This document shows positions 1-64,000 of a DNA stretch of 64,000 bases, one piece after another; position 1 is the stretch's first letter, and each line of letters starts with the position of its first letter. The notes under the pieces were generated by a model. It ran no database searches. It saw only the letters and a list, made by a program, of their open reading frames with translations, and had not been told where the DNA came from. The translations under genes and the position numbers were made by a program. This DNA comes from Antedon mediterranea (Eukaryota; Echinodermata; Crinoidea; Comatulida; Antedonidae), in NCBI RefSeq assembly GCF_964355755.1, contig NC_092670.1:39667795-39731794 (forward strand), read 5' to 3'.

Positions 1-299
1 TCGCTGGGACACAACGTAATTATTGGTGCTTCATTATCTGTACAAAAAATAAATTGCAATCTTAAAAAACAATTTTTTGACTTTGGTGAATCTTTCTGAT
101 ATTTATGACGACACCACAAAAATAAAGCTTCTTATAATGGGGTACCTTTTTTATATAAGTTGATTAAAAAGTACAAAATATCATGAGCAATTTTAATTGA
201 TTGTTTTACTGTCCAAATACAATTCATGATTTCATGTTCAAAATAACACCACAATACTTCTATACATCTAATGTTTTATTACTTGATTAATAAACATAC

Positions 300-551
300 C
301 TTCAACAGTAATGGTAAAAGTACATGTTGTATTAACATTATCATATGGATCAGAGGCTGTGTACTGTACTACTGTTTCACCAGCTGGGAATTCAAACGTG
401 GTTTGGTTGTGAGAGCCAACGATGTCTGGTATAGCTTCCGAGTTGTCCGTAGCTGTTGGTTCCATCCAGGTTGCCAGGCCTGTAGGTTCTCCCTCTGTTG
501 TGTTAACTGACTGATCATCAGGACACATTGTAAACACTGGGGCTTCTTCAT
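300..551 (-). CDS. HYR module 8 (last in window)
   Basis: A 252-bp phase 1-1 exon with [24 protein letters not shown] and [16 protein letters not shown]. It ends in phase 1 at a GTATGT donor at position 299, so the reading frame continues left of the window. Confidence 0.9.
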
Positions 552-3500
552 CTGCCATTAAAAACAACATTTTCAGTTAATGCAGTATGTTTGTTTATTG
601 GCCTACTTACATTGCTGTATTTGAGTTATCGGACCATCAGAATGATTTTTACTTAAATTGTATATCTTTCCAAAACTGTACTACATACCTGTGACATATA
701 TGTTAAATGAACACATTCCTTTATTTATTGATAAGTCAGTTGCATTTATAGTTATCATTGTTGCGCCTATACTAAATTCAGTAGCAGCATTGCTGGTCTG
801 TGATTCACTGATACTAAGATCCATAGTAGAATCAACGTTATCCGTGAACGTTGGTGAAGTCCACGTCACACCAGTGGCAACATCGTCGCCGCTATCTGTA
901 GTTACCATCTGATCATTTGGACAATCATCTGTCATTGGAATCTCATCATCTGTTGAGTTAAAAAATACATTTTAATATTGGTAATGGGACTATCTAATAA
1001 TATTTTGAGAACGATAGCATTTTTGTTAATATATGTAGACAATTTTTCTTTTTTTTAGTTACCCTAACCTAGTTCAATTCTAATAAACTACTACATATAC
1101 AATTGTAATTGGCAGTTCAATGTAACTTTAGGAAAGATTCGGATCTTCTCCAGGGAGAATGCATTAATTGTAATGTTGTTTTTTTGAGGGATTTGATTGA
1201 GGACATCTTTTATGTTAAAAATCATTTATCAGAAGATATTAATAACAAAAAATTTAAACTATATAAACCTGAAATTGAATACCTGTTATAGTAATGACAA
1301 AAACACACGTATAATTCACGTTTCCAGCAGCATCCGATGCATTTATCTGCACGGTAGTGTCACCAAATTCAAAGGTATCGCCGGAGTTGTGATTGCGCAT
1401 ATACATTGGGGTTTCATTTGAATTATCCGTAGCCTCTGCACTCATCCATTCCATAGTTGTTGAGTTTATTCCTTGATCTGTTGTAGATGTGTTGTCCGAC
1501 GGACAAAAGGTAAACACTGGAGTTTGATCATCTAAACAACAATTATAAATGTTTTTGAAATGAATATATGTTTCCTTTTTGCAAAGGTGATAAATACTGA
1601 TGTCATGTGGCAATTACGGTAACGGCACAATCTTTCGTTTTGTGAAACAGAAAATATGAATGTAGCTTTACCTGTAACATTAACAAAGAACTGGCATGTT
1701 GTATTAACGTTTTCCCCCATGTCAGTTGCATTATATTTGACAAGAGTAGATCCAATTGGGAATGTGTCACCACCATCAAAGTTTGATAGAATCGTCGGAG
1801 GGTCACCAGAGTTATCGGTTGCTTCTACAGTTGTCCAGTTCACGACTGCTGATGAAAGATCTGGATCGGTTCTTATAATTATATCCGATGGACATTCCGT
1901 GAACACTGGCGGTTCAGTATCTACAATAAAAATGTATGTAAATATTGGTCTACAGTTTTTATGTATCTCCAGTGCCCTATTATGTGCTGTACTGAATAGT
2001 TCCTATTGAGCTATACTCAATGCTGAGAAGAACTATACTGTAGCAACAACCACACTGTGTTTTTATTATTGCTTCCACAGAGTAATTACTGCTGCAACCA
2101 CAGACAGTGCTTCAGAAATACTAAACTACAGGTATATTATATTGTGAATACTACACCCAAATGGTATTACAGCAAATGATATACTGCTGTGACCAAAGAA
2201 GTCTATGCAGCTATAACAGCAGTATTACAGCAGAAAAAGACAATTTCTGCCAAAAAAAAGTTAATTTCTCAAACAAAATGATTGTCTCACCTTTAATAGT
2301 AACTGAGAAATTGCAGGTAGTGTTAACATTGCCGGCAGGATCAGTAGCATTGAACATAACATCAGTTGTGCCAATTGGAAAGGTTGCTCCAGATTTATGA
2401 GAACCATCTATCATAACAGTCAGCAGAGAATTATCAACAGCAGTTACATTTGGCCAGGTGACTATAGCAGTTGGGAGACCAGGATTGGTTTCATTCGTAA
2501 TGTCACTCGGGCAACTTGTAAACTCTGGAGGCTCCATGTCTGTAACAAAAATAATAATATAGCATTATTTCAAAGTTATTGTTTTCACTGTAAATAGAAG
2601 ATTTTTACAAAGATTCCATAGCATTGTGCAAAGTAGGTGGACATAGGCCTATATATGGCTGTTGAAATTTTTAGTAGATTTAATTTATTATTTGCTTCAA
2701 CAATTTACAAATATTTTCTATTTTACCCATGATTGTAATGTTGAAGGAACAAGTTCCATTAACATTGCCGGCTGCATCTGTTGCATTGTATTCAACTGTA
2801 GTAACACCAATTGGAAATGCAAAACCACTGTCATAGTTTGATAAAATGGTTGGTTGCTCATTTGAGTTGTCTGTAGCTGTCACGCTATCCCATGTTTCAA
2901 CCGATGTTGAAGATCCGGGATCAGTCTCAGATGTAATGTCAACTGTACATGATGTAAATAACGGGGCTTCGTTATCTAATAATAATAATAATAACATACG
3001 GTAAACAATATCTCATAAGGTACAAATATTAATCATGGTAAAAGTATGTTTGATTGGTATATTACCTGTTATATCAACTCTGAATGAGCAGGAATCGTTA
3101 GTGTTGCCGTACATATCTGTAGCATTGTACATGACAAGAGTTGAGCCAATCGGAAAGCTTGTACCATTCTCGTAATTACTGTCTATTGTTGGTGCGACAC
3201 CAGAATTGTCTATAGCTTCGACGGCACCCCATGTGATTACTGCGTCTGCAGAGCCTGGGTCAGTGGTATCTGTGATATCATCCGGACAGGCCGTGAAATC
3301 TGGTTTTTCATCATCTAATTTTCATTGATAAAACAAAAATGATTACATTATTTTAACATTTTGAACCGATGATAACTGGGAATGACATTTTGTTTAGACA
3401 TAATGAGGTAGTAGGCCTATATGAGTGAGATTAACTACTTGTTCAGTTATTTGCTAATGGTAGAAATAAATTACTGTAGTTAATTATTACTGCAGTAAGT

Positions 3501-6500
3501 ATTTTTATAAAAAAAACTTTAAACCTTTGACTGTTACAGAAAATGTACACGTTCCAGTATTTCCACTAGGATCTGTTGCTATGTATGTATTAGTAATAGT
3601 AGTAGTAAGGCCTGACGTCAAAGCAACTTGATCTCCAATGTCATAGTTTGAGACAATCGATATAGCACATTGGTTGTCCTCATCTACCGTTGGTTCAACC
3701 CATGATAGCGTTGCAAAGTTTTCATTGGGATCTGTTGGAACTGTTTGATCTGGTGGACAGTAAGTGAACGTCGGACTGTCCGAATCATCAACTGAAAACG
3801 ACACAAGAAAAAAACCCCAATATTAAAAAAAAGTGGTACATTTTCACAAAATATTTGAAGCTCTGTCTACACTATCAAACTAGTTTGACAAAAAAGTGTG
3901 ATGTGCCCAAATATAGTGGTGATATGCCCAAATATGGTAGTGCTATGACATATGTCCATATATGGGTACATCACTTTTTTTTGTCACATAAAGTTTGTAG
4001 ACAGAGCGTTAGCATAAATGAATTATGTATAAATATGTGGTTAATAATCTATGCATGCAAAAAAGGAGGAAGCTTCACAATAGGAGTTTGACAACATGGC
4101 ACCACATCATACTTACATATTTCACATACAAAAGATAAGATATCAGCACAGCTTTGATCGTTCCAGTTCCACTGGTTTGCATACATTTCAATGCAATCTT
4201 CATCACCCAAGTTATTTGGTTCAGCATTACGAAAATCTGCAAATGTCCATTAATTTTATATAAAATTACGTTATAGTAGACGCTTAAATTAGCAGTGGTT
4301 GATACAATATACTTTAAAATAGTGGTGGGGGGGGGGGGGGGAGGGGAAAGAAGGGAACCCAGGGCCTAAAAATTGATTAGCATTGGTGGATACCAAACTT
4401 TGAAATAGTGGTGGGGAAGGGGAGAAAAAAAATTTAAAAGTGAAGTGTTGACTAAATGTTGGATTTTTACAAATTTAGATTTTGAAGTTATTCCAATTGT
4501 GCTGCAGTCTATTCATAACCTACATTAACCAAGTTGTTCGAATATATTTGTTTACTTTAACACTGTATAATATTGTAAATGTCTTACTTGTATAATTGGT
4601 GCATTCCCCAGTTTCTACCCAAACAAATAGGCCTTCTTCATCTATATCTCTAAAACCAATCCATGCTTTTGCGGAAATAAGTGAACCAACAAAATCATTT
4701 TCCGCTTGACTGCTTATCACAACAAGATCAGCTCCAACATTTTGGCAGGCAGATCTAGCTGTTTGCCAATTAGCGTTATCATCGCTAAAGTATCTGTAAC
4801 AGCTTCCATTGTATGCTGTCCAATCAGGTGGGCAAGCTAAATATAAAAAGAATAGATTAGTATGAAATATGAATTCAATAATAATAATACTGTATTTATT
4901 AGGTCATCAATGAATAATATCCATAAGGGGAAATGGGCTAAAGCCCAAATGAATTCTGCACTCACTTCATACAATTAAATAAACCATGTTATTATACCTC
5001 CATGAAACCCTCATATCAAGGAGATTAAACAATTGTATTACAAATAAAACTATACATAAATAAATTGTTTTGTTAGAGCAGCCTAAAAATTGAAATTGTT
5101 GGTGAACTCTTTATGTATGTAAAGGCCAACTCAGACAGCGTCGTACAACGAGGCCCGACGAAACGTTTTGACTTGTAGGTGTTGTCTGTTGAGTTGTCTT
5201 ATGCGATAGCTTCGGGCATAAGTTTTTAGGTCGTCGCAAGAACTTTAAATATGTCGCTCATCAGGCCTTGATGCTGTCTGAGGTGGCATATCAACAATAA
5301 GTACTATTGCATGAATGACAAACCTCTATATGAAATAATTATAAGTCCTGTGGGTTCGGATATAGATCCTTCAAACACATTTGCCGTGACTGGCGTGGTT
5401 GTGTTGGCCCCTTCAACTGCTTCAACTCTCACTACTTCGTGTTCATCCCAATCCGTATAATAAACGAATCCTTGGTGATAAAATACATCGAACGGCCTTC
5501 CTTGAGCGATTTCATGAACTAGTTGATTCAAATTCCCCCAGTAATCCATTCTTCGTATCATAGACCCAAGCCCAGTAGAAGTGGATATAGCAACATACAA
5601 CCAACCGCCTTTAAAAACAACATTACATGTTATAACACACCCGGATTGTATTTTTGCAATTTGATTGGTCAAAAATACACATCACGTCATTTGGAATTAG
5701 CCTTACCAATGAAAAAATGATATCTGATGGTGATAAATAACAGGCTCTTATGCACGTTCAACTTTCTGTAAACATGTTGTGCGCGCCGTCTATAACTGTC
5801 AAAAGCCCAATGATCTAAAGATTTTATTTAAAGGAGTTCAATGAATTTGAACATATACCTTCGACATCCAATGACAGACCATTAAACCACCCATCTACAT
5901 CCATTGCTATAGTAGTCCTATCTTGGCCCTCATAAGAACTTCGTTCAATTTTACTAGTCTGCCAGTCACTCCAAAATAATGTTCTAAAAAAGCATGTACA
6001 ATATGTGTTTTAATTTTTTTTCTACAGTCAACCTTCCCGTTGCTTGTATTAAAATGTGTATATTTCTATTTTCGTTACCGCTCATCTGTGTAAATTGGCC
6101 TTAATACAAACCTGTTTGAAATAAGTGCCACAATTCCTCTTGGCTTTTGTAGACCGGTATTGATTATAATTTTGCGATCACTTCCATCAATTTGTACAGA
6201 CTCAATTGTATCGTTTATTGAGTCAGTCCAAAAGATGGTTCTAGTTAAATGATCAACCGCGACTGCCTCTGGATCTGAAACAGAACACATTTCATTTTAT
6301 TTTATTTAACTTTACTAATAACTTAAATAAAGTGGAGGAGCCTAAATGAAAGCATAGCTTGCGTGTATATATCATATATGCACTCGCTCTGCTAACTTTT
6401 CTGGCTGTTTTACTTATCGTTTTGATTTAGCTTTTCGCTTTTTTTTTGTATCTCTATTGAGATCCAGTTACTGATACCCACAGCATTGTCATTTTTCAGT

Positions 6501-9500
6501 AATTTGCCTTTGGATTTATCATATATATGCAATACAGTGCAACATCAGAAAATCTTTTTTGATACAACGCAAATACAAAAATATATTTATAAAATAAATT
6601 ATAAACTGTTATCAAAATATTCAATAAGAAAAAATATAGTAGCCAATTAATGGTCTAGATTTTAATGTAGTATTAAGGAAGAAACCACCTCTTTTGAGAT
6701 ATTCAGGTGACATCCACTATGAAGAGGACACGCTCCTGTGAAGTGAACCAGTGAATGTTGCCCCTATTAAGTGAACAATTTGCTGGGTTCAGACAGTGTC
6801 CCTTTAATAGGGGTTTTACTAGACTAAAGAACACATAACACATGTTATTTCTTTTAAACTTTCCTAATACTACATTAAATAAATAAACGACAACGATTTG
6901 ATGCAACTGCACCACCTCTGAAAATAAATTAAAATAACTTACATGTTATATTTTCATTGACAACAATAGTAAAACTGCTTCCGCTGAGCGGCGTCTTTAG
7001 TATCAGCCCGTTCTCAACGTCTGTTATATAAATTTCTTGTAACACTGGATCATAGTCGATTCCAGTAAATGCGTATGTACTGTTATAATAATAAATTTGT
7101 AAATCAGTTTCATTACTATTTAATCTCCCGCCATAAATTGCTCCGGGTACACCATCTAAAACCATGAGTATGTCATTAGTCTCACCATCTGAAACTAGAT
7201 AAAAAAAACCAATTTAGGCTTTGAATTATTCACTGCAGTTCCAGGTTACAATGTTGAGTGATTAAAGTTTCATTGTTGATGTTTCATAAAACTTGAGTCA
7301 GTCTCAGTATCATGATTGTCAACCACTTTCACATCTGCAGATTATATTACATTATAATAAGTTGTAAAAGTTGTGCATGTTAAGAAAATTTGTTAAAATT
7401 CTCTAGATTTCCTGGCCAGAGGCATGATTTTTGATCTGAGATTGATACTGTGCAACTTTCACTGGGATTTAACTGACCAATCACTACATTAGACTGAAAA
7501 GTGCTTCCAAATATTATGACAATACTATGTTTGAAAACATGGAATCAAAATATGTTACAATGTTTAATAATTTATGCAGTGTGAAAATGGTTCAAATAAT
7601 GTAAACCATTGAGGTATACATCTTGCATGTTGTAACTTACTGAGTGACGTAACTTAACTTACTGAGTGATGTAACTTAACTTAGTAATGTAACTTAACTT
7701 ACTGATTGATGTAACTTAAAGCCCCATTCCCTACGTTTTTTAGATCTAATTTAAGATCACAAACTATATTTAATGTAAAAATAATACTATATGGTCCTAT
7801 TGCGATAACTTTTTTCGTCTTTAAACGGTTAAAAATGTGAAAAATAAGTCGATTTTAATAATTATAGCGGCCCGCTATAAATCCCAAAATGCATTGCGCG
7901 CGGATTGATATTTTTGTTTTTCACCTGTAATTCGCCCACTTTTCGATCGATCGTGAGGCCAAAACAAATGGAAGACTCCTAACTTTTCAGCGAAAATATC
8001 GGGTTTTCCCCAATTTTTATCAACGGAGTCTGGCAAAAATAGAAAGACAATTAATGCAGCAACTATACAACGTCAGGCTAGGTATATAGCTAGCGTACGA
8101 TGTTCGTACGTTACCGATGTTTACCAGCTAGGCCTAAAAAACTAAGCCTAGCCAGGCTAGGCCTAAGACCGTCCACGAGAGGTCGATCGCCGCGAGCTAC
8201 TTAGGTAGTGCATTGTTTCTCACTTTTTATCATAATTTACCATAAAACGTACATTTAAGACAAGGAATGACATGGTTTAATGTTTTTAAAGTGATATATA
8301 TGTATTATTTTCCAAAAAACGTCCAAAATTGCAGGGAAGGGGTCTTTAACTTACTGAGTGATGTAACTTAACTTACTGAGTGAAATGACTTAACTTACTG
8401 AGTGATGTAACTTGACTTACTGATTGATGTTAAGTTCCATGGTTGTAATCCTAAACACATTGATTCATCAGAACCGTCTGAACAATCAATATATTGAGAA
8501 TCACACTCAAAACTTCCTGGAAGACACAACATTGAACCGGAAGTACACTGGAACTCATCTGCATTGCATGTGGCTGCAAAATGATAACAAAATCAGTTAA
8601 ATGGAATAATAATGTAGTTGGATATTGGAATTTGATTTATATACTTTTTACCTAAGAAAAATACCACAAATTTACATACACGAGAGTCAAATTGTGTGAC
8701 TTTCCTATCTTATAAATATAAAAAAGTACTATGTAGCTATATATATTTTATAATCAACAAACGCACTTTTAAACCTGGAGCTCACCTTTAACTTTTTTTA
8801 ACCCACCTGGGAGCACCTGGCTATACCTTCTTGCTTGACACAAGGTCAACATCTTGACATGCATGGGTGGGTAGGTAGCTGAAGGAGGTGATCGCCTGTA
8901 GACTCTATAGTACTACTTTCTACACCTTTTTACAATGTTTTTAAAGTATCAAACTGAACTTACTACAATTGACTTCATCAGATGAATCGCTACAGTCACC
9001 TGCGCCGTCACATCTTCTTCTATAATCCGAAATACATTCACCATCCTGGCAGGTGAAACCATTAGTACAGGATTGGCATTCTATTAAAAAAACAAATAAT
9101 ACATGTGTGTTATGTGCATTGCGAATTGTTATAGTAACGTTTCCACCCGCATCCAGCTCTCTTGATCAATTCGAATCCGCTCTCTCCCACTAAAATGCAA
9201 TTTCTTCCAATATTTCAAATAAAAAATAAACAAACAAACATTTCCGACACTGATGTAGGGCTATAATGTTGACTACTACTATACTACTAACTCTAGATTT
9301 AGAAAAGAGAATGACATAGATGATAAGAGCGCCCTCTACATTGATGTATTATAATAGCGCCCTATATAGTTCATAAAACTTTCTTTTTCTGAGTTAAGTT
9401 GTGAGGCCGCGACAACGGTACAAGCGGCTAGCTTGTTATACACAATTTTTAAAACTTCTCTTTTAAAAAATCCTCATTCGGTGTTTGACATTTTATATAA

Positions 9501-12500
9501 AAAAAACCAGACAGAAACGTTGTGAAGCTTGGTCTTCACTACATTTTAGACACTTTTAGTGAGGCCGAAATTATTTTCTGTGCCTTCTTGTGGTTTTTCG
9601 TAAGTAAAATTGTTATGATTTACGCAATTGAATAAATCAATAAGAAGCAAAGAAATCTCAGTGATTCAGCAAATGTACAAACTTTTTATATAAAAGTATT
9701 GACGACTTAGACAGCGAGTGCAATCATCCGATAAGTAAAGAAAAAGTGAATACAAAATTATAAGATCAAAGAGCCGATATTTACGCTTGTGGGCAAAATA
9801 TTTTGATTTGACCTTTTTACTTGGTATTTTAAAAAATGTAAAAATACTTTAGGCTGGTAAATGTAAATAGTGTATGGCATAACAAGAACGTCATGCTAAG
9901 TATAAAAACAACTTTTCCACCAAAGTTTGTTTTTGCATTTTTTTCGCTTCAAAAACATAAACAGTTTATTCGGTAAGTGATACAGAACTTACGTAACGGC
10001 TGATCAAGCTTGCGCAAACTAATGCTTAAATATGGGCGCTACTGTCCCATGAACTTTCTTTTAGTCCATGATTATTACATGACAAGTTATCTGAAAAATC
10101 ACGACACGATGCAACGACCAAACTGTCACCTGATTGGTAAACTTGCTTTGCGCCTGGTATACAGTTATATACATGACCTTATTTGGTCGGATATTGTGTT
10201 TTTTTTTTAATTTGTTAATTTATTTATTTATTATGTATTTATTTGTTTTGCTTTCAACAGGAACTTCTGTCACTGTCACGTTTTTTAGGCCTGCCATAGG
10301 CTAGCTATTAATTATTTCGTTTTGACGTAGTAGTTAGAAAGGCAGTATAATACAATTTCTCGAAATATAATAATAATATAAAAATATATAAAACAAGGTT
10401 TTCTTTCTTTAAAAACTGCTGAGTCGTTCTTCAATTATTTAACTTAATTCCTCGGCTGTAAGTTTGCACAATAAGGATTATTTGTTTTATTTCAGACGTT
10501 TCAGACGTATTGTTACGAATCTTGTATCGGAATAGGCCCTATGTATCACAAAAAAATATATAATCAAACTTTTTTTTTAAATGACAGCTATAAATTCAAT
10601 TGACTAAGTAGTTTCTGGTTAACAACAATTGCATTCATATCATATCATATCATATCATAGTAACATTTATTTCCTTCATAATATACAAAATAAATAATAT
10701 AATACAAAATTCATGACGAGAAGAAAGATAGTTAAAACAATACAATTTTTTTTTTCTCATCTTTAACATGAATAAAACAATATTATGAAGGAGGCACAAT
10801 TTCTAAAAAGCAAAAGCTTGTGTTGAAAGTGCCTGAACAAAACAAAAAGTAACTAAAATCAAATTAGTAAATAATAGTAAATGGTATATAGGAATAAAGT
10901 AATTACCATAACGGAATATGAAAACAATAAAAAACTGATACCTAGAATATAACTAGTTAATTAATTTACTTTTGTATTAGATATTGTTTAGTGTTAAAGA
11001 CGAAGCTATGTTTGTTTGCAGAAGTTGTAATTTTGTTAGGAAGTGAGTTCCATATCTTGGGTCCAGTAAATCTAATATTATGTTGAAAAGAAGTCTTTTT
11101 GTGTTTAGGAATATGAAGGTTATTGAGGATTCTTGTGGAATAGCCGTGAAATTCATAATTGGGAGAAAACATATCGCGTAAATGAGATGGAAGAAGAGCA
11201 TTTTGGCTTTTGTAAATAAATAAACATTGTTGGAAAATATTAATATCTGTTAATTTTAATAATTTGAGAGAACGAAATAAAGGATCTGTACTAGTTCTAG
11301 GTGAAACATTCGAAATTATTCGAATGATTTTCTTTTGTAGTATTTGAAGTTTATTTAAATTAGATGGGAATGTGTTACACCAAACGATATTGCAATATAA
11401 AAGATATTGCAAAACAAGGGAGCAGTAGAGTGTTCGGAGAATATGATGTGGAAGAACAGATGCCAGTCTACAAATTATACCAATATTTTTTGAGATTTTG
11501 TTTTCTGTCTCAATAACATGGGGTTTCCATGTCAGACGACTATCAATGGATACACCCAAAAATTTTGCATGATTGACCATGGGGAGAACAGAACCATTTA
11601 GTTTAATTTGCAATGGACCTAATTTAATCGGCATCGTACTACTTCTAAACAAAACATAGCTGCACTTTTTTAGATTTACAGAAAGGCTGTTTGCCAGAAA
11701 CCATTCGGATACATTAATTAAACTTGTATTTACAGTGTTAAATAATGACTCTAAGTGTCGATTTTTACAGATTAGTGTTGTGTCATCTGCATATAAAAAG
11801 TAAGATAAAGATACTGACGAATTGTAAATACCATTCACATATAAAAGAAACAGAAGAGGACCTAGTAATGAACCTTGTGGTACTCCACAGGTAATAGGCA
11901 AATAGTCAGATTGGGAATCACAAAACTTTGGTACATTGGTAGCGGTTGGATAAATAGCTCTTAAATAAATTGAGAGGAACACCGCGAATACCATAGTGAT
12001 ACAGTTTTGAAAGAAGAATGGGATGGTTAATGGTATCGAATGCTTTCGATAGATCGACAAAAACACCAATTGCAAACTCATCATTTTCAAATGCATCTAT
12101 TATTTCATTGGACAAATCAATTAAGGCCATTGCGGTATCAAAATGTTTGCGAAATCCAAATTGCTTATTGAATAGAATATTATTTTTTTCCATAAAGGCA
12201 TAGGTTCTATTATAGATAATTCTTTCTAATATTTTAGAAAATAGCGAAAGGACTGAGATCGGTCGGTAATTAGATAAAGTGTCCTTTTTTCCTGCTTTAA
12301 AGATGGGAGTAACTCTTGCCAATTTCAATTTATTTGGAAAAACTCCTTTTGTTAAAGACAGATTAAATATGTGACATAGAGGTTTAACCAAAAGGGAAAT
12401 TGATTGTTTAATAACTTTTGGACTGAATTCATCAAGTCCTTGCGCTTTATTAGTTTTAAAACACTTGACAATATCAATAATTTCTGTATCAGACACTGGA

Positions 12501-15500
12501 CACATAAATAAAGAGTTTAAAGTAGGTAAGGGCAAATACGTTTTAAAATCATATTGATCGGTTGGCAATTTTTTTGAAAGAGTTGGTCCAATTTCGACAA
12601 AAAACTTATTGAATTCGTTTGCGATTTGAGACGGGTCTTCAATGGATTCACCATTATTGCCTGTTAGAACAACTTTCGTATTCAAATTCGGAGACCTTTT
12701 AATCAAGGAGTTAATTACGCGCCAAGTACCTTTAATATCATGTTGACATTGAGTAAATCTGTTTTGATAGTATTCGGTTTTAACACGTTTAATAAGTGAA
12801 TTTAAGGTATTACGGAATTTAGTGTATTTTATTTTATTATGATTGGTAGGATTATTTAGGTATTTAGCATATAACTTGTGTTTATATTTAGTAGATTGCA
12901 ACAGACCATTTGACATCCAAGGTTTTAATTTTGTGTTTTTTTTTTACTTTGCGTAGTCATTGGAAAATGTTTATTATATAAAAGTTTTAATTTAGTTTCA
13001 AAAGTATTATAAGCTTGATTAGGTTCTTGCAATAAGTTCACATCGTTCCATGTTATTACGCTAAGCTCTCGTTTAAATTGTTCGATGTTATTTTCATTAA
13101 TTTTCCTAAAAGGTTTATTTGGAGGTCTACTGACTGCTTGAGTATTTTTGTATGTTAAGGTAGATATAGAAAAAACAGGTAGGTGATCGGAAATAGCCTA
13201 AAGTTAACGACGACTGTCGGAATCAAATGAGTAAGATCATTTATAAATTCTATAGAATTCTATAGAGTTCTATAGAAAATGGTATAGAGCTCTGTGGTAT
13301 TCTAGAAGTACAACATTTCTATGAAAACCTATTTCAAATTCTATAGAATTTATTTCATCATCATAATAAACATGTATTTCTAAATAAAAGTGGCGTCACC
13401 AAGAAAGCAAACTCTTCTGTCAGGGACGCCTAACAAAACAGACAAATATATATATATATATATAAATATCACAGAAATGAAAATAACAATAAAAACGAAT
13501 CCTAAAACGTCAAGCGGTACTGTACCTTTCAATTGTAGTATAAATCATATTAATACATATTGGTAAAGGTAATATATTAACAAAAACATGGTCACTAAGT
13601 ATTGTTTGATAATAAATAATTTAGTGTCTAGGCTATAGAATGTTTCTTCTTTTCTATAGAATCTATAATTCTGGTAGAACGAGTCTTCTCGGATAAGGAC
13701 TATAAACCGTAGGTGTCCATGTGTACACATCTGGCTCATGTGCACTTTAAAGAACCTAGTACATCTTTCGAGACCAGGGGGGTTACCCCGGTGTACTAGT
13801 ACACGCACAGCCACTGGTCATAACTGGGCCCTCTTAGAGAACAGTCTTTGATGGAAGAGGTCACCCAGTATAAATAAATAATAACACATTTTGTAGAATT
13901 CTATTTATTATTATTGATAAATTTAGATATGTGATTAATACAATGCGTGACGATTATAACAGGGAAGTTCACCTATATTTTCAAAGTCAGTCTAAAAAGA
14001 TGTTTGTCCCCCAAAAACATGAAAAATGAAGATTAATAAAATTAAAATAAGGTTATTCTGTAGTTTTAATAAAGTTAGGCCTAATCCCTTTCGTAGAAAA
14101 AAAAATGGGAAAAAATTAAATTGAACCAAAACCATTGGTTGGCAGCCAATTTGACAATTTTTTCTGTTTTTTAATACATCTTTAAATGTTTACAAAATCA
14201 CGGGAAAAAATTCGCAAGCAGGTCAAGAATTTTTGACTGCCGCGAAATATATTAATTCTCGAAAAGAAAAACCATTCTGCTGTGTGTTTAAAAAATCCCA
14301 CAATGATCCGAGGATGCAGGACTCACCAAGATGGTAATACTTCTATACCGTTGAAAAAAAGATACGTATTCGCGTGCACGTACCATATGGTCAGCATTTA
14401 ATATTGTATGGTTCCATATTGACATAACCATAAGGAAACTTTTTAACAAAAGTGTTGTTACAGTGTTTACGATATCACAGAGTAATAATATAATAAATGT
14501 AATAACAATTTTAATATAGGACTTATCGATCAGGAGCAAATTCAATGATGATGACGTTGGTAGGTTGCTTAATAAAGTGACATAACTTCAATGAGTTGCA
14601 TTGGGACCGATACAAAGTAGTTTACTCCACGCGAGTTGGAGGATTACGAAATGCTCCCTATTCTGATGACCGCCAGGAACGCATACAATTTATTACATAG
14701 TTTTCAATCAATTAAAGGATTCTTTAAAATGGATTACGATGTAAAAGGGAGATTTGGTTAAAGGTTAAGAATAAGTCACCAGTGCTGATTTTCTATAGCT
14801 ATGTTAATCACAATACTAAAAATAAAAAAACAAGGTACGACTTTAAGTCCGACTATTATGGTCCAAATAGGTATTATAGCACACCCAAAATTCGGTGAAT
14901 AAAAAGTTTAAAACGTTTTGAATCGAAAGTATGTATTTTCAAAAACAATTGTGTTGTGCTTTAGTTTTGTTAGTTTTATGAAATCTAACGTGCCTTACCG
15001 TAATATGATACAAGTGGTATATAGACATAAAAAAATGTAGAATTTTACTTCCGTCGAGAGTCACGTGCTTCCCCGGCTCTCAGTGTATTCATTCTTTACA
15101 CATATCAATAAACATACATGTTTTGCTTGATGATTTCGTCTTTGTATTTTTTAACCGGAATGACAGAAAAAATTTAATCCCGGATGCATAGGATCCGGAA
15201 TTTAGAAAAATGAATATAGTCAAAATACACAATTAACACCCTTTTTCCTTGAATTGAAAACCACTAAATCTCCTCCTTCTAATCTTTGGAAAAAGTGAAA
15301 AGGCCTAAAAGATATCTACATGTGTATCTTCATAAATGAAATCAATTGATATAGGCTACACCTAATTTGAATATACAACAACGTGATTCACTACGTATCA
15401 TTATCAAGTTGGTCTAACAATAGTTGCCACTTAAACTTACTTAAGTTAAAGTTCATTTTTAAAACACAAATCAGTGTAACAATAGGCCCTACATTGTTGT

Positions 15501-15827
15501 TTTTTCTATGCAATGAAATCAAACATACTCCAGCTTATAAAAGAATGTTTGTTGCAAAGCAAAGGGACACTCAAGTGGGTACACAATGCAAAAACAGGAT
15601 TTTCAGATGAGTTAACCTGCGTGAACAGAGGACTCACTGAAAGTATAGGCGATTGTATCTTGCAATAAGACAACCTCAAATGATGGAGGTATAACATCTA
15701 TTTTTATACCTTCATGCTCAAATTATCTTAAACTCGTAAAATATATGAATTATTCAAAACACTTACTAATTAATACAGGTAAAAGCAATCCAAATATTAC
15801 ACACAACGTAAACTTGCTTGGTGCCAT
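300..15827 (-). CDS. Mosaic LDLa / YWTD-propeller / C-type lectin / HYR protein, 3' end outside window
   Basis: Sixteen coding exons can be joined in phase: 15827-15767, 9080-8964, 8573-8421, 7194-6943, 6274-6112, 5983-5859, 5608-5324, 4836-4588, 4236-4117, 3791-3525, 3314-3066, 2975-2727, 2539-2291, 1920-1672, 1531-1283, 949-689 and 551-300 (the first being the signal exon, so 17 in all). They encode about 1183 residues with the open end still in phase 1, so more exons lie left of the window. The order is signal peptide, two LDLa, six YWTD blades, one C-type lectin domain, and eight HYR modules. Every exon boundary is phase 1 except two inside the propeller, the signature of module shuffling. 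The protein should be secreted or, if a membrane segment lies further on, a surface receptor. LDLa and lectin Ca2+-binding residues are intact. The ligand is unknown; a carbohydrate-binding, adhesion or immune-recognition role is inference. Intron 1 is 6.7 kb and carries a LINE. Confidence 0.88.
689..949 (-). CDS. HYR module 7 (divergent)
   Basis: A 261-bp phase 1-1 exon with [26 protein letters not shown] and [15 protein letters not shown]. The conserved GN of the HYR core is replaced by IN, and the module is four residues longer than the standard copies. Confidence 0.85.
1283..1531 (-). CDS. HYR module 6
   Basis: A 249-bp phase 1-1 exon with [28 protein letters not shown] and [16 protein letters not shown]. 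Confidence 0.92.
1672..1920 (-). CDS. HYR module 5
   Basis: A 249-bp phase 1-1 exon with [36 protein letters not shown] and [16 protein letters not shown]. The usual GN before the second cysteine reads ENVN here. Confidence 0.92.
2291..2539 (-). CDS. HYR module 4
   Basis: A 249-bp phase 1-1 exon with [24 protein letters not shown] and [16 protein letters not shown]. Donor GTGAGA, acceptor TTGTTACAG. Confidence 0.92.
2727..2975 (-). CDS. HYR module 3
   Basis: A 249-bp phase 1-1 exon with [33 protein letters not shown] and [16 protein letters not shown]. Close in sequence to modules 2, 4 and 5. Confidence 0.92.
3066..3314 (-). CDS. HYR module 2
   Basis: A 249-bp phase 1-1 exon containing [30 protein letters not shown] and [16 protein letters not shown]. 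Both HYR cysteines are present and the NAT in YNATD is a potential N-glycosylation site. Confidence 0.9.
3525..3791 (-). CDS. HYR module 1 (divergent, next to the lectin)
   Basis: A 267-bp phase 1-1 exon. It has TYCPPDQTV at the start and [17 protein letters not shown] at the end, the HYR hallmark. It is 6 aa longer than the standard copies because of a Thr-rich insertion in the middle, and it has an extra cysteine (DNQCAIS). Confidence 0.9.
3858..4008. mobile_element. Family A palindromic MITE, copy 1
   Basis: Starts AAGCTCTGTCTACACTATCA and ends with an inverted, slightly degraded end (GTTTGTAGACAGAGCG). The interior holds CCCAAATATGG and CCATATATGGG boxes typical of the family. Intronic, next to the lectin exon at 4117. 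Confidence 0.85.
4117..4836 (-). CDS. C-type lectin domain, two exons
   Basis: Exons 4836-4588 and 4236-4117 give one complete CTLD of about 123 aa. It starts [16 protein letters not shown], carries the WIGFRD core motif, and ends with EPNN, EDC and QWNWNDQSC before the last cysteine. EPN plus WND are the Ca2+-site-2 residues of mannose-type C-type lectins, so sugar binding is likely retained (family knowledge; not tested). The intron at 4237-4587 holds a 15-G tract. Confidence 0.92.
5121..5287. mobile_element. Short MITE, GGCCAACTCAGACAGC ends
   Basis: About 165 bp in the intron before the lectin exons. Left end GCCAACTCAGACAGCGTCG, right end inverted GCCACCTCAGACAGCATC. No coding capacity and higher CpG than its surroundings. 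Confidence 0.5.
5324..7194 (-). CDS. Six-bladed YWTD (LDL-receptor class B) propeller, four exons
   Basis: Exons 7194-6943, 6274-6112, 5983-5859 and 5608-5324 total 825 nt (275 aa), enough for six blades of about 43 aa. Recognisable YWTD variants are IYITD, IFWTD, LFWSD and VYYTD, several followed by the typical I-x-R/S-x-x-x-DG turn such as [13 protein letters not shown]. The two internal junctions are phase 2 and phase 1, so unlike its neighbours this domain is not a single exon. No EGF module follows the propeller, which is unusual, because LDLR-family propellers are normally flanked by EGF repeats that pack against them. Confidence 0.85.
7628..8430. repeat. Tandem repeat CTTACTGAGTGATGTAACTTAA, interrupted
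   Basis: About four copies at 7628-7719 and four at 8346-8430 of a 20-22 bp unit, now separated by the TTAA-flanked element. The right array runs up to the LDLa2 donor. Confidence 0.75.
7720..8345. mobile_element. TTAA-flanked inverted-repeat element inside a tandem repeat
   Basis: A 626-bp insert bounded by TTAA on both sides (7716-7719 and 8346-8349). Ends are AGCCCCATTCCCTACG and, inverted, AGACCCCTTCCCTGC. It splits a GTAACTTAACTTACTGAGTGAT tandem repeat that continues on each side, proving insertion. TTAA duplication is the target preference of piggyBac-type transposons; no transposase is present, so it is non-autonomous. Located in a mosaic-gene intron. Confidence 0.7.
8421..8573 (-). 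CDS. LDL-receptor class A module 2
   Basis: A 153-bp phase 1-1 exon encoding CNADEFQC through [10 protein letters not shown] followed by an eleven-residue linker. Six cysteines and the SDGSDE calcium motif are present. The acceptor is TTTTGCAG and the donor GTAAGT. Confidence 0.9.
8964..9080 (-). CDS. LDL-receptor class A module 1
   Basis: A 117-bp phase 1-1 exon with six cysteines and the acidic Ca2+ motif [16 protein letters not shown] near its end. Acceptor is TTTTTTTAATAG, donor GTAAGT. The spacing is that of a complete LDLa domain. Confidence 0.9.
9081..10624. other. Intronic DNA, no gene recognised
   Basis: Part of mosaic-gene intron 1. AT-rich; small open frames (for example 10010-10210 plus) have no recognisable content. 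Nothing else is supported. Confidence 0.6.
10966..12000 (-). pseudogene. LINE ORF2 fragment, C-terminal half of reverse transcriptase
   Basis: Continues the same protein in another frame from [14 protein letters not shown], through YADD and the conserved [15 protein letters not shown], to the natural stop at 10966. Codons above about 11935 in this frame are shadow. Confidence 0.85.
11918..12916 (-). pseudogene. LINE ORF2 fragment, N-terminal half of reverse transcriptase
   Basis: 332 codons from the thumb-proximal linker through the RT fingers and palm ([19 protein letters not shown]). It ends prematurely after [13 protein letters not shown] because of a one-base shift. Confidence 0.85.
13204..15766. 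other. Intronic DNA with simple repeats and SINE
   Basis: Remainder of mosaic-gene intron 1. Holds TTCTATAGAATTC-type palindromic runs (13240-13360), a TA run at 13448-13468, the truncated SINE, and a copy of the CCCCCAAAAACAT end at 13990. No exon recognised. Confidence 0.6.
13666..13890 (+). mobile_element. tRNA-derived SINE, tail type 2, 5'-truncated
   Basis: Starts inside the body (CTGGTAGAACGAGTCTTCTC) without the tRNA head, and runs to GAGGTCACCCAGTATAAATA. Loss of the 5' part is typical of LINE-driven insertion. Mosaic-gene intron 1. Confidence 0.8.
15767..15827 (-). CDS. Signal-peptide exon of the mosaic gene
   Basis: The ATG at 15827 opens [20 protein letters not shown], a short basic start followed by a hydrophobic core, which is a classic secretory signal. 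The exon ends at a GTAAGT donor in phase 1 and fits the LDLa1 exon at 9080. No closer acceptor in phase was recognised between them, although a small missed exon cannot be excluded. Assignment to this gene rests on strand, phase and the need for a secretion signal. Confidence 0.75.
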
Positions 15828-15915
15828 TGCTACGACATACCTATACTGTCTTTAGGTTACGATTGTTCAAATTCAGGATTACACAGCTATTAATTAGAGG
15901 TATGTACGTGAACGA

Positions 15916-15923
15916 AAAATATA
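15916..15923 (-). promoter_or_regulatory. TATA-like box upstream of the mosaic gene
   Basis: TATATTTT on the minus strand, about 90 bp before the signal-peptide ATG. The position suits a start site near 15890. Support is motif and distance only. Confidence 0.3.
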
Positions 15924-16134
15924 ACCGCTTTTGAAAAGACTCGATGAAGCGATTCATTAAACTAACTTTCTATAGCAGGATTATCAATAAAGCCACGGTC
16001 TGTCAATTCTTCCTATTATAGTGAAAGCGGCGGCAACTCCACCCATTGTAGATTTAGTGTCGCAAAATAGAACGCTATAATGAATAGGATCGGTACGTCA
16101 CTTTTTGACGTAGACGATCTTAATACGGGGAGGA

Positions 16135-16143
16135 TATAAATAG
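16135..16143 (+). promoter_or_regulatory. Isolated TATA box with CRE-like pair
   Basis: TATAAATAG on the plus strand, 25 bp after ACGTCACTTTTTGACGT (16095-16111), two inverted CRE half-sites. No plus-strand gene was recognised downstream. It lies 310 bp upstream of the mosaic-gene ATG, so the CRE pair could serve that gene instead. Confidence 0.3.
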
Positions 16144-16513
16144 GTCCCGTCGCGTTTTCCGCATAATTCTGTTTCCGCGCGCATGCATTCGACTTCAGTA
16201 TTTGTCAGTATTTTATTGGTAGGCCCTACAGTAGGCCTACTCACTTTAGAATCAGTGGCACACACCTTTCAGTGGTGCGTTCATACAAAATAAACAACAA
16301 CATTCAAAAAGTAAATGATACTAACTTACATGATTACAGGTAATCAAGAAAAAAAAAAAAATAAATAAATAAAACCAAAAAAACTAATACATATGATTGT
16401 AGTAATCATACTAATCAAATGAAAAAAAAATAAAATAAATAAATAAAAATGTCAAAAATGAAATCCGCTTTATCATTCGAATCTTGCAACCAGGGAAGAG
16501 TGGAATTTTATAA

Positions 16514-16640
16514 AGCTCTGTCTACACTATCAAACTTTATGTGAAATGTGATGTGCTTATATATGCCTATTTTGTCAATCACTACCATATTTGGGCACAT
16601 CTCACTTTTTTCAAACTAGTTTGATGGTGTAGACAAAGCT
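16514..16640. mobile_element. Family A palindromic MITE, copy 2
   Basis: Bounded by TAA on both sides (16511-16513, 16641-16643). 127 bp, with both AGCTCTGTCTACAC and inverted AGCTTTGTCTACAC ends intact. Confidence 0.88.
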
Positions 16641-17267
16641 TAAGAAACATATAAATAATTATGTTAAGATAATTAAATGATGTATGTTCATTTTTTAATA
16701 TGCTATTTTTTTTTAATGTATGTGCAATATAGCCTAGTTGTGTTCACCATATCATAAAGAAGACATTATGTTAATATTACTTACTATGAATATTTTTAAT
16801 TAGGCCTAAACAAATAAAAAAACAAACAAACTGACTTTGGGGTTGGGTCAACCGGCTCAGCTACAGTGATTAAGTTCACTTAGGTTGACCCTGGTCTCCC
16901 CAATTTCTTTTTTTGTTTTGTATATACTTAAATAGACCAAATAAATAATGAAATGAAATGAAATGAAAATAATAACCGCCTGTTTTTATAAACATGTTGT
17001 AAATTATTCATACGGCATCATAATTAACTGAATATTATACCAATATATCATACCTCTTACCATATTCGTTATAATATTCCATATGTTTTACATGAATCCA
17101 TAATATTTAATTTTTATTAAACCGTCGTTTCTATTTGGTGCACGCAACGTTGCGAGGTTTCGTGACAGATGTTTTAGTTAAAACGAACTTATAAAAAATG
17201 CTGGAAGCAAGAAAGTACGTTTAATCTTCACGTAATACTACGATTCACGTAGTACACAAAAAAGCGC

Positions 17268-17396
17268 GCGTAAGCGCAAGTGAGTTGACTAATGACAAAC
17301 CACTGTTTGAATAATCCATCGCTTGTGATTGGTCAAATCACTTACGTTGCGTTATGTCCTTGCGTTGTGTCGCTAGTGGCTTGGGAACCAAGCTGT
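17268..17396. mobile_element. Partial MITE, AAGCTTGGTTCC family
   Basis: Shares CGCTTGTGATTGGTCAA, TTACGTTGCG and the end GGGAACCAAGCT with 22548-22708. The left end has diverged. Confidence 0.55.
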
Positions 17397-18326
17397 ACTG
17401 CGCACAAAGAAAATGTTCATTTAAAAAAAAATTTTTGCGTTCTTTATTTTCTTTCACATTAATGAATTTGTGAATTATTTCATACGAATTTACTATTACT
17501 ATCACATCGTACACAGTATGCTTAAGAAAAGATTCGTAAGGAGGTTGAACACGCAATTTTCGTCGTCAGTTTTTTAACGCGCTTCACTGTCCGTGAAAAT
17601 TTTTTGTCCTGATTTTTTTTTGTATTTAAGACAGGACCACAATTTGCAAAACAGGTTTTATTTTACCTGATTGTGTAATCTTGGATAAAGATGTTGTTAA
17701 ATAAATAAATAAAGATTCGATATCTTAAGAGTGTTTCACACTTCCCTGGTTCATCATACATTTTAATTGTGTGGTATAGGTCATCTATATTTTAAGATAG
17801 TATATATAACAGGACGATGGTATATAATGAATTGAACAAAAAAAAACCACACCCCATAACTCACTTTATGATTTTTTTTTTTAAACCTTCAACAAAAATT
17901 CTCTGAGAACCGTAAAAACAATAAGACAAGACAACAAGACATACATTTTATTTTTGCATTTAATATTCAGAACAAAGTAATACCGTAATTGACAATTACC
18001 TGAAATCAAAAATATACCAATTGTGTTTTCAAGTTAAAATTCAATAGAAATTAGTTTCGGCTAATGAATTTTTGTAAATTGTTTAAAAAAAAACCAGATT
18101 ATTTAGACAATTTGAATATTTAATTGATCGTTTTTGACACAATGAAGAGAAGTTTGACGCGCTTCACCAAAGTTGTTTCAAAGTAAATCTTGGGTTTTCT
18201 GCAAAGACGCGATCAATGACGTCATGCAACGCCGCGTAAACTTCAGGTGTCCTAATGATTAACGGTATTTGATTAAACTACTCTCTAGTTGTCTTTGTCT
18301 GAAGGTTTAGTGAAACATTTAAAGCA

Positions 18327-21300
18327 CTAATTATTGTTTGTAATAACATCATTGATCCAGGAGATGTAATTGGCGACCTTTGTGTATACACCAGGTTTGC
18401 GTGCATCAGCACAGCCATAGCCCCAACTTACAACGCCTGCAAGGTCATATGCTCCATCAGAATCTAGACAAACAAATGGTCCACCACTGTCTCCCTGTTT
18501 AATAACAACAAACCTCAAAATATTACGGTAGCTGCTTCTAAAAGAAGTGAACTTTTAACCTACTAATTTGTAAATGGTTTTAAATAAACAGTTAAAGATA
18601 TAATAATCCCCTTGAAAAATAATTTGTTTAAATGTTTTTGTGATTATGCAATTTTAATGACACGTAATAGTTATGCACTTTGACCAAAAATTGGAATAAA
18701 AAAAATAATTTTCTGAAAAAACTGTAATTTAAGCAAAGAAAAATAGCCAAATTAAATGGAAGTCAGTGGCATTTATTTTGTCTTTTTACAAATGAAAACA
18801 TTATTTTTTTGTTTGGTTTTGTTTTGTACGGAAGAAAACATCTTTAAAGTAAAAGTAAAAAAAAACCCAGTTAAACAGCGTGCAATAAGAACAATTATTA
18901 ATTAAAACTGATAGATAATATACGTACTTGACAGGAATCCATGCCACCATCTGCAAATCCTGCACAAAACATGTTATCGGTTATATCGCCACCATACCAC
19001 AGCAGCTGATTACACGTAGCAGTGTCTATGATAGGTACACTAACCTGTTGCAGTGTTTTTATTTCACTCGAAGCTGATTGAAAATTCAAGAATTGTTATG
19101 TTATTTAATATTAAATATATAACAATTTATTTGGAAGCTACACTTGTGAAACAGTGGCACACTTCTTGAATGAAGGTGCGTCCAGAGTAAGTAAAATACA
19201 AGGTTAGAGAACAAAAAATGATTTAACAATAGGCCTATTTACAACGAAACTAATTAATTTTTGGTCTATTGTTCCATTATTAAATTGGTTCTAAACATCA
19301 ATCAATTCAATGTAAAACTCAAATGGTAAATACAGGACACATACAGTATAATTGTTTGAATTCAATTGATACACTTATCTTGGAAAAAACACATTGGAAT
19401 AATAAATTAAAGCCCTAAACATGCTGTCAATGGTGAAAAAAGATATTCTTTATTACAAATTAGTGATTCTACTGTAGTTAAAGATGTATTGCCCCCCACC
19501 CCCACCCCCACCCCTGAAAAATACCTTTTATGCCATTTTAATGCCACCTAAATAGTTATCCACTTTGACCAAAAATTGGATTAAAAAAAATGTATTTACC
19601 TTAAAAACTGTAATTTAATTGTCTGTCACCAATGGTTTTTTGGTTGAATTTAACCATTTATTTTGTCATTTGATAAGTGAAACATTAATTTTTTCGGTTT
19701 CTACAGCTCACTATATCGGTCGGTCGGTAAACACTAACTTGAGAACGCGACTGCAGCCATGGCCTTGTTTAGTTTTAATAAAAGTTACAGTAATCACTTT
19801 CTAAACTAAATAAACAAGGCCATATACATGGCTGCAGTTGCGTGCTCAAGTTTGTGTTTACTGACCTACCGACCGACCGACCAACCGACAGACATAGTGA
19901 GCTGTAGAGTCGCGTTGCATGCGACTAAAATAATCTATTCAAAGTCTTATTTTATCAATTTTTGTTTTTCATGTTTTTGGGGGACAATACATATTTAAAT
20001 CTTTAATTATCAAGCTTTAAATAAAGTTTATATACCGTAATACCAGATAAATAAGTTTAACGTACTTTCAGTATCACCCCATCCTGTAACAACGCATTCA
20101 GCTTTATAAGATTGCAAATCTTTGTCCGGTAGACATACAGGGGAGATATATTTGGTGAACTGTACCGTACTGTCAAGTTTCAACAAAGCAATATCATTAT
20201 CCAGTGTTCTGTCGTTGTAGTTCTCGTGAAGGAATACGTTGGAAACTCCATACGATTTTTGGTTAGAATCTATGGCGTCTCTCTCGTGAGCTCCTAATAC
20301 TACTTCATAATTCTCTACCTTTGGCTTTTTCGTCCTTAAAAGGTGAAAAAAATATAGGAAGTGTTTATATTCCTTCATTCTTTATGGTAATGAATACGTC
20401 AATAATTGATTTTAATTCTAATAGAAGGCTCACCGTATTGCAAAACTAATTGAACATTTTGTACTGGACTTTAAAATGTCAAGAATCATTACAGAATAGT
20501 TTGTATAGCTTATGCATTCATGTAAGCAAGTGCGTCTATGGTTTTAGAATAAGAGTTTTGAGTTGTGAAAATGATCTTGTTATGTGTACTACGAACTGTT
20601 TACGATCTTCAAATCCCTTCACTAAATAGGAGAAAATCCTATTTTAGGTAGATTTCCTTTTTGTATTGTTTGTTGTGTATGAAATATTTATTCTGAAATA
20701 AAGTTATCAATCAGTTATGGTCTATCCGTATTCTTCGAAATCGAGTCAAATGGCCGAGCGGTTAAGGCAGTTAAGCGGTTTACCGTACCTAAAGAACCAG
20801 CCAACATCGGCAAGGGTTCGAGGCCGACTCGATCCTTATAGTTCTGATGGAGGAACAAGTCTTCTCGAATAAGGACTATAACCCGTAGGTCCAGTGTACA
20901 CACCTGTGTGCACTTTAAAGAACCCAGTTCATTATTCGAGAAGAGTAGGGGATACCCCGGTGAACTGGTTCACAAAATAGCCCCTGTATCAGGGGGATTA
21001 TCACCTATCTGATAGGACAGTGATACATTTACTATTGGTAATCCTTGGCCACATTGCCTAAAGACATAAAATAAAATAACAAAATAATAAATAAACAGGA
21101 AACATACGGCTAGCTATTTGGGTCTATATTGTTGCCTACGTACCCTATGCAATGACCAGCAGTTACAACCCATTTATCGTTGATGAGCGAGCCACCACAG
21201 AACTGATAGCTGCCAGAAGTAAGGGCATACTTCTGTCGAAAGTTTACTTGCCAAGGCCAGCTTCCTGGTCTCGCTTCCACACCACCGACAATCTTGAGGT

Positions 21301-21997
21301 TTGAAGGAGATATTGCTTGTTTCCCACAATCTAGAAATAATATAAAATATAAATACCAAACTTCTCAGAAAAATGTATGAAATCATTTCATTATCTTCTT
21401 CGATTTTAATTATTTCAACGAACAAAACACAGTGGAGATATAAAGTCAACCTTTCCGCAACATGTTGGTTGAATGGAGAACACAATAAATACAACCGTCG
21501 CAGTTTATTTTTAAGCCTACTACCCAACTAAGTTTAAGCGATTTGATCTCGCATAAGGTGCAATAAATTTGAAATGGGAGGAATACAAAATAATTTAGTC
21601 TTAATAAGTATGACTCAATTGAAAATGCGCTTTTTTAATCAATCTAACAACAGGATGCTGAGCTTCCGAGATCAAAGGGTTTATCTGTGGCTGCAACACG
21701 ATCACTTCCACGCGCAGAGAATAAGTAGGCCTACATAGTACAGTACATACAGTTGGTATTTGTCGCAGCCAGACATAAGATCAAAGGACTGTTACAAAGT
21801 TGTTAGATTGCCTTGGTTAAAGCTAACGACCAATGATGATGACTTACATAGTTTTGGCCCGCCGTTGAATGTAAATGTCGCATACCTATAGCCATATACT
21901 TTTAAAGAGTCTAAAAAATATCTAAAATGAATACATTACCTGCTGCTGCAGCAGCGACGATCAGACAGCTGAGTAAAGCGAGTTTTGCGAACATCAT
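18327..21997 (-). CDS. Trypsin-like secreted serine protease (S1 family)
   Basis: Five exons (21997-21940, 21330-21144, 20334-20066, 19073-18928, 18494-18327) join in phase to 275 aa, a normal length for a simple chymotrypsin-fold protease. The signal peptide [18 protein letters not shown] precedes a short propeptide with one cysteine ([12 protein letters not shown]) and the activation site K-IVGG. The catalytic triad is visible: His in VVTAGHC, Asp in DNDIALLKL, Ser in GDSGGP. Asp six residues before the Ser (DSCQGDSGGP), plus the Gly residues in SWGYGC and KPGVYT, predict cleavage after Lys/Arg. The usual TAAHC reads TAGHC. The propeptide cysteine suggests the light chain stays disulfide-linked. 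Exon phases (1, 2, 1, 0) are those of many animal trypsins. A digestive or an immune role are both possible. Confidence 0.93.
19478..20005. mobile_element. TTAAAGATGTATTG-ended MITE with nested palindrome
   Basis: Left end TTAAAGATGTATTGCCCCCC; the right end inverted reads TTAAAG...ATGTATTGTCCCCC. Partial copies of this end occur near 13990, 24495 and 53178. In the trypsin intron between exons at 19073 and 20066. Confidence 0.6.
19703..19907. repeat. Large imperfect palindrome
   Basis: Left arm TCTACAGCTCACTATATCGG ... GCAGCCATGGCCTTGTTTA, right arm its imperfect complement ending CATAGTGAGCTGTAGA, separated by about 45 bp. The right arm has extra GACC units. It would fold into a long hairpin. 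Confidence 0.75.
20743..21095 (+). mobile_element. tRNA-derived SINE, tail type 1, copy 1
   Basis: A tRNA-Leu/Ser-like head has an A-box region (TGGCCGAGCGGTTAAGGC) and a B-box (GGGTTCGAGGCC). A shared body follows (AGTCTTCTCGAATAAGGACT, CACTTTAAAGAACCCAGTTC), then tail type 1 (GGGGGATTATCACCTATCTG, GGCCACATTGCCTAAAGACA) and an AAAATAA run. In the trypsin intron, opposite strand. Confidence 0.82.
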
Positions 21998-22050
21998 GTA
22001 CCAGTACGGGTCTTCGTTCCGGAAAAAGTAAAAAATGGCTCCACGCGAGC

Positions 22051-22060
22051 TTTATTTAAA
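22051..22060 (-). promoter_or_regulatory. TATA-like box of the trypsin gene
   Basis: TTTAAATAAA on the minus strand, about 55 bp before the ATG at 21997, placing a start site near 22025 with a short leader. Compact TATA promoters are common in secreted protease genes. Motif and spacing only. Confidence 0.4.
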
Positions 22061-22547
22061 GCATCAGGCATGTTGTTTTCGTCAATTCGTTCGGTTTTAT
22101 CAAGATGCATTATCAAGATGCTATCATGACCAACATATTGCTGACGCAAATGCAAGAAACATTTGTCGTTTTTCCCATATTCACCCCTCAGTAGTAGAGT
22201 CATCGCTTTGAAAAATACCCTAGATGTCCAAGATATATTTTCAAAAAAACCAATGTGCACTAAAGTTGGCCTTGCCATATTGTATGTGAAATACATACAT
22301 TTACATACACATATTATACATTTTAGCGATTATATTTTTTAAGGATTTGAAACGATGCTGTAAATTGTAAAAAAATATAATAAACAGGAAATAGTGACAT
22401 TTCACTCTTCCCTGGTAAAACTTATACAAGTTGAAGAAAAAAATTGTCAAAAGTCAATAAAAAAGTGAATTAGTTTTAAAAACGAACATTTGTAATATGT
22501 GCCAAAAACTTTTAATCATTGAAGAAATTTTAAAATTAACTTCTAAA

Positions 22548-22708
22548 CAAAGCTTGGTCCCGCTAGCGATGCAACGCAAGTGATTTGACCAATAACAAGC
22601 GATGGATTAATCGAACTGTTACTTGTGATTGGTCAACTGGCTTTCGTAAGTTGCGTCTACGTTCTTGCGTTGCGCGTCTCTCGTGGGAAGTTGGAACCAA
22701 GCTTTAGG
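22548..22708. mobile_element. MITE with AAGCTTGGTTCC ends
   Basis: About 160 bp. Left end AAAGCTTGGTCCCGCTAGCG, right end inverted AAAGCTTGGTTCCAACTTCC, interior with ATGCAACGCAAG / CTTGCGTTGC inverted blocks. A related, less complete copy lies at 17268-17396. Confidence 0.65.
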
Positions 22709-22849
22709 TCTGTGGGGTCCAGAAACATGGCTCGGTGTCCTAAAAAGTATATTATATTTTAGTTTAGAAGCAGCTCTCTTATGATTTGTCTATTGTTATG
22801 GAAGCACTTATGTAGTGCCATTATCTAAACAATCAAATACCGACACTTT

Positions 22850-22966
22850 AGCTTGTTTTCCACTAGGCGATTTTTTTTTTTATTTCTATCGCGTTTCTGA
22901 CACGTAGTGGAAAATGGTGCAGAGCGCGACCAAATTCGTCAAGTTGAAAACAAGCTACTTTATCTA
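22850..22966. mobile_element. Short inverted-repeat element, TAGCTTGTTTTC ends
   Basis: TTTAGCTTGTTTTCCACTAG on the left and GTTGAAAACAAGCTAC on the right, with a CpG-containing centre of about 80 bp. Confidence 0.45.
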
Positions 22967-23317
22967 AGATAATTCAAAATTAAACTCGATATAGGCCTAT
23001 GTAATCATAATGTAATCTTTTAGGTAGTTCAGGTGTTGTGTTCTCAGTTTAATCTGCTTAATTATGTTTGTTAAATTAATCAGTACTAATTGTTTCAATA
23101 ATTGGGTTACAATTGTAATACAGGAAAACAAACATACTGCCACGTTGTCTGTTTCCAAAAGATAAGCACTTTCAAAGAGGGAGAGTGTGCGTGAAAGAGA
23201 ACAAAGACAAGAAGGAGGAGGAGTTAGATTTCATATCGGTTGTAACCTATACTTTTGTGCCACTTTAACGACATGATTTGAAGACTATAAGCAGCTTGTT
23301 CTTAGTACATTTTTATG

Positions 23318-23661
23318 TTATTTTTTTATTTTATGTCTTTAGGCAATGTGGCCAAGGATTACCAATAGTGAATCAATCACTGTCCTATCAGATAGGTGGT
23401 AATCCCCCTGATACAGAGGCTATTGTGTGAACCAGTTCACCGGGGTAACCCCCTACTCGTTTCGAATAATGAACTGGGTTCTTTAAAGTACACACAGGTT
23501 AACTGTGTACACTGGACCTACGGTTTATAGTCCTTATCCGAGAAGACTTGTTCCACCACCAGAATTAGGAGCGAGTCGGCCTCGAACCCTTGCTGATGTT
23601 GTTGGTGCTTTAGGTACGGTTAACGCCGCCACTGCCTTAACTGCTCGGCCATTTGACTCGC
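23318..23661 (-). mobile_element. tRNA-derived SINE, tail type 1, copy 2
   Basis: Same head, body and tail as the 20.7-kb copy, inverted. The head reads GAGTCAAATGGCCGAGCAGT here. It is the cause of a 64-codon plus-strand open frame, which is not a gene. Confidence 0.82.
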
Positions 23662-24057
23662 ATTCAATGACAGCTAAAATGATAGTGCAGTTTTATTGAT
23701 ATAACAAACATTTATAGTTACAAGTTATTCACATATCTCTGAGTGTGATGAGTGCTTTTTAATACACATGAAATTTAACATAACAAATATTTTTTAACCT
23801 GGCTACACAATAAACACCTTTTTGCACCAAGGGTAGAATCCATTTTTACATAAATAAATTACAAAACTCTCCTATCATGGAGCTATATTCATGCTCTTAT
23901 TCAGAGTAATTATATATATATACATAGATACATGTTAGTATGAGCATGCAGCTAATTTTATAGCTCCATGGTATGAGCACCTACACACATTGTTAAAATA
24001 ACCGTGAATTGGTTTGTTTTCATTCATCCACGATCTCTGACCTGGGTTATTTTATGA

Positions 24058-24258
24058 CTATTGGCTTGTCAGCAGCTTAATACTGACCAATCAGTGGCTG
24101 TTAAGCTTGTCAGCAGCTTAACATTGACCAATCAGTGGCTGTTAAGCTTGTCTGAGCTGCATTGATAGCCTCAAAAGCTGTAGGGGTGTGTCACTTAGCA
24201 TGTACAATAATGCATCACCAGGTATATCATCAGTACAATAATACATTATCAGGTATAT
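24058..24258. repeat. Two short tandem repeats downstream of FAM8A1
   Basis: Two copies of a 49-bp unit (GCTTGTCAGCAGCTTAA ... ACCAATCAGTGGCTGTTA), then three copies of AGTACAATAATACATTATCA + GGTATATTATC. These abut the FAM8A1 stop on its 3' side. Confidence 0.75.
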
Positions 24259-24273
24259 TATCAGTACAATAAG

Positions 24274-27098
24274 CTACCGTCTACGATGTCGTCGCAAATT
24301 CTGGGGCCAGTTCGGATCTGAAACCACGACAGTTCGACAAATAACATCATAAGCTGCGCGAAAATTAGGATTAAAAAACACAGTAATGCATACAGGAAAA
24401 AAGAACGCCATAGAAAAGTTCTTGATAAATGCTCGCAGAAATGACCTGAAATAACGAAGGATGTTAAACAAATTAACGATGAATACAATTTAAAGATGTC
24501 CCCCAAAAACATTAAAAATGAAAATTATTAAAATCAGACTTTAAAAGTCAATTTTGCAAAAAAAAAAAAACAAAAAATAATGATTTCACTTTAAAAAAGA
24601 CAAACGAAACGGTTAATTTTAACCAAAACCCATTGTCTGACAGACAATTTAAGTATTTTTTGCTTTAAATTATTAAATCTACACTATCAAACCAGATCGA
24701 CCACAAAAGAGTGATGTGCCCAAATATGGTAGTGATATGACATCATCATGTCCATATATGGGCACATCACAATTTTTCTTTGTCACATAAAGTTTGATAG
24801 TGTAGACAGAGCTTAATCATGGTACATACTGAGTGAAGCTGACATTTCCTGCAGGGTGTACAAGCACTTTGTTGCCACCTATACTTTGCACTCTATCACA
24901 TGTGACAACACGTAACCCCATAAAGTATTTGCCAGGAGTTGCACCTCCAAATCTTAAAGTTGTCTTTACAAAAATTGTCTAGAAGAGAACATGATCAATG
25001 AACATTAGAATACAAAAGACATTGTTCACCTAATTTGGCTTTTAAACGACTTAAAATAGGTGCTAAACAGTTTTTCTTGGAATTTGGAGGTTAACTTATC
25101 AAGGCTTTTCAGGATGGATGATAATTAAAATATATACCAGTACTAGGTTATTAAGGGCCTGTTCAGACTTACAATCAAACCTGGTTATGCTTTCTTTCGT
25201 ACGCGGCATACAATATAGGTCTGAATCAGGAAAAGATTAGTGGAAGCCACCTTGTACGACACTGATCCTTCGTTTGTTACAACAGCTCAAGGTACAAGAT
25301 TAGTGAACGATGCTTACAATACGAAAGTCATGCATCAACGATTTTGACCTCTAGCCAATCAAATTTACCCTTCATACCATTTGTTCGCCCAAACACTTCA
25401 GTTTCTATCAAAAGCATTTGTTAAGAAAATCTGAACACTTTGCTGTTACGACGTTGATTATATTATAACATTGCTTCCAATACGAAAGCAGAACTCTATG
25501 GATCTGAACATACCCTAAGAGGCATCTTTGGGTGGGTGCTAAATGAAAAATAAGACAGGTAGGTCCTAAAATAAATGGTTAGCCCCTCACCACCATACAT
25601 CCTTGCACCATATTTACCTCATACATGCAAACAAAGAGACGGTACAGAAGTGCCATCACCAACATCTGTTGTAAATCCTCCATAGTTGCCTGCTCATCTA
25701 GCTCTTCTACAAGGAATTTCATCATGAAACTCGACGTGTCTCTTTTTAAAAAAAAGTATATGAAATACTTTCAAGTTTATTACATTTAATATGCCATTAT
25801 TACTTATCCGCAATATTTATTACTTTATGATTGAATAATAAATACTTATTCATATTTGATAGTAATAAACTTTATTATTAATTATTTTATCATTGAATAA
25901 TAAAATACATTTTATTCATATTTAATACAACAACCTATAAATAAAGTCTCCCAATACTGGACTCTCTGAAAACCAGAAACTCTCCAAATACCAGACTTTT
26001 CTCAAGGATCAAAAAGTTCCAGATTCATTTTTACCATTAAAAACTCATTCCAAATCCCAGACTTTCCGGAAAACCAGACATATTTGGTCAGCCTAAAGTT
26101 TTCCAGTATTGGGAGAGTTGACTGTATCAGATCCACCTCAATAGCATGAAATCTCTACGTTTGGTGCCATTTGATGTTTTAACTTACGATACTCCAATGT
26201 ATTCAATGATAAACACAGAGACAACAAGCTTCATTGTAAATAAAAATAAGAAGTCTATAAATTCTGCCAGTAATCTGCGATGCAGAGAGGGTACAGTAAA
26301 CTCTTGACCTATAAATAAAACAGATATTCAATTACAATTGCTGATAGAATGGTGGTCAGGCTTGTCTCGGACCTCATATCAAATATCAAGTGAACTCTCT
26401 CAGAAAACCCTGAAAAACTATCCCCATACTAGAAAAATGGTCGCATAAAGGGGTCAGGCAATACCCATTTGTTTGTGACTTAAATTCATTGTATTGCCAA
26501 TGATTAAAAAATGAATTGGCTAAATAATAAAATATAAACAAACAAAAAAGCATAGGCCTAGTAAAACAACTTTTTTGGGGTAAAAAAGTTTTCGATGAAA
26601 CCAGTCGATTTAATAAAAATATGATGAGACTTTGTGTGTTTATATAATTGAATTAAATAGGTATATAATGAAAAACTGCATAGACCTACCAATGGATTGA
26701 TCTGTATTTTGGTGGGTGTTTTCAGTTCTTGCATCATGATGGACTGCCTGGGGTGGTGGTGGGGTTAGAAATGGTGGATTAGGTAATACAGGATTTCCAT
26801 TTAAAGAAGAACTTGGTGATGTTACGTTTGCATTTAGATTAGGATTACTACTGGCTGCATTAGCTCGAAAGTGTAGCCCTGCCGTCGAAGCAAAGTCATT
26901 GTAAGCTGGAAAGTTTGTACGGGAGAAATAATGCATCTGATACTGCCAAACCCATTCTGCAACTGCTCTACTGAATTCCTTTGAGCTGGGCCTAGGCGAT
27001 CCTAGGTTTGTAAAGCCATTTCCAATGGTTTGTCGACAATTGTTATTTACTTGGCTTCTGTCAGGTAAGCCAGTTGTGTCTTTATTATGTGCTTTCAT
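24274..27098 (-). CDS. FAM8A1: FAM8A1 ortholog, RDD-type ER membrane protein
   Basis: Five exons (27098-26690, 26308-26188, 25741-25618, 24978-24830, 24445-24274) join in phase to 324 aa. Residues 1-136 are a hydrophilic Asn/Pro-rich arm holding a conserved block, AVAEWVWQYQMHYFSRTNFP. The RDD-like membrane part follows: VPSLHRRLLAEFIDFLFLF, then DEQATMEDLQQMLVMALLYR, then GGATPGKYFMGLRVVTCD, then RAFIKNFSMAFFFPVCIT and AAYDVICRTVVV. These match vertebrate FAM8A1 block by block. Human FAM8A1 (413 aa, from memory) is an HRD1-binding cofactor of ER-associated degradation, so an ER location is expected. The N-terminal arm is shorter than in human. The ATG at 27098 is the first in frame after a stop-rich leader. 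Confidence 0.93.
24675..24814. mobile_element. Family A palindromic MITE, copy 3
   Basis: Left end shortened (AATCTACACTATCAAAC), right end complete. It sits 15 bp from the FAM8A1 exon donor at 24829. Confidence 0.85.
25151..25520. mobile_element. MITE with TTAAGGGCCTGTTCAGA ends
   Basis: About 365 bp in a FAM8A1 intron. Left end TTAAGGGCCTGTTCAGACTT, right end inverted TTAGGGTATGTTCAGATCC. Interior contains CTTTCGTA and AATACGAAAG inverted blocks. Confidence 0.55.
25944..26126. mobile_element. Tigger/pogo-like MITE (family T), copy 1
   Basis: Ends with TTGGGAGAGTTGACTGTA, the inverted CAGTCAACTCTCCCAA terminus next to TA. The interior repeats CCAGAC and AAACCAGA motifs. FAM8A1 intron. Confidence 0.65.
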
Positions 27099-27679
27099 GT
27101 TAACCTACTGCTGATCACCTACTAGCATGTTTTAATTACTACTGTACTAGGAAGGCTAGGCCTAGAAAATCAGTCTCCTCACGATCACACGACGTACGTT
27201 CGCCGCGCTAACGACACCACCGACCGTATTCTTGATAACCTTTGACATAATTATGACGTAATGATAAAGAGATATTCAGCCGGTCGCGGGTTTTCGAGTA
27301 AAACGTGCAAAGACAAAATAAGGAACTCTATGCGTACCTATACTGTTGATAATTTATTTGTATTTTCATTTCACTTTATTCCCGTCATATTCACTTAAAT
27401 AACAATAATAAACTACACATTACGTGAAGATCCCTATAGGCTAAACTTGTATCGAAAGTATAGTTGAATCAAACCAGTTATTTCTCGGCACATAATTTTA
27501 CCATACAGTAATAATAAGTATAAAAATATTTCAAATGCCCTAATCTTTTTTATGTTTAATAGTGCATGAGCATTTTGGGACAAACACTGGATTGTTTATC
27601 ATATAAAGACCCTCTGCACTCTCTCAGAAACATATTTTGTATTTTCATTATAAAAAAGATATTTACATTATAGTTTAAT
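27099..27679. other. FAM8A1 upstream region / USPL1 3' flank
   Basis: The two genes are head-to-tail. 27170-27310 has CpG dinucleotides (ACACGACGTACGTTCGCCGC, CCGGTCGCGG) and is the likely FAM8A1 promoter. Minus-strand AATAAA occurs at 27346 and 27371, possible but distant poly(A) signals for USPL1. Confidence 0.45.
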
Positions 27680-30600
27680 TTACATAAATGCTAAAGAAGT
27701 AAAATCTGTTTCTAATAACGATGAAAAAAAATCATCCTGATTCGTCTCTAATAATGCAGTTTCTGGAAAGGTCATTGGATGACCTTCTGGAAAGGTCATT
27801 GGATGACCTTCTGGAAAGATCATTGGATGACCTTCTGATGTGTTCAGAAGAGAGACATTTTTCTTGAGACAGGCATCACCTTGACTGTCGATACTGCACT
27901 CTGAGGGCGTGTCCGTTTCTAGCCGAGAGAGAGTTTCTGTAGTACCACTTAAGTCGGAAGAACTACTTATTCCTGATTCAACACTTGGGTTAGGAGATGG
28001 AACAATTGAGTCTATATTAGATTTCTTTGAGAATCCATTATATAACTTTACATTGTCTTCTACATTGTGACCGTAAGACGGAAACATTGTTTTATGTCGC
28101 ACGTTGAACTGTCGTGCTCTCCTACGCAAGGGTTGCGTTCCAGACACGCGTCCTACAGCTTCCGTTCGGTTCAAATTCCTGTTTTTCGTACACGCTTGTG
28201 ATAAAAGACGATCTGGAATTGTTGCCATTACAACTGAAACTGCATCGTTTTTCTTATCAGTTAGTTTCATTTTTTTTCTATTACTACTACTCGGTTTGTT
28301 GGATTTTGATTTTGCTTTAGTGTTACGAATGTTTGAGGTATTAAGTGCTATATTATCCTTCACACAAGTATTAAGGTATTTATCAAGAAGCACATTATCC
28401 GTAATTGAATTCCTATTTGTAAGCGATATGTCCTTGTTCTTTTGTTTACTCTCTTGAAATCCTAAGAACTTTGTTTTATTCATTGAGTGCGTACTTGGCG
28501 TATGCAATACGATTGGCGGTGCTGGCTTAGGCAGGTCTGTTAGCCTGCAACTTTGATTACTAGGGGCAGCCAGTGGTGTTAGCAGAGGCAAGTCTTCCGA
28601 TCCTTTCATTTCAGTCTTTGAACCTTGGGATGTGGTTAGCATGGAAACTGTTGTCGGCTTAGATATATTTTGAAAATTTGAGTTTGGAAAGTCTAACAAA
28701 ATATGTTGGGTGGGACATGCGCCCATATTTTCCAGACATGAAGATGATTGCTTTACCGCTCCCTGATTGGAGGATGGGTGATTTACCGCTCCCTGATTGG
28801 AGGATGGGTGATTTACCGCTCCCTGATTGGATGATGGCTGCCTTACCGCTCCCTGATTGGATGATGGCTGCCTTACAGTTTCATTAGCGAGTTTGATTGA
28901 TTTAGATAAAACAGTAGAATGCATTAAACTGTTGACATAATCCGCTTGCTTGAAGCAGTTGATACACTGTTTATGTTGTCGTTCTAATACTATCATATGG
29001 ATTTGGTTAGCTGGGATGTTTGGCACAGCTCTGCTCCACTTGCATTCACTTAACTTTAAGTCATCACACTCCATCCATACATCCTCTAGAAAATACAAAC
29101 ATAAAAAGTTATTTCATGATGGCAAATTTGTAATGGCATTCCGCACTTTAAATAAATAATTTCACATTCTCTAAAGCTCTGTCTACACTATCAAACTAGT
29201 TTGACAAAAAAGTGTAATGTGCCCAAATATGGTAGTGATATGTCCAAATATGGCAGTGATATTGGCGGAGCTTAAATTAAAATTACAGTCACCATCATAA
29301 AATTAAGGATGAATAACTGCGGGTGGCATATAACATTTCTATTTTTGATCATTGAATTATGAAGGTAGCTTGTTCTGTTAACCTTAGCTTGAGGATGTTT
29401 GACCTATGACATTTCACATGCACAGGGTACTCCCTTTTGATGAAATTTGATGAAAAAATACAGTGACAATCAATGCAATTACAAATAAAAGGTAGAATAC
29501 AAGTTGAAAAGTACAAACAATCAACTGCACAAATTAAAAGACGTTGAAACTCGGAATAAATTTCTTACCTTGTACCTCTTTGATCCACACCACAAAATGT
29601 TTAGGAGAGGGCTTATACTGCACAACTGCTGTGAGTTTATACACACATCCATCAATGTACATTTGTAACTGATCCAGATTATTATGAGGAAGACCATCAA
29701 CAAATTGCATAATTAAACACTGTGATAACCTGTAAGAGGAAATAAATATTAAGTATAACATAATGAAATGAAAAAGAATGTAACTTAGATATCATAAAGC
29801 TCTGTCTACACTATAAAACTTTATGTGACAACAAAATGTGATGCGAGTTTTAGACTTACTTGTGATATATTAGCCGACATTGCTGTTTGGTCGCTTTACA
29901 TTTAGGACAAGTCATCATCATTACTGGACGGTTAACATCAAATCCGCTTGGTAGATTTTGAAAACTTATACAGGATTTCTGAAAACTAAAGGAAAGGAAA
30001 GGATCAGATAAAATAATATAAAATAAAGATTTTTTTTACTTTTATTTAAAATTTGGTTTATTTTCATCAAAAATTCAGATCAATAAAATTACAATAAATT
30101 ATATTTACCTGGTTATTTGAATGTGTCCACAGAGGGCGCAATTGAATTCCAGGTGATAACGTGCTAAAAAATGCTCAGCGAACGATTTACTTTTATCGAG
30201 TAACGCAAGCAGGGCAAACAATGGGCCATCCTCGCTTCCAACATCACAATTCAATCTAGGTTGCAACTCTTCAAATAATTTGTTCCTTATATCATTTAAA
30301 ATGTCCACTGCTTCTTTCAACTTCACAAGCTTCGGATCTAACAAGCAAGTGGGTTTTGAATCGTTGCAAAGTCCATCCAAAAAGTTATCAAGATTATTTA
30401 TATCGTCCATATTTGTAAGGTTTCTATTGTCATCTATTAACTTTCTGCAATAAACACTCATTGCTTTGTTATACTTCACAACAAGTTCTTTTATGATACA
30501 GTTAGTATTCACTTTGTTGATGCATTCACGCAGGCTTTTTAAGTTGACAAGAAGACTCATAGTTACATCAAGCCAACATAGTGAATCTCTATTGCTCCAT

Positions 30601-31073
30601 TGTAACATTGGTTGCTCTAGATTGGGTTGACAATAATCAAATTTGATTGGTGGTTGTAATGTTGACTTCTCTTCAAGCGGTGTACTTGTTGAAAGACGGG
30701 CATTTTGATGATATGAACACTGAAACAGAGCAAAGTAGCTGAATTAAAACAATGAAACTTTCTAAAAAATAAAAGCAATATTCAATCTTATTAAGAATTA
30801 AAACAATGAAACTTTCTAAAAAATAAAAGCACTATTCAATCCTATTAAGAAAATATAAAAAAAGTGTGTTTAATGTATCTAATCTATCTATATTCTTATC
30901 CATTTTAGTCTTTTGGTTTAAAATCGAAATAAAAATCAAAATTGTTAGGGATGCTGTACCTGTTTTCGAGAACAACAACAAACAACTTCATGAAGATTTA
31001 AATAATAAGATGTCAATGGTGTTGTTTCTCCGTCTTCTTTACATCTCGGACAGGTTCCTAGATCAGCTTCCAT
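27680..31073 (-). CDS. USPL1: USPL1 ortholog, SUMO isopeptidase
   Basis: Exons 31073-30960, 30719-30109, 29985-29860, 29729-29569 and 29085-27680 join in phase to about 805 aa. An N-terminal zinc-type motif (CPRCKEDGE ... VVCCCSRKQC) precedes the peptidase domain. Nucleophile Cys is in SLCWLDVTMSLL, His in SPKHFVVWI, Asp in MECDDLK, all aligned with human USPL1, together with LQPRLNCDVGSEDGPLFAL, FNCALCGH and QFVDGLPHNNL. Human USPL1 acts on SUMO rather than ubiquitin and associates with Cajal bodies (established). The last exon is a long disordered basic/Ser-rich tail with two runs of in-frame peptide repeats, ending DDFFSSLLETDFTSLAFM, which recalls the acidic-hydrophobic human C-terminus. 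The start is in the second exon; the upstream exon is non-coding or holds a uORF. The N-terminus is the least certain part. Confidence 0.92.
27764..27837 (-). repeat. 24-bp coding minisatellite near the USPL1 C-terminus
   Basis: Three in-frame copies of the octapeptide GHPMTFPE (the first reads GHPMIFPE), 24 bp each, just before the conserved acidic C-terminal motif. Confidence 0.9.
28752..28876 (-). repeat. 30-bp coding minisatellite in USPL1
   Basis: Four in-frame copies of a decapeptide, xxPSSNQGAV (RQ, RQ, NH, NH variants), then a decayed KQSSS copy. The unit is 30 bp, so copy changes keep the frame. The copies pair into two subtypes, suggesting duplication of neighbouring units. Confidence 0.9.
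29174..29272. mobile_element. Family A MITE, copy 4, internally deleted
   Basis: Complete left arm; the right arm is reduced to GGAGCTTAA. In the last USPL1 intron. Confidence 0.75.
29797..29845. mobile_element. Family A MITE, copy 5, fragment
   Basis: Left end only (AAGCTCTGTCTACACTATAA to AATGTGATG), ending 15 bp from the USPL1 exon at 29860. Confidence 0.7.
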
Positions 31074-31585
31074 AATTCTATTAAAAAATAATAAGTTACT
31101 ATTAATTAGCTATATAGCTCCATGCTCAGACAAGGCTTTGCACTGCAGCACTACCTAGGCCATAATAGAATTGTTTTAAGTTAGTTAAGTAGGAAAAGGA
31201 CCTCCTACTGTAGTTAATTTCCCTCCTCGTGGAAGATTCAGGAGGAAACAAACCAAGTAGACATCCTACACTACCTTAGGTCTACCTAGCCAGGCTATTA
31301 TTATATTAGAAACAAGTTAATATCATCATAAACATGTTGTGCTTGTCGGAAAGCTAGGCCGAGTCTAGTCACCACGCTATGCCTACGTCCTCCGCTCTAG
31401 CCTAGGCCTTAGCTCTCGGCCAGTGTAAAGGACAGCATGTGTTGGCCTCCTTCGATCATCATAGCCTAGGCCTAGAGGTTTAGTAAAATTTACTAATTTC
31501 TCGCCAATTTTATCAAGTACTCTTAAGATAAAGTTGAACTAGTATTTGTTATAGATTTAAAATTACGATAAAAATTTAACTTTAC

Positions 31586-31609
31586 CTCTTTAAAATCCGG
31601 AAAAACCAT
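31586..31609 (-). promoter_or_regulatory. 5' exon of USPL1 with possible upstream ORF
   Basis: A GTAAAG donor at 31585 follows an ATG that would read MVFPDFKE. Spliced to the best acceptor of exon 2 (TTTTTTAATAG before 31077) the frame runs NYGS then stops, overlapping the USPL1 ATG in another frame. It therefore looks like a 12-codon uORF rather than the protein start. The transcription start has not been located. Confidence 0.4.
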
Positions 31610-32284
31610 TGTAAATGTTCCTACACTACCACCACGACACACCGCACCGGTTTTTCGCCCTCGCGTAAACAAAACGTTTGGTGCTGGTTGGTTGGCTATA
31701 TGAACGGTGGCAGGGAATTCAGCATGTGAATCTCGCCGTGTAAATAAAGGTCACCACAGCATATAATTATAACTTGTACAAGTAATGAAATTTTAGCCCA
31801 ATATATAAAATAAATCATTTTGTTTAATTAAACAGTCTAATTGAAAAAAATGAATTAACCCAACTCATCGTACCACGTTTAAATATAATAGGCCAACGTG
31901 TTTCCCTCCTGCATACCATTTCATTATTCTGATAGCCTAGACAAATAAAAATACTAAAATGATAGTGAATTAAATTTATAGTGCCTAGAGCTTGTGTGAT
32001 TTCGTCAGCCTTCCTACGGTGTATGGGGCTACAGTATTTGTATGGGATAGGCCTATAAAAACGGAAAAAAAACTTCAGCCAATCAGGAAGAGGTTGAGTC
32101 ATAAGTTTTCCCACCACCCAATGAAAATTTCGCGCCAAGATTATCTAGTGTGCGCGTGCTGCTGTGCATGACGTATATGCAGTGTGTGTCGTGTCGACGG
32201 TGATGGTTGGTGGTTGTGGGGAAGATAAATAAGGTTTCGTTAGCCTAGTGGACGGGAACCGAATTGTTTTCACTTCATTTATTA
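31610..32284. other. USPL1 promoter region, probably bidirectional
   Basis: CpG dinucleotides cluster at 31635-31690 and again at 32130-32380, in contrast with flanking AT-rich DNA. USPL1 points left and the candidate plus-strand exon points right. No TATA box. Confidence 0.4.
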
Positions 32285-32382
32285 ATGAAAATAGCAAATA
32301 GAAGTGGAAAGGATTATGAATGTTTGAAAGAAAGGCGCGCGTTTGATAGATATCGCGGTCACACAGCAGCGGGATTGAGGTG
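32285..32382 (+). CDS. Possible first coding exon of an unrecognised plus-strand gene
   Basis: An ATG at 32285 opens 32 codons (MKIANRSGKDYECLKERRAF then DRYRGHTAAGLR) ending at a strong GTGAGT donor in phase 2. The surrounding 32130-32400 sequence is richer in CpG than the rest and lies head-to-head with USPL1, as expected for a shared promoter region. No matching downstream plus-strand exons were recognised before the tail of the sulfatase gene, so this may be a non-coding transcript or chance. I do not recognise the peptide. Confidence 0.3.
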
Positions 32383-33027
32383 GTGAGTAACTAGGCCTAG
32401 CTAGGCTAGGCCGCCTGTAGAGCATAGCATAGGCCCTAGGCCTACTAAGTGAGGTAAGTTGCGTACTGGTAGGTAGTACATGTCATTCTACCCTACTATA
32501 GATTATTAGCAAAAGGAGATAGGCTAAGTCGTGTAGCCTGAATCAGTATCATATAGAGTGACAAAAAAATAAGGTAGTATATTAAAATAGAGTACTGTAG
32601 GCATAGTAGAAAGGCATTCACATTTTGAAAAAGAAATATTTAATCATCGATTTATTAATGTAATATTAAACCTAGGCCTAGGCCTATATATAAAATTAGA
32701 TAGTAGCTACTACCAGATTGTACGCTGTGTAGGCCATATTGAATCATAATAAAAAAAAATCCATAATTTAAAATGTTAAAGCATGACATCCAACTGATTT
32801 TAATAAACTAAAGTCACGTTATTCATGAATCATGGGTGTACAATACAATAAATATCCTGCTTACTCAACCATTTCATAGCACAATTTTATTTTAAATAAG
32901 GTAGGACGGATTTGTAATGCAAGCAAGGGTGAATATCTACACTTTGATTGAGACACCTTTTAGATGCCAGAAATAGGTACACTATTGCAATGTTAGTGGA
33001 ATTAGTTCTTTTCAGACATATCATGTG

Positions 33028-33125
33028 ATATAGCTGTAACTGATCACATGATCATTTTGAGTTGACCACATGATCATTTGAGCTGATCACATGATCATTT
33101 GAGCTGATCACATGATCATTTGAGT
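33028..33125. repeat. 20-bp tandem repeat of palindromic units
   Basis: Four to five copies of TGATCACATGATCATTTGAG. TGATCA and CATGATCATG are self-complementary, so each unit is a palindrome. Confidence 0.85.
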
Positions 33126-34054
33126 TGTATACATTATACCAATAAAACAATTCAACACATTTAAAAGATATTATTTGTACTCCCATGGTTAATTATTTTT
33201 TCTACAATGCTATTGCATTAAAAGTAAAGATACAGCACCTATTGCATAGACTTACTTTATAGACTGTAGATAAGCGTTAAAAAAATATCTTTTAGACAAT
33301 AATAACAAAACTACAAATATATTAGGGTTATAAAATTATTATAAAAATAGTATTCTAAAGACAGACAAAAAATATTAAAGAGTTGCAATGACAGAAACAT
33401 AGAGCTTCACTAATTGCAGGTGATAAATATCAACAGTTTAACTGATTTACTCAATTTTATGACCTAAGCTGTGGACCCAATTTCAATTCTAGGTCTAGGT
33501 TGAATTCTGGATTCACAAAAACGCACATTTCCAACCTTTGGTCATCACAAAAAGTGTGAAAAGCTCCCTCTATAATTATCTGATCTGTATTCATCTCGTT
33601 TGTACATTGATTGAACGCTCCTTATGACGTGCATGTCATGCATCAATGCTCTTACATGGTACAGTAGTACCTTTATTTTATATATTTCATATCTTGTAGA
33701 TACAAAAATAAAGACAAAACAGGAATCCTATGTAAGCATACTGAAATACATTAAAACAAAATGTATTAGACGAAAAGTCAGAAAAAGCAGTGATGTGTTG
33801 AATAAAACACACAAGACATCATTTTTAGATTTTAGTATAAAATTAATTTAAACTATCACTTTTTTTACCTAGGTGCAAGAACCAATCCTGCTCCTTTTTT
33901 ATTTTAATATTTTCTTTTCTGTACACAAATTTAGACCAAAAATATAGCAGTATATTTCACTTAAAAATTTAAACAGTTTTTATTTTCAGTTTAAATTATC
34001 AATTACTACTTAGCTGCCATAATTGCATAATTCTGTAACTTAGTAAATTAGTGC

Positions 34055-34330
34055 TGACTTGTGAACGTTGACTTTTGACATCAACAATATCCAGTGGCTG
34101 TATTCACACTTAGTGTCCAAGATATTTCACTTAAGTTTGAAAAATAATTTACAAATTGGTGCTGTGACTTGTGAATGTTAACTTTTGACATCAACAATAT
34201 CCAGTGGCTGTATTCACACTTAAGATTTTGAAAAATGATTTACAAATTGGTGCTGTGATTTGTGAATGTTAACTTTTGACATCAACAAAATATCCAGTGG
34301 CTGTATTCAACAATCATACTTAGGTGTTCA
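34055..34330. repeat. About 100-bp tandem repeat, three copies
   Basis: Each copy contains TGTGAATGTTAACTTTTGAC, ATCAACAATATCCAGTGGCT and GTATTCACACTTA. Copies differ by deletion of the AGTGTCCAAGATATTTCAC block. Lies downstream of the sulfatase stop. Confidence 0.85.
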
Positions 34331-34603
34331 GATATTTCTCTTAAGTTAATAAGTGATAGTCAATTAGATAAGAGACTTTTTAAGAGTATTTTTCCTTAGT
34401 GTGTGCAAATGGTGAATATGGCCACTAGAGATGGGTAAAAATAGGTGTGGTATTCGTGTTCAAAACTGCTCTAGAATAGATAAACAAGATCTATTTAAGT
34501 TCTGAAGACTTCTACTTAGAGCCATATATTTCTACACTAGCAGAGCCTATATAAAGAGTTGAAAGTCATTTAGTGCCAAGCAAACTACTATTTGACAATA
34601 TTA

Positions 34604-34731
34604 AGCTCTGTCTACACTATCAAAACTTTATATAACAAAAAAATGTGCCCATATGGACATGATGATGTCATATCACTACCACAATTGGGCACATCACTTG
34701 TTAAAATAGTTTGATAGTGTAGACAGAGCCT
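34604..34731. mobile_element. Family A palindromic MITE, copy 6
   Basis: 128 bp with TTA on each flank (34601-34603 and 34732-34734), just downstream of the sulfatase stop and so possibly in its 3' UTR. Confidence 0.88.
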
Positions 34732-34966
34732 TTAGAGTAATTTTTGTTGTTGTTTATCATCATCTTATGTACTGTAATACACACATTATGAGATTCACAG
34801 AACTTTCTATAATATGGTTCTGATTACCATGATTCACACTCATTTTCTATCTATTACCAAACCACTAATAATCTATCAAAACATAGCCTATTCTTAGTTT
34901 TTGCCTTCTAATTCAAGTGAGTGCATCGTTGTCATCTGAGCTTTCTAATCTGAACATTGTTATTGC

Positions 34967-37900
34967 CTAAATGGTAGCACCATCATCTACCGAATCATAG
35001 AAACCTGCAGGGAGAAAAAGAAAGTTTCAAGATTTAGTAATTTAATATCAGCAAATGAAAAATGAACGAGTCCCGTCCCTTCCCTCTCGTCATTAGTTCT
35101 CAAATTCTCTCACTCTCGGATCCATAAAAGAAGTTTCACCAAACTATTTAATTCCATAAATAAGCCCATTTTGTCTAAGCAAAAATGATATCATTTCACA
35201 ATATACTTTTAGTCTTTAGTCTACATTTATGCTATTTATAGTACATACTTCATTACAATTGTTGTCAAGATCCTTTTCTTTGTTTTTGCTTTTTATTGGT
35301 TGCTGTGTAAATAAAAGAGAAGGAAATTTAAATTTCAGGTTTTAAGTAAACGTAACAATAACTAGATGTGTACTATGCATGGACAAACACTACAGTATGT
35401 GATTCTTGTCAGAGCGTAATGTGACAGAGTATTAAAAAAATGTGTTCATTAGGTCTACCTTTTTGTTTTTTATTATAATTTAACGATTTTGTAGTACAAT
35501 CTTTACTTCCTACACATGCCTTCATATCTGCCAGCTGTTCATGAAGCTGCCGCCTTATACCAGTGTCTAATGAATGTGCTAAATTAGTGGTCTGAAAAAT
35601 AAGCACAAAAAATGTCAATAAATATCATTGAAATCAAATAAATATTAAGGATGAATAGCAGGCCTGATGAATGGAATAACATTTATTTTAATTAGTTGAT
35701 GAAAAAATTCAAAGAGACTTACCTGGTGTGGGTCTGTTCGATGGTTAAAAAACTCCACAAACTTTGTAATGAATTCACAGTAAAGAAAATCATGTGTTTT
35801 ATTTATAGTCCTTAAGCACCAGTAAGTGTTGTTATTGGACTGAGTGCAGCCACAGATCATCTCATCTTTAGAGAAATATATAAAACATACATTTTAAAAG
35901 ATTTGTTGGTACTAAATACAGAAAGTATAGTTGTAAAATGGTTTTCAAATAAAGATGAATAAAAGATTTCTTTGAAAATTTTAAAACAAGCTTTGTATAA
36001 TAATAAGACTCAAACTGGTTCATAGAACAGTTTCAGCGATACTTAACTTCAAGAAATACTAAGTACACCCCATATAACAATGATTTACTTTGTAAAAAAT
36101 CATACCTGTCCAATATGGCGGAGTCCTCCAGTGATCTCGGTCATGTTGCCAGCAGTTCATATTTGGTTTGTTGCAGACTAACTCTTTTCTTCCTTTTCTT
36201 CCTCGCCTTTTAGATCTGCTGGTTTCAACAGACTTCGACTCTCTGTATATTAAAGGTTGTATATTTATTAAGATGTGCAAAAACAGCCATGGCATATTTG
36301 TTCTTAATATATTTTATCCTTTTGAAAGAGAGGCTGATTAAATGAAACATGGAGAAGAACAGTAGATCATAAATGGAATGTATTAACCAGACATGGAACT
36401 GCCTAGGATGACTTGACCAAAACAGATGGAACTGCCCAGAACAGAGGGAACTGACCAGAATAGAGGAAACTGACCAGAACAGAGGAAACTGACCAGACCA
36501 GAGGAAACTGACCAGACCAGAGGAAACTGACCAGAACATAGGGAACTGACAGTCAGCTATGGATCCTCTATCTACTGTAAAGCATAAAGAGGATAAGAAA
36601 GTAAGATTTCAAATCCCTACCTTTCTTGGGTTTTTTGGTTTTTCTTGCGTTTTGATGTCTGTCTCTCTTCTGCATATCTGAGAAAAAAAAGTGAATTCTA
36701 ATTATAAACTAAATGTTTGTATACTCGTCATGGAGTAATATTAATCTTAATATATTTATAGAATAATAATCTGAATATTGAATCTTGTCAGTCACTCTAT
36801 TATGTTACACTGTCATATTTATATTGTCAAATTAATTATAAAATTCAGTTGAAACTACAGCTTACATATTTTCTGTTTTATCATTTTCTTTAGGACAAAC
36901 ACATAGTTTTTCTTTCTTTATAACTTTTGCATCTTTCAGTGAGTTTTTGATAACTCTTAAATATTTTAATTGTGTTTGCACGCTATCAATCTGTCGCTGG
37001 AGAAAAGCTTTGTGCTCCTGTATTGACTTTCTGGAGGAGAATACCTAAAAAAAGATCAAATAGAAACAATTTGAACTAGATTTAATTCGTCACTATGACG
37101 AATTATAGGTTATATGCATTGATTTAAATAAAGATAATTGATTTTTAAAAGATATATTGATTGATTGATTTTCTCAGAATCTTTAATTATTTATAATATA
37201 TGATAGGACCTTGCTAACGCGAACACCATAGCCGGTATCACAATCCGATCAAAGATCCAAATGCGTATAATGTCATAAACCACATTTGTTGTTACATAAT
37301 AATAAAGACATAAGTTAATTTTTATCTAGATTTCATTATAAACCATGTGTATAATCTATACACTAAGAAATAAATTTGAACAAACAATACGGATAATAAA
37401 AAAAAATCTTATTTCGTTTCCCAAGGTGAGACTCGATCTCGGTACCTTGAATGCCATAGACACGAGCACAGACCATCGAGCCATACACAACTGACTAAAA
37501 GTTGTAGAAAAATTCCTCCGTGTATTTACTATGCAGTAACCACTTTGGTGCAAATAGATTATTACATACCGAAATGAATTATAATTTTTTACTATGATGA
37601 CATCTTTAAAATGTAAACAAATGATGCACTGTTAAACTACATACTTTTAACTTTAATATATGAACATTTGAAGGAAGAAAGTTAATGTTAAGTTTGTTAT
37701 TTTGGCCTAAGAAAATGTCATAATTTGTTTGATTGTCGAAATTATTTTTTTTTAAATTTAATATGCAATTAATGACTTCTTAATCAACTTTTGTTCTCTT
37801 AATTTGATAATAAATCATACATATGATACATACACTTCAAGAAAATGAAATAAAAAATAGGTGTTCCCCTGCATTCTGACGATATATATTAATTTTAATA

Positions 37901-38440
37901 TTTAGCATATTTTCACCATTTTGTTAACTTATACGTGCGTAGCCAGTCACTTTTGACGTGCTCGTATAACGCAATTTCGAGTTGAAACCTGAATCAAATA
38001 TGATGATATTATTAAAGAAAGATTGTAAAACAGAAATCGGGCAAAAAATCTGCGCACTCATGGCAATTTTTTAAACGCTTAAAATTGCCTGAAACGTACT
38101 CTAATTTCATCGAAAATAAATTTTGACAATTTTGAACATTTTAAGCGCGCGTACGCAAGCGTTATATGCGCTACGCACGTAATTTTATTGCCATATGATG
38201 AAATATGACCTAAAATTTATGAGTACCAAATTTTGTTTAATTGTGATTCATGCTTGTGAAGATATGATTACAAACGTGATTTCGTAAAATCGCGCGTAGA
38301 CCGCGTAATTGTTGATTACGCATCGTGAAAATATAACCACATCGATTCCTGGCCATAAGGAATGTACTCTGAAAACTTGACTTAGCTAGATTAAACTGAT
38401 GCCAAGATAATGCACGGACAAAATAGTGCTAAGGAAAGAA

Positions 38441-38471
<31 letters not shown>

Positions 38472-41400
38472 AGAAAGATTTTGACAGAATCAAGAGGTTA
38501 TATGCATATCATGCATATAACCTAATAACTTCTGATGATGTATCATAATACAGTCAACTCTCCTAATACCGGACTCTGAAAACCGGAAACTCTCCCAAGA
38601 CTTTTCTTGGGGTCCAAAAAGATACCAAATTCTTCTTTATCATTAAAAACATATTGTGAATACCATACTTTCCAGAAAACAAGACATATTTGGCCAGCCC
38701 AAAGGTGTCTGGTATTGGGAGAGTTTGATATTTATGATAAATGGAACCTAGAACCCCCTAGATTGTTAGTGTTATGCTCTCTATCATATTGTATTTACTG
38801 GTGCCACCAATTCTTAATAAAACATCTAGCTTCACTAGTAGTATAAATTGTAATTTTTACATTCAACTTCACTTACATCTGAAATGCAATAAACTGTAGA
38901 ATTGGGAAAAACTTGGCATTTAGGATCAACAACTACATGATTAAGAAGTGCGCTATCAGCTTGGTAAATATTGGAGTCATCATTTACAAGAGCGACTGTT
39001 CCTAAGGTTGGTGTTTCTATTGATGGTTCTTCGCCCTCTATGAATGGTCCAAGTTTTATGTTCTCTGAAAGGAGATAAAAAGTTAAAACGAAATTACAGT
39101 ACCAGGGCCGTAGCCAGCAAGAGGCAATTTTCACTACCCACCCCAATTTCCCAGCAGAGATCGGCATATTTTATATTAATAATTAAATCCAAAGGCAAAT
39201 TACTGAAAAAAATGACAATGCTGTGGGTATCAGTGGCTGGATCTCAATGGAGATACAAAAAAAAAAGCGAAAAGTTAAATCAAAACGATAAACAGCCAGA
39301 AAAGTTAGCAGAGCTTTCGGGCAACACTAGCCCTTCATCAGGGCAACACTAGCCCTTCATCAGGGCAACACTAGCCCTTCATCAGTGCAACACTAGCCCT
39401 TCATCAGTGCAACACTAGCCCTTCATCAGTGCAACACTAGCCCTTCATCAGTGCAACACTAGCCCTTCATCAGTGCAACACTAGCCCTTCATCAGTGCAA
39501 CACTAGCCCTTCATCAGTGCAACACTAGCCCTTCATCAGTGCAACACTAGCCCTTCATCAGTGCAACACTAGCCCTTCATCAGTGCAACACTAGCCCTTC
39601 ATCAGTGCAACACTAGCCCTTCATCAGTGCAAGTGAGGGAATTTGGATAAAGTCATAAGAGTTGGCAAGTGCTGCCTGGGTGGACAGGAATAAAAGAAAT
39701 ATAACAATAGAAACAGCGTGTTGAATAGTGGGTGGAGACTGAATAAGAGTAGAAAACAAAGAAGGTAGCTTGGTAGAGATATAAACAAATTTAGAATGAA
39801 ACTAAAAAAAGCTAAAATGGTGGTTAATATTGAAACTTAAATTTTGGTAGTCAATGGAATAATTTTACCGATCTGGGAGTATGTTCCTAATGTTAAGTCC
39901 AAAAGGTTTTGTGGTTTTAAGTAGTAATTCCAAGTGGTTTTCTTTGTCTTTGCGAGTTTTGTCGCTCCATTTGACATCGTGGTTTATTGCAATAACTCTG
40001 AAATTTGCAATCGAGTGACCAGCTGAATTAAAATGTTCGGCTACAGGTTGATCCAGCTTTTTATTAATAATTAATATATATGTATCTTTGCCTCTCTGTT
40101 TTTAACCTCTCGCTACAGCCTTGAGTAAAGTACTCCAAAAGTTGATCAACAGATCAATGTGAATAATAAGATTTATGTTTGTAAAAAATGAACCATAAAA
40201 CAATATACTGTACAAAGTTAACTAAGATGTAGAAAGATTTATATTTATGATTCAGGTTCTTCATAAACAAAACATGTACATTACAAAATAGTACGACATG
40301 CATAGAAAGAAGAATTTAAAAAAAATGTTGTTTTTTTTTGCATGAAACCATTGACTTTTTGATTTAGGTTCTTCATAAGCAAAACATTTACAATGGCTTA
40401 ATTAGTATACACATACGTGCTTGAAAAGAAGAATTAAGCACACACAAAAACTGATGACTAATATACATCAAAGTTTGAAGCCAAAATAGAATCAAATTGT
40501 TCACAAACAACGAAGAATAATCATAATTATTCACCGTGTGTCTGAAAATGTTCAGACTGTAGTCTGCTTGATGGAATAATATTAGTCATTACTTAATAAC
40601 TAACTTCTGCACTTAAAATTGGCCTTAAGTACTCAGGCAGGTGTGTGTGTAGCAAGTGAGGGAGTATTTTAGATGAACTTGCTGTAGGAAGAGAAGGTGA
40701 ATGAACTGCTGTTTTGAAGTGTAACTTTTCAAAAATAATAAAATGATAACGATCTAATAGAAATAAAGTATACATTAAAATTTGCACAAAAATGCAAAAT
40801 GTATTACATAGTTATATTTTAAACAAATAAATAAGTGAACAAAACACTTTGAATAGGCCATGTTTTAATAAAGTTTACTTTTGCGTATTATATCTATCTT
40901 CTTCATTCTTTTACATTTACCTTTATTTACATGTTGTTTTAAAAATGTTCTTTGTTGCTTCTTCTCCTCTTTATTCATTCGACCTTTTTTCTTTTCATTA
41001 GGACAGACACATTTTTTATTATTTTCATTTGTTGGCGGCAGTTCCCTTTTTCTACATTTTCTAATTTGATATGATCCATCTGCTAGTAAAATACATTCTT
41101 TTGCCTGCAGAATTAAAATAAACAGTAAGATAAGTCTTGAACCCAACGATGTTGCAAGCCAGCCGGCCTGAAATGGAAGATCTGTGCATATTTGACTATA
41201 GAGAATAAATTAGGTTGAAGTTTGTCGGGATAACATTTTTTTTAATAAGTAGAGCAGATCTAGTTCTAGCAGTTGCAGTCATATGGTTAGAAAGGTATTC
41301 GGAGCCCTAGATTCTAGCAGGAGAATGTAAGTATAAAGTAACCTGTTTTGGCTTGCAAGGTGGTTGGTATTCAGGTTTTTCACACTCCTCTCTTAATTTA

Positions 41401-44400
41401 TCTCCTTTTGTAACTTGCATTCCTAGCCTAGCTGTCTTGTTGTAATAACGCTCCAGTTCTTCATCAGTTCTCCTGTAAAATTAGAGAGATTGTTTTTTTT
41501 ATAATTCGGTAAGCAAACTTAACTATATATACTCTCCAAATGTATGAATTGAATAAAGTGAAGTATAAATGGGCATTTTCAATCTGTATACTGTACTTAC
41601 GATCTTTCAACAAGGAAGGTATCTCTCCAAGGTTCAGTTCCTACGTAACGGAATACTTTCTTCTTTTTACCATTTGGACCTCGTTTATTTCTAAATAAAT
41701 TATAGCAGTACAGTAATGGTTTAAAAGTAGAACAAGTTAGGAACTCTTAATCAAGTAAATAATTGTTGCACATCTGATTAAAGACAGTTTAATTTGGAAA
41801 GAATAAAAATGTGTGATTTATTTTTATCATTTTTTATATTCTCAAGTAGTCTACAATGAACCTAGAAAAATACTGGTTCAAGTACACAAGCTTTAGATAT
41901 AAATTTTGTTTTCACTAGAGGCATGCTGATTGGTTATTGAATGTAGGATGCGCTTCATGCTTCAAGTGATGTATATCTTTCTCCAAGTGATGTATATCAT
42001 GCACAAGTTCTGCATTACATTAGATCACTGACCTCTGTCAAGACCACTTAGCTAAGTTTATGTCTGACAAGACTTTAAGCATAGCAGTATTATTTTGGAT
42101 TCTTTATTTATATTCCACAACATCTTTAAATATCAATTCACCTTTTGCATTATCTTACAGTACACTTATTGGGATCATAGTTGACAAATTGTTTGTATGA
42201 TAGGAGTCAACAACCTCCTCATCCTATCATCCTTTCAGCACCTTTGTGATGTCTTTAAATTTTCTTATTGCATTCTTACCTGCCAATATATGTACTGTAT
42301 AGTACAAGCTATCAATTTGTATTTTCTTTAAGTTATAGGATATTTTATTGATAAAGCAACAAACATGATTTGAAAAACATCTGGTCAGAGGTTGATAATT
42401 AACTTCAACACAAAGTAAGTTCTTGTTTATTCTACCCAAGTAGTGTTGATACTTTTTGATTAACTTTATTTTTATTACAGAATATTACTTCTCTTAAAAT
42501 AAAAATACTAGAATGAAGTGCATAAAATAAACAATAAAACCTTTGAGTTGGCTTCTTTACAGGATAAATTTCAATGCGGATGTAAAAAGTCTACCTAACC
42601 TAAAGCTAACCAATTTAAATTGTCATCAAAACTAAAATCCTATTTATACTAGGAAAATAACTATTAGACGATAACTAGACAAATAATCATTTGTATTAAA
42701 TAAAAGAAAAGAAATTGGAAAAGTTTTATCCTAGAACTTTTATTGTGCGTCCAATCATGACCAAAACCGATTTTATTGTTTGTACTGTTCATGACATCAT
42801 TTGATTGGATTTAAAAAAACATAATTTTTATCAAAGACAGCATTAATTGTTATCCTATGATATCCTTATATATCCTATATCTTTTTCTATTTTTTGTTTG
42901 TTTTAGGTAAGAAAAAAATCTATTCTTGATCATTAACATTATCCTAGTGTGTAGAGCGTTCATATACATAAAGTATTAAATTGAACAGAATTTGGAAAGG
43001 TTTTTAAATAACATTTCAAAACTGCCCTTGTATGATAACATGTGGATATATTATTAGATTTGTACTACTGCTGTATATTTTGCATGAAATTTATTTAAAA
43101 TTTTAGCATTATGTCTACTGTACTGTCAACTGTGTAAATGTGTGTTATAAAAATCTAATTAACAGTATGACATCATTAAAATGTTAAAAGGCAAACAACG
43201 GAATGTGCAAGAAATGTTTCAGTGAGAATGATTCAAACAAAAACTGTCTCATGATTAATTGTCTTATAAAATATGAGAAAATACAGAATGAAGTTGTCTA
43301 AATATTAATGTCCCTACTGTATTAGATTGTTAAAAACATTTTCACATATGCAAACTTTGGAAAAAAGGAAAATTTTAACCAATTTAAACCATGCTCTCTA
43401 TAAGGAATTTTAAGCAATGCCTCATGGTTTTAGGTGCAAAATTTGTAAAACTAACCGTAAAAGAATTCATTTGCACCTGTTGCCATTGACTATTATATTA
43501 AATAAACTTAATAAACATAATTATTTTAAATTGTATTTTCATAAATTTATATATTTTTATCTTATATCTGACACTGATGTATTAATACATCTCCTTTTTT
43601 TAAATTGGTCCAAAAGGTTAGAATAATATTATGAGGTTATATAGATTATATATTTGGTTAAATAATGAAATGGATAAAGACATTCATTGTTAAACACATA
43701 TCTATATTAATAATGAAAGGTAAAACAAATTTAAAAACAAAAGAAAACAAAACAAAAGTAGCATTAGCTTAAATGTGGGAATTATGTTAGAAAATGATAG
43801 AACTGAAATTTATGCAAATTAGAGGTTTGATGTGAATATTTATTGTGGGTTGAGTGCAAATTATGCAAATTAGAGGTTTGATGTGAATATTTATTGTGGA
43901 TTGAGTGCAAATTATGCAAATTAGAGGTTTGATGTGAATATTTATTGTGGATTGAGTGCAAATTATGCAAATTAGAGGTTTGATGTGAATATTTATTGTG
44001 GATTGAGTGCAAATTATGCAAATTAGAAGTTTGATGTAAATAATTATTGTGGATTGATAATAAATTATGCAAATTAGAGGTTTGATGTGAATATTTATTG
44101 TGGATTGAGTGCAAATTATGCAAATTAGAAGTTTGATGTAAATAATTATTGTGGATTGATAATAAATTATGCGAATTATGCAAATTAGAGGTTTGATGTG
44201 AATATTTATTGTGGATTGAGTGCAAATTAGAGGTTTGATGTGAATATTTATTGTGGATTGAGTGCAAATTATGCAAATTAGAGGTTTGATGTGAATATTT
44301 ATTGTGGATTGAGTGCAAATTATGCAAATTAGAGGTTTGATGTGAATATTTATTGTGGATTGAGTGCAAATTATGCAAATTAGAAGTTTGATGTAAATAA

Positions 44401-47400
44401 TTATTGTGGATTGATAATAAATTATGCGAATTATGCAAATTAGAAGTTTGATGTGAATAATTATTGTGGATTGAGTGGAATGCAGCTAGCCAACCTACTT
44501 GTATTTCCAGCATTTTTGTTCCAACATTCCAAGATGTTTCCATTTACATTGCCTGTGCAGCAAAAGCTAAATAATAAGCGGACTACTACACTACGGTCTA
44601 ATAATTGCTTGGCTATGTTCAGATTAATTTCAGCACTTTGATAGCATATTTCCAAAACTGTAATCATTTTCTATACAAAAGTGACATGGTTTTTGGTTTT
44701 TCTCGCACACATTTTGCTAAGAAAAGTGTTATATGAATTACATTTTTGTTCTGTTTAAGTAAGCAATTAATCTGAACATTACCAACATCGTTTTTTGGCG
44801 CTGTTTCAAGATTTTTGCTCTTTTTCCGTGCCATACAACAAGTGAAATACAAATCAAATCAAAGCATCCTAAAGCCTTTAGTGCATTTAAAGTGCAAACC
44901 AATAAACCCAGCATGCAAGTAAAATCAACTTTAATTCAATCCCATTAGTTGTGTGGACACAACATTAAATCATGGAGGTAAAAAATAATAATTGTTATCT
45001 CCATAATAATATGCATCTATGTTTGTTGATCCAGAAACAGTTGAAATATAACTAACAATTTCTTGTTATGTTACTTGCTAAACTTTACCTATGTGTAATG
45101 GTGTGTGCTGGATAATCAACTATCCACTTGAGAGCAAGTTAATGGATCAAAATATAAGACCTAAAGTGATTGCTTATTAACTTTTAAGCATCCTTTTGGG
45201 ACTAACTAAGTGTTCTAAAAATATCACATTACTCATACAAGATATTCCTGACATAATATTTGTTTAACTTACAAGTTATGTTCAGACTTAATAGTCTGAA
45301 CATTTTAAATAGATTAGTTAAATGTGTTTTTTCTTCAACTTACAAGCTAATAGTAATGGTGGACAGATGTCTACAATAAAATCATAATGAACTATTTTCC
45401 TATGTTTTTGCATAGAATGTTGTAAAACTAAAACTTTTGGTGTATTTTATCATTTTTATTACAATAAAAATTTTCTGAATGTTTTAGCTAAAACTACATA
45501 CTTTATTTACATTTTGAGTTAATAAAAAGTGAAATAAATATTCAGATTTACCATTCTACATTAGGATTGTAAAAGACATTGCAAATAATTTGTCATTTCT
45601 ATTTTGTATATGGTTTTTACACAATTTTGTTATTGTGTTTAGTAATTCCATGCATTAAAAAACATGGGGATATATCTGCTAAAATCTATACAGTATATCC
45701 AACTCACCAATTTCAGTGATATCATCGTAATTCACCATTTCTCTTTCATTAAGTAGCTATGATCACTAAACATTGGTTTCAAATATATTGAAAAACAAAT
45801 TTATTGAAAAAGAGCACATACCGATTGCCTGGCTGTTCAAATAGCTTCAAGATGGACATTCCATCCATGTGCTCTGGTATTAAAATGCCTGCCATGTCCA
45901 ATATAGTTGGTGCTAAGTCTATGCTCAGAACCATATTTGGAACTCTGAAAAATGGTTACCATAAATTATAAAAATAAAATGTTTTTTTTTAACAAGATAA
46001 ATCCATGAAGAGTCAGAATGCAATCTAGACAATATGGACAAGAAAGGTGGCAAGTGAGAAAAGGTCAGTCAATAAGAATTTGAAAAAAAAAAAGAATTCG
46101 GATACTTTAAAAAATCAAGTAAACTTACTCAACTCCTTGTGGAATGCCGGGTCCACGGATAAGAAATGGTACTCGCAAATCAAAGTCATACGGCATCGAC
46201 TTGCCCTTCACTAGTCCAAATTGCCCAAGATGATAACCATGGTCGGATGTAAATATTATATACGTATTGTCCAATTCTCCAATTGATTCCAATTCCTGGC
46301 ACAACTGTAAAAAAACATTTTTTTACATCAATTCATTAAGCTCTGTCTAAACTATGAAACTAGTTTTAAAAAATGAGATGTGCCCAAAAATGGACATGAT
46401 GATGTCATTTTACTACAATATTTGGGCATATCACTACCATATTTGGGTACATCACACTTTTTTTGTCAAACTAGTTTGATAGTGTAGACAGAGATTAAGA
46501 TACTCATCTTGCTATGATTAGTTTAGGAAAAGAAAGGAGTAGAGAAAACAATTAGAAAAACCAGTGTGTATCAGAGATTACTTTAGATTTTGGCGATGGT
46601 GGAATGGTTAGGTTAGGCCTAGCAGGTAAAAATGTAATATTCATCTTCTCAGAACTAGTAGCATTTGATTTGTATTCAATAACCATCACTCGTCATCACA
46701 CTCAAAATAACACAAAACATTAATCAAGTTTTAAATGGCAATATATCAAAATAAATTAGCCTGTAATAGGTGATAACAACAACTCAACAAGAAGTCAAAA
46801 AACATCAATCCACAACTCAGTATTACCCCAATGAATCAACAATGATATAGTGCCAGCCATTTGGGAATCATCTCTAATGGATCTAGCAACAAATCATGAT
46901 ATTGTTATATGAATTGACAGTTACAGTAACTAAATACATCTGTATGCATGTAGGAATGTGAGTGCAATGCTAGTGCTCCTCATTAAATTGATGAACCTTT
47001 GATCTTGGGAAATATAAATCTTGTGTTGGTCCAATAGAGATTCTGTTGGGGTTTGTATTTACAGGCTCTTGTAGACAGTGTTTGTCTACAGCTCCTTTAG
47101 TTGGAAACATGCTATGAAATGTTCTGTTTATAAAATAGATATGAAACGATTGAAAAAAAAGGGAGTTTAGTTTATTTTGCACCAGAATCTTGTACTGTAC
47201 TCCACATATGGCATTGTTTGTCAATTCTGTAAAAGTTTACCGTGTAATATATATCCCATCTGACATTTGGTGCCTAATTAGGGTTAGGCTTATATACTAT
47301 ATGATACATGTGACACTGTATTACAGAAGTTGCCTACAGGTATGATACTGGAGAAAATATAGATACAGTACTGAGAATTGACTAGTTTAAGGTGGACATG

Positions 47401-50400
47401 GATGGACAGATTATTTAGCAACATAACTAATACATGTATAATTTGCTATAAATCAATCAAAAGCTCTATTACACTATCAAACTTTATGTGACAACAAAAT
47501 GTGATGTGCCCATATATGGACATGATGATGTCATATTTGGGCATATCACTACCACATTTGGACATATTACTACCATATTTAGGCACGTGACACCTTTTTT
47601 GTCAAATTAGTTTGATAGTGTAGACAGACCTTTACTTTGGGGGTGCACATATTTTGCCCTCTCGTTTTTATTATTTGTGGGTGAGTGGCCGAGCGGTTAA
47701 GACAGTGGAACCGTAATCACGTAGCCATAACATCGGCAGGGGTTCGAGGCTCACTCACTCCATGGTTCTGGTGGTAGAACGAGTCTTCTCGGATAAGGAC
47801 TATAAACCGTAGGTCCAGTGTACACAACTTGCTCGTGTGCACTTTAAAGAACCTAGTACATCTTTCGAGACGAGTAGGGGGTTACCCCGGTGTATTAGTA
47901 CATCACAGCCACTGATCACCAACTGGGCCCTCTGGGAGACCAGTCTTTGACTGAAGAGGTTACCCAGTATAAATATATATTTCAATCAATCAATCAATCA
48001 TTTCAATCAATTTATAAATTTAAAACAATGTTATAATCTTACCTTTTGAATGGCATCATCAACAGATACAAGAGTTATGAGCCTCTTGCGCTGCAAGGCA
48101 TCAGTAAAGGCAATCTCTAAATCTGTCATTGGTTCCATCACCTGGATAATCCAATGTTTGTCAGGATTTGGCACATGATTCCATGTAGTTGTTCTTCAAA
48201 AAGAATAATAGTATACAGATAATGTAGGGATGCGGCGCACTTGAGGGTATTTACAATATTGCGACATGCACAACATTGTGAATATCGGTGAATACACATG
48301 ATAGTGAAAAAATAAAGCGTGTACATGTGACACATTTCAGCCTGTCTGATTGGCTACATCCTTGAACCCATGTTATAATAAATATTAATCAACAAGATAA
48401 ACTCAAAGATTTGTTTATTTTCCTTCTGTAACTTTAGGATTTGATAATTTATTTCAAAGGATGCGTATGATACATAAAGTCTGTGTATAACTCTTTCATT
48501 AATCATTCTTAAGATTTTAATAGCTCTCTGGATTTAGCACCAAATTTTCATGGTACACACTGGTCTTTCAGATATAAACACAGGATTTTTATAAGAATTC
48601 TATGCTACATTCACGAATTAAAATTAATATTATCTGGTGCCGTTCAGGGCATATTTTGAATTGGATTTCTTCATACTTGCAACTTACCGATGTAGTTGGT
48701 TACCCTCAAAGAGATGCTGGTAGTGTGGGGCGCCATCTTCAGGCCCGTGGGGCCCAGGAAATGATACTACCATAGCAACTGGCAGTTCTGGGTAATTCAT
48801 CTTTGATAGACGAAAAAAAGTTAAGCTGTCGTTTGCTATTAAATCTGGAAAATAATCTCTGAAAAAAAAGTTTAAATTTAGAGGAAACAAAATGTAATAA
48901 TTACTGTACTGTCTTATCTTTGCAGATACAATCAAGTCTTGCAAACCCAGACTCTATGAAAACCGTAAACTCTCCCAACACCAGACTATTCTTGGAGATC
49001 AAAAGGTCCCAAATACTAGACTTTCCAGAAAACCAGACATATTTGGCCAGCCCGAAGGTGTCCTGTATTGAGAGACTGTACTAAGATTGTATTTAACTAA
49101 TTATCCGTGATTGTACAGAATATATACAAGTACTAGATGAAACGATAAAAGACAAATCTCAGTTGAAGCAACTTTTACGTCTATACTGTATTTTCTTAAT
49201 TGTTTATTGGGAAGTTAATTATCTCTCTTTTCACTGACAGGCAATGTATAATATACATAGATACCTGTAATATATGATAAAATGTAATACAGTATGTTTA
49301 ACTTCTCAGTAGTGAGAGTATGCAAGTTGAATGCGAGACAGGATACAATGGATGTCAGAGGTCATGGACAGCTATCAGCAAGCTGACCGAGTATGGAGTA
49401 AAAAAACAGCCAATGGCAAATTAGAAGAAGTTAAACAAGAAAACAAGGGTAAGAAGTCAAGCAAAGCCACAGGGCCAACTTAAGTTTCCTCATACCATCA
49501 CTTTACTTGTATCACAACACCTGTGATCATTCAAACTAAGTCTCAATGATGCATGAAGTTATCCCAGAGGGATAAAAATAGCAGTTTACTCTGCCATTAA
49601 AACTCATTTTAAACTCATTTTCTTGTGGCAATATGTATTATTCCAAGATGAGTTCAATATGGCATGACATGCAATATCATTCATTCTGGACGATAAACAA
49701 AGGAATCAATGGTGTGAATTTAAATAACTATTGACTTTACATTATGTATTACAGTAATATTCAAAATAACTCTATGTTCGAAAAATGTTTTCATCTGGTT
49801 TTTATATTAACTATCTGTATATAATTAAAACCACTAACATCTAGTCATTGCCAGATGAAGATTTATTGGAAACAAGTCGAAATGTCACACACACATACGT
49901 ATTCATGAATGTTTTAACGTCAATAATTATATACAGATAACTCTATCTTACTTCTACATTAATATCTATTTTCTAATAATGCATATTATTGTAACTGGAG
50001 AGGTACTATGCTGATAGTGAAAACAGAAATGATTGAAGAATTAATGTTTATGTCATCACAAAGAACTGATAAAATTTGGTTAAAAAATTCCAAATTAAAT
50101 TACTTGAAATAAATGCTTATAGAAGTGCACTGTACAAGCACTGTGAGAAAGTGGAGATAAATGTTGAAATTAAATTTAAATTAAATTAAATTTACAACAA
50201 AGCAACTTGGACATTTGCTATGTAATGGAATTTTTTGAAACAAAATCAAAAGACCTATTAAGGCCAATTTACACAGACGAGCGGTAACGGTAAGCGGTAA
50301 TTGTAAGCGAAAAACCGCTTGGCTTTTCCCATTTACACAGCGCGCGGAGTTCGCGAACAGAGTGGTGGAAAGTAGGTGCGTGTAGGCCTCGAGGCTAATG

Positions 50401-53400
50401 CATGTTACAGTCGCTGCTGGCCTGGATGTGACTGACTGTCAGTAGGCCTAGCACACACAGGCCTAAGTTTTAGAGGGAATTGTTGCCTAATAACGTACTA
50501 AAATGTATATTTTCATTTCACTATCCTTATACAAACATTAGTCACGTCGTAGGTGTTTGTATTTCTGAATAAAAAGAAGAAGAAACTATAGGCTAGGCCT
50601 ACTACGGCACTCGTATTTATTGTCGTCTTTCACTAGACGGACGCAAACAAAATTTGTTGATAGATGACGTCATTTCAATCATGTCGTTGGTTGGCCAGAA
50701 TCCATAATTACCGTGCGGTATTTTCACAAAATCGAATCTGTTTCGATCCTGAGCGGATTTCCGCTCAACCGCTCGTCCGCTCCGCGTTCTGTGTAAATGG
50801 TCATAAGAAATAACATAGATTCTATTTTTGCGTTTTCCGCTCAACTTTACCGCTTACCGTTACCGCTCGTCTGTGTAAATTGGCCTTTATACAACAGTTA
50901 ACAAACACCTACTATACTGTGAAACTAGTACAGCAAATCTAAAGGTAAAGCTTTCTTTCTATAATTGTGCCTCAATTTTATTTTGCTTAAATTAAAATAC
51001 ATAAATAATTCACACATTAGGGAATGTCTGGTCAAAGGTCATTGTCTGGTCAGAGGTCATTCCAATGTTTTTGAAAACCACATCATCAACTAAAGTTCAC
51101 TATGTGGTTAAAGTGCAAGCAGGATACAGACCTATGTTTCTTCAAAGTTTGTCAACTTCCTTAAATATAGCTACTAAACTTGGTCTATACAATTATGTGT
51201 ACACTAGATACTTTGATTTGATTTATTCTCAGTATTTGAAACTAATTGTTTCCTTAAAAAGTGTTTAGAAAGGTTATTAAAACCACAATTTATTACACTA
51301 GTTAGAAAACTGTGTTCACTCATCCTTAATAAAGACATTATTACATTTTATGGTATGTTCTAATTTCTTGAAAAGCTAAGATTGAAAATACTGCAGAAAA
51401 TTAGGATGTACAGTATTTGCTCTTCACAATTAGATTACGAAGCATAATACGAAATCCAATCTTGTGTGAATTACTCTTGCTAAAACTGCCAATCAAGTGC
51501 AATCATGCATGACCAATTGCTTATCAGACCAACTTGTGAATGATGTACTGCACTGTACACAAGTTCTTTTTATTTTCTCCAATTTCAAAACTTTGCCATA
51601 TTTTTAGCTTTACAGTATAATAGGCAACAGCATTTTTTAAATAATGTTTTGTGAATAAACAAAACATTCATACATTCAGTTGTGTGTGGTAAGACAGCGT
51701 GGTTCCTATAGGAAGTTCTGTTACATACATTACAGATACAAAACATTTTTTTTTACTTCACAAATTATCCTTAAGCTTTGTCTACACTCTCAAACTAGTT
51801 GGACAAACAAGTGCGATGTGCCCAAATATGGTAATGATATGACATCATCATGTCCATATATGGTAGTGATGTGACATCATGTCCATATATGGGCACATCA
51901 CATTTTTGTTATCACATAAAGTTTGATAGTGTATAGCTTTAGAAACATACATTGAATTTAATTAAAACCTACCTGTAGTAATTGTCCCCATGTCTGTGTA
52001 TATTGCCATTACGATTAATAGAGTAATTGTAGTATCTGGAATTTTGTAAAAGAGCTACCCATTCCCCCCAGCCATCGGGTATATGAGAACCATTGTAGCG
52101 GTTTAAATATTTTCCAAAATATCCTGAAAAAATTAACCAGATAAGAGAAAATGACAATAAAAACCATGCACATAGGCAGTAATAATGCACAATTGAAAAA
52201 ACTCTCACTAAGCTGTTGTACACATAACATCAATCTTAAGAATTTGTTATGAAGTTTAGTTGTGATAAAATACAGAAAAAAATATGATGAATGAATTTGA
52301 ATGATTCAACTCTAGATTATCTGATGCCACATCCATCTTTCAAAATAAAAAAAACGAAAGTCTGAAGATTGCTTGAATTCCTACACAAAATAAATCTTTC
52401 TGTTTTATGGCAATTATCGCCTACAGTACTACGGTATCCCATTATAAATGGATGTACAAAAAATGTCTGCTGAGACATTATCTATTCTATAGGGGGTGGT
52501 TATTAAAACATTTTAAATCAATAATACAACACTAACACCTTGGAACAAGATTTTTTCCATTGAAAAAAAAAAAAACAAAACTGAATATGACAATTTTTTT
52601 GTGTAAAATGCAACTACAGTACTATAGTAAAAAAGTAATGGGGTTCCAAAATCTGTTTTTGTTTTGCCTAAAGCTTTGCTACACCATCAAACTTTATGTG
52701 ACAACAAAACTATGATGTGCCCATATACTGTATGGACATGATGATGCCATATCACCACCATATTTGGGCATATCACTACCATATATGGGCACATCACACT
52801 TTTTTGTCACACTAGTTTGATAGTGTAGACAAAGCTTAACATACCTGTTCTATACTGATTCTGTTGAAGATAGGCACCAAAGTTTCTTTTTTCTGGGCCT
52901 TCAATCCACTCTTTGGATACACATGTCTCCTGGTTGTCAAATACACCAGTGTTATGCTCATACATGCCTGTCAGTATGCTGCTTCTAGACGGGCAACACA
53001 ACGGTGTCGTCACAAATGCGTTGATGAAATTTGCACCGTTTTTGGCAAGATGGTGGTTGGTTTTGTTCATAGCTGACATCGAACCTGTAGAATTTATAGC
53101 AATTTAATTAAGAGTTATACAGTACAGTACTGTAGGTCTACAGTATATAAAATCAAATCAGTTAAAATTGTGCTTAAAGATGTATTATCTCCCGAAAAAA
53201 TAATTTCTTACATTTTTTTGTTTAATGTGCCATTTTAATGCCACATTAAACCTTCAAATCTGCCATTCACGAAAACCTTTAACGCTAATGACAACAATTT
53301 TAAATGCATCTAAGATAACTATAGAATGTATGTGCGTAGAATTGTTAAATTGTGCCCATGTAAACTGAGAATTGTGCCCATGTAAACTGAGAATTGTGCC

Positions 53401-54719
53401 CATGTAAACTGAGAATTGTGCCCATGTAAACTGAGAATTGTGCCCATGTAAACTGAGAATTGTGCCCATGTAAACTGAGAATTGTGCCCATGTAAACTGA
53501 GAATTGTGCCCATGTAAACTGAGAATTGTGCCCATGTAAACTGAGAATTGTGCCCATGTAAACTGAGAATTGTGCCCATGTAAACTGAGAATTGTGCCCA
53601 TGTAAACCGAGAATTGTGCCCATGTAAACCGAGAATTGTGCCCATGTAAACTGAGAATTGTGCCCATGTAAACTGAGAATTGTGCCCATGTAAACTGAGA
53701 ATTGTGCCCATGTAAACTGTAGAAAAGGAGGTTTGAATAACTGTATGTACAGTAGCGTACTAATCAATCATGTATAATTTGCTAATTGCCAGCATAATGT
53801 AGACAAATCACAGTACACTACAGTACGGGTAATGCTAAACTGCGCAAACCTAAAAAAAACCTGCGCAAACCTCCTCCAAATCACTTAATATTGGTTCTAT
53901 CATGACTAGGACTACAGTACTGTATACAACATCACAAACATATTACACACACAATTCTTACAGGCTACTTTTAAATTAAAATTAAAATTTAAAGATTTTT
54001 AATAATGAATTAAATAACACTTTTAAATTGGAAGTCTTATTGGAAGTCTTATTGCAAACATAGTTTTGTGGAATGATTCACATTCTATAAATAAATTAAA
54101 CATATAGTGCATACTCAATTGACAACATGTTAGTTATGACAAGGCTTTATAAATGATAAATGTACCAATATTTAATGCCATTTAAAAAGTAGTAAAGCAA
54201 TCAATACTTCACATTAATTTAATGTTTGAAGGCTTGTATGATGAGAATTGTACAAATGTTTGTGATAATACCGTGTAATGTTTATAAACTCATATTTGGA
54301 AAAGTAGGCCTTACAGTACGACTGTCTTGTGTTTGATGTTAGTGTAAAGCCCTGTCTACACTATCAAACTTTAAAACTGTGATGTGCCCATATATGGACA
54401 TGATGATGTCATATCACTACCATATTTGAGCATATCACTACCATGTTTAGGCACAATACCCTTCTGTTGTCAAAGTACTGTAGTTTGACAGTGTAGACAG
54501 AACTTCTGTATTCTTTATTGTGTTATTTCTACATGGATTTGTTTACAAAATGAATAAATAACTTGAAATGATGCAATTCATAAAAAACCTACCTAACACA
54601 ACATCCTGGTCATCTGTCAAAATGAGTATAATGTTGGGTGGCTTACGAGGACGAGATTGCACAAACTTACAACTGATGACTATAAACACTACTGTCCAAG
54701 TAACAATGTCATGCTTCAT
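34967..54719 (-). CDS. SULF1: Extracellular heparan sulfate 6-O-endosulfatase (SULF1/SULF2 type)
   Basis: Seventeen coding exons join in phase: 54719-54593, 53084-52845, 52123-51973, 48858-48688, 48193-48043, 46304-46129, 45944-45822, 41690-41601, 41472-41343, 41104-40921, 39064-38877, 37044-36866, 36677-36621, 36242-36106, 35865-35723, 35591-35459, 35004-34967 (about 805 aa; human paralogs are about 870). The N-terminus is a hydrophobic signal. Catalytic residues are visible: ILTDDQD (Ca2+ ligands), [11 protein letters not shown] (Cys converted to formylglycine), [13 protein letters not shown] Lys/Arg-rich hydrophilic domain ([25 protein letters not shown]), the hallmark of SULFs that binds heparan sulfate, follows, then the C-terminal domain ([16 protein letters not shown]). 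The enzyme trims 6-O-sulfate on heparan sulfate outside the cell and so tunes growth-factor signalling (established for the family). SULF1 and SULF2 cannot be told apart; a single pre-duplication gene is likely. The last two exons are least certain. Confidence 0.94.
36405..36550. repeat. 19-bp purine-rich tandem repeat
   Basis: Seven to eight copies of GGAAACTGACCAGAACAGA-like units in the sulfatase intron after exon 36621. Source of a spurious minus-strand open frame. Confidence 0.85.
37425..37500 (-). mobile_element. tRNA-like fragment, possible second SINE family
   Basis: The minus strand reads TATGGCTCGATGGTCTGTGC, then GATCGAGTCTCACC after about 35 nt, resembling RNA polymerase III A and B boxes. 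No convincing acceptor stem, so a functional tRNA is unlikely. In the sulfatase intron between 37044 and 38877. Confidence 0.35.
38551..38727. mobile_element. Tigger/pogo-like MITE (family T), copy 2
   Basis: TA followed by CAGTCAACTCTCCTAATACC, with inverted right end GGTATTGGGAGAG. Sulfatase intron. Confidence 0.65.
39315..39341 (-). ncRNA. Hammerhead-ribozyme-like core in the Penelope-like terminus
   Basis: The minus strand reads CTGATGA, A, GGGC, TAGTGTT, GCCC, GAAA: the two conserved hammerhead strands (CUGANGA and GAA) separated by a 4-bp GC stem II with a 7-nt loop. Hammerhead motifs are known in Penelope-like elements. Stem III and the cleavage site are not resolved, because the flanking strand has been replaced by tandem copies, so this is probably a relic. 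Confidence 0.5.
39319..39634 (-). repeat. 22-bp satellite derived from the hammerhead-like segment
   Basis: About 14 head-to-tail copies of GCAACACTAGCCCTTCATCA + GT on the plus strand. The first three copies keep GGGCAAC and the rest have GTGCAAC. Each copy contains one CTGATGA strand and stem II half but no GAAA strand except at the 39315 end. Confidence 0.92.
39865..40057 (-). pseudogene. Penelope-like ORF, C-terminal GIY-YIG endonuclease fragment
   Basis: About 64 codons ending at the stop 39865-39867. They read [20 protein letters not shown] ... [20 protein letters not shown] and end NIRNILPDR. The H-F-N-S-x-x-H-S block and the final E-x-x-L-x-x-L-x-T-x-x-P-x-G-L-N block are characteristic of Penelope-like retroelement endonuclease domains. 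The reverse transcriptase portion is absent. Confidence 0.7.
41691..45821. other. Large sulfatase intron, no exon recognised
   Basis: 4.1 kb between exons 45944-45822 and 41690-41601, which join in phase 2. Holds the 51-bp satellite and otherwise unremarkable AT-rich sequence. Confidence 0.6.
43830..44480. repeat. 51-bp satellite with two subtypes
   Basis: About 13 copies of AAATTATGCAAATTAGAGGT + TTGATGTGAATATTTATTGT + GGATTGAGTGC. Subtype B has AGAAGTTTGATGTAAATAAT and GATTGATAAT. The order A A A A B A B A A A A B B suggests higher-order duplication. Because 51 is divisible by three, a 253-codon open frame results on the minus strand; not a gene. Sulfatase intron. Confidence 0.93.
46339..46495. 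mobile_element. Family A palindromic MITE, copy 7
   Basis: Flanked by TTA/TAA. Complete inverted ends with the internal GGACATGATGATGTCA box. In the sulfatase intron beside exon 46304-46129. Confidence 0.88.
47461..47631. mobile_element. Family A palindromic MITE, copy 8
   Basis: Longest copy, with an extra CATATTTGGGCATATCACTA segment. About 50 bp from a SINE at 47682. Confidence 0.85.
47682..47990 (+). mobile_element. tRNA-derived SINE, tail type 2, copy 1
   Basis: Head GAGTGGCCGAGCGGTTAAGA and GGGTTCGAGGCTCACTCAC; same body as tail type 1 copies (CTCGGATAAGGACTATAAAC). The 3' part then differs: AACTGGGCCCTCTGGGAGAC, GAAGAGGTTACCCAGTATAA, TCAATCAATCA. Sulfatase intron. Confidence 0.82.
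48930..49081. mobile_element. Tigger/pogo-like MITE (family T), copy 3, degraded
   Basis: Shares ACTCTCCCAACACCAGAC, CTTTCCAGAAAACCAGACAT and GGCCAGCCCGAAGGTGTC with copy 2. Both termini are eroded. Sulfatase intron. Confidence 0.6.
50261..50886. mobile_element. Harbinger-like non-autonomous element with perfect 40-bp inverted ends
   Basis: Left end AGGCCAATTTACACAGACGA plus GCGGTAACGGTAAGCGGTAA is repeated exactly, inverted, at 50847-50886. TTA is duplicated on both flanks (50258-50260, 50887-50889). 626 bp, CpG-richer than its surroundings, no transposase. Three-base TWA duplications are typical of PIF/Harbinger transposons. Sulfatase intron. Confidence 0.85.
51774..51938. mobile_element. 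Family A palindromic MITE, copy 9
   Basis: TTA flank on the left (51771-51773). The right end has lost the CAGA of its terminus (GTGTATAGCTTTA). It lies 35 bp from sulfatase exon 51973. Confidence 0.85.
52672..52836. mobile_element. Family A palindromic MITE, copy 10
   Basis: TAA on both sides (52669-52671 and 52837-52839). Its right flank touches the sulfatase donor at 52844. Confidence 0.88.
53340..53720. repeat. 22-bp satellite
   Basis: Seventeen nearly identical copies of AATTGTGCCCATGTAAACTG + AG, two with ACCG for ACTG. With 22 not divisible by three and no stop in any minus-strand frame, all three minus frames stay open. High identity suggests recent expansion. Sulfatase intron 1. 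Confidence 0.95.
54348..54504. mobile_element. Family A palindromic MITE, copy 11
   Basis: Both ends recognisable (AGCCCTGTCTACAC; inverted AAGTTCTGTCTACAC). First sulfatase intron. Confidence 0.85.
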
Positions 54720-54724
54720 AATTC
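54720..54724 (-). other. Sulfatase 5'-UTR splice acceptor
   Basis: Five bases before the ATG stands TTGTTCTTACTTTGCAG on the minus strand, a strong acceptor. The sulfatase start codon therefore lies in exon 2 or later, and at least one non-coding leader exon lies to the right. A candidate is listed at 62056. Confidence 0.6.
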
Positions 54725-55063
54725 CTGCAAAGTAAGAACAATCAGATTATGAAATATTGTATTTACGTCGAACATCATCAGTGCAATGAAATACGGTCAC
54801 ATCACCTTTAACACTTGGGTGTCAATCAAGGACTTACAAAATTTGAAAAAAATCTTGAAAAAATATGTAAAAGTAGCAGCTGATAACAGTATAAACTACT
54901 TCTGCAAATGTTCAGCGTGTTTCCAAGATGTACAATTATTATTATATTATAACCAGTACGTACAGTAGGACCTACTTTACTTATAAGAGTACAGTACCCT
55001 TTTTGTCTAACTGTAGAAAAGTAGTTCAATATTAAAATATTAGTTTAAAAATTCAAATATAAA

Positions 55064-55222
55064 CAACTATTATATTATGCCTACTGGTTAATATTATTAT
55101 ATTATGCCTACTGGTTAATATTATTATATTATGCCTACTGGTTAATATTATTATATTATGCCTACTGGTTAATATTATTAATATTATGCCTACTGGTTAA
55201 TATTATGCCTACTGGTTAATCA
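55064..55222. repeat. 27-bp AT-rich tandem repeat
   Basis: Six copies of ATTATGCCTACTGGTTAATA + TTATTAT, the last two shortened. Upstream of the sulfatase start. Confidence 0.9.
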
Positions 55223-57139
55223 TTTCTACAGATGTTAAATGCTAATACAATTCACCAATTCTATTACCTAAAACTCATGGCCAACATTGCATTACTGTAA
55301 ATTTAATTATAAAAACACTTCAAAGAACTGATACTTTTGTACTTTGAGAAATTTGGACAAAAGCTATTATAGTAAATGTGTCTACACAAGGTTCTTGCTA
55401 TAATTAACTTCAGTTGTCCTGATAAAAAATGTTGGTAGGTGAATTGAAAATGTCAAGAAAAATAACCCAAAATTTCTCCAGATGTTGTAAATTACGTATG
55501 TGTATGTAATGTTGTTTCTTCTGATTAATTACATTATTTTTTAGTACAGTATTTATGAAGAAAACCAAAAGCAGTGTATTTCATTTTACTAGTGATTTTT
55601 CGGCCAAATTAATTTGTTGTGTAGTTAGTATCAGTATGTACAGTACTGTAGTATCATATTTATTACCGATTTACATATATCTATAAATAGGTCAGATTTC
55701 TGTACTACTGTAATTAGAAGTATTTGATACAGTATTACTAGATACTGTACATTCACTGTACAGTACCTCTGGTCTACTGTACATGGATACATGTAAATAC
55801 AGACGTACAATATCAAAACTTACCTAACCCCTAATGAGGATATTAAAAATCAGTTTCCTAATGTTATCCTGTATAAATTATTTGATCAGACCATAAGCAA
55901 ATCTGTAAACCTTAATATGATGTACAGTTACTATGCACAGGCCATGTCGTCGTACTGCATGGCGTCCCAATACCAGTCACAGCCCTAGCCCCTGTAACAT
56001 ATTGTAAACCACTCTAAACTCACAGCAAGTGGTACGACACTGAACTTTAGCATAAATATTGCCAATGGGAAAAATCGTTTTAAAGCAATTAAGTTCACGG
56101 TGAGAAATCTTAGCACTCGGTAGTCTAAATGACTATTAAAGTTATTAAAAGCAGAAGAACTCACTGTAGCTTGTTGTCTATTTACTATTAATCATAATAA
56201 ATCTATGAATAACACAATTAACTCTTTGTTATTACTAGACAACGTTCTTTATAAACTAGAGTTACCTAGAGCAAAGAACTTTTCTCTATTGTCTTGCTGT
56301 ATGACCTGTACAGACAGAGCAAAGAGGAACTCCGTGTCTGTGTGCAATAGAGATATAAATTAACTATAGTAATGAATACAAACAAGAGTTGCTATTATGT
56401 CTAGTCACAAATCAACGTAAAGGAACATGGTAAGTAATAATAATTATTAGTCAACTCTCCACAGAATGCAGACTCCCTCAAGCCCAGAAACTCTCACAAA
56501 AAAATTCTACTGTAAATGCTTTCCTAATTATATCAAATAAAAAAAAAATTAGTTGGCCTAATCATAGAAAATAGTACAAAAATATTATTACAATTTTTTA
56601 TTATAAAATATTATTAAAATTGTATTATTATTATTATTACTTTATTATTACTTTGATGAAGAGCAGTTTTCTGTTTGGGCTCATGTCTATTACTTGCTCC
56701 TGACAAGATGAATTAATGTAAAACGTACTTTTAACAAATATGGCTGAATAAATATTATTATTATATCATTATATATTATTCGTTTAGCTTCTGCTTGGCT
56801 TTCTAGGAATGATAGTCTCTCTCTCCTTACTACTGATGGAAATCCTGGAATATGCCATTGACAAAATTGCTGTGTAATATTGTAAATATTTAATACTTCG
56901 GCCTAGTATATACATAATTCCAAACTGCCATAAGTAAATATTTCAAGTAATAGGAAATAATTAGAAAGAAAGTTGCTACTAAAATAACAACTTGTACAGT
57001 GATGAATGCATGCATCTGATAAATGTATAATTAATTACATTACTGTATGTATAAATTGTTAAGTTCATATTAAGTTTGTACTTAAAAAAACAAACTTGAT
57101 ATAAATGCTTATGGCATACAGTAGTGAACAAATACAGTG

Positions 57140-57473
57140 CAGTCAACTCTGTATACCGTCTGAAAACCAATAATTCTCCAAGAACCAGACTTACTTTGTT
57201 GTCCAAAAGGGCTGGCAACTTCATTTGTTTTACCTTTCACATAGAACACAAGACTTTTCAGAAAACCAGACACATAAAGCACTGTCTACACTATCAAACT
57301 TTATGAGACAAAAAAAATGTGATGTGCCCATATATGGACATATATTACCATATTTGAGCATATCACTACCATATTTGGGCACATCACACATTTTTTTTGT
57401 AAAACTAGTTTGATAGTGTAGACAGAGCTTTAGGCCAGTACTGTAGTCCAAGGGTTTTCGGTGAGATGACTGT
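57140..57473. mobile_element. Tigger/pogo-like MITE (family T), copy 4, interrupted
   Basis: CAGTCAACTCTGTATACCGT to CCAGACACATAA, then family A copy 12, then TTAGGCCAGTA to GATGACTGTA. Removing the insert restores the family T order seen in copies 1-3. A fifth partial copy starts near 56449. Confidence 0.65.
57278..57430. mobile_element. Family A palindromic MITE, copy 12, nested in a Tigger-like copy
   Basis: Complete element lying inside the family T copy 57140-57473, whose sequence resumes at TTAGGCCAGTA after it. Confidence 0.88.
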
Positions 57474-57853
57474 AATATATTCTGAAACCTGTACTGTATA
57501 GTAGACCTCTACTTTTTTTCCTTTCACTATCCTACTATACTGTAGGCTTATTTGTACTATACTAAATCGGTTTTCTTTCTACTTATTTTAATCACTTTTA
57601 AGGGACATAGTGCAGTACGCTGATGCAGCACTTTAAAATGGAGGTGTGAAAAGGTTGGTTAGAATTTGTTTTCAATTCATGAAAGTCACACTGTAAGCCG
57701 TGATGAGGTACAGTAATGTACATGCAAGTAGAATGAATGCTATTTAATATGTAAACAATCTACTATCCTTAGCATACAACTTGGGATGTTTGTTATGTCT
57801 AATACAATATTGATTCAAGGTTGATCAATAATGGGCATGTTTCTACTAAACTA

Positions 57854-57935
57854 AATCTCTGTCTGCTATACACTATCAAACAAGTTTGACAAAAAAGTAT
57901 GATGTGCCCAAATATGGTAGTGTACACAGAGTTTT
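57854..57935. mobile_element. Family A MITE, copy 13, internally deleted
   Basis: Left arm to AAATATGGTAGTG, then directly GTACACAGAG. Confidence 0.7.
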
Positions 57936-58369
57936 ACACAAAATGGCCTGTACACTGAAAAATTGTTTAAAATTTAATTATATCAATTGATTACTTTAAT
58001 GGTTTAAATACGTATTTCATAAATACATTGTGTCTTTTCAAATAAAAGTTTTAAACATATGCTAAAATCATTGGTTATACAGTTGACTAGTTTGCCTTTT
58101 ATTCCACAATACTATAGGCCTACTGTATTGTATTAAAGTTGAAGTCACAGTACTGACTGTTATAGTACTTTGATCTGTACAAAAACATACAGACTTACAC
58201 AAATTAATGTTGACATTGATTAAAGTACTTTACACAATAATTATGGTAGAACAGTTATTACACCAAATAGACAGTGATTTATTATAATTTATTGCCTCAA
58301 GTTCTAAGAAGACTGAAACATGAGGATCCTGGAACAATGACCAACATGTACATAATTTGGTGTACACAT

Positions 58370-58630
58370 GCAGAAATAATTTTTTTTTTGCTGTGACAGC
58401 TCTAACTCTGCGGAATTCCCTGCCAATTTCAATCAGACAGTGTGCTACTCTAAACTCTTTCAAGACACACAGTTGAAGAAGTCTTTCCTTTCCAAACAAG
58501 TTTTTCATTAATTTAAATTTAAATTTAAAACTTCTTGTCGGTTTTAATTTATGTACAGTATATAGTGCATACATTAAGAGCTTGCGTATTTGTGCTATAA
58601 ACAATAAACTATTTATTATCATTATTTTTA
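58370..58630 (+). pseudogene. LINE 3'-end relic
   Basis: The plus strand reads AVTALTLRNSLPISIRQCAT then LNSFKTHS before a stop. This is the conserved C-terminal tail of Jockey/CR1-type ORF2 (WNSLP ... SLNTFK). A simple TTTATTATCATTATT-type end follows. Everything upstream is gone. Its orientation is opposite to the 10.6-13.2 kb copy and the sequence differs, so it is a separate lineage. Confidence 0.6.
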
Positions 58631-60113
58631 GTACTACTGTGACTTATTTCTCCATGTATGTACAATCATTACAGTAAATATTACCACAGTTAGCAAACTA
58701 GACCAACTTGCTTAACTACCCTAGCTACAGTATGTACAGTAGATGATTTTTGCTCTTTTTGTGGAAAAACTCTTCTGTGAAAAGAAGGTCTGGCTATTGA
58801 TCCTGACATTACTGTCTGTACCACATACTGAAGTATTGCTATAGTTTGACCTTGAAGTGTGATTGATATTAAAGTAATAACAGTTGAGTAAACAATAGTA
58901 CAGCAGTATAGATCATCTGCAGACTTCAATTTAAATTTAAAAAAAAATCAGGCATTGGGCAATGGACTAATAAAAAATATAGTTATATGCTCCTTGTACA
59001 TACTCCTTATCTGTTTTGTACAGTATGACAGTAGTGTATTTATTTTGACTATCTTATTAATGATATTTATATACTGTAACCTAGACAACAGGTGCACTGT
59101 ACAAAAAGTACAAATATTATGCAATTTTAAGTTATTTTAAAATCAATGAACTTTGGAAGTTAAGAATTAACAGTCTATGTGGTGCTACTATAGTGCAACA
59201 TTATGTATGTATTATTTATATTTACTTGTAACTGAATGCATTCATCAAGGTCATAGCGAGAGGTTGAACAGACAAGGCAAAGATGCTTTAAATATAATTA
59301 TTTATATAAAATTTAAATATAATTATTTATATAAAACATGACGAGCTGTGCTGGGGAATTAGGGTGGGTGGAGAAAATTGCTAGCTACAGTACCATAATA
59401 ATAATATTTATTAATAAAAAAATATTTTATATACAGTACAAGGCATCGTCTTCATGTCTGCCTAAAAGTTCTCTTGTCAGATTTATGACGTATGTAAATG
59501 TCACAAAAATAGTTTACTGAGAAGTAATTGGAACTAATTTGTTTATACTAGAAAGTCTGACATAAGTGTTCTTAGTAACTCAATACATCTTGAAAATTGG
59601 TGTGTAAATGGAATTTGAGTGCAGATGCCAATGGTACTGTCCTATGAGTTAAATACTAATATTAGATTTTTAATCATTGTTTGTTTTTAAATTTTTTCAA
59701 AAGCAATTTGAAAGATGTTAAATTAATTTCCAATGAAATAGTTTAACTTCTTGGGATTCTGCCCGTCGTCATCCCTATTTACTCTACATTGCTACTGTAT
59801 TTGTGTAATTTTTGTAGTCTTACATTTTATCTTCTGGACGTACTGTAAGGCTTACCCACCAGAACAAGATAAAAATAATCTATAAAAATGATTAGCACTG
59901 CAAATTTAAGTTAAATAAATTCAACAAGTCAAGAGCTTATGATGATAAGTAAGAATTAGCACATGCGACATGTAGGCCTACAGTACAGTCCACAACAATC
60001 GGCAATGGTTTTTGAATTGCTAAAAAAGGATATCAAATGCAGTTCTATGTAAATCTACTGTAAACATAAATACAATAATACTGAAACTCAACATCATGAT
60101 ATAAATCCAGTAA

Positions 60114-60770
60114 AATTACTGAAAAAATGGCAATGCTGTGGGTATCATTGGCTGGATCTCAAGGGAGATACAAAATGGCAATGCTGTGGGTATCATTGGC
60201 TGGATCTCAAGGGAGATACAAAATGGCAATGCTGTGGGTATCATTGGCTGGATCTCAATGGAGATACAAAATGGCAATGCTGTGGGTATCATTGGCTGGA
60301 TCTCAAGGGAGATACAAAATGACAATGCTGTGGGTATCAGTGGCTGGATCTCAGTGGAGATACATAATGGCAATGCTGTGGGTATCAGTGGCTGGATCTC
60401 AAGGGAGATACAAAATGACAATGCTGTGGGTATCATTGGCTGGATCTCAAGGGAGATACAAAATGACAATGCTGTGGGTATCATTGGCTGGATCTCAGTG
60501 GAGATACATAATGGCAATGCTGTGGGTATCATTGGCTGGATCTCAAGGGAGATACAAAATGACAATGCTGTGGGTATCATTGGCTGGATCTCAGTGGAGA
60601 TACATAATGGCAATGCTGTGGGTATCAGTGGCTGGATCTCAAGGGAGATACAAAATAAAAAAAGCAAATTAAGCTAAATCAAAACAATAAAGTAAAACAG
60701 CCAGAAAAATAAGCAGAGCTTTCGGGCAACATACTTCATCATGTAAGTGAGAGTACTTGGACAAAATTGA
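60114..60770. mobile_element. Second copy of the Penelope-like terminal sequence
   Basis: Shares with 39198-39345 the order AAATTACTGAAAAAATG, CAATGCTGTGGGTATC, CTGGATCTCA, then AAATCAAAAC, AACAGCCAGAAAA, AGCAGAGCTTTCGGGCAACA and TTCATCA, then GTGAG. The hammerhead-like core here is damaged (CATGATGAAGTATG, no GGGC stem). No coding remnant follows. Confidence 0.65.
60127..60654. repeat. 48-bp satellite inside the second Penelope-like terminus
   Basis: Eleven copies of a 48-bp unit beginning ATGGCAATGCTGTGGGTATC, with variants at three sites (GGC/GAC, ATT/AGT, AAGG/AATG/AGTG). The unit length is a multiple of three and lacks stops in several frames, which produces three long open frames on both strands. 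These are not genes. Confidence 0.95.
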
Positions 60771-61364
60771 GAATATAAAGCAGACAACATCATGATATAG
60801 TTATAAAGTGCAGCCTTCTGTACATTGTGCAGTACAATGTTTAAAGTAGCATTTTTAGTATCCTATTCCTATATCATTAGGGAACTCCAAAATACCCGGT
60901 ATATTGTTGACTTTCACTTTTTAAAGTTCATAAGTGTTTTACACTATTTATTATATTCAGCAACATCACTTCAAATCTCACTTTGTGTAACATTTATAGC
61001 TTGGTTTAAAAGGAAATTAACTTTCCGTATTAAACAAAAAGCAAGGTCAACACTAATTATTGGAAATAACATTTTAATCATTTGCTTCTGATATAAAAGA
61101 GTTTAATTCTTATCACTTGTTTAACTTGACAAAAATCATGAAATAACAATGCTGAGAGGAAGCATCCAGGTGTTATGAAAGATGGCCATGAATCCAGGTG
61201 TCCACATGAAAGGCAACCAGGAACAAATTAAGAATATTGTACAGGTGTCATGGGGAAGGTGGCAGAAATCCAGGTGGTTAAGATGTTTGTTATATCCAGG
61301 TGATCGGGAAGTTACTCAGAAATTGCAGGATCTTAGTGTTGCTACAGTAAAGTTAGTACTGTAT

Positions 61365-61675
61365 TGTTATACACCATGCGGTGTTGTTGGCTTAGTCAGC
61401 CGTAAAGTTGTTATTTGCATAACAAATGTGTCCGCTTATAAAAGGCAACGGAGATGCGGAATCTAGGTTAGTAAGTTACTGTTTACCAGTTGGACAAGTG
61501 TTACAGTGTATAAAACAGTGTTAACGTAGATAGAAGGTTGTAACCGGTACAAGCAGTGGCGTTGTTAAGCCAGCTCGCCGGTAAGCAGTGGTATTGTGTT
61601 AAGCCAGCTAAAATAAAAGGAAGATACCTGATGTTCGTACTATTGAATTGTTGTTTGTCTACTGCGTTTTAGAAA
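61365..61675 (+). other. Promoter-like or LTR-like segment
   Basis: Begins TGTTATACACC, contains TATAAAAGG at 61437 and AATAAAAGG at 61612, and ends AGAAACA. Order and spacing resemble an LTR (U3-R-U5), but no flanking duplication and no retroviral-type coding sequence were found. It may equally be a promoter. Confidence 0.22.
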
Positions 61676-62055
61676 CAGCGACTACTACCAAATTTATTGC
61701 GTAACGGCAATAAAACTTAGCTTGGAGGTATTCTACTTTTATACCTCCATGATCTTAGTATGGAAGAGTTGAGATTCCCGCCGCCAACAAAAAATCCATT
61801 TTTTCTCAAAAACATGAAACCAACAAACAAATGGCTCAGCAAGAGGAACGAGATCGAGTATAAATCAGTTCTATTTACCAACAAAAGTTTGTTCAATTCA
61901 ATTGATTCCCCATACCATTTACCTAGCTTTACAAAACTTCAATTAATTTTTTAAGTAGAGAAAACTTAAACCTAAGTAAAATATTTTTCTTTTTATCACA
62001 GAATATTGATTTAAAAGTCAGTCACGATGGATATTAAAAATTTTAAAGAACTTAC

Positions 62056-62110
62056 CTCTAAAGCTTGGAAAATGAATGATAAAATTCAGTTCGGCCTCCG
62101 TACACCGGTA
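62056..62110 (-). other. Candidate non-coding leader exon of the sulfatase gene
   Basis: The minus strand reads TTTCCAAGCTTTAGAG followed by a GTAAGT donor at 62055. It lies below a stretch (62150-62350) with CpG dinucleotides, unlike the AT-rich DNA around it. The upper limit is arbitrary. The link to the ATG 7.3 kb away is inference; another leader exon, or one of the PSMF1 side, is possible. Confidence 0.25.
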
Positions 62111-63262
62111 AATGAATAAAACGTTGGCAATAGAAAAGCAGTGTGGTGTATGCTTAGCCTGACTTAGCCGGTTTGTTTATTCAAAACTTCAAAATCAGCA
62201 CCAAAACAAATCAAAGCACACGTCGGTAGGCCTAGTAGAGTACAGCGAGGTCTATAATAACTCCATTTTATCAAGAAGATTATTATAAGTTGAATGCTTA
62301 ACATTCGTTACTTTTCAACATTCAGATCGATCTATTTATGTTCTATGACTGAGAGATCTCCGGTAATTAACAGAAGAACTGGCGTGTAAAAAGATTCCAA
62401 AGTTCTGCTGATTAGTTCTCAACTTCTCTCCGCTCGCGATACAGTAGTAATTGCTAAAAATGCCCAACAAGACAAAGAACGTCTGTCTCCAAGCTGGAAA
62501 ATGAGGGCGCTCTTTAATAAAAATGAGTTCTTTGCTAAAACTTCCAAGTTCATTATGAATAATGATCTTATTTGTTCGAAATTAATATTACTTGATAAAA
62601 TGTCTTCTGATAATACGTTTCATTTCAGCAGTCAGAAAATAATTAATAAATAATTGATTAAACTAGTCGTTATCAATTCTAATCTAGTAACTAAAACAGG
62701 ACACATTCTAATATAAATTTCTGTTCATATATTACTTTCTAAATAATTGCTTTATATATCATTAATATAACTACACAACTAATACTGTACATGAAACAAT
62801 GATGCCAAAACCCACATCTGTAATAAATTGTATACAAACTATGTATACTGTAGTCAAATAGATTAGATAGATGGAGTTGCATAGCGTCGTGCTCATGTTT
62901 GCCTCAATTACAAATCCTGTAATTAGTGTTTGTTGTCCTCAATTGCGATGATAACAAGACGACACTCCTGCCACAGTCATAGTTAGAGCCATAAAATCCC
63001 AAAGAAGATAATGTACTCATGCGATGTGGTTGTCATGTTGTATTCATGAATAATGAATAATTTTCAAATAAAAGAAATAAAAATCCTTTTCATGTCCATT
63101 TTAAAGGTTCAATAAAACAAAACTATATTTTGTATATTAAAAATTGTAGGTCAAAGTTAATCATGTTTAATGATTGTTCAACTCTTGTAGGTAACATATC
63201 CATAAGGATCCATGCTATGCTGTGCTATGTGTACAAGTGGTAACGCCAAGCTGGAGGCTGTG

Positions 63263-64000
63263 CTATGTGTACATATCATCAAATCCAGGAGGTGGTAAAT
63301 GGTCTGGATTTGGTGTTTGGTAGTTCATTATCGGTGCCACAGGATCAAATCTTGCTCCAGGAAGTCCTGATCCTCTGTGACAAAAACAATGAATATATAT
63401 AATCAATGAATACAGGAGTACTAATCAGTATTTGTTAGTTTTTACACTATAAAGCTCTGTCTACACTATTAAACTAGTTTGACAAAAAAAAGTGTTATGT
63501 GCCTAAATATGGTAGTGATATCCCCAAATATGGTAGTGGTATAACATCATCATGTCCATATATGGGCACATCATCATTATTTAAATATAATAATCGAAAG
63601 ATGGCACACATGATGATGAAATATATGATAGTTTCTTGTTTGTATTAGGTATGTCATACCTTGGCATCCTGTTTGGTAATGGTTGTATTCCCAATCCACT
63701 CCTTGCTGGATCCATTAACATACCAGACGAATGACTTGAAAATGGATCCAAGTCAGATACCCCAACAGAGAACGGGTCTAGACGAGGTACCCCCATAGAA
63801 TATGGGTCAGGTTGTCTGTGCGGTACACCTTGTCTACAAAAAAAAATAATATTTATATTTGTAAAGATCTGTCTACACTATCAAACTAGATTGACAAAAA
63901 AAGTGTAATGTGCTTAAATATTATGGAGATATGCCCAAATATGGTAGTGTTATGACATCATCATGTCCATATATGGGCACATCATCATGTCCATATATGG
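63263..64000 (-). CDS. PSMF1: PSMF1 (PI31 proteasome regulator), last two exons
   Basis: Exons 63833-63660 and 63374-63263 join in phase 2; the rest of the gene lies right of the window. They encode the proline-rich, natively unfolded C-terminal region: repeated DP motifs (PRLDPFSVGV, SDLDPFSSHS, MLMDPARSGLG), then LPGARFDPVAPI and NPDHLPPPGFDDMYT. The ending matches human PI31 (PNPDHLPPPGYDDMYL) closely. The terminal Met-Tyr-Thr keeps the hydrophobic-Tyr-X (HbYX) tail that contacts the proteasome core in this family. PI31 binds the 20S proteasome and FBXO7; the N-terminal FP domain is not in the window. The intron between the two exons and the next intron each carry a family A MITE. Confidence 0.93.
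63452..63576. mobile_element. Family A MITE, copy 14, right end lost
   Basis: Left end and both central boxes present; stops at GGGCACATCATCAT. In the last PSMF1 intron. Confidence 0.8.
63864..64000. mobile_element. Family A MITE, copy 15, cut by window edge
   Basis: Starts AAGATCTGTCTACACTATCA and shows a duplicated CATCATGTCCATATATGG box before the window ends. In a PSMF1 intron. Confidence 0.8.

Follow-up and report, generated by a model that had tools for sequence, protein, structure and literature searches.

What kind of protein is encoded at this crinoid locus, where LDLa, YWTD, C-type lectin (CTLD) and HYR modules follow one another within a 64,000-nucleotide stretch of Antedon mediterranea DNA (the window)? 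An earlier note had proposed a receptor-like recognition or adhesion protein, and the far end of the gene, outside the window, supports that view. The modules very probably belong to one gene of 43 kb (locus A) whose predicted product is a giant adhesion G protein-coupled receptor (GPCR) of 5,211 aa, composed of a head, an HYR stalk, a GAIN/GPS region and a seven-transmembrane (7TM) domain.

Gene model and domain order

The spliced model of locus A comprises 68 minus-strand exons (15,636 nt, 5,211 aa) and closes with a terminal stop codon; all junctions are phase-matched and there are zero inner stops. The domain order is (i) signal peptide, (ii) LDLa ×2, (iii) YWTD propeller, (iv) C-type lectin, (v) HYR ×45, (vi) EGF, (vii) Ig-like, (viii) SEA-like, (ix) HRM-like, (x) GAIN, (xi) GPS, and (xii) 7TM (Table 1). 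The gene extends past the window's left edge, and the window holds 17 of its exons (signal peptide, LDLa ×2, YWTD propeller, CTLD, and HYR ×8) encoding 1,183 of the 5,211 aa, that is, the outer quarter of the receptor. Within the window, exon phases are all 1-1 after exon 1 except for propeller exons 2 and 3 (1-2 and 2-1), which compensate each other.

A Pfam search with the spliced 1,183-aa window product recovers all four proposed families above their cut-offs: HYR (343 bits, eight stretches), Ldl_recept_b (73 bits, three stretches), Lectin_C (71 bits), and Ldl_recept_a (57 bits, two stretches). The phase-consistent module order read in the earlier note is borne out, all on the minus strand, and its limits are exact, with the ATG at 15827 and the eighth HYR exon ending at 300. 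Its description of a propeller that lacks EGF modules and is directly followed by a lectin is also right for locus A, as judged by exon order and by the absence of EGF from the Pfam matches in aa 1-1183. The HYR array is present as described, while the count of eight or more falls short of the 45 in the full model. Pfam was run on 1,892 of the 3,082 stalk residues (aa 1184-4265), where HYR matched, and a local HYR model served for the rest of the stalk. GC donors are required for five HYR exons, and HYR 26-42 are near-identical copies.

Table 1. Modelled exons and domains of locus A. Plain numbers are window positions; window base 1 is C1:39667795, where C1 is contig NC_092670.1.
Feature	Position	Strand	Basis or remark
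Exon 1, ATG and signal peptide, phase-1 donor	15767..15827	-	kept in paralogue B
LDLa 1	8964..9080	-	Pfam and exon phase
LDLa 2	8421..8573	-	Pfam and exon phase
YWTD propeller exon 1	6943..7194	-	alignment to known propellers
YWTD propeller exon 2	6112..6274	-	Pfam and alignment to known propellers
YWTD propeller exon 3	5859..5983	-	alignment to known propellers
YWTD propeller exon 4	5324..5608	-	alignment to known propellers
C-type lectin domain exon a	4588..4836	-	Pfam
C-type lectin domain exon b, EPN and WND motifs	4117..4236	-	Pfam
HYR 1	3525..3791	-	Pfam, HYR model
HYR 2	3066..3314	-	Pfam, HYR model
HYR 3	2727..2975	-	Pfam, HYR model
HYR 4	2291..2539	-	Pfam, HYR model
HYR 5	1672..1920	-	Pfam, HYR model
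HYR 6	1283..1531	-	Pfam, HYR model
HYR 7	689..949	-	Pfam, HYR model
HYR 8	300..551	-	Pfam, HYR model
HYR 9, first 37 bases, split by window's left edge	1..37 (whole exon C1:39667580-39667831)	-	
HYR 10-45, left of window	C1:39647761-39667266	-	
EGF, left of window	C1:39647418-39647531	-	
Ig-like, left of window	C1:39646981-39647244	-	Ig_2 match under Pfam cut-off
SEA-like, two exons, left of window	C1:39645890-39646505	-	SEA match under Pfam cut-off
HRM-like, two exons, left of window	C1:39645172-39645646	-	label by eye, under Pfam cut-off
GAIN and GPS, four exons, left of window	C1:39643117-39644842	-	
7TM, tail and stop, four exons, left of window	C1:39640348-39642826	-	

The GPCR end

The C-terminal membrane segment that the earlier note suggested looking for left of the window is present, in the form of a seven-helix adhesion-GPCR domain rather than a single pass; this chassis was not visible to the note because the window covers only the outer quarter of the protein. 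Pfam matches in aa 4266-5211 include 7tm_2 (145.2 bits, cut-off 20.6) and GPS (50.9 bits, cut-off 22.5), and a GPR128 GAIN-A match lies slightly below its cut-off (21.0 versus 22 bits). In a phmmer search of solved structures, the best matches are ADGRG6, aligned from GAIN through 7TM (2e-70), and ADGRG2, whose alignment starts on the GPS side of GAIN and covers 7TM (1.6e-63); these are nearest neighbors among solved structures rather than placements on a tree. The GPS carries the sequence CDHL/TNFAVLM (slash at the predicted cut), which is identical in the tandem paralogue B and reads CDHLTNFAILM at a further related locus, D. By the H-L/I-T/S rule for the cleavage triad, we take HL/T to be the cleavage site and TNFAVLM the tethered agonist. 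A class-B 7TM domain, a GPS, an HL/T cleavage-type site, and a TNFAVLM-type tethered agonist together identify the predicted product of locus A as an adhesion GPCR with a class B2 7TM domain and a GPS within GAIN.

The extracellular head

Exon 1 is the weakest call of the window model; across the 10.8 kb upstream of LDLa 1, it alone combines a hydrophobic ATG frame with a good phase-1 donor. This predicted remote signal-peptide exon is confirmed by paralogue B, in which its counterpart (C1:39618565-39618625) is 96.7% identical and likewise has a phase-1 donor. The YWTD propeller spans 275 aa and aligns in part to individual propellers from LRP2, LRP6, and nidogen. The "six-blade" label given earlier holds only in that the length fits one propeller. 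In Ca2+-dependent C-type lectins, Ca2+ site 2 is marked by WND together with EPN or QPD. The pattern EPNN..EDC..WND is present in the lectin of A and in both lectin copies of B, and we take the EPN and WND of exon b to be such Ca2+/sugar-site motifs. By these sequence motifs, the lectin of A is of the Ca2+-dependent type and is predicted to bind sugar.

A tandem paralogue under selection

Paralogue B lies 73 kb from A and comprises 72 exons encoding 5,507 aa, with no inner stop in 16.5 kb of coding sequence. The whole domain order of A is kept in B, including the remote signal-peptide exon, with the lectin block doubled. The two loci are 95-98% alike over long stretches, whereas similarity is 81-92% in the compared pieces of the head part and of the introns upstream of it. 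Exons of the LDLa and YWTD modules are 97.9% identical versus 88.1% for the introns in that part, and the corresponding values from EGF to 7TM are 99.5% and 98.1%. Between A and B, dN/dS comes to 0.42 overall (Fisher p 6e-6; HYR 26-42 left out of the substitution counts), and GAIN-7TM carries two nonsynonymous versus five synonymous changes. These comparisons give a clear indication of purifying selection on the A/B coding sequence overall.

One receptor or something else

The single-gene reading has one distinctly unlikely competitor, in which the locus makes two transcription units or main isoforms: its right part would yield a secreted LDLa-YWTD-CTLD-HYR protein, and its left part a shorter HYR-EGF-Ig-GAIN-7TM receptor. 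In favour of a split, the 6.7-kb intron 1 contains LINE-type frames, and head modules like those of A occur without a 7TM match at another locus, C (described below). Against it, all 68 exons can be joined with no call for an intervening stop or terminal exon, neighbouring HYR exons lie at most 1,398 bases apart, B retains the distant signal-peptide exon, and the YWTD-HYR-7TM order is repeated at other loci. Internal starts bear on both sides. A scan for hydrophobic ATG frames with a phase-1 donor, from the array to the end of the gene, finds six places on the minus strand and one on the plus-strand control; of the six, one falls in a 7TM exon, one past the stop codon, and four in the HYR array. 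Three of the latter four (39661313, 39657664, and 39649524) are not kept in B. The fourth, 39653989, is kept, possibly only because its frame begins in the last bases of an HYR exon within a repeated part of the array.

The remaining alternatives are each very improbable. An LDL-receptor-family endocytic receptor with an added lectin would explain the two LDLa modules and a propeller matching LRP2, LRP6, and nidogen, but no EGF adjoins that propeller, NPxY was looked for in the tail of A and not found, and the protein ends in GAIN-7TM instead of a single pass. Similarly, 45 HYR domains would suit a hyalin-like secreted matrix protein were it not that the frame runs on into a 7TM receptor. The high similarity of A and B and the near identity of HYR 26-42 could point to a decayed or mis-assembled tandem copy, a reading opposed by the overall dN/dS and by the lack of inner stops in 15.6 kb (A) or 16.5 kb (B) of coding sequence. 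Nor are A and B one sequence assembled twice, given their lower similarity over the head and the introns upstream of it.

Related loci in the genome

The single giant receptor gene of the preferred model has company. At least 14 closely related 7TM loci form, by sequence, an expanded family within the genome; 13 have HYR upstream and six a YWTD propeller, while an upstream lectin is seen at A and B only, among the matches listed. Genome counts of HYR, YWTD, CTLD, and 7TM are lower bounds, with at most about 150 matches scored per family and 88 of 740 candidates scored in the head search. The succession of LDLa-YWTD and then CTLD is likewise seen in A and B alone among the matches listed, and as tandem copies these are not independent. 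At locus D (C1:7.27-7.30 Mb), a single strand carries, in order, YWTD, HYR, EGF, Ig, SEA-like, GAIN, GPS, and 7TM. At six of the 14 related 7TM loci, a YWTD cluster lies on the same strand no more than 70 kb upstream, compared with a maximum of three in 2,000 random placements of the 54 clusters; the test uses approximate lengths for C5, C6, and C7, and any tandem copies included in the six are not independent of each other.

The nearest non-tandem relatives of A by identity of the first lectin exon (65-70%) and of the first YWTD exon (65-68%), among the matches listed, are at locus C, which encodes CTLD-HYR-EGF-TM receptors with no 7TM match at E 0.01. Unlike A, these cross the membrane once and have a short tail with tyrosine motifs. 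Identity to A is just 40-43% in the second lectin exon and 46-53% in the other three YWTD exons. The tail motif ELHEY has four matches on one strand at C1:39.33-39.38 Mb. As a genome-wide marker it was rejected; it is uninformative because its backward control (215 matches) outnumbers the pattern (108).

A speculative and rather unlikely proposal is that the LDLa-YWTD, EPN/WND lectin, and HYR stalk toolkit, common to 7TM and single-pass chassis within one region of the chromosome, constitutes a paired-receptor-like glycan recognition system. Its single-pass arm would lie ~0.2-0.3 Mb away and bear ITIM/ITAM-like tyrosine tails, and heads would be swapped, duplicated, and changing faster than the signalling ends. 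The role would be in immunity, symbiosis, or allorecognition, with the giant GPCR as one arm.

Proposed mechanism and implications

In the adhesion GPCR modelled here, the GAIN domain would self-cleave at HL/T and the two pieces would remain associated, as in the family. The stalk, judged by family knowledge of its length, would hold the head 150-200 nm from the membrane, where LDLa, YWTD, and lectin modules may bind a ligand, either glycan-bearing or protein, presented by an adjacent cell, by matrix, or by a microbe. A pull or displacement would then release the tethered agonist TNFAVLM and switch on G-protein signalling.

If expressed as modelled, A would rank with the largest GPCRs, comparable in size to ADGRV1, and would show that a self-cleaving adhesion GPCR can carry an LDL-receptor propeller, a sugar-binding-type lectin, and a hyalin-type stalk. 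The genome offers a ready-made series (with or without propeller, one or two lectins, 7TM or single-pass chassis) for studying ligand acquisition by adhesion GPCRs. Database entries for the right part of the window alone could be named LDL-receptor-like or hyalin-like, masking the GPCR.

Comparison with known systems

Amphioxus adhesion GPCRs bear LDLa or C-type lectin domains (PMC2246102); the main text of that paper has 0 occurrences of "HYR" or "hyalin", and its legend passage mentions no YWTD propeller. The domain combination of A was not found described in the consulted portions of the literature on HYR, hyalin repeats, LDLa, lectin, and YWTD in adhesion GPCRs (including PMC2246102, PMC13197933, PMC4302439, PMC3308324, PMC11310086, and PMC12828049), and a term search of PMC10381214 returned nothing. 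Index counts for PMC12716839 give "hyr domain" once and "hyalin repeat" once, neither located in the main text; HYR may thus already be on record for adhesion GPCRs of choanoflagellates.

LDLR, LRP2, and LRP6 share LDLa and YWTD modules with A, but A has neither EGF beside the propeller (aa 1-1183) nor an NPxY tail, and these differences together with the 7TM end led to rejection of that family; the 7TM end contradicts it unless the gene is split. Hyalin shares long HYR arrays with A and is secreted, with no membrane segment; a hyalin reading of A is rejected on the 7TM end. ADGRV1 (VLGR1) has a very long repeat stalk of Calx-beta on an adhesion GPCR of 5,000-6,000 aa. A resembles it in plan, with a giant repeat stalk made of HYR instead; Pfam matched no Calx-beta in aa 1-1183, in aa 4266-5211, or in the 1,892 residues scanned out of the 3,082 that separate them, and the ADGRV1 7TM match is far weaker (4.4e-16 versus 2e-70 for ADGRG6). 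Membership of the ADGRV1 family is rejected on these grounds. ADGRG-type receptors carry heads such as CUB and pentraxin, and none is known to have LDLa, YWTD, CTLD, or HYR arrays. GPR128/ADGRG7 is like A in a weak GAIN-A match, while ADGRG6/GPR126 and ADGRG2 resemble A in GAIN, GPS, tethered-agonist sequence, and 7TM.

Predicted gene architecture of A

The window covers C1:39667795-39731794. The coding exons of A, the minus-strand gene cut by its left edge, were reconstructed from splice signals. The window part encodes 1,183 aa with all junctions in phase and without a stop, and Pfam assigns to its product eight HYR stretches, three Ldl_recept_b, Lectin_C, and two Ldl_recept_a, each above cut-off. 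The signal peptide exon, the most distant exon proposed in the earlier note, is borne out by its counterpart in the tandem paralogue B, which is 96.7% identical and keeps both the ATG and the donor. With a HYR model trained locally on the eight window exons, a scan reaching 40 kb left of the window places 45 HYR exons in one unbroken row, the widest HYR-HYR spacing being 1,398 bases; Pfam, run on 1,892 of the 3,082 stalk residues left of the window part, gives 23 HYR stretches. The array gives way to one EGF and one Ig-like exon, then to a SEA-like pair, an HRM-like pair, and the exons for GAIN, GPS (one exon), and 7TM. Joined, the 68 modelled exons cover 43 kb of DNA and yield a coding sequence of 15,636 nt for 5,211 aa, with a terminal stop codon and none internal. 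HYR, EGF, and Ig exons have 1-1 phases, and those from SEA to 7TM are mixed yet compatible.

GC donors (GCAAGT) occur in 5 of the 45 HYR exons of A, all within the block of HYR 26-42, and in 7 of the 47 HYR exons of B.

In the last 946 aa of A, Pfam places 7tm_2 (145.2 bits), GPS (50.9 bits), and EGF (30.0 bits) above cut-off. Ig_2 (23.1), SEA (19.8), GPR128 GAIN-A (21.0), and GPR128_N (16.4 bits) fall below it, and these domain names are therefore tentative. The closest solved structures to the GAIN-7TM part are ADGRG6 (2e-70) and ADGRG2 (1.6e-63, aligned from the GPS side of GAIN onward). The GPS sequence reads CDHL/TNFAVLM, which is the usual cleavage-site and agonist form.

Features of A, its relatives, and their surroundings (C1, contig NC_092670.1)
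Feature	Coordinates	Strand	Basis or remark
Signal peptide exon of A	window 15827-15767	-	splice signals, translation
LDLa exons of A	window 9080-8964, 8573-8421	-	splice signals, Pfam
Four propeller exons of A	window 7194-5324	-	splice signals, Pfam
Two lectin exons of A	window 4836-4117	-	splice signals, Pfam
Eight HYR exons of A	window 3791-300	-	splice signals, Pfam
Full HYR row of A	C1:39671580 to 39647762	-	local HYR model
HYR 26-42 of A	C1:39650682-39658096		two HYR types alternating over 17 near-identical copies
LINE-type reverse transcriptase frames in intron 1 of A	window 10966-12943	-	two long overlapping frames (label by eye)
Retroelement-like frames 3' of A	C1:39628039-39630720	-	long frames resembling retroelement polyprotein (by eye)
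Paralogue B	C1:39566761-39618625	-	duplicated CTLD-HYR-HYR block
Locus C tandem receptor units	C1:39334001-39384000	+	some 0.2-0.3 Mb from GPCR copies A and B; common head modules
Other related 7TM loci	C1:6.53-7.30 Mb; also C3, C4, C8, C2		GAIN-7TM search
Trypsin-family protease frame, exon-like	window 20028-20381	-	Pfam Trypsin, 73 bits
USPL1-like SUMO isopeptidase frames	window 27680-30743	-	Peptidase_C98, 87 bits at 30105-30743; match at 27680-29113 below cut-off
Repetitive frames	window 43782-44543, 53254-53767, 60100-60677		several phases open, as in tandem satellite-like repeats
7tm_2 match	C1:39764636-39765271	-	about 33 kb right of window, within a 770-aa open frame

Paralogue B and the pattern of divergence

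B sits about 73 kb left of A at a DNA identity of mostly 95-98%, falling to 81-92% in the aligned pieces of the head region and the introns upstream of it. Its model has the module order of A, with 72 exons, 5,507 aa, and no inner stop; its signal-peptide exon lies 13 kb upstream of the first LDLa exon. B has two lectin domains because the CTLD-HYR-HYR block is doubled. In the first of these CTLD copies, the second lectin exon diverges from A around the sugar site and retains EPN and WND.

Inner start exons were sought from the HYR array through to the gene end, giving six distinct places on the minus strand versus one on the plus strand. One of the six lies inside a 7TM exon and one past the stop codon. 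Of the other four, B does not preserve the candidates at 39661313, 39657664, and 39649524 (ATGs lost; 8 bases deleted; alignment stopping short of the donor). It does preserve the one at 39653989, whose ATG falls in the last part of a HYR exon belonging to the repeated block.

Substitutions were counted with the A lectin paired with the second lectin of B and with HYR 26-42 omitted because these are nearly identical copies. The 78.5 nonsynonymous and 52.5 synonymous changes give a dN/dS of 0.42 (Fisher p 6e-6). Nonsynonymous change is higher in the head (signal peptide, LDLa, YWTD, and CTLD; 25 nonsynonymous, 13 synonymous) than in GAIN-GPS, 7TM, and tail (2 and 5; p 3e-7). The head also exceeds the signalling end in synonymous change (p 0.015) and intron divergence (identity 88% vs 98%), so its excess partly reflects a different history, e.g., gene conversion of the 3' part. 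LDLa and YWTD exons are 97.9% identical (1,072 of 1,095 sites) versus 88.1% for introns between LDLa1 and CTLD; from EGF to 7TM, exons are at 99.5% versus 98.1% for introns. Within the head, the test of nonsynonymous against synonymous change has p 0.07; the propeller by itself (13 and 3) shows no departure from neutrality (p 1.0). The sugar-site lectin half, compared with the first copy in B, carries 15 nonsynonymous and 3 synonymous changes, with EPN and WND unchanged.

Related receptors in the genome

The 354 Mb genome comprises 18 contigs, 11 large and seven small (567 kb or less), with matches beyond 29 Mb on each of C5, C6, and C7. Crinoids have a haploid number of 11, and the 11 large contigs suggest the same number here. 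A review gives diploid counts of 36-46 for most echinoderms (PMC3308324). A search for mitochondrial COX1 gave no match.

The GAIN-7TM search found an expanded family of at least 14 loci, A and B included, with TM2-4 exon identity of 63% or more, the next best being 58%. Among the 150 HYR matches listed, at least 13 of the 14 have same-strand upstream HYR, and the locus at C2:32.84 Mb has none. A same-strand YWTD cluster lies within 70 kb upstream in at least six (A, B, and the four at C1:6.53-7.30 Mb), while in 2,000 trials that placed the 54 listed YWTD clusters at random, the number of such loci never exceeded 3. Upstream lectin matches, among those listed, occur only at A and B. The most fully read other member, D (C1:7.27-7.30 Mb), has YWTD, HYR, an EGF-like frame (by eye), HYR, EGF, Ig, SEA-like, GAIN, GPS, and 7TM.

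Among the matches listed, the candidate receptor units of locus C carry the nearest non-tandem relatives, in terms of identity, of the first lectin exon (65-70%; second, 40-43%) and of the first propeller exon (65-68%; other three, 46-53%). They consist of either LDLa-YWTD-HYR-EGF or CTLD-HYR-EGF, after which come a single membrane segment and a short tail carrying tyrosine motifs such as TLYMTV, TYATI...MYINV, and TYTTL. An in-phase junction of EGF, membrane, and tail exons is possible in three of four units, one requiring an EGF donor and one a membrane-exon donor that is not the best by score; a tail exon was sought in the third unit and none was found. Because of these units, one might suppose a single head set carried on both 7TM and single-pass chassis for paired-receptor-like glycan recognition, a reading that we consider unlikely.

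Proposed working and comparison with known systems

Judged by its anatomy, A is most likely a long mechanical receptor. Its head, with a Ca2+-type lectin site, would bind far from the membrane. HYR domains have an Ig-like fold and measure about 4 nm each, and the 45 in A would span 150-200 nm. GAIN self-cleavage would leave a non-covalent pair, from which force or ligand would release TNFAVLM and activate the 7TM domain. The sequence itself shows the motifs, and the adhesion-GPCR family is the model for the presumed cleavage, ligand, force, and G protein. The general scheme is also given in PMC12716839, which may already list HYR in adhesion GPCRs of choanoflagellates.

By sequence, A qualifies as an adhesion GPCR, and not as a member of the LDL-receptor family, as an ADGRV1, or as a hyalin. 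In a literature search with most subscription journals outside its coverage, no paper combined YWTD with adhesion GPCR, or HYR with adhesion GPCR and echinoderm. Amphioxus adhesion GPCRs carrying C-type lectin, LDLa, and other domains have already been published (PMC2246102).
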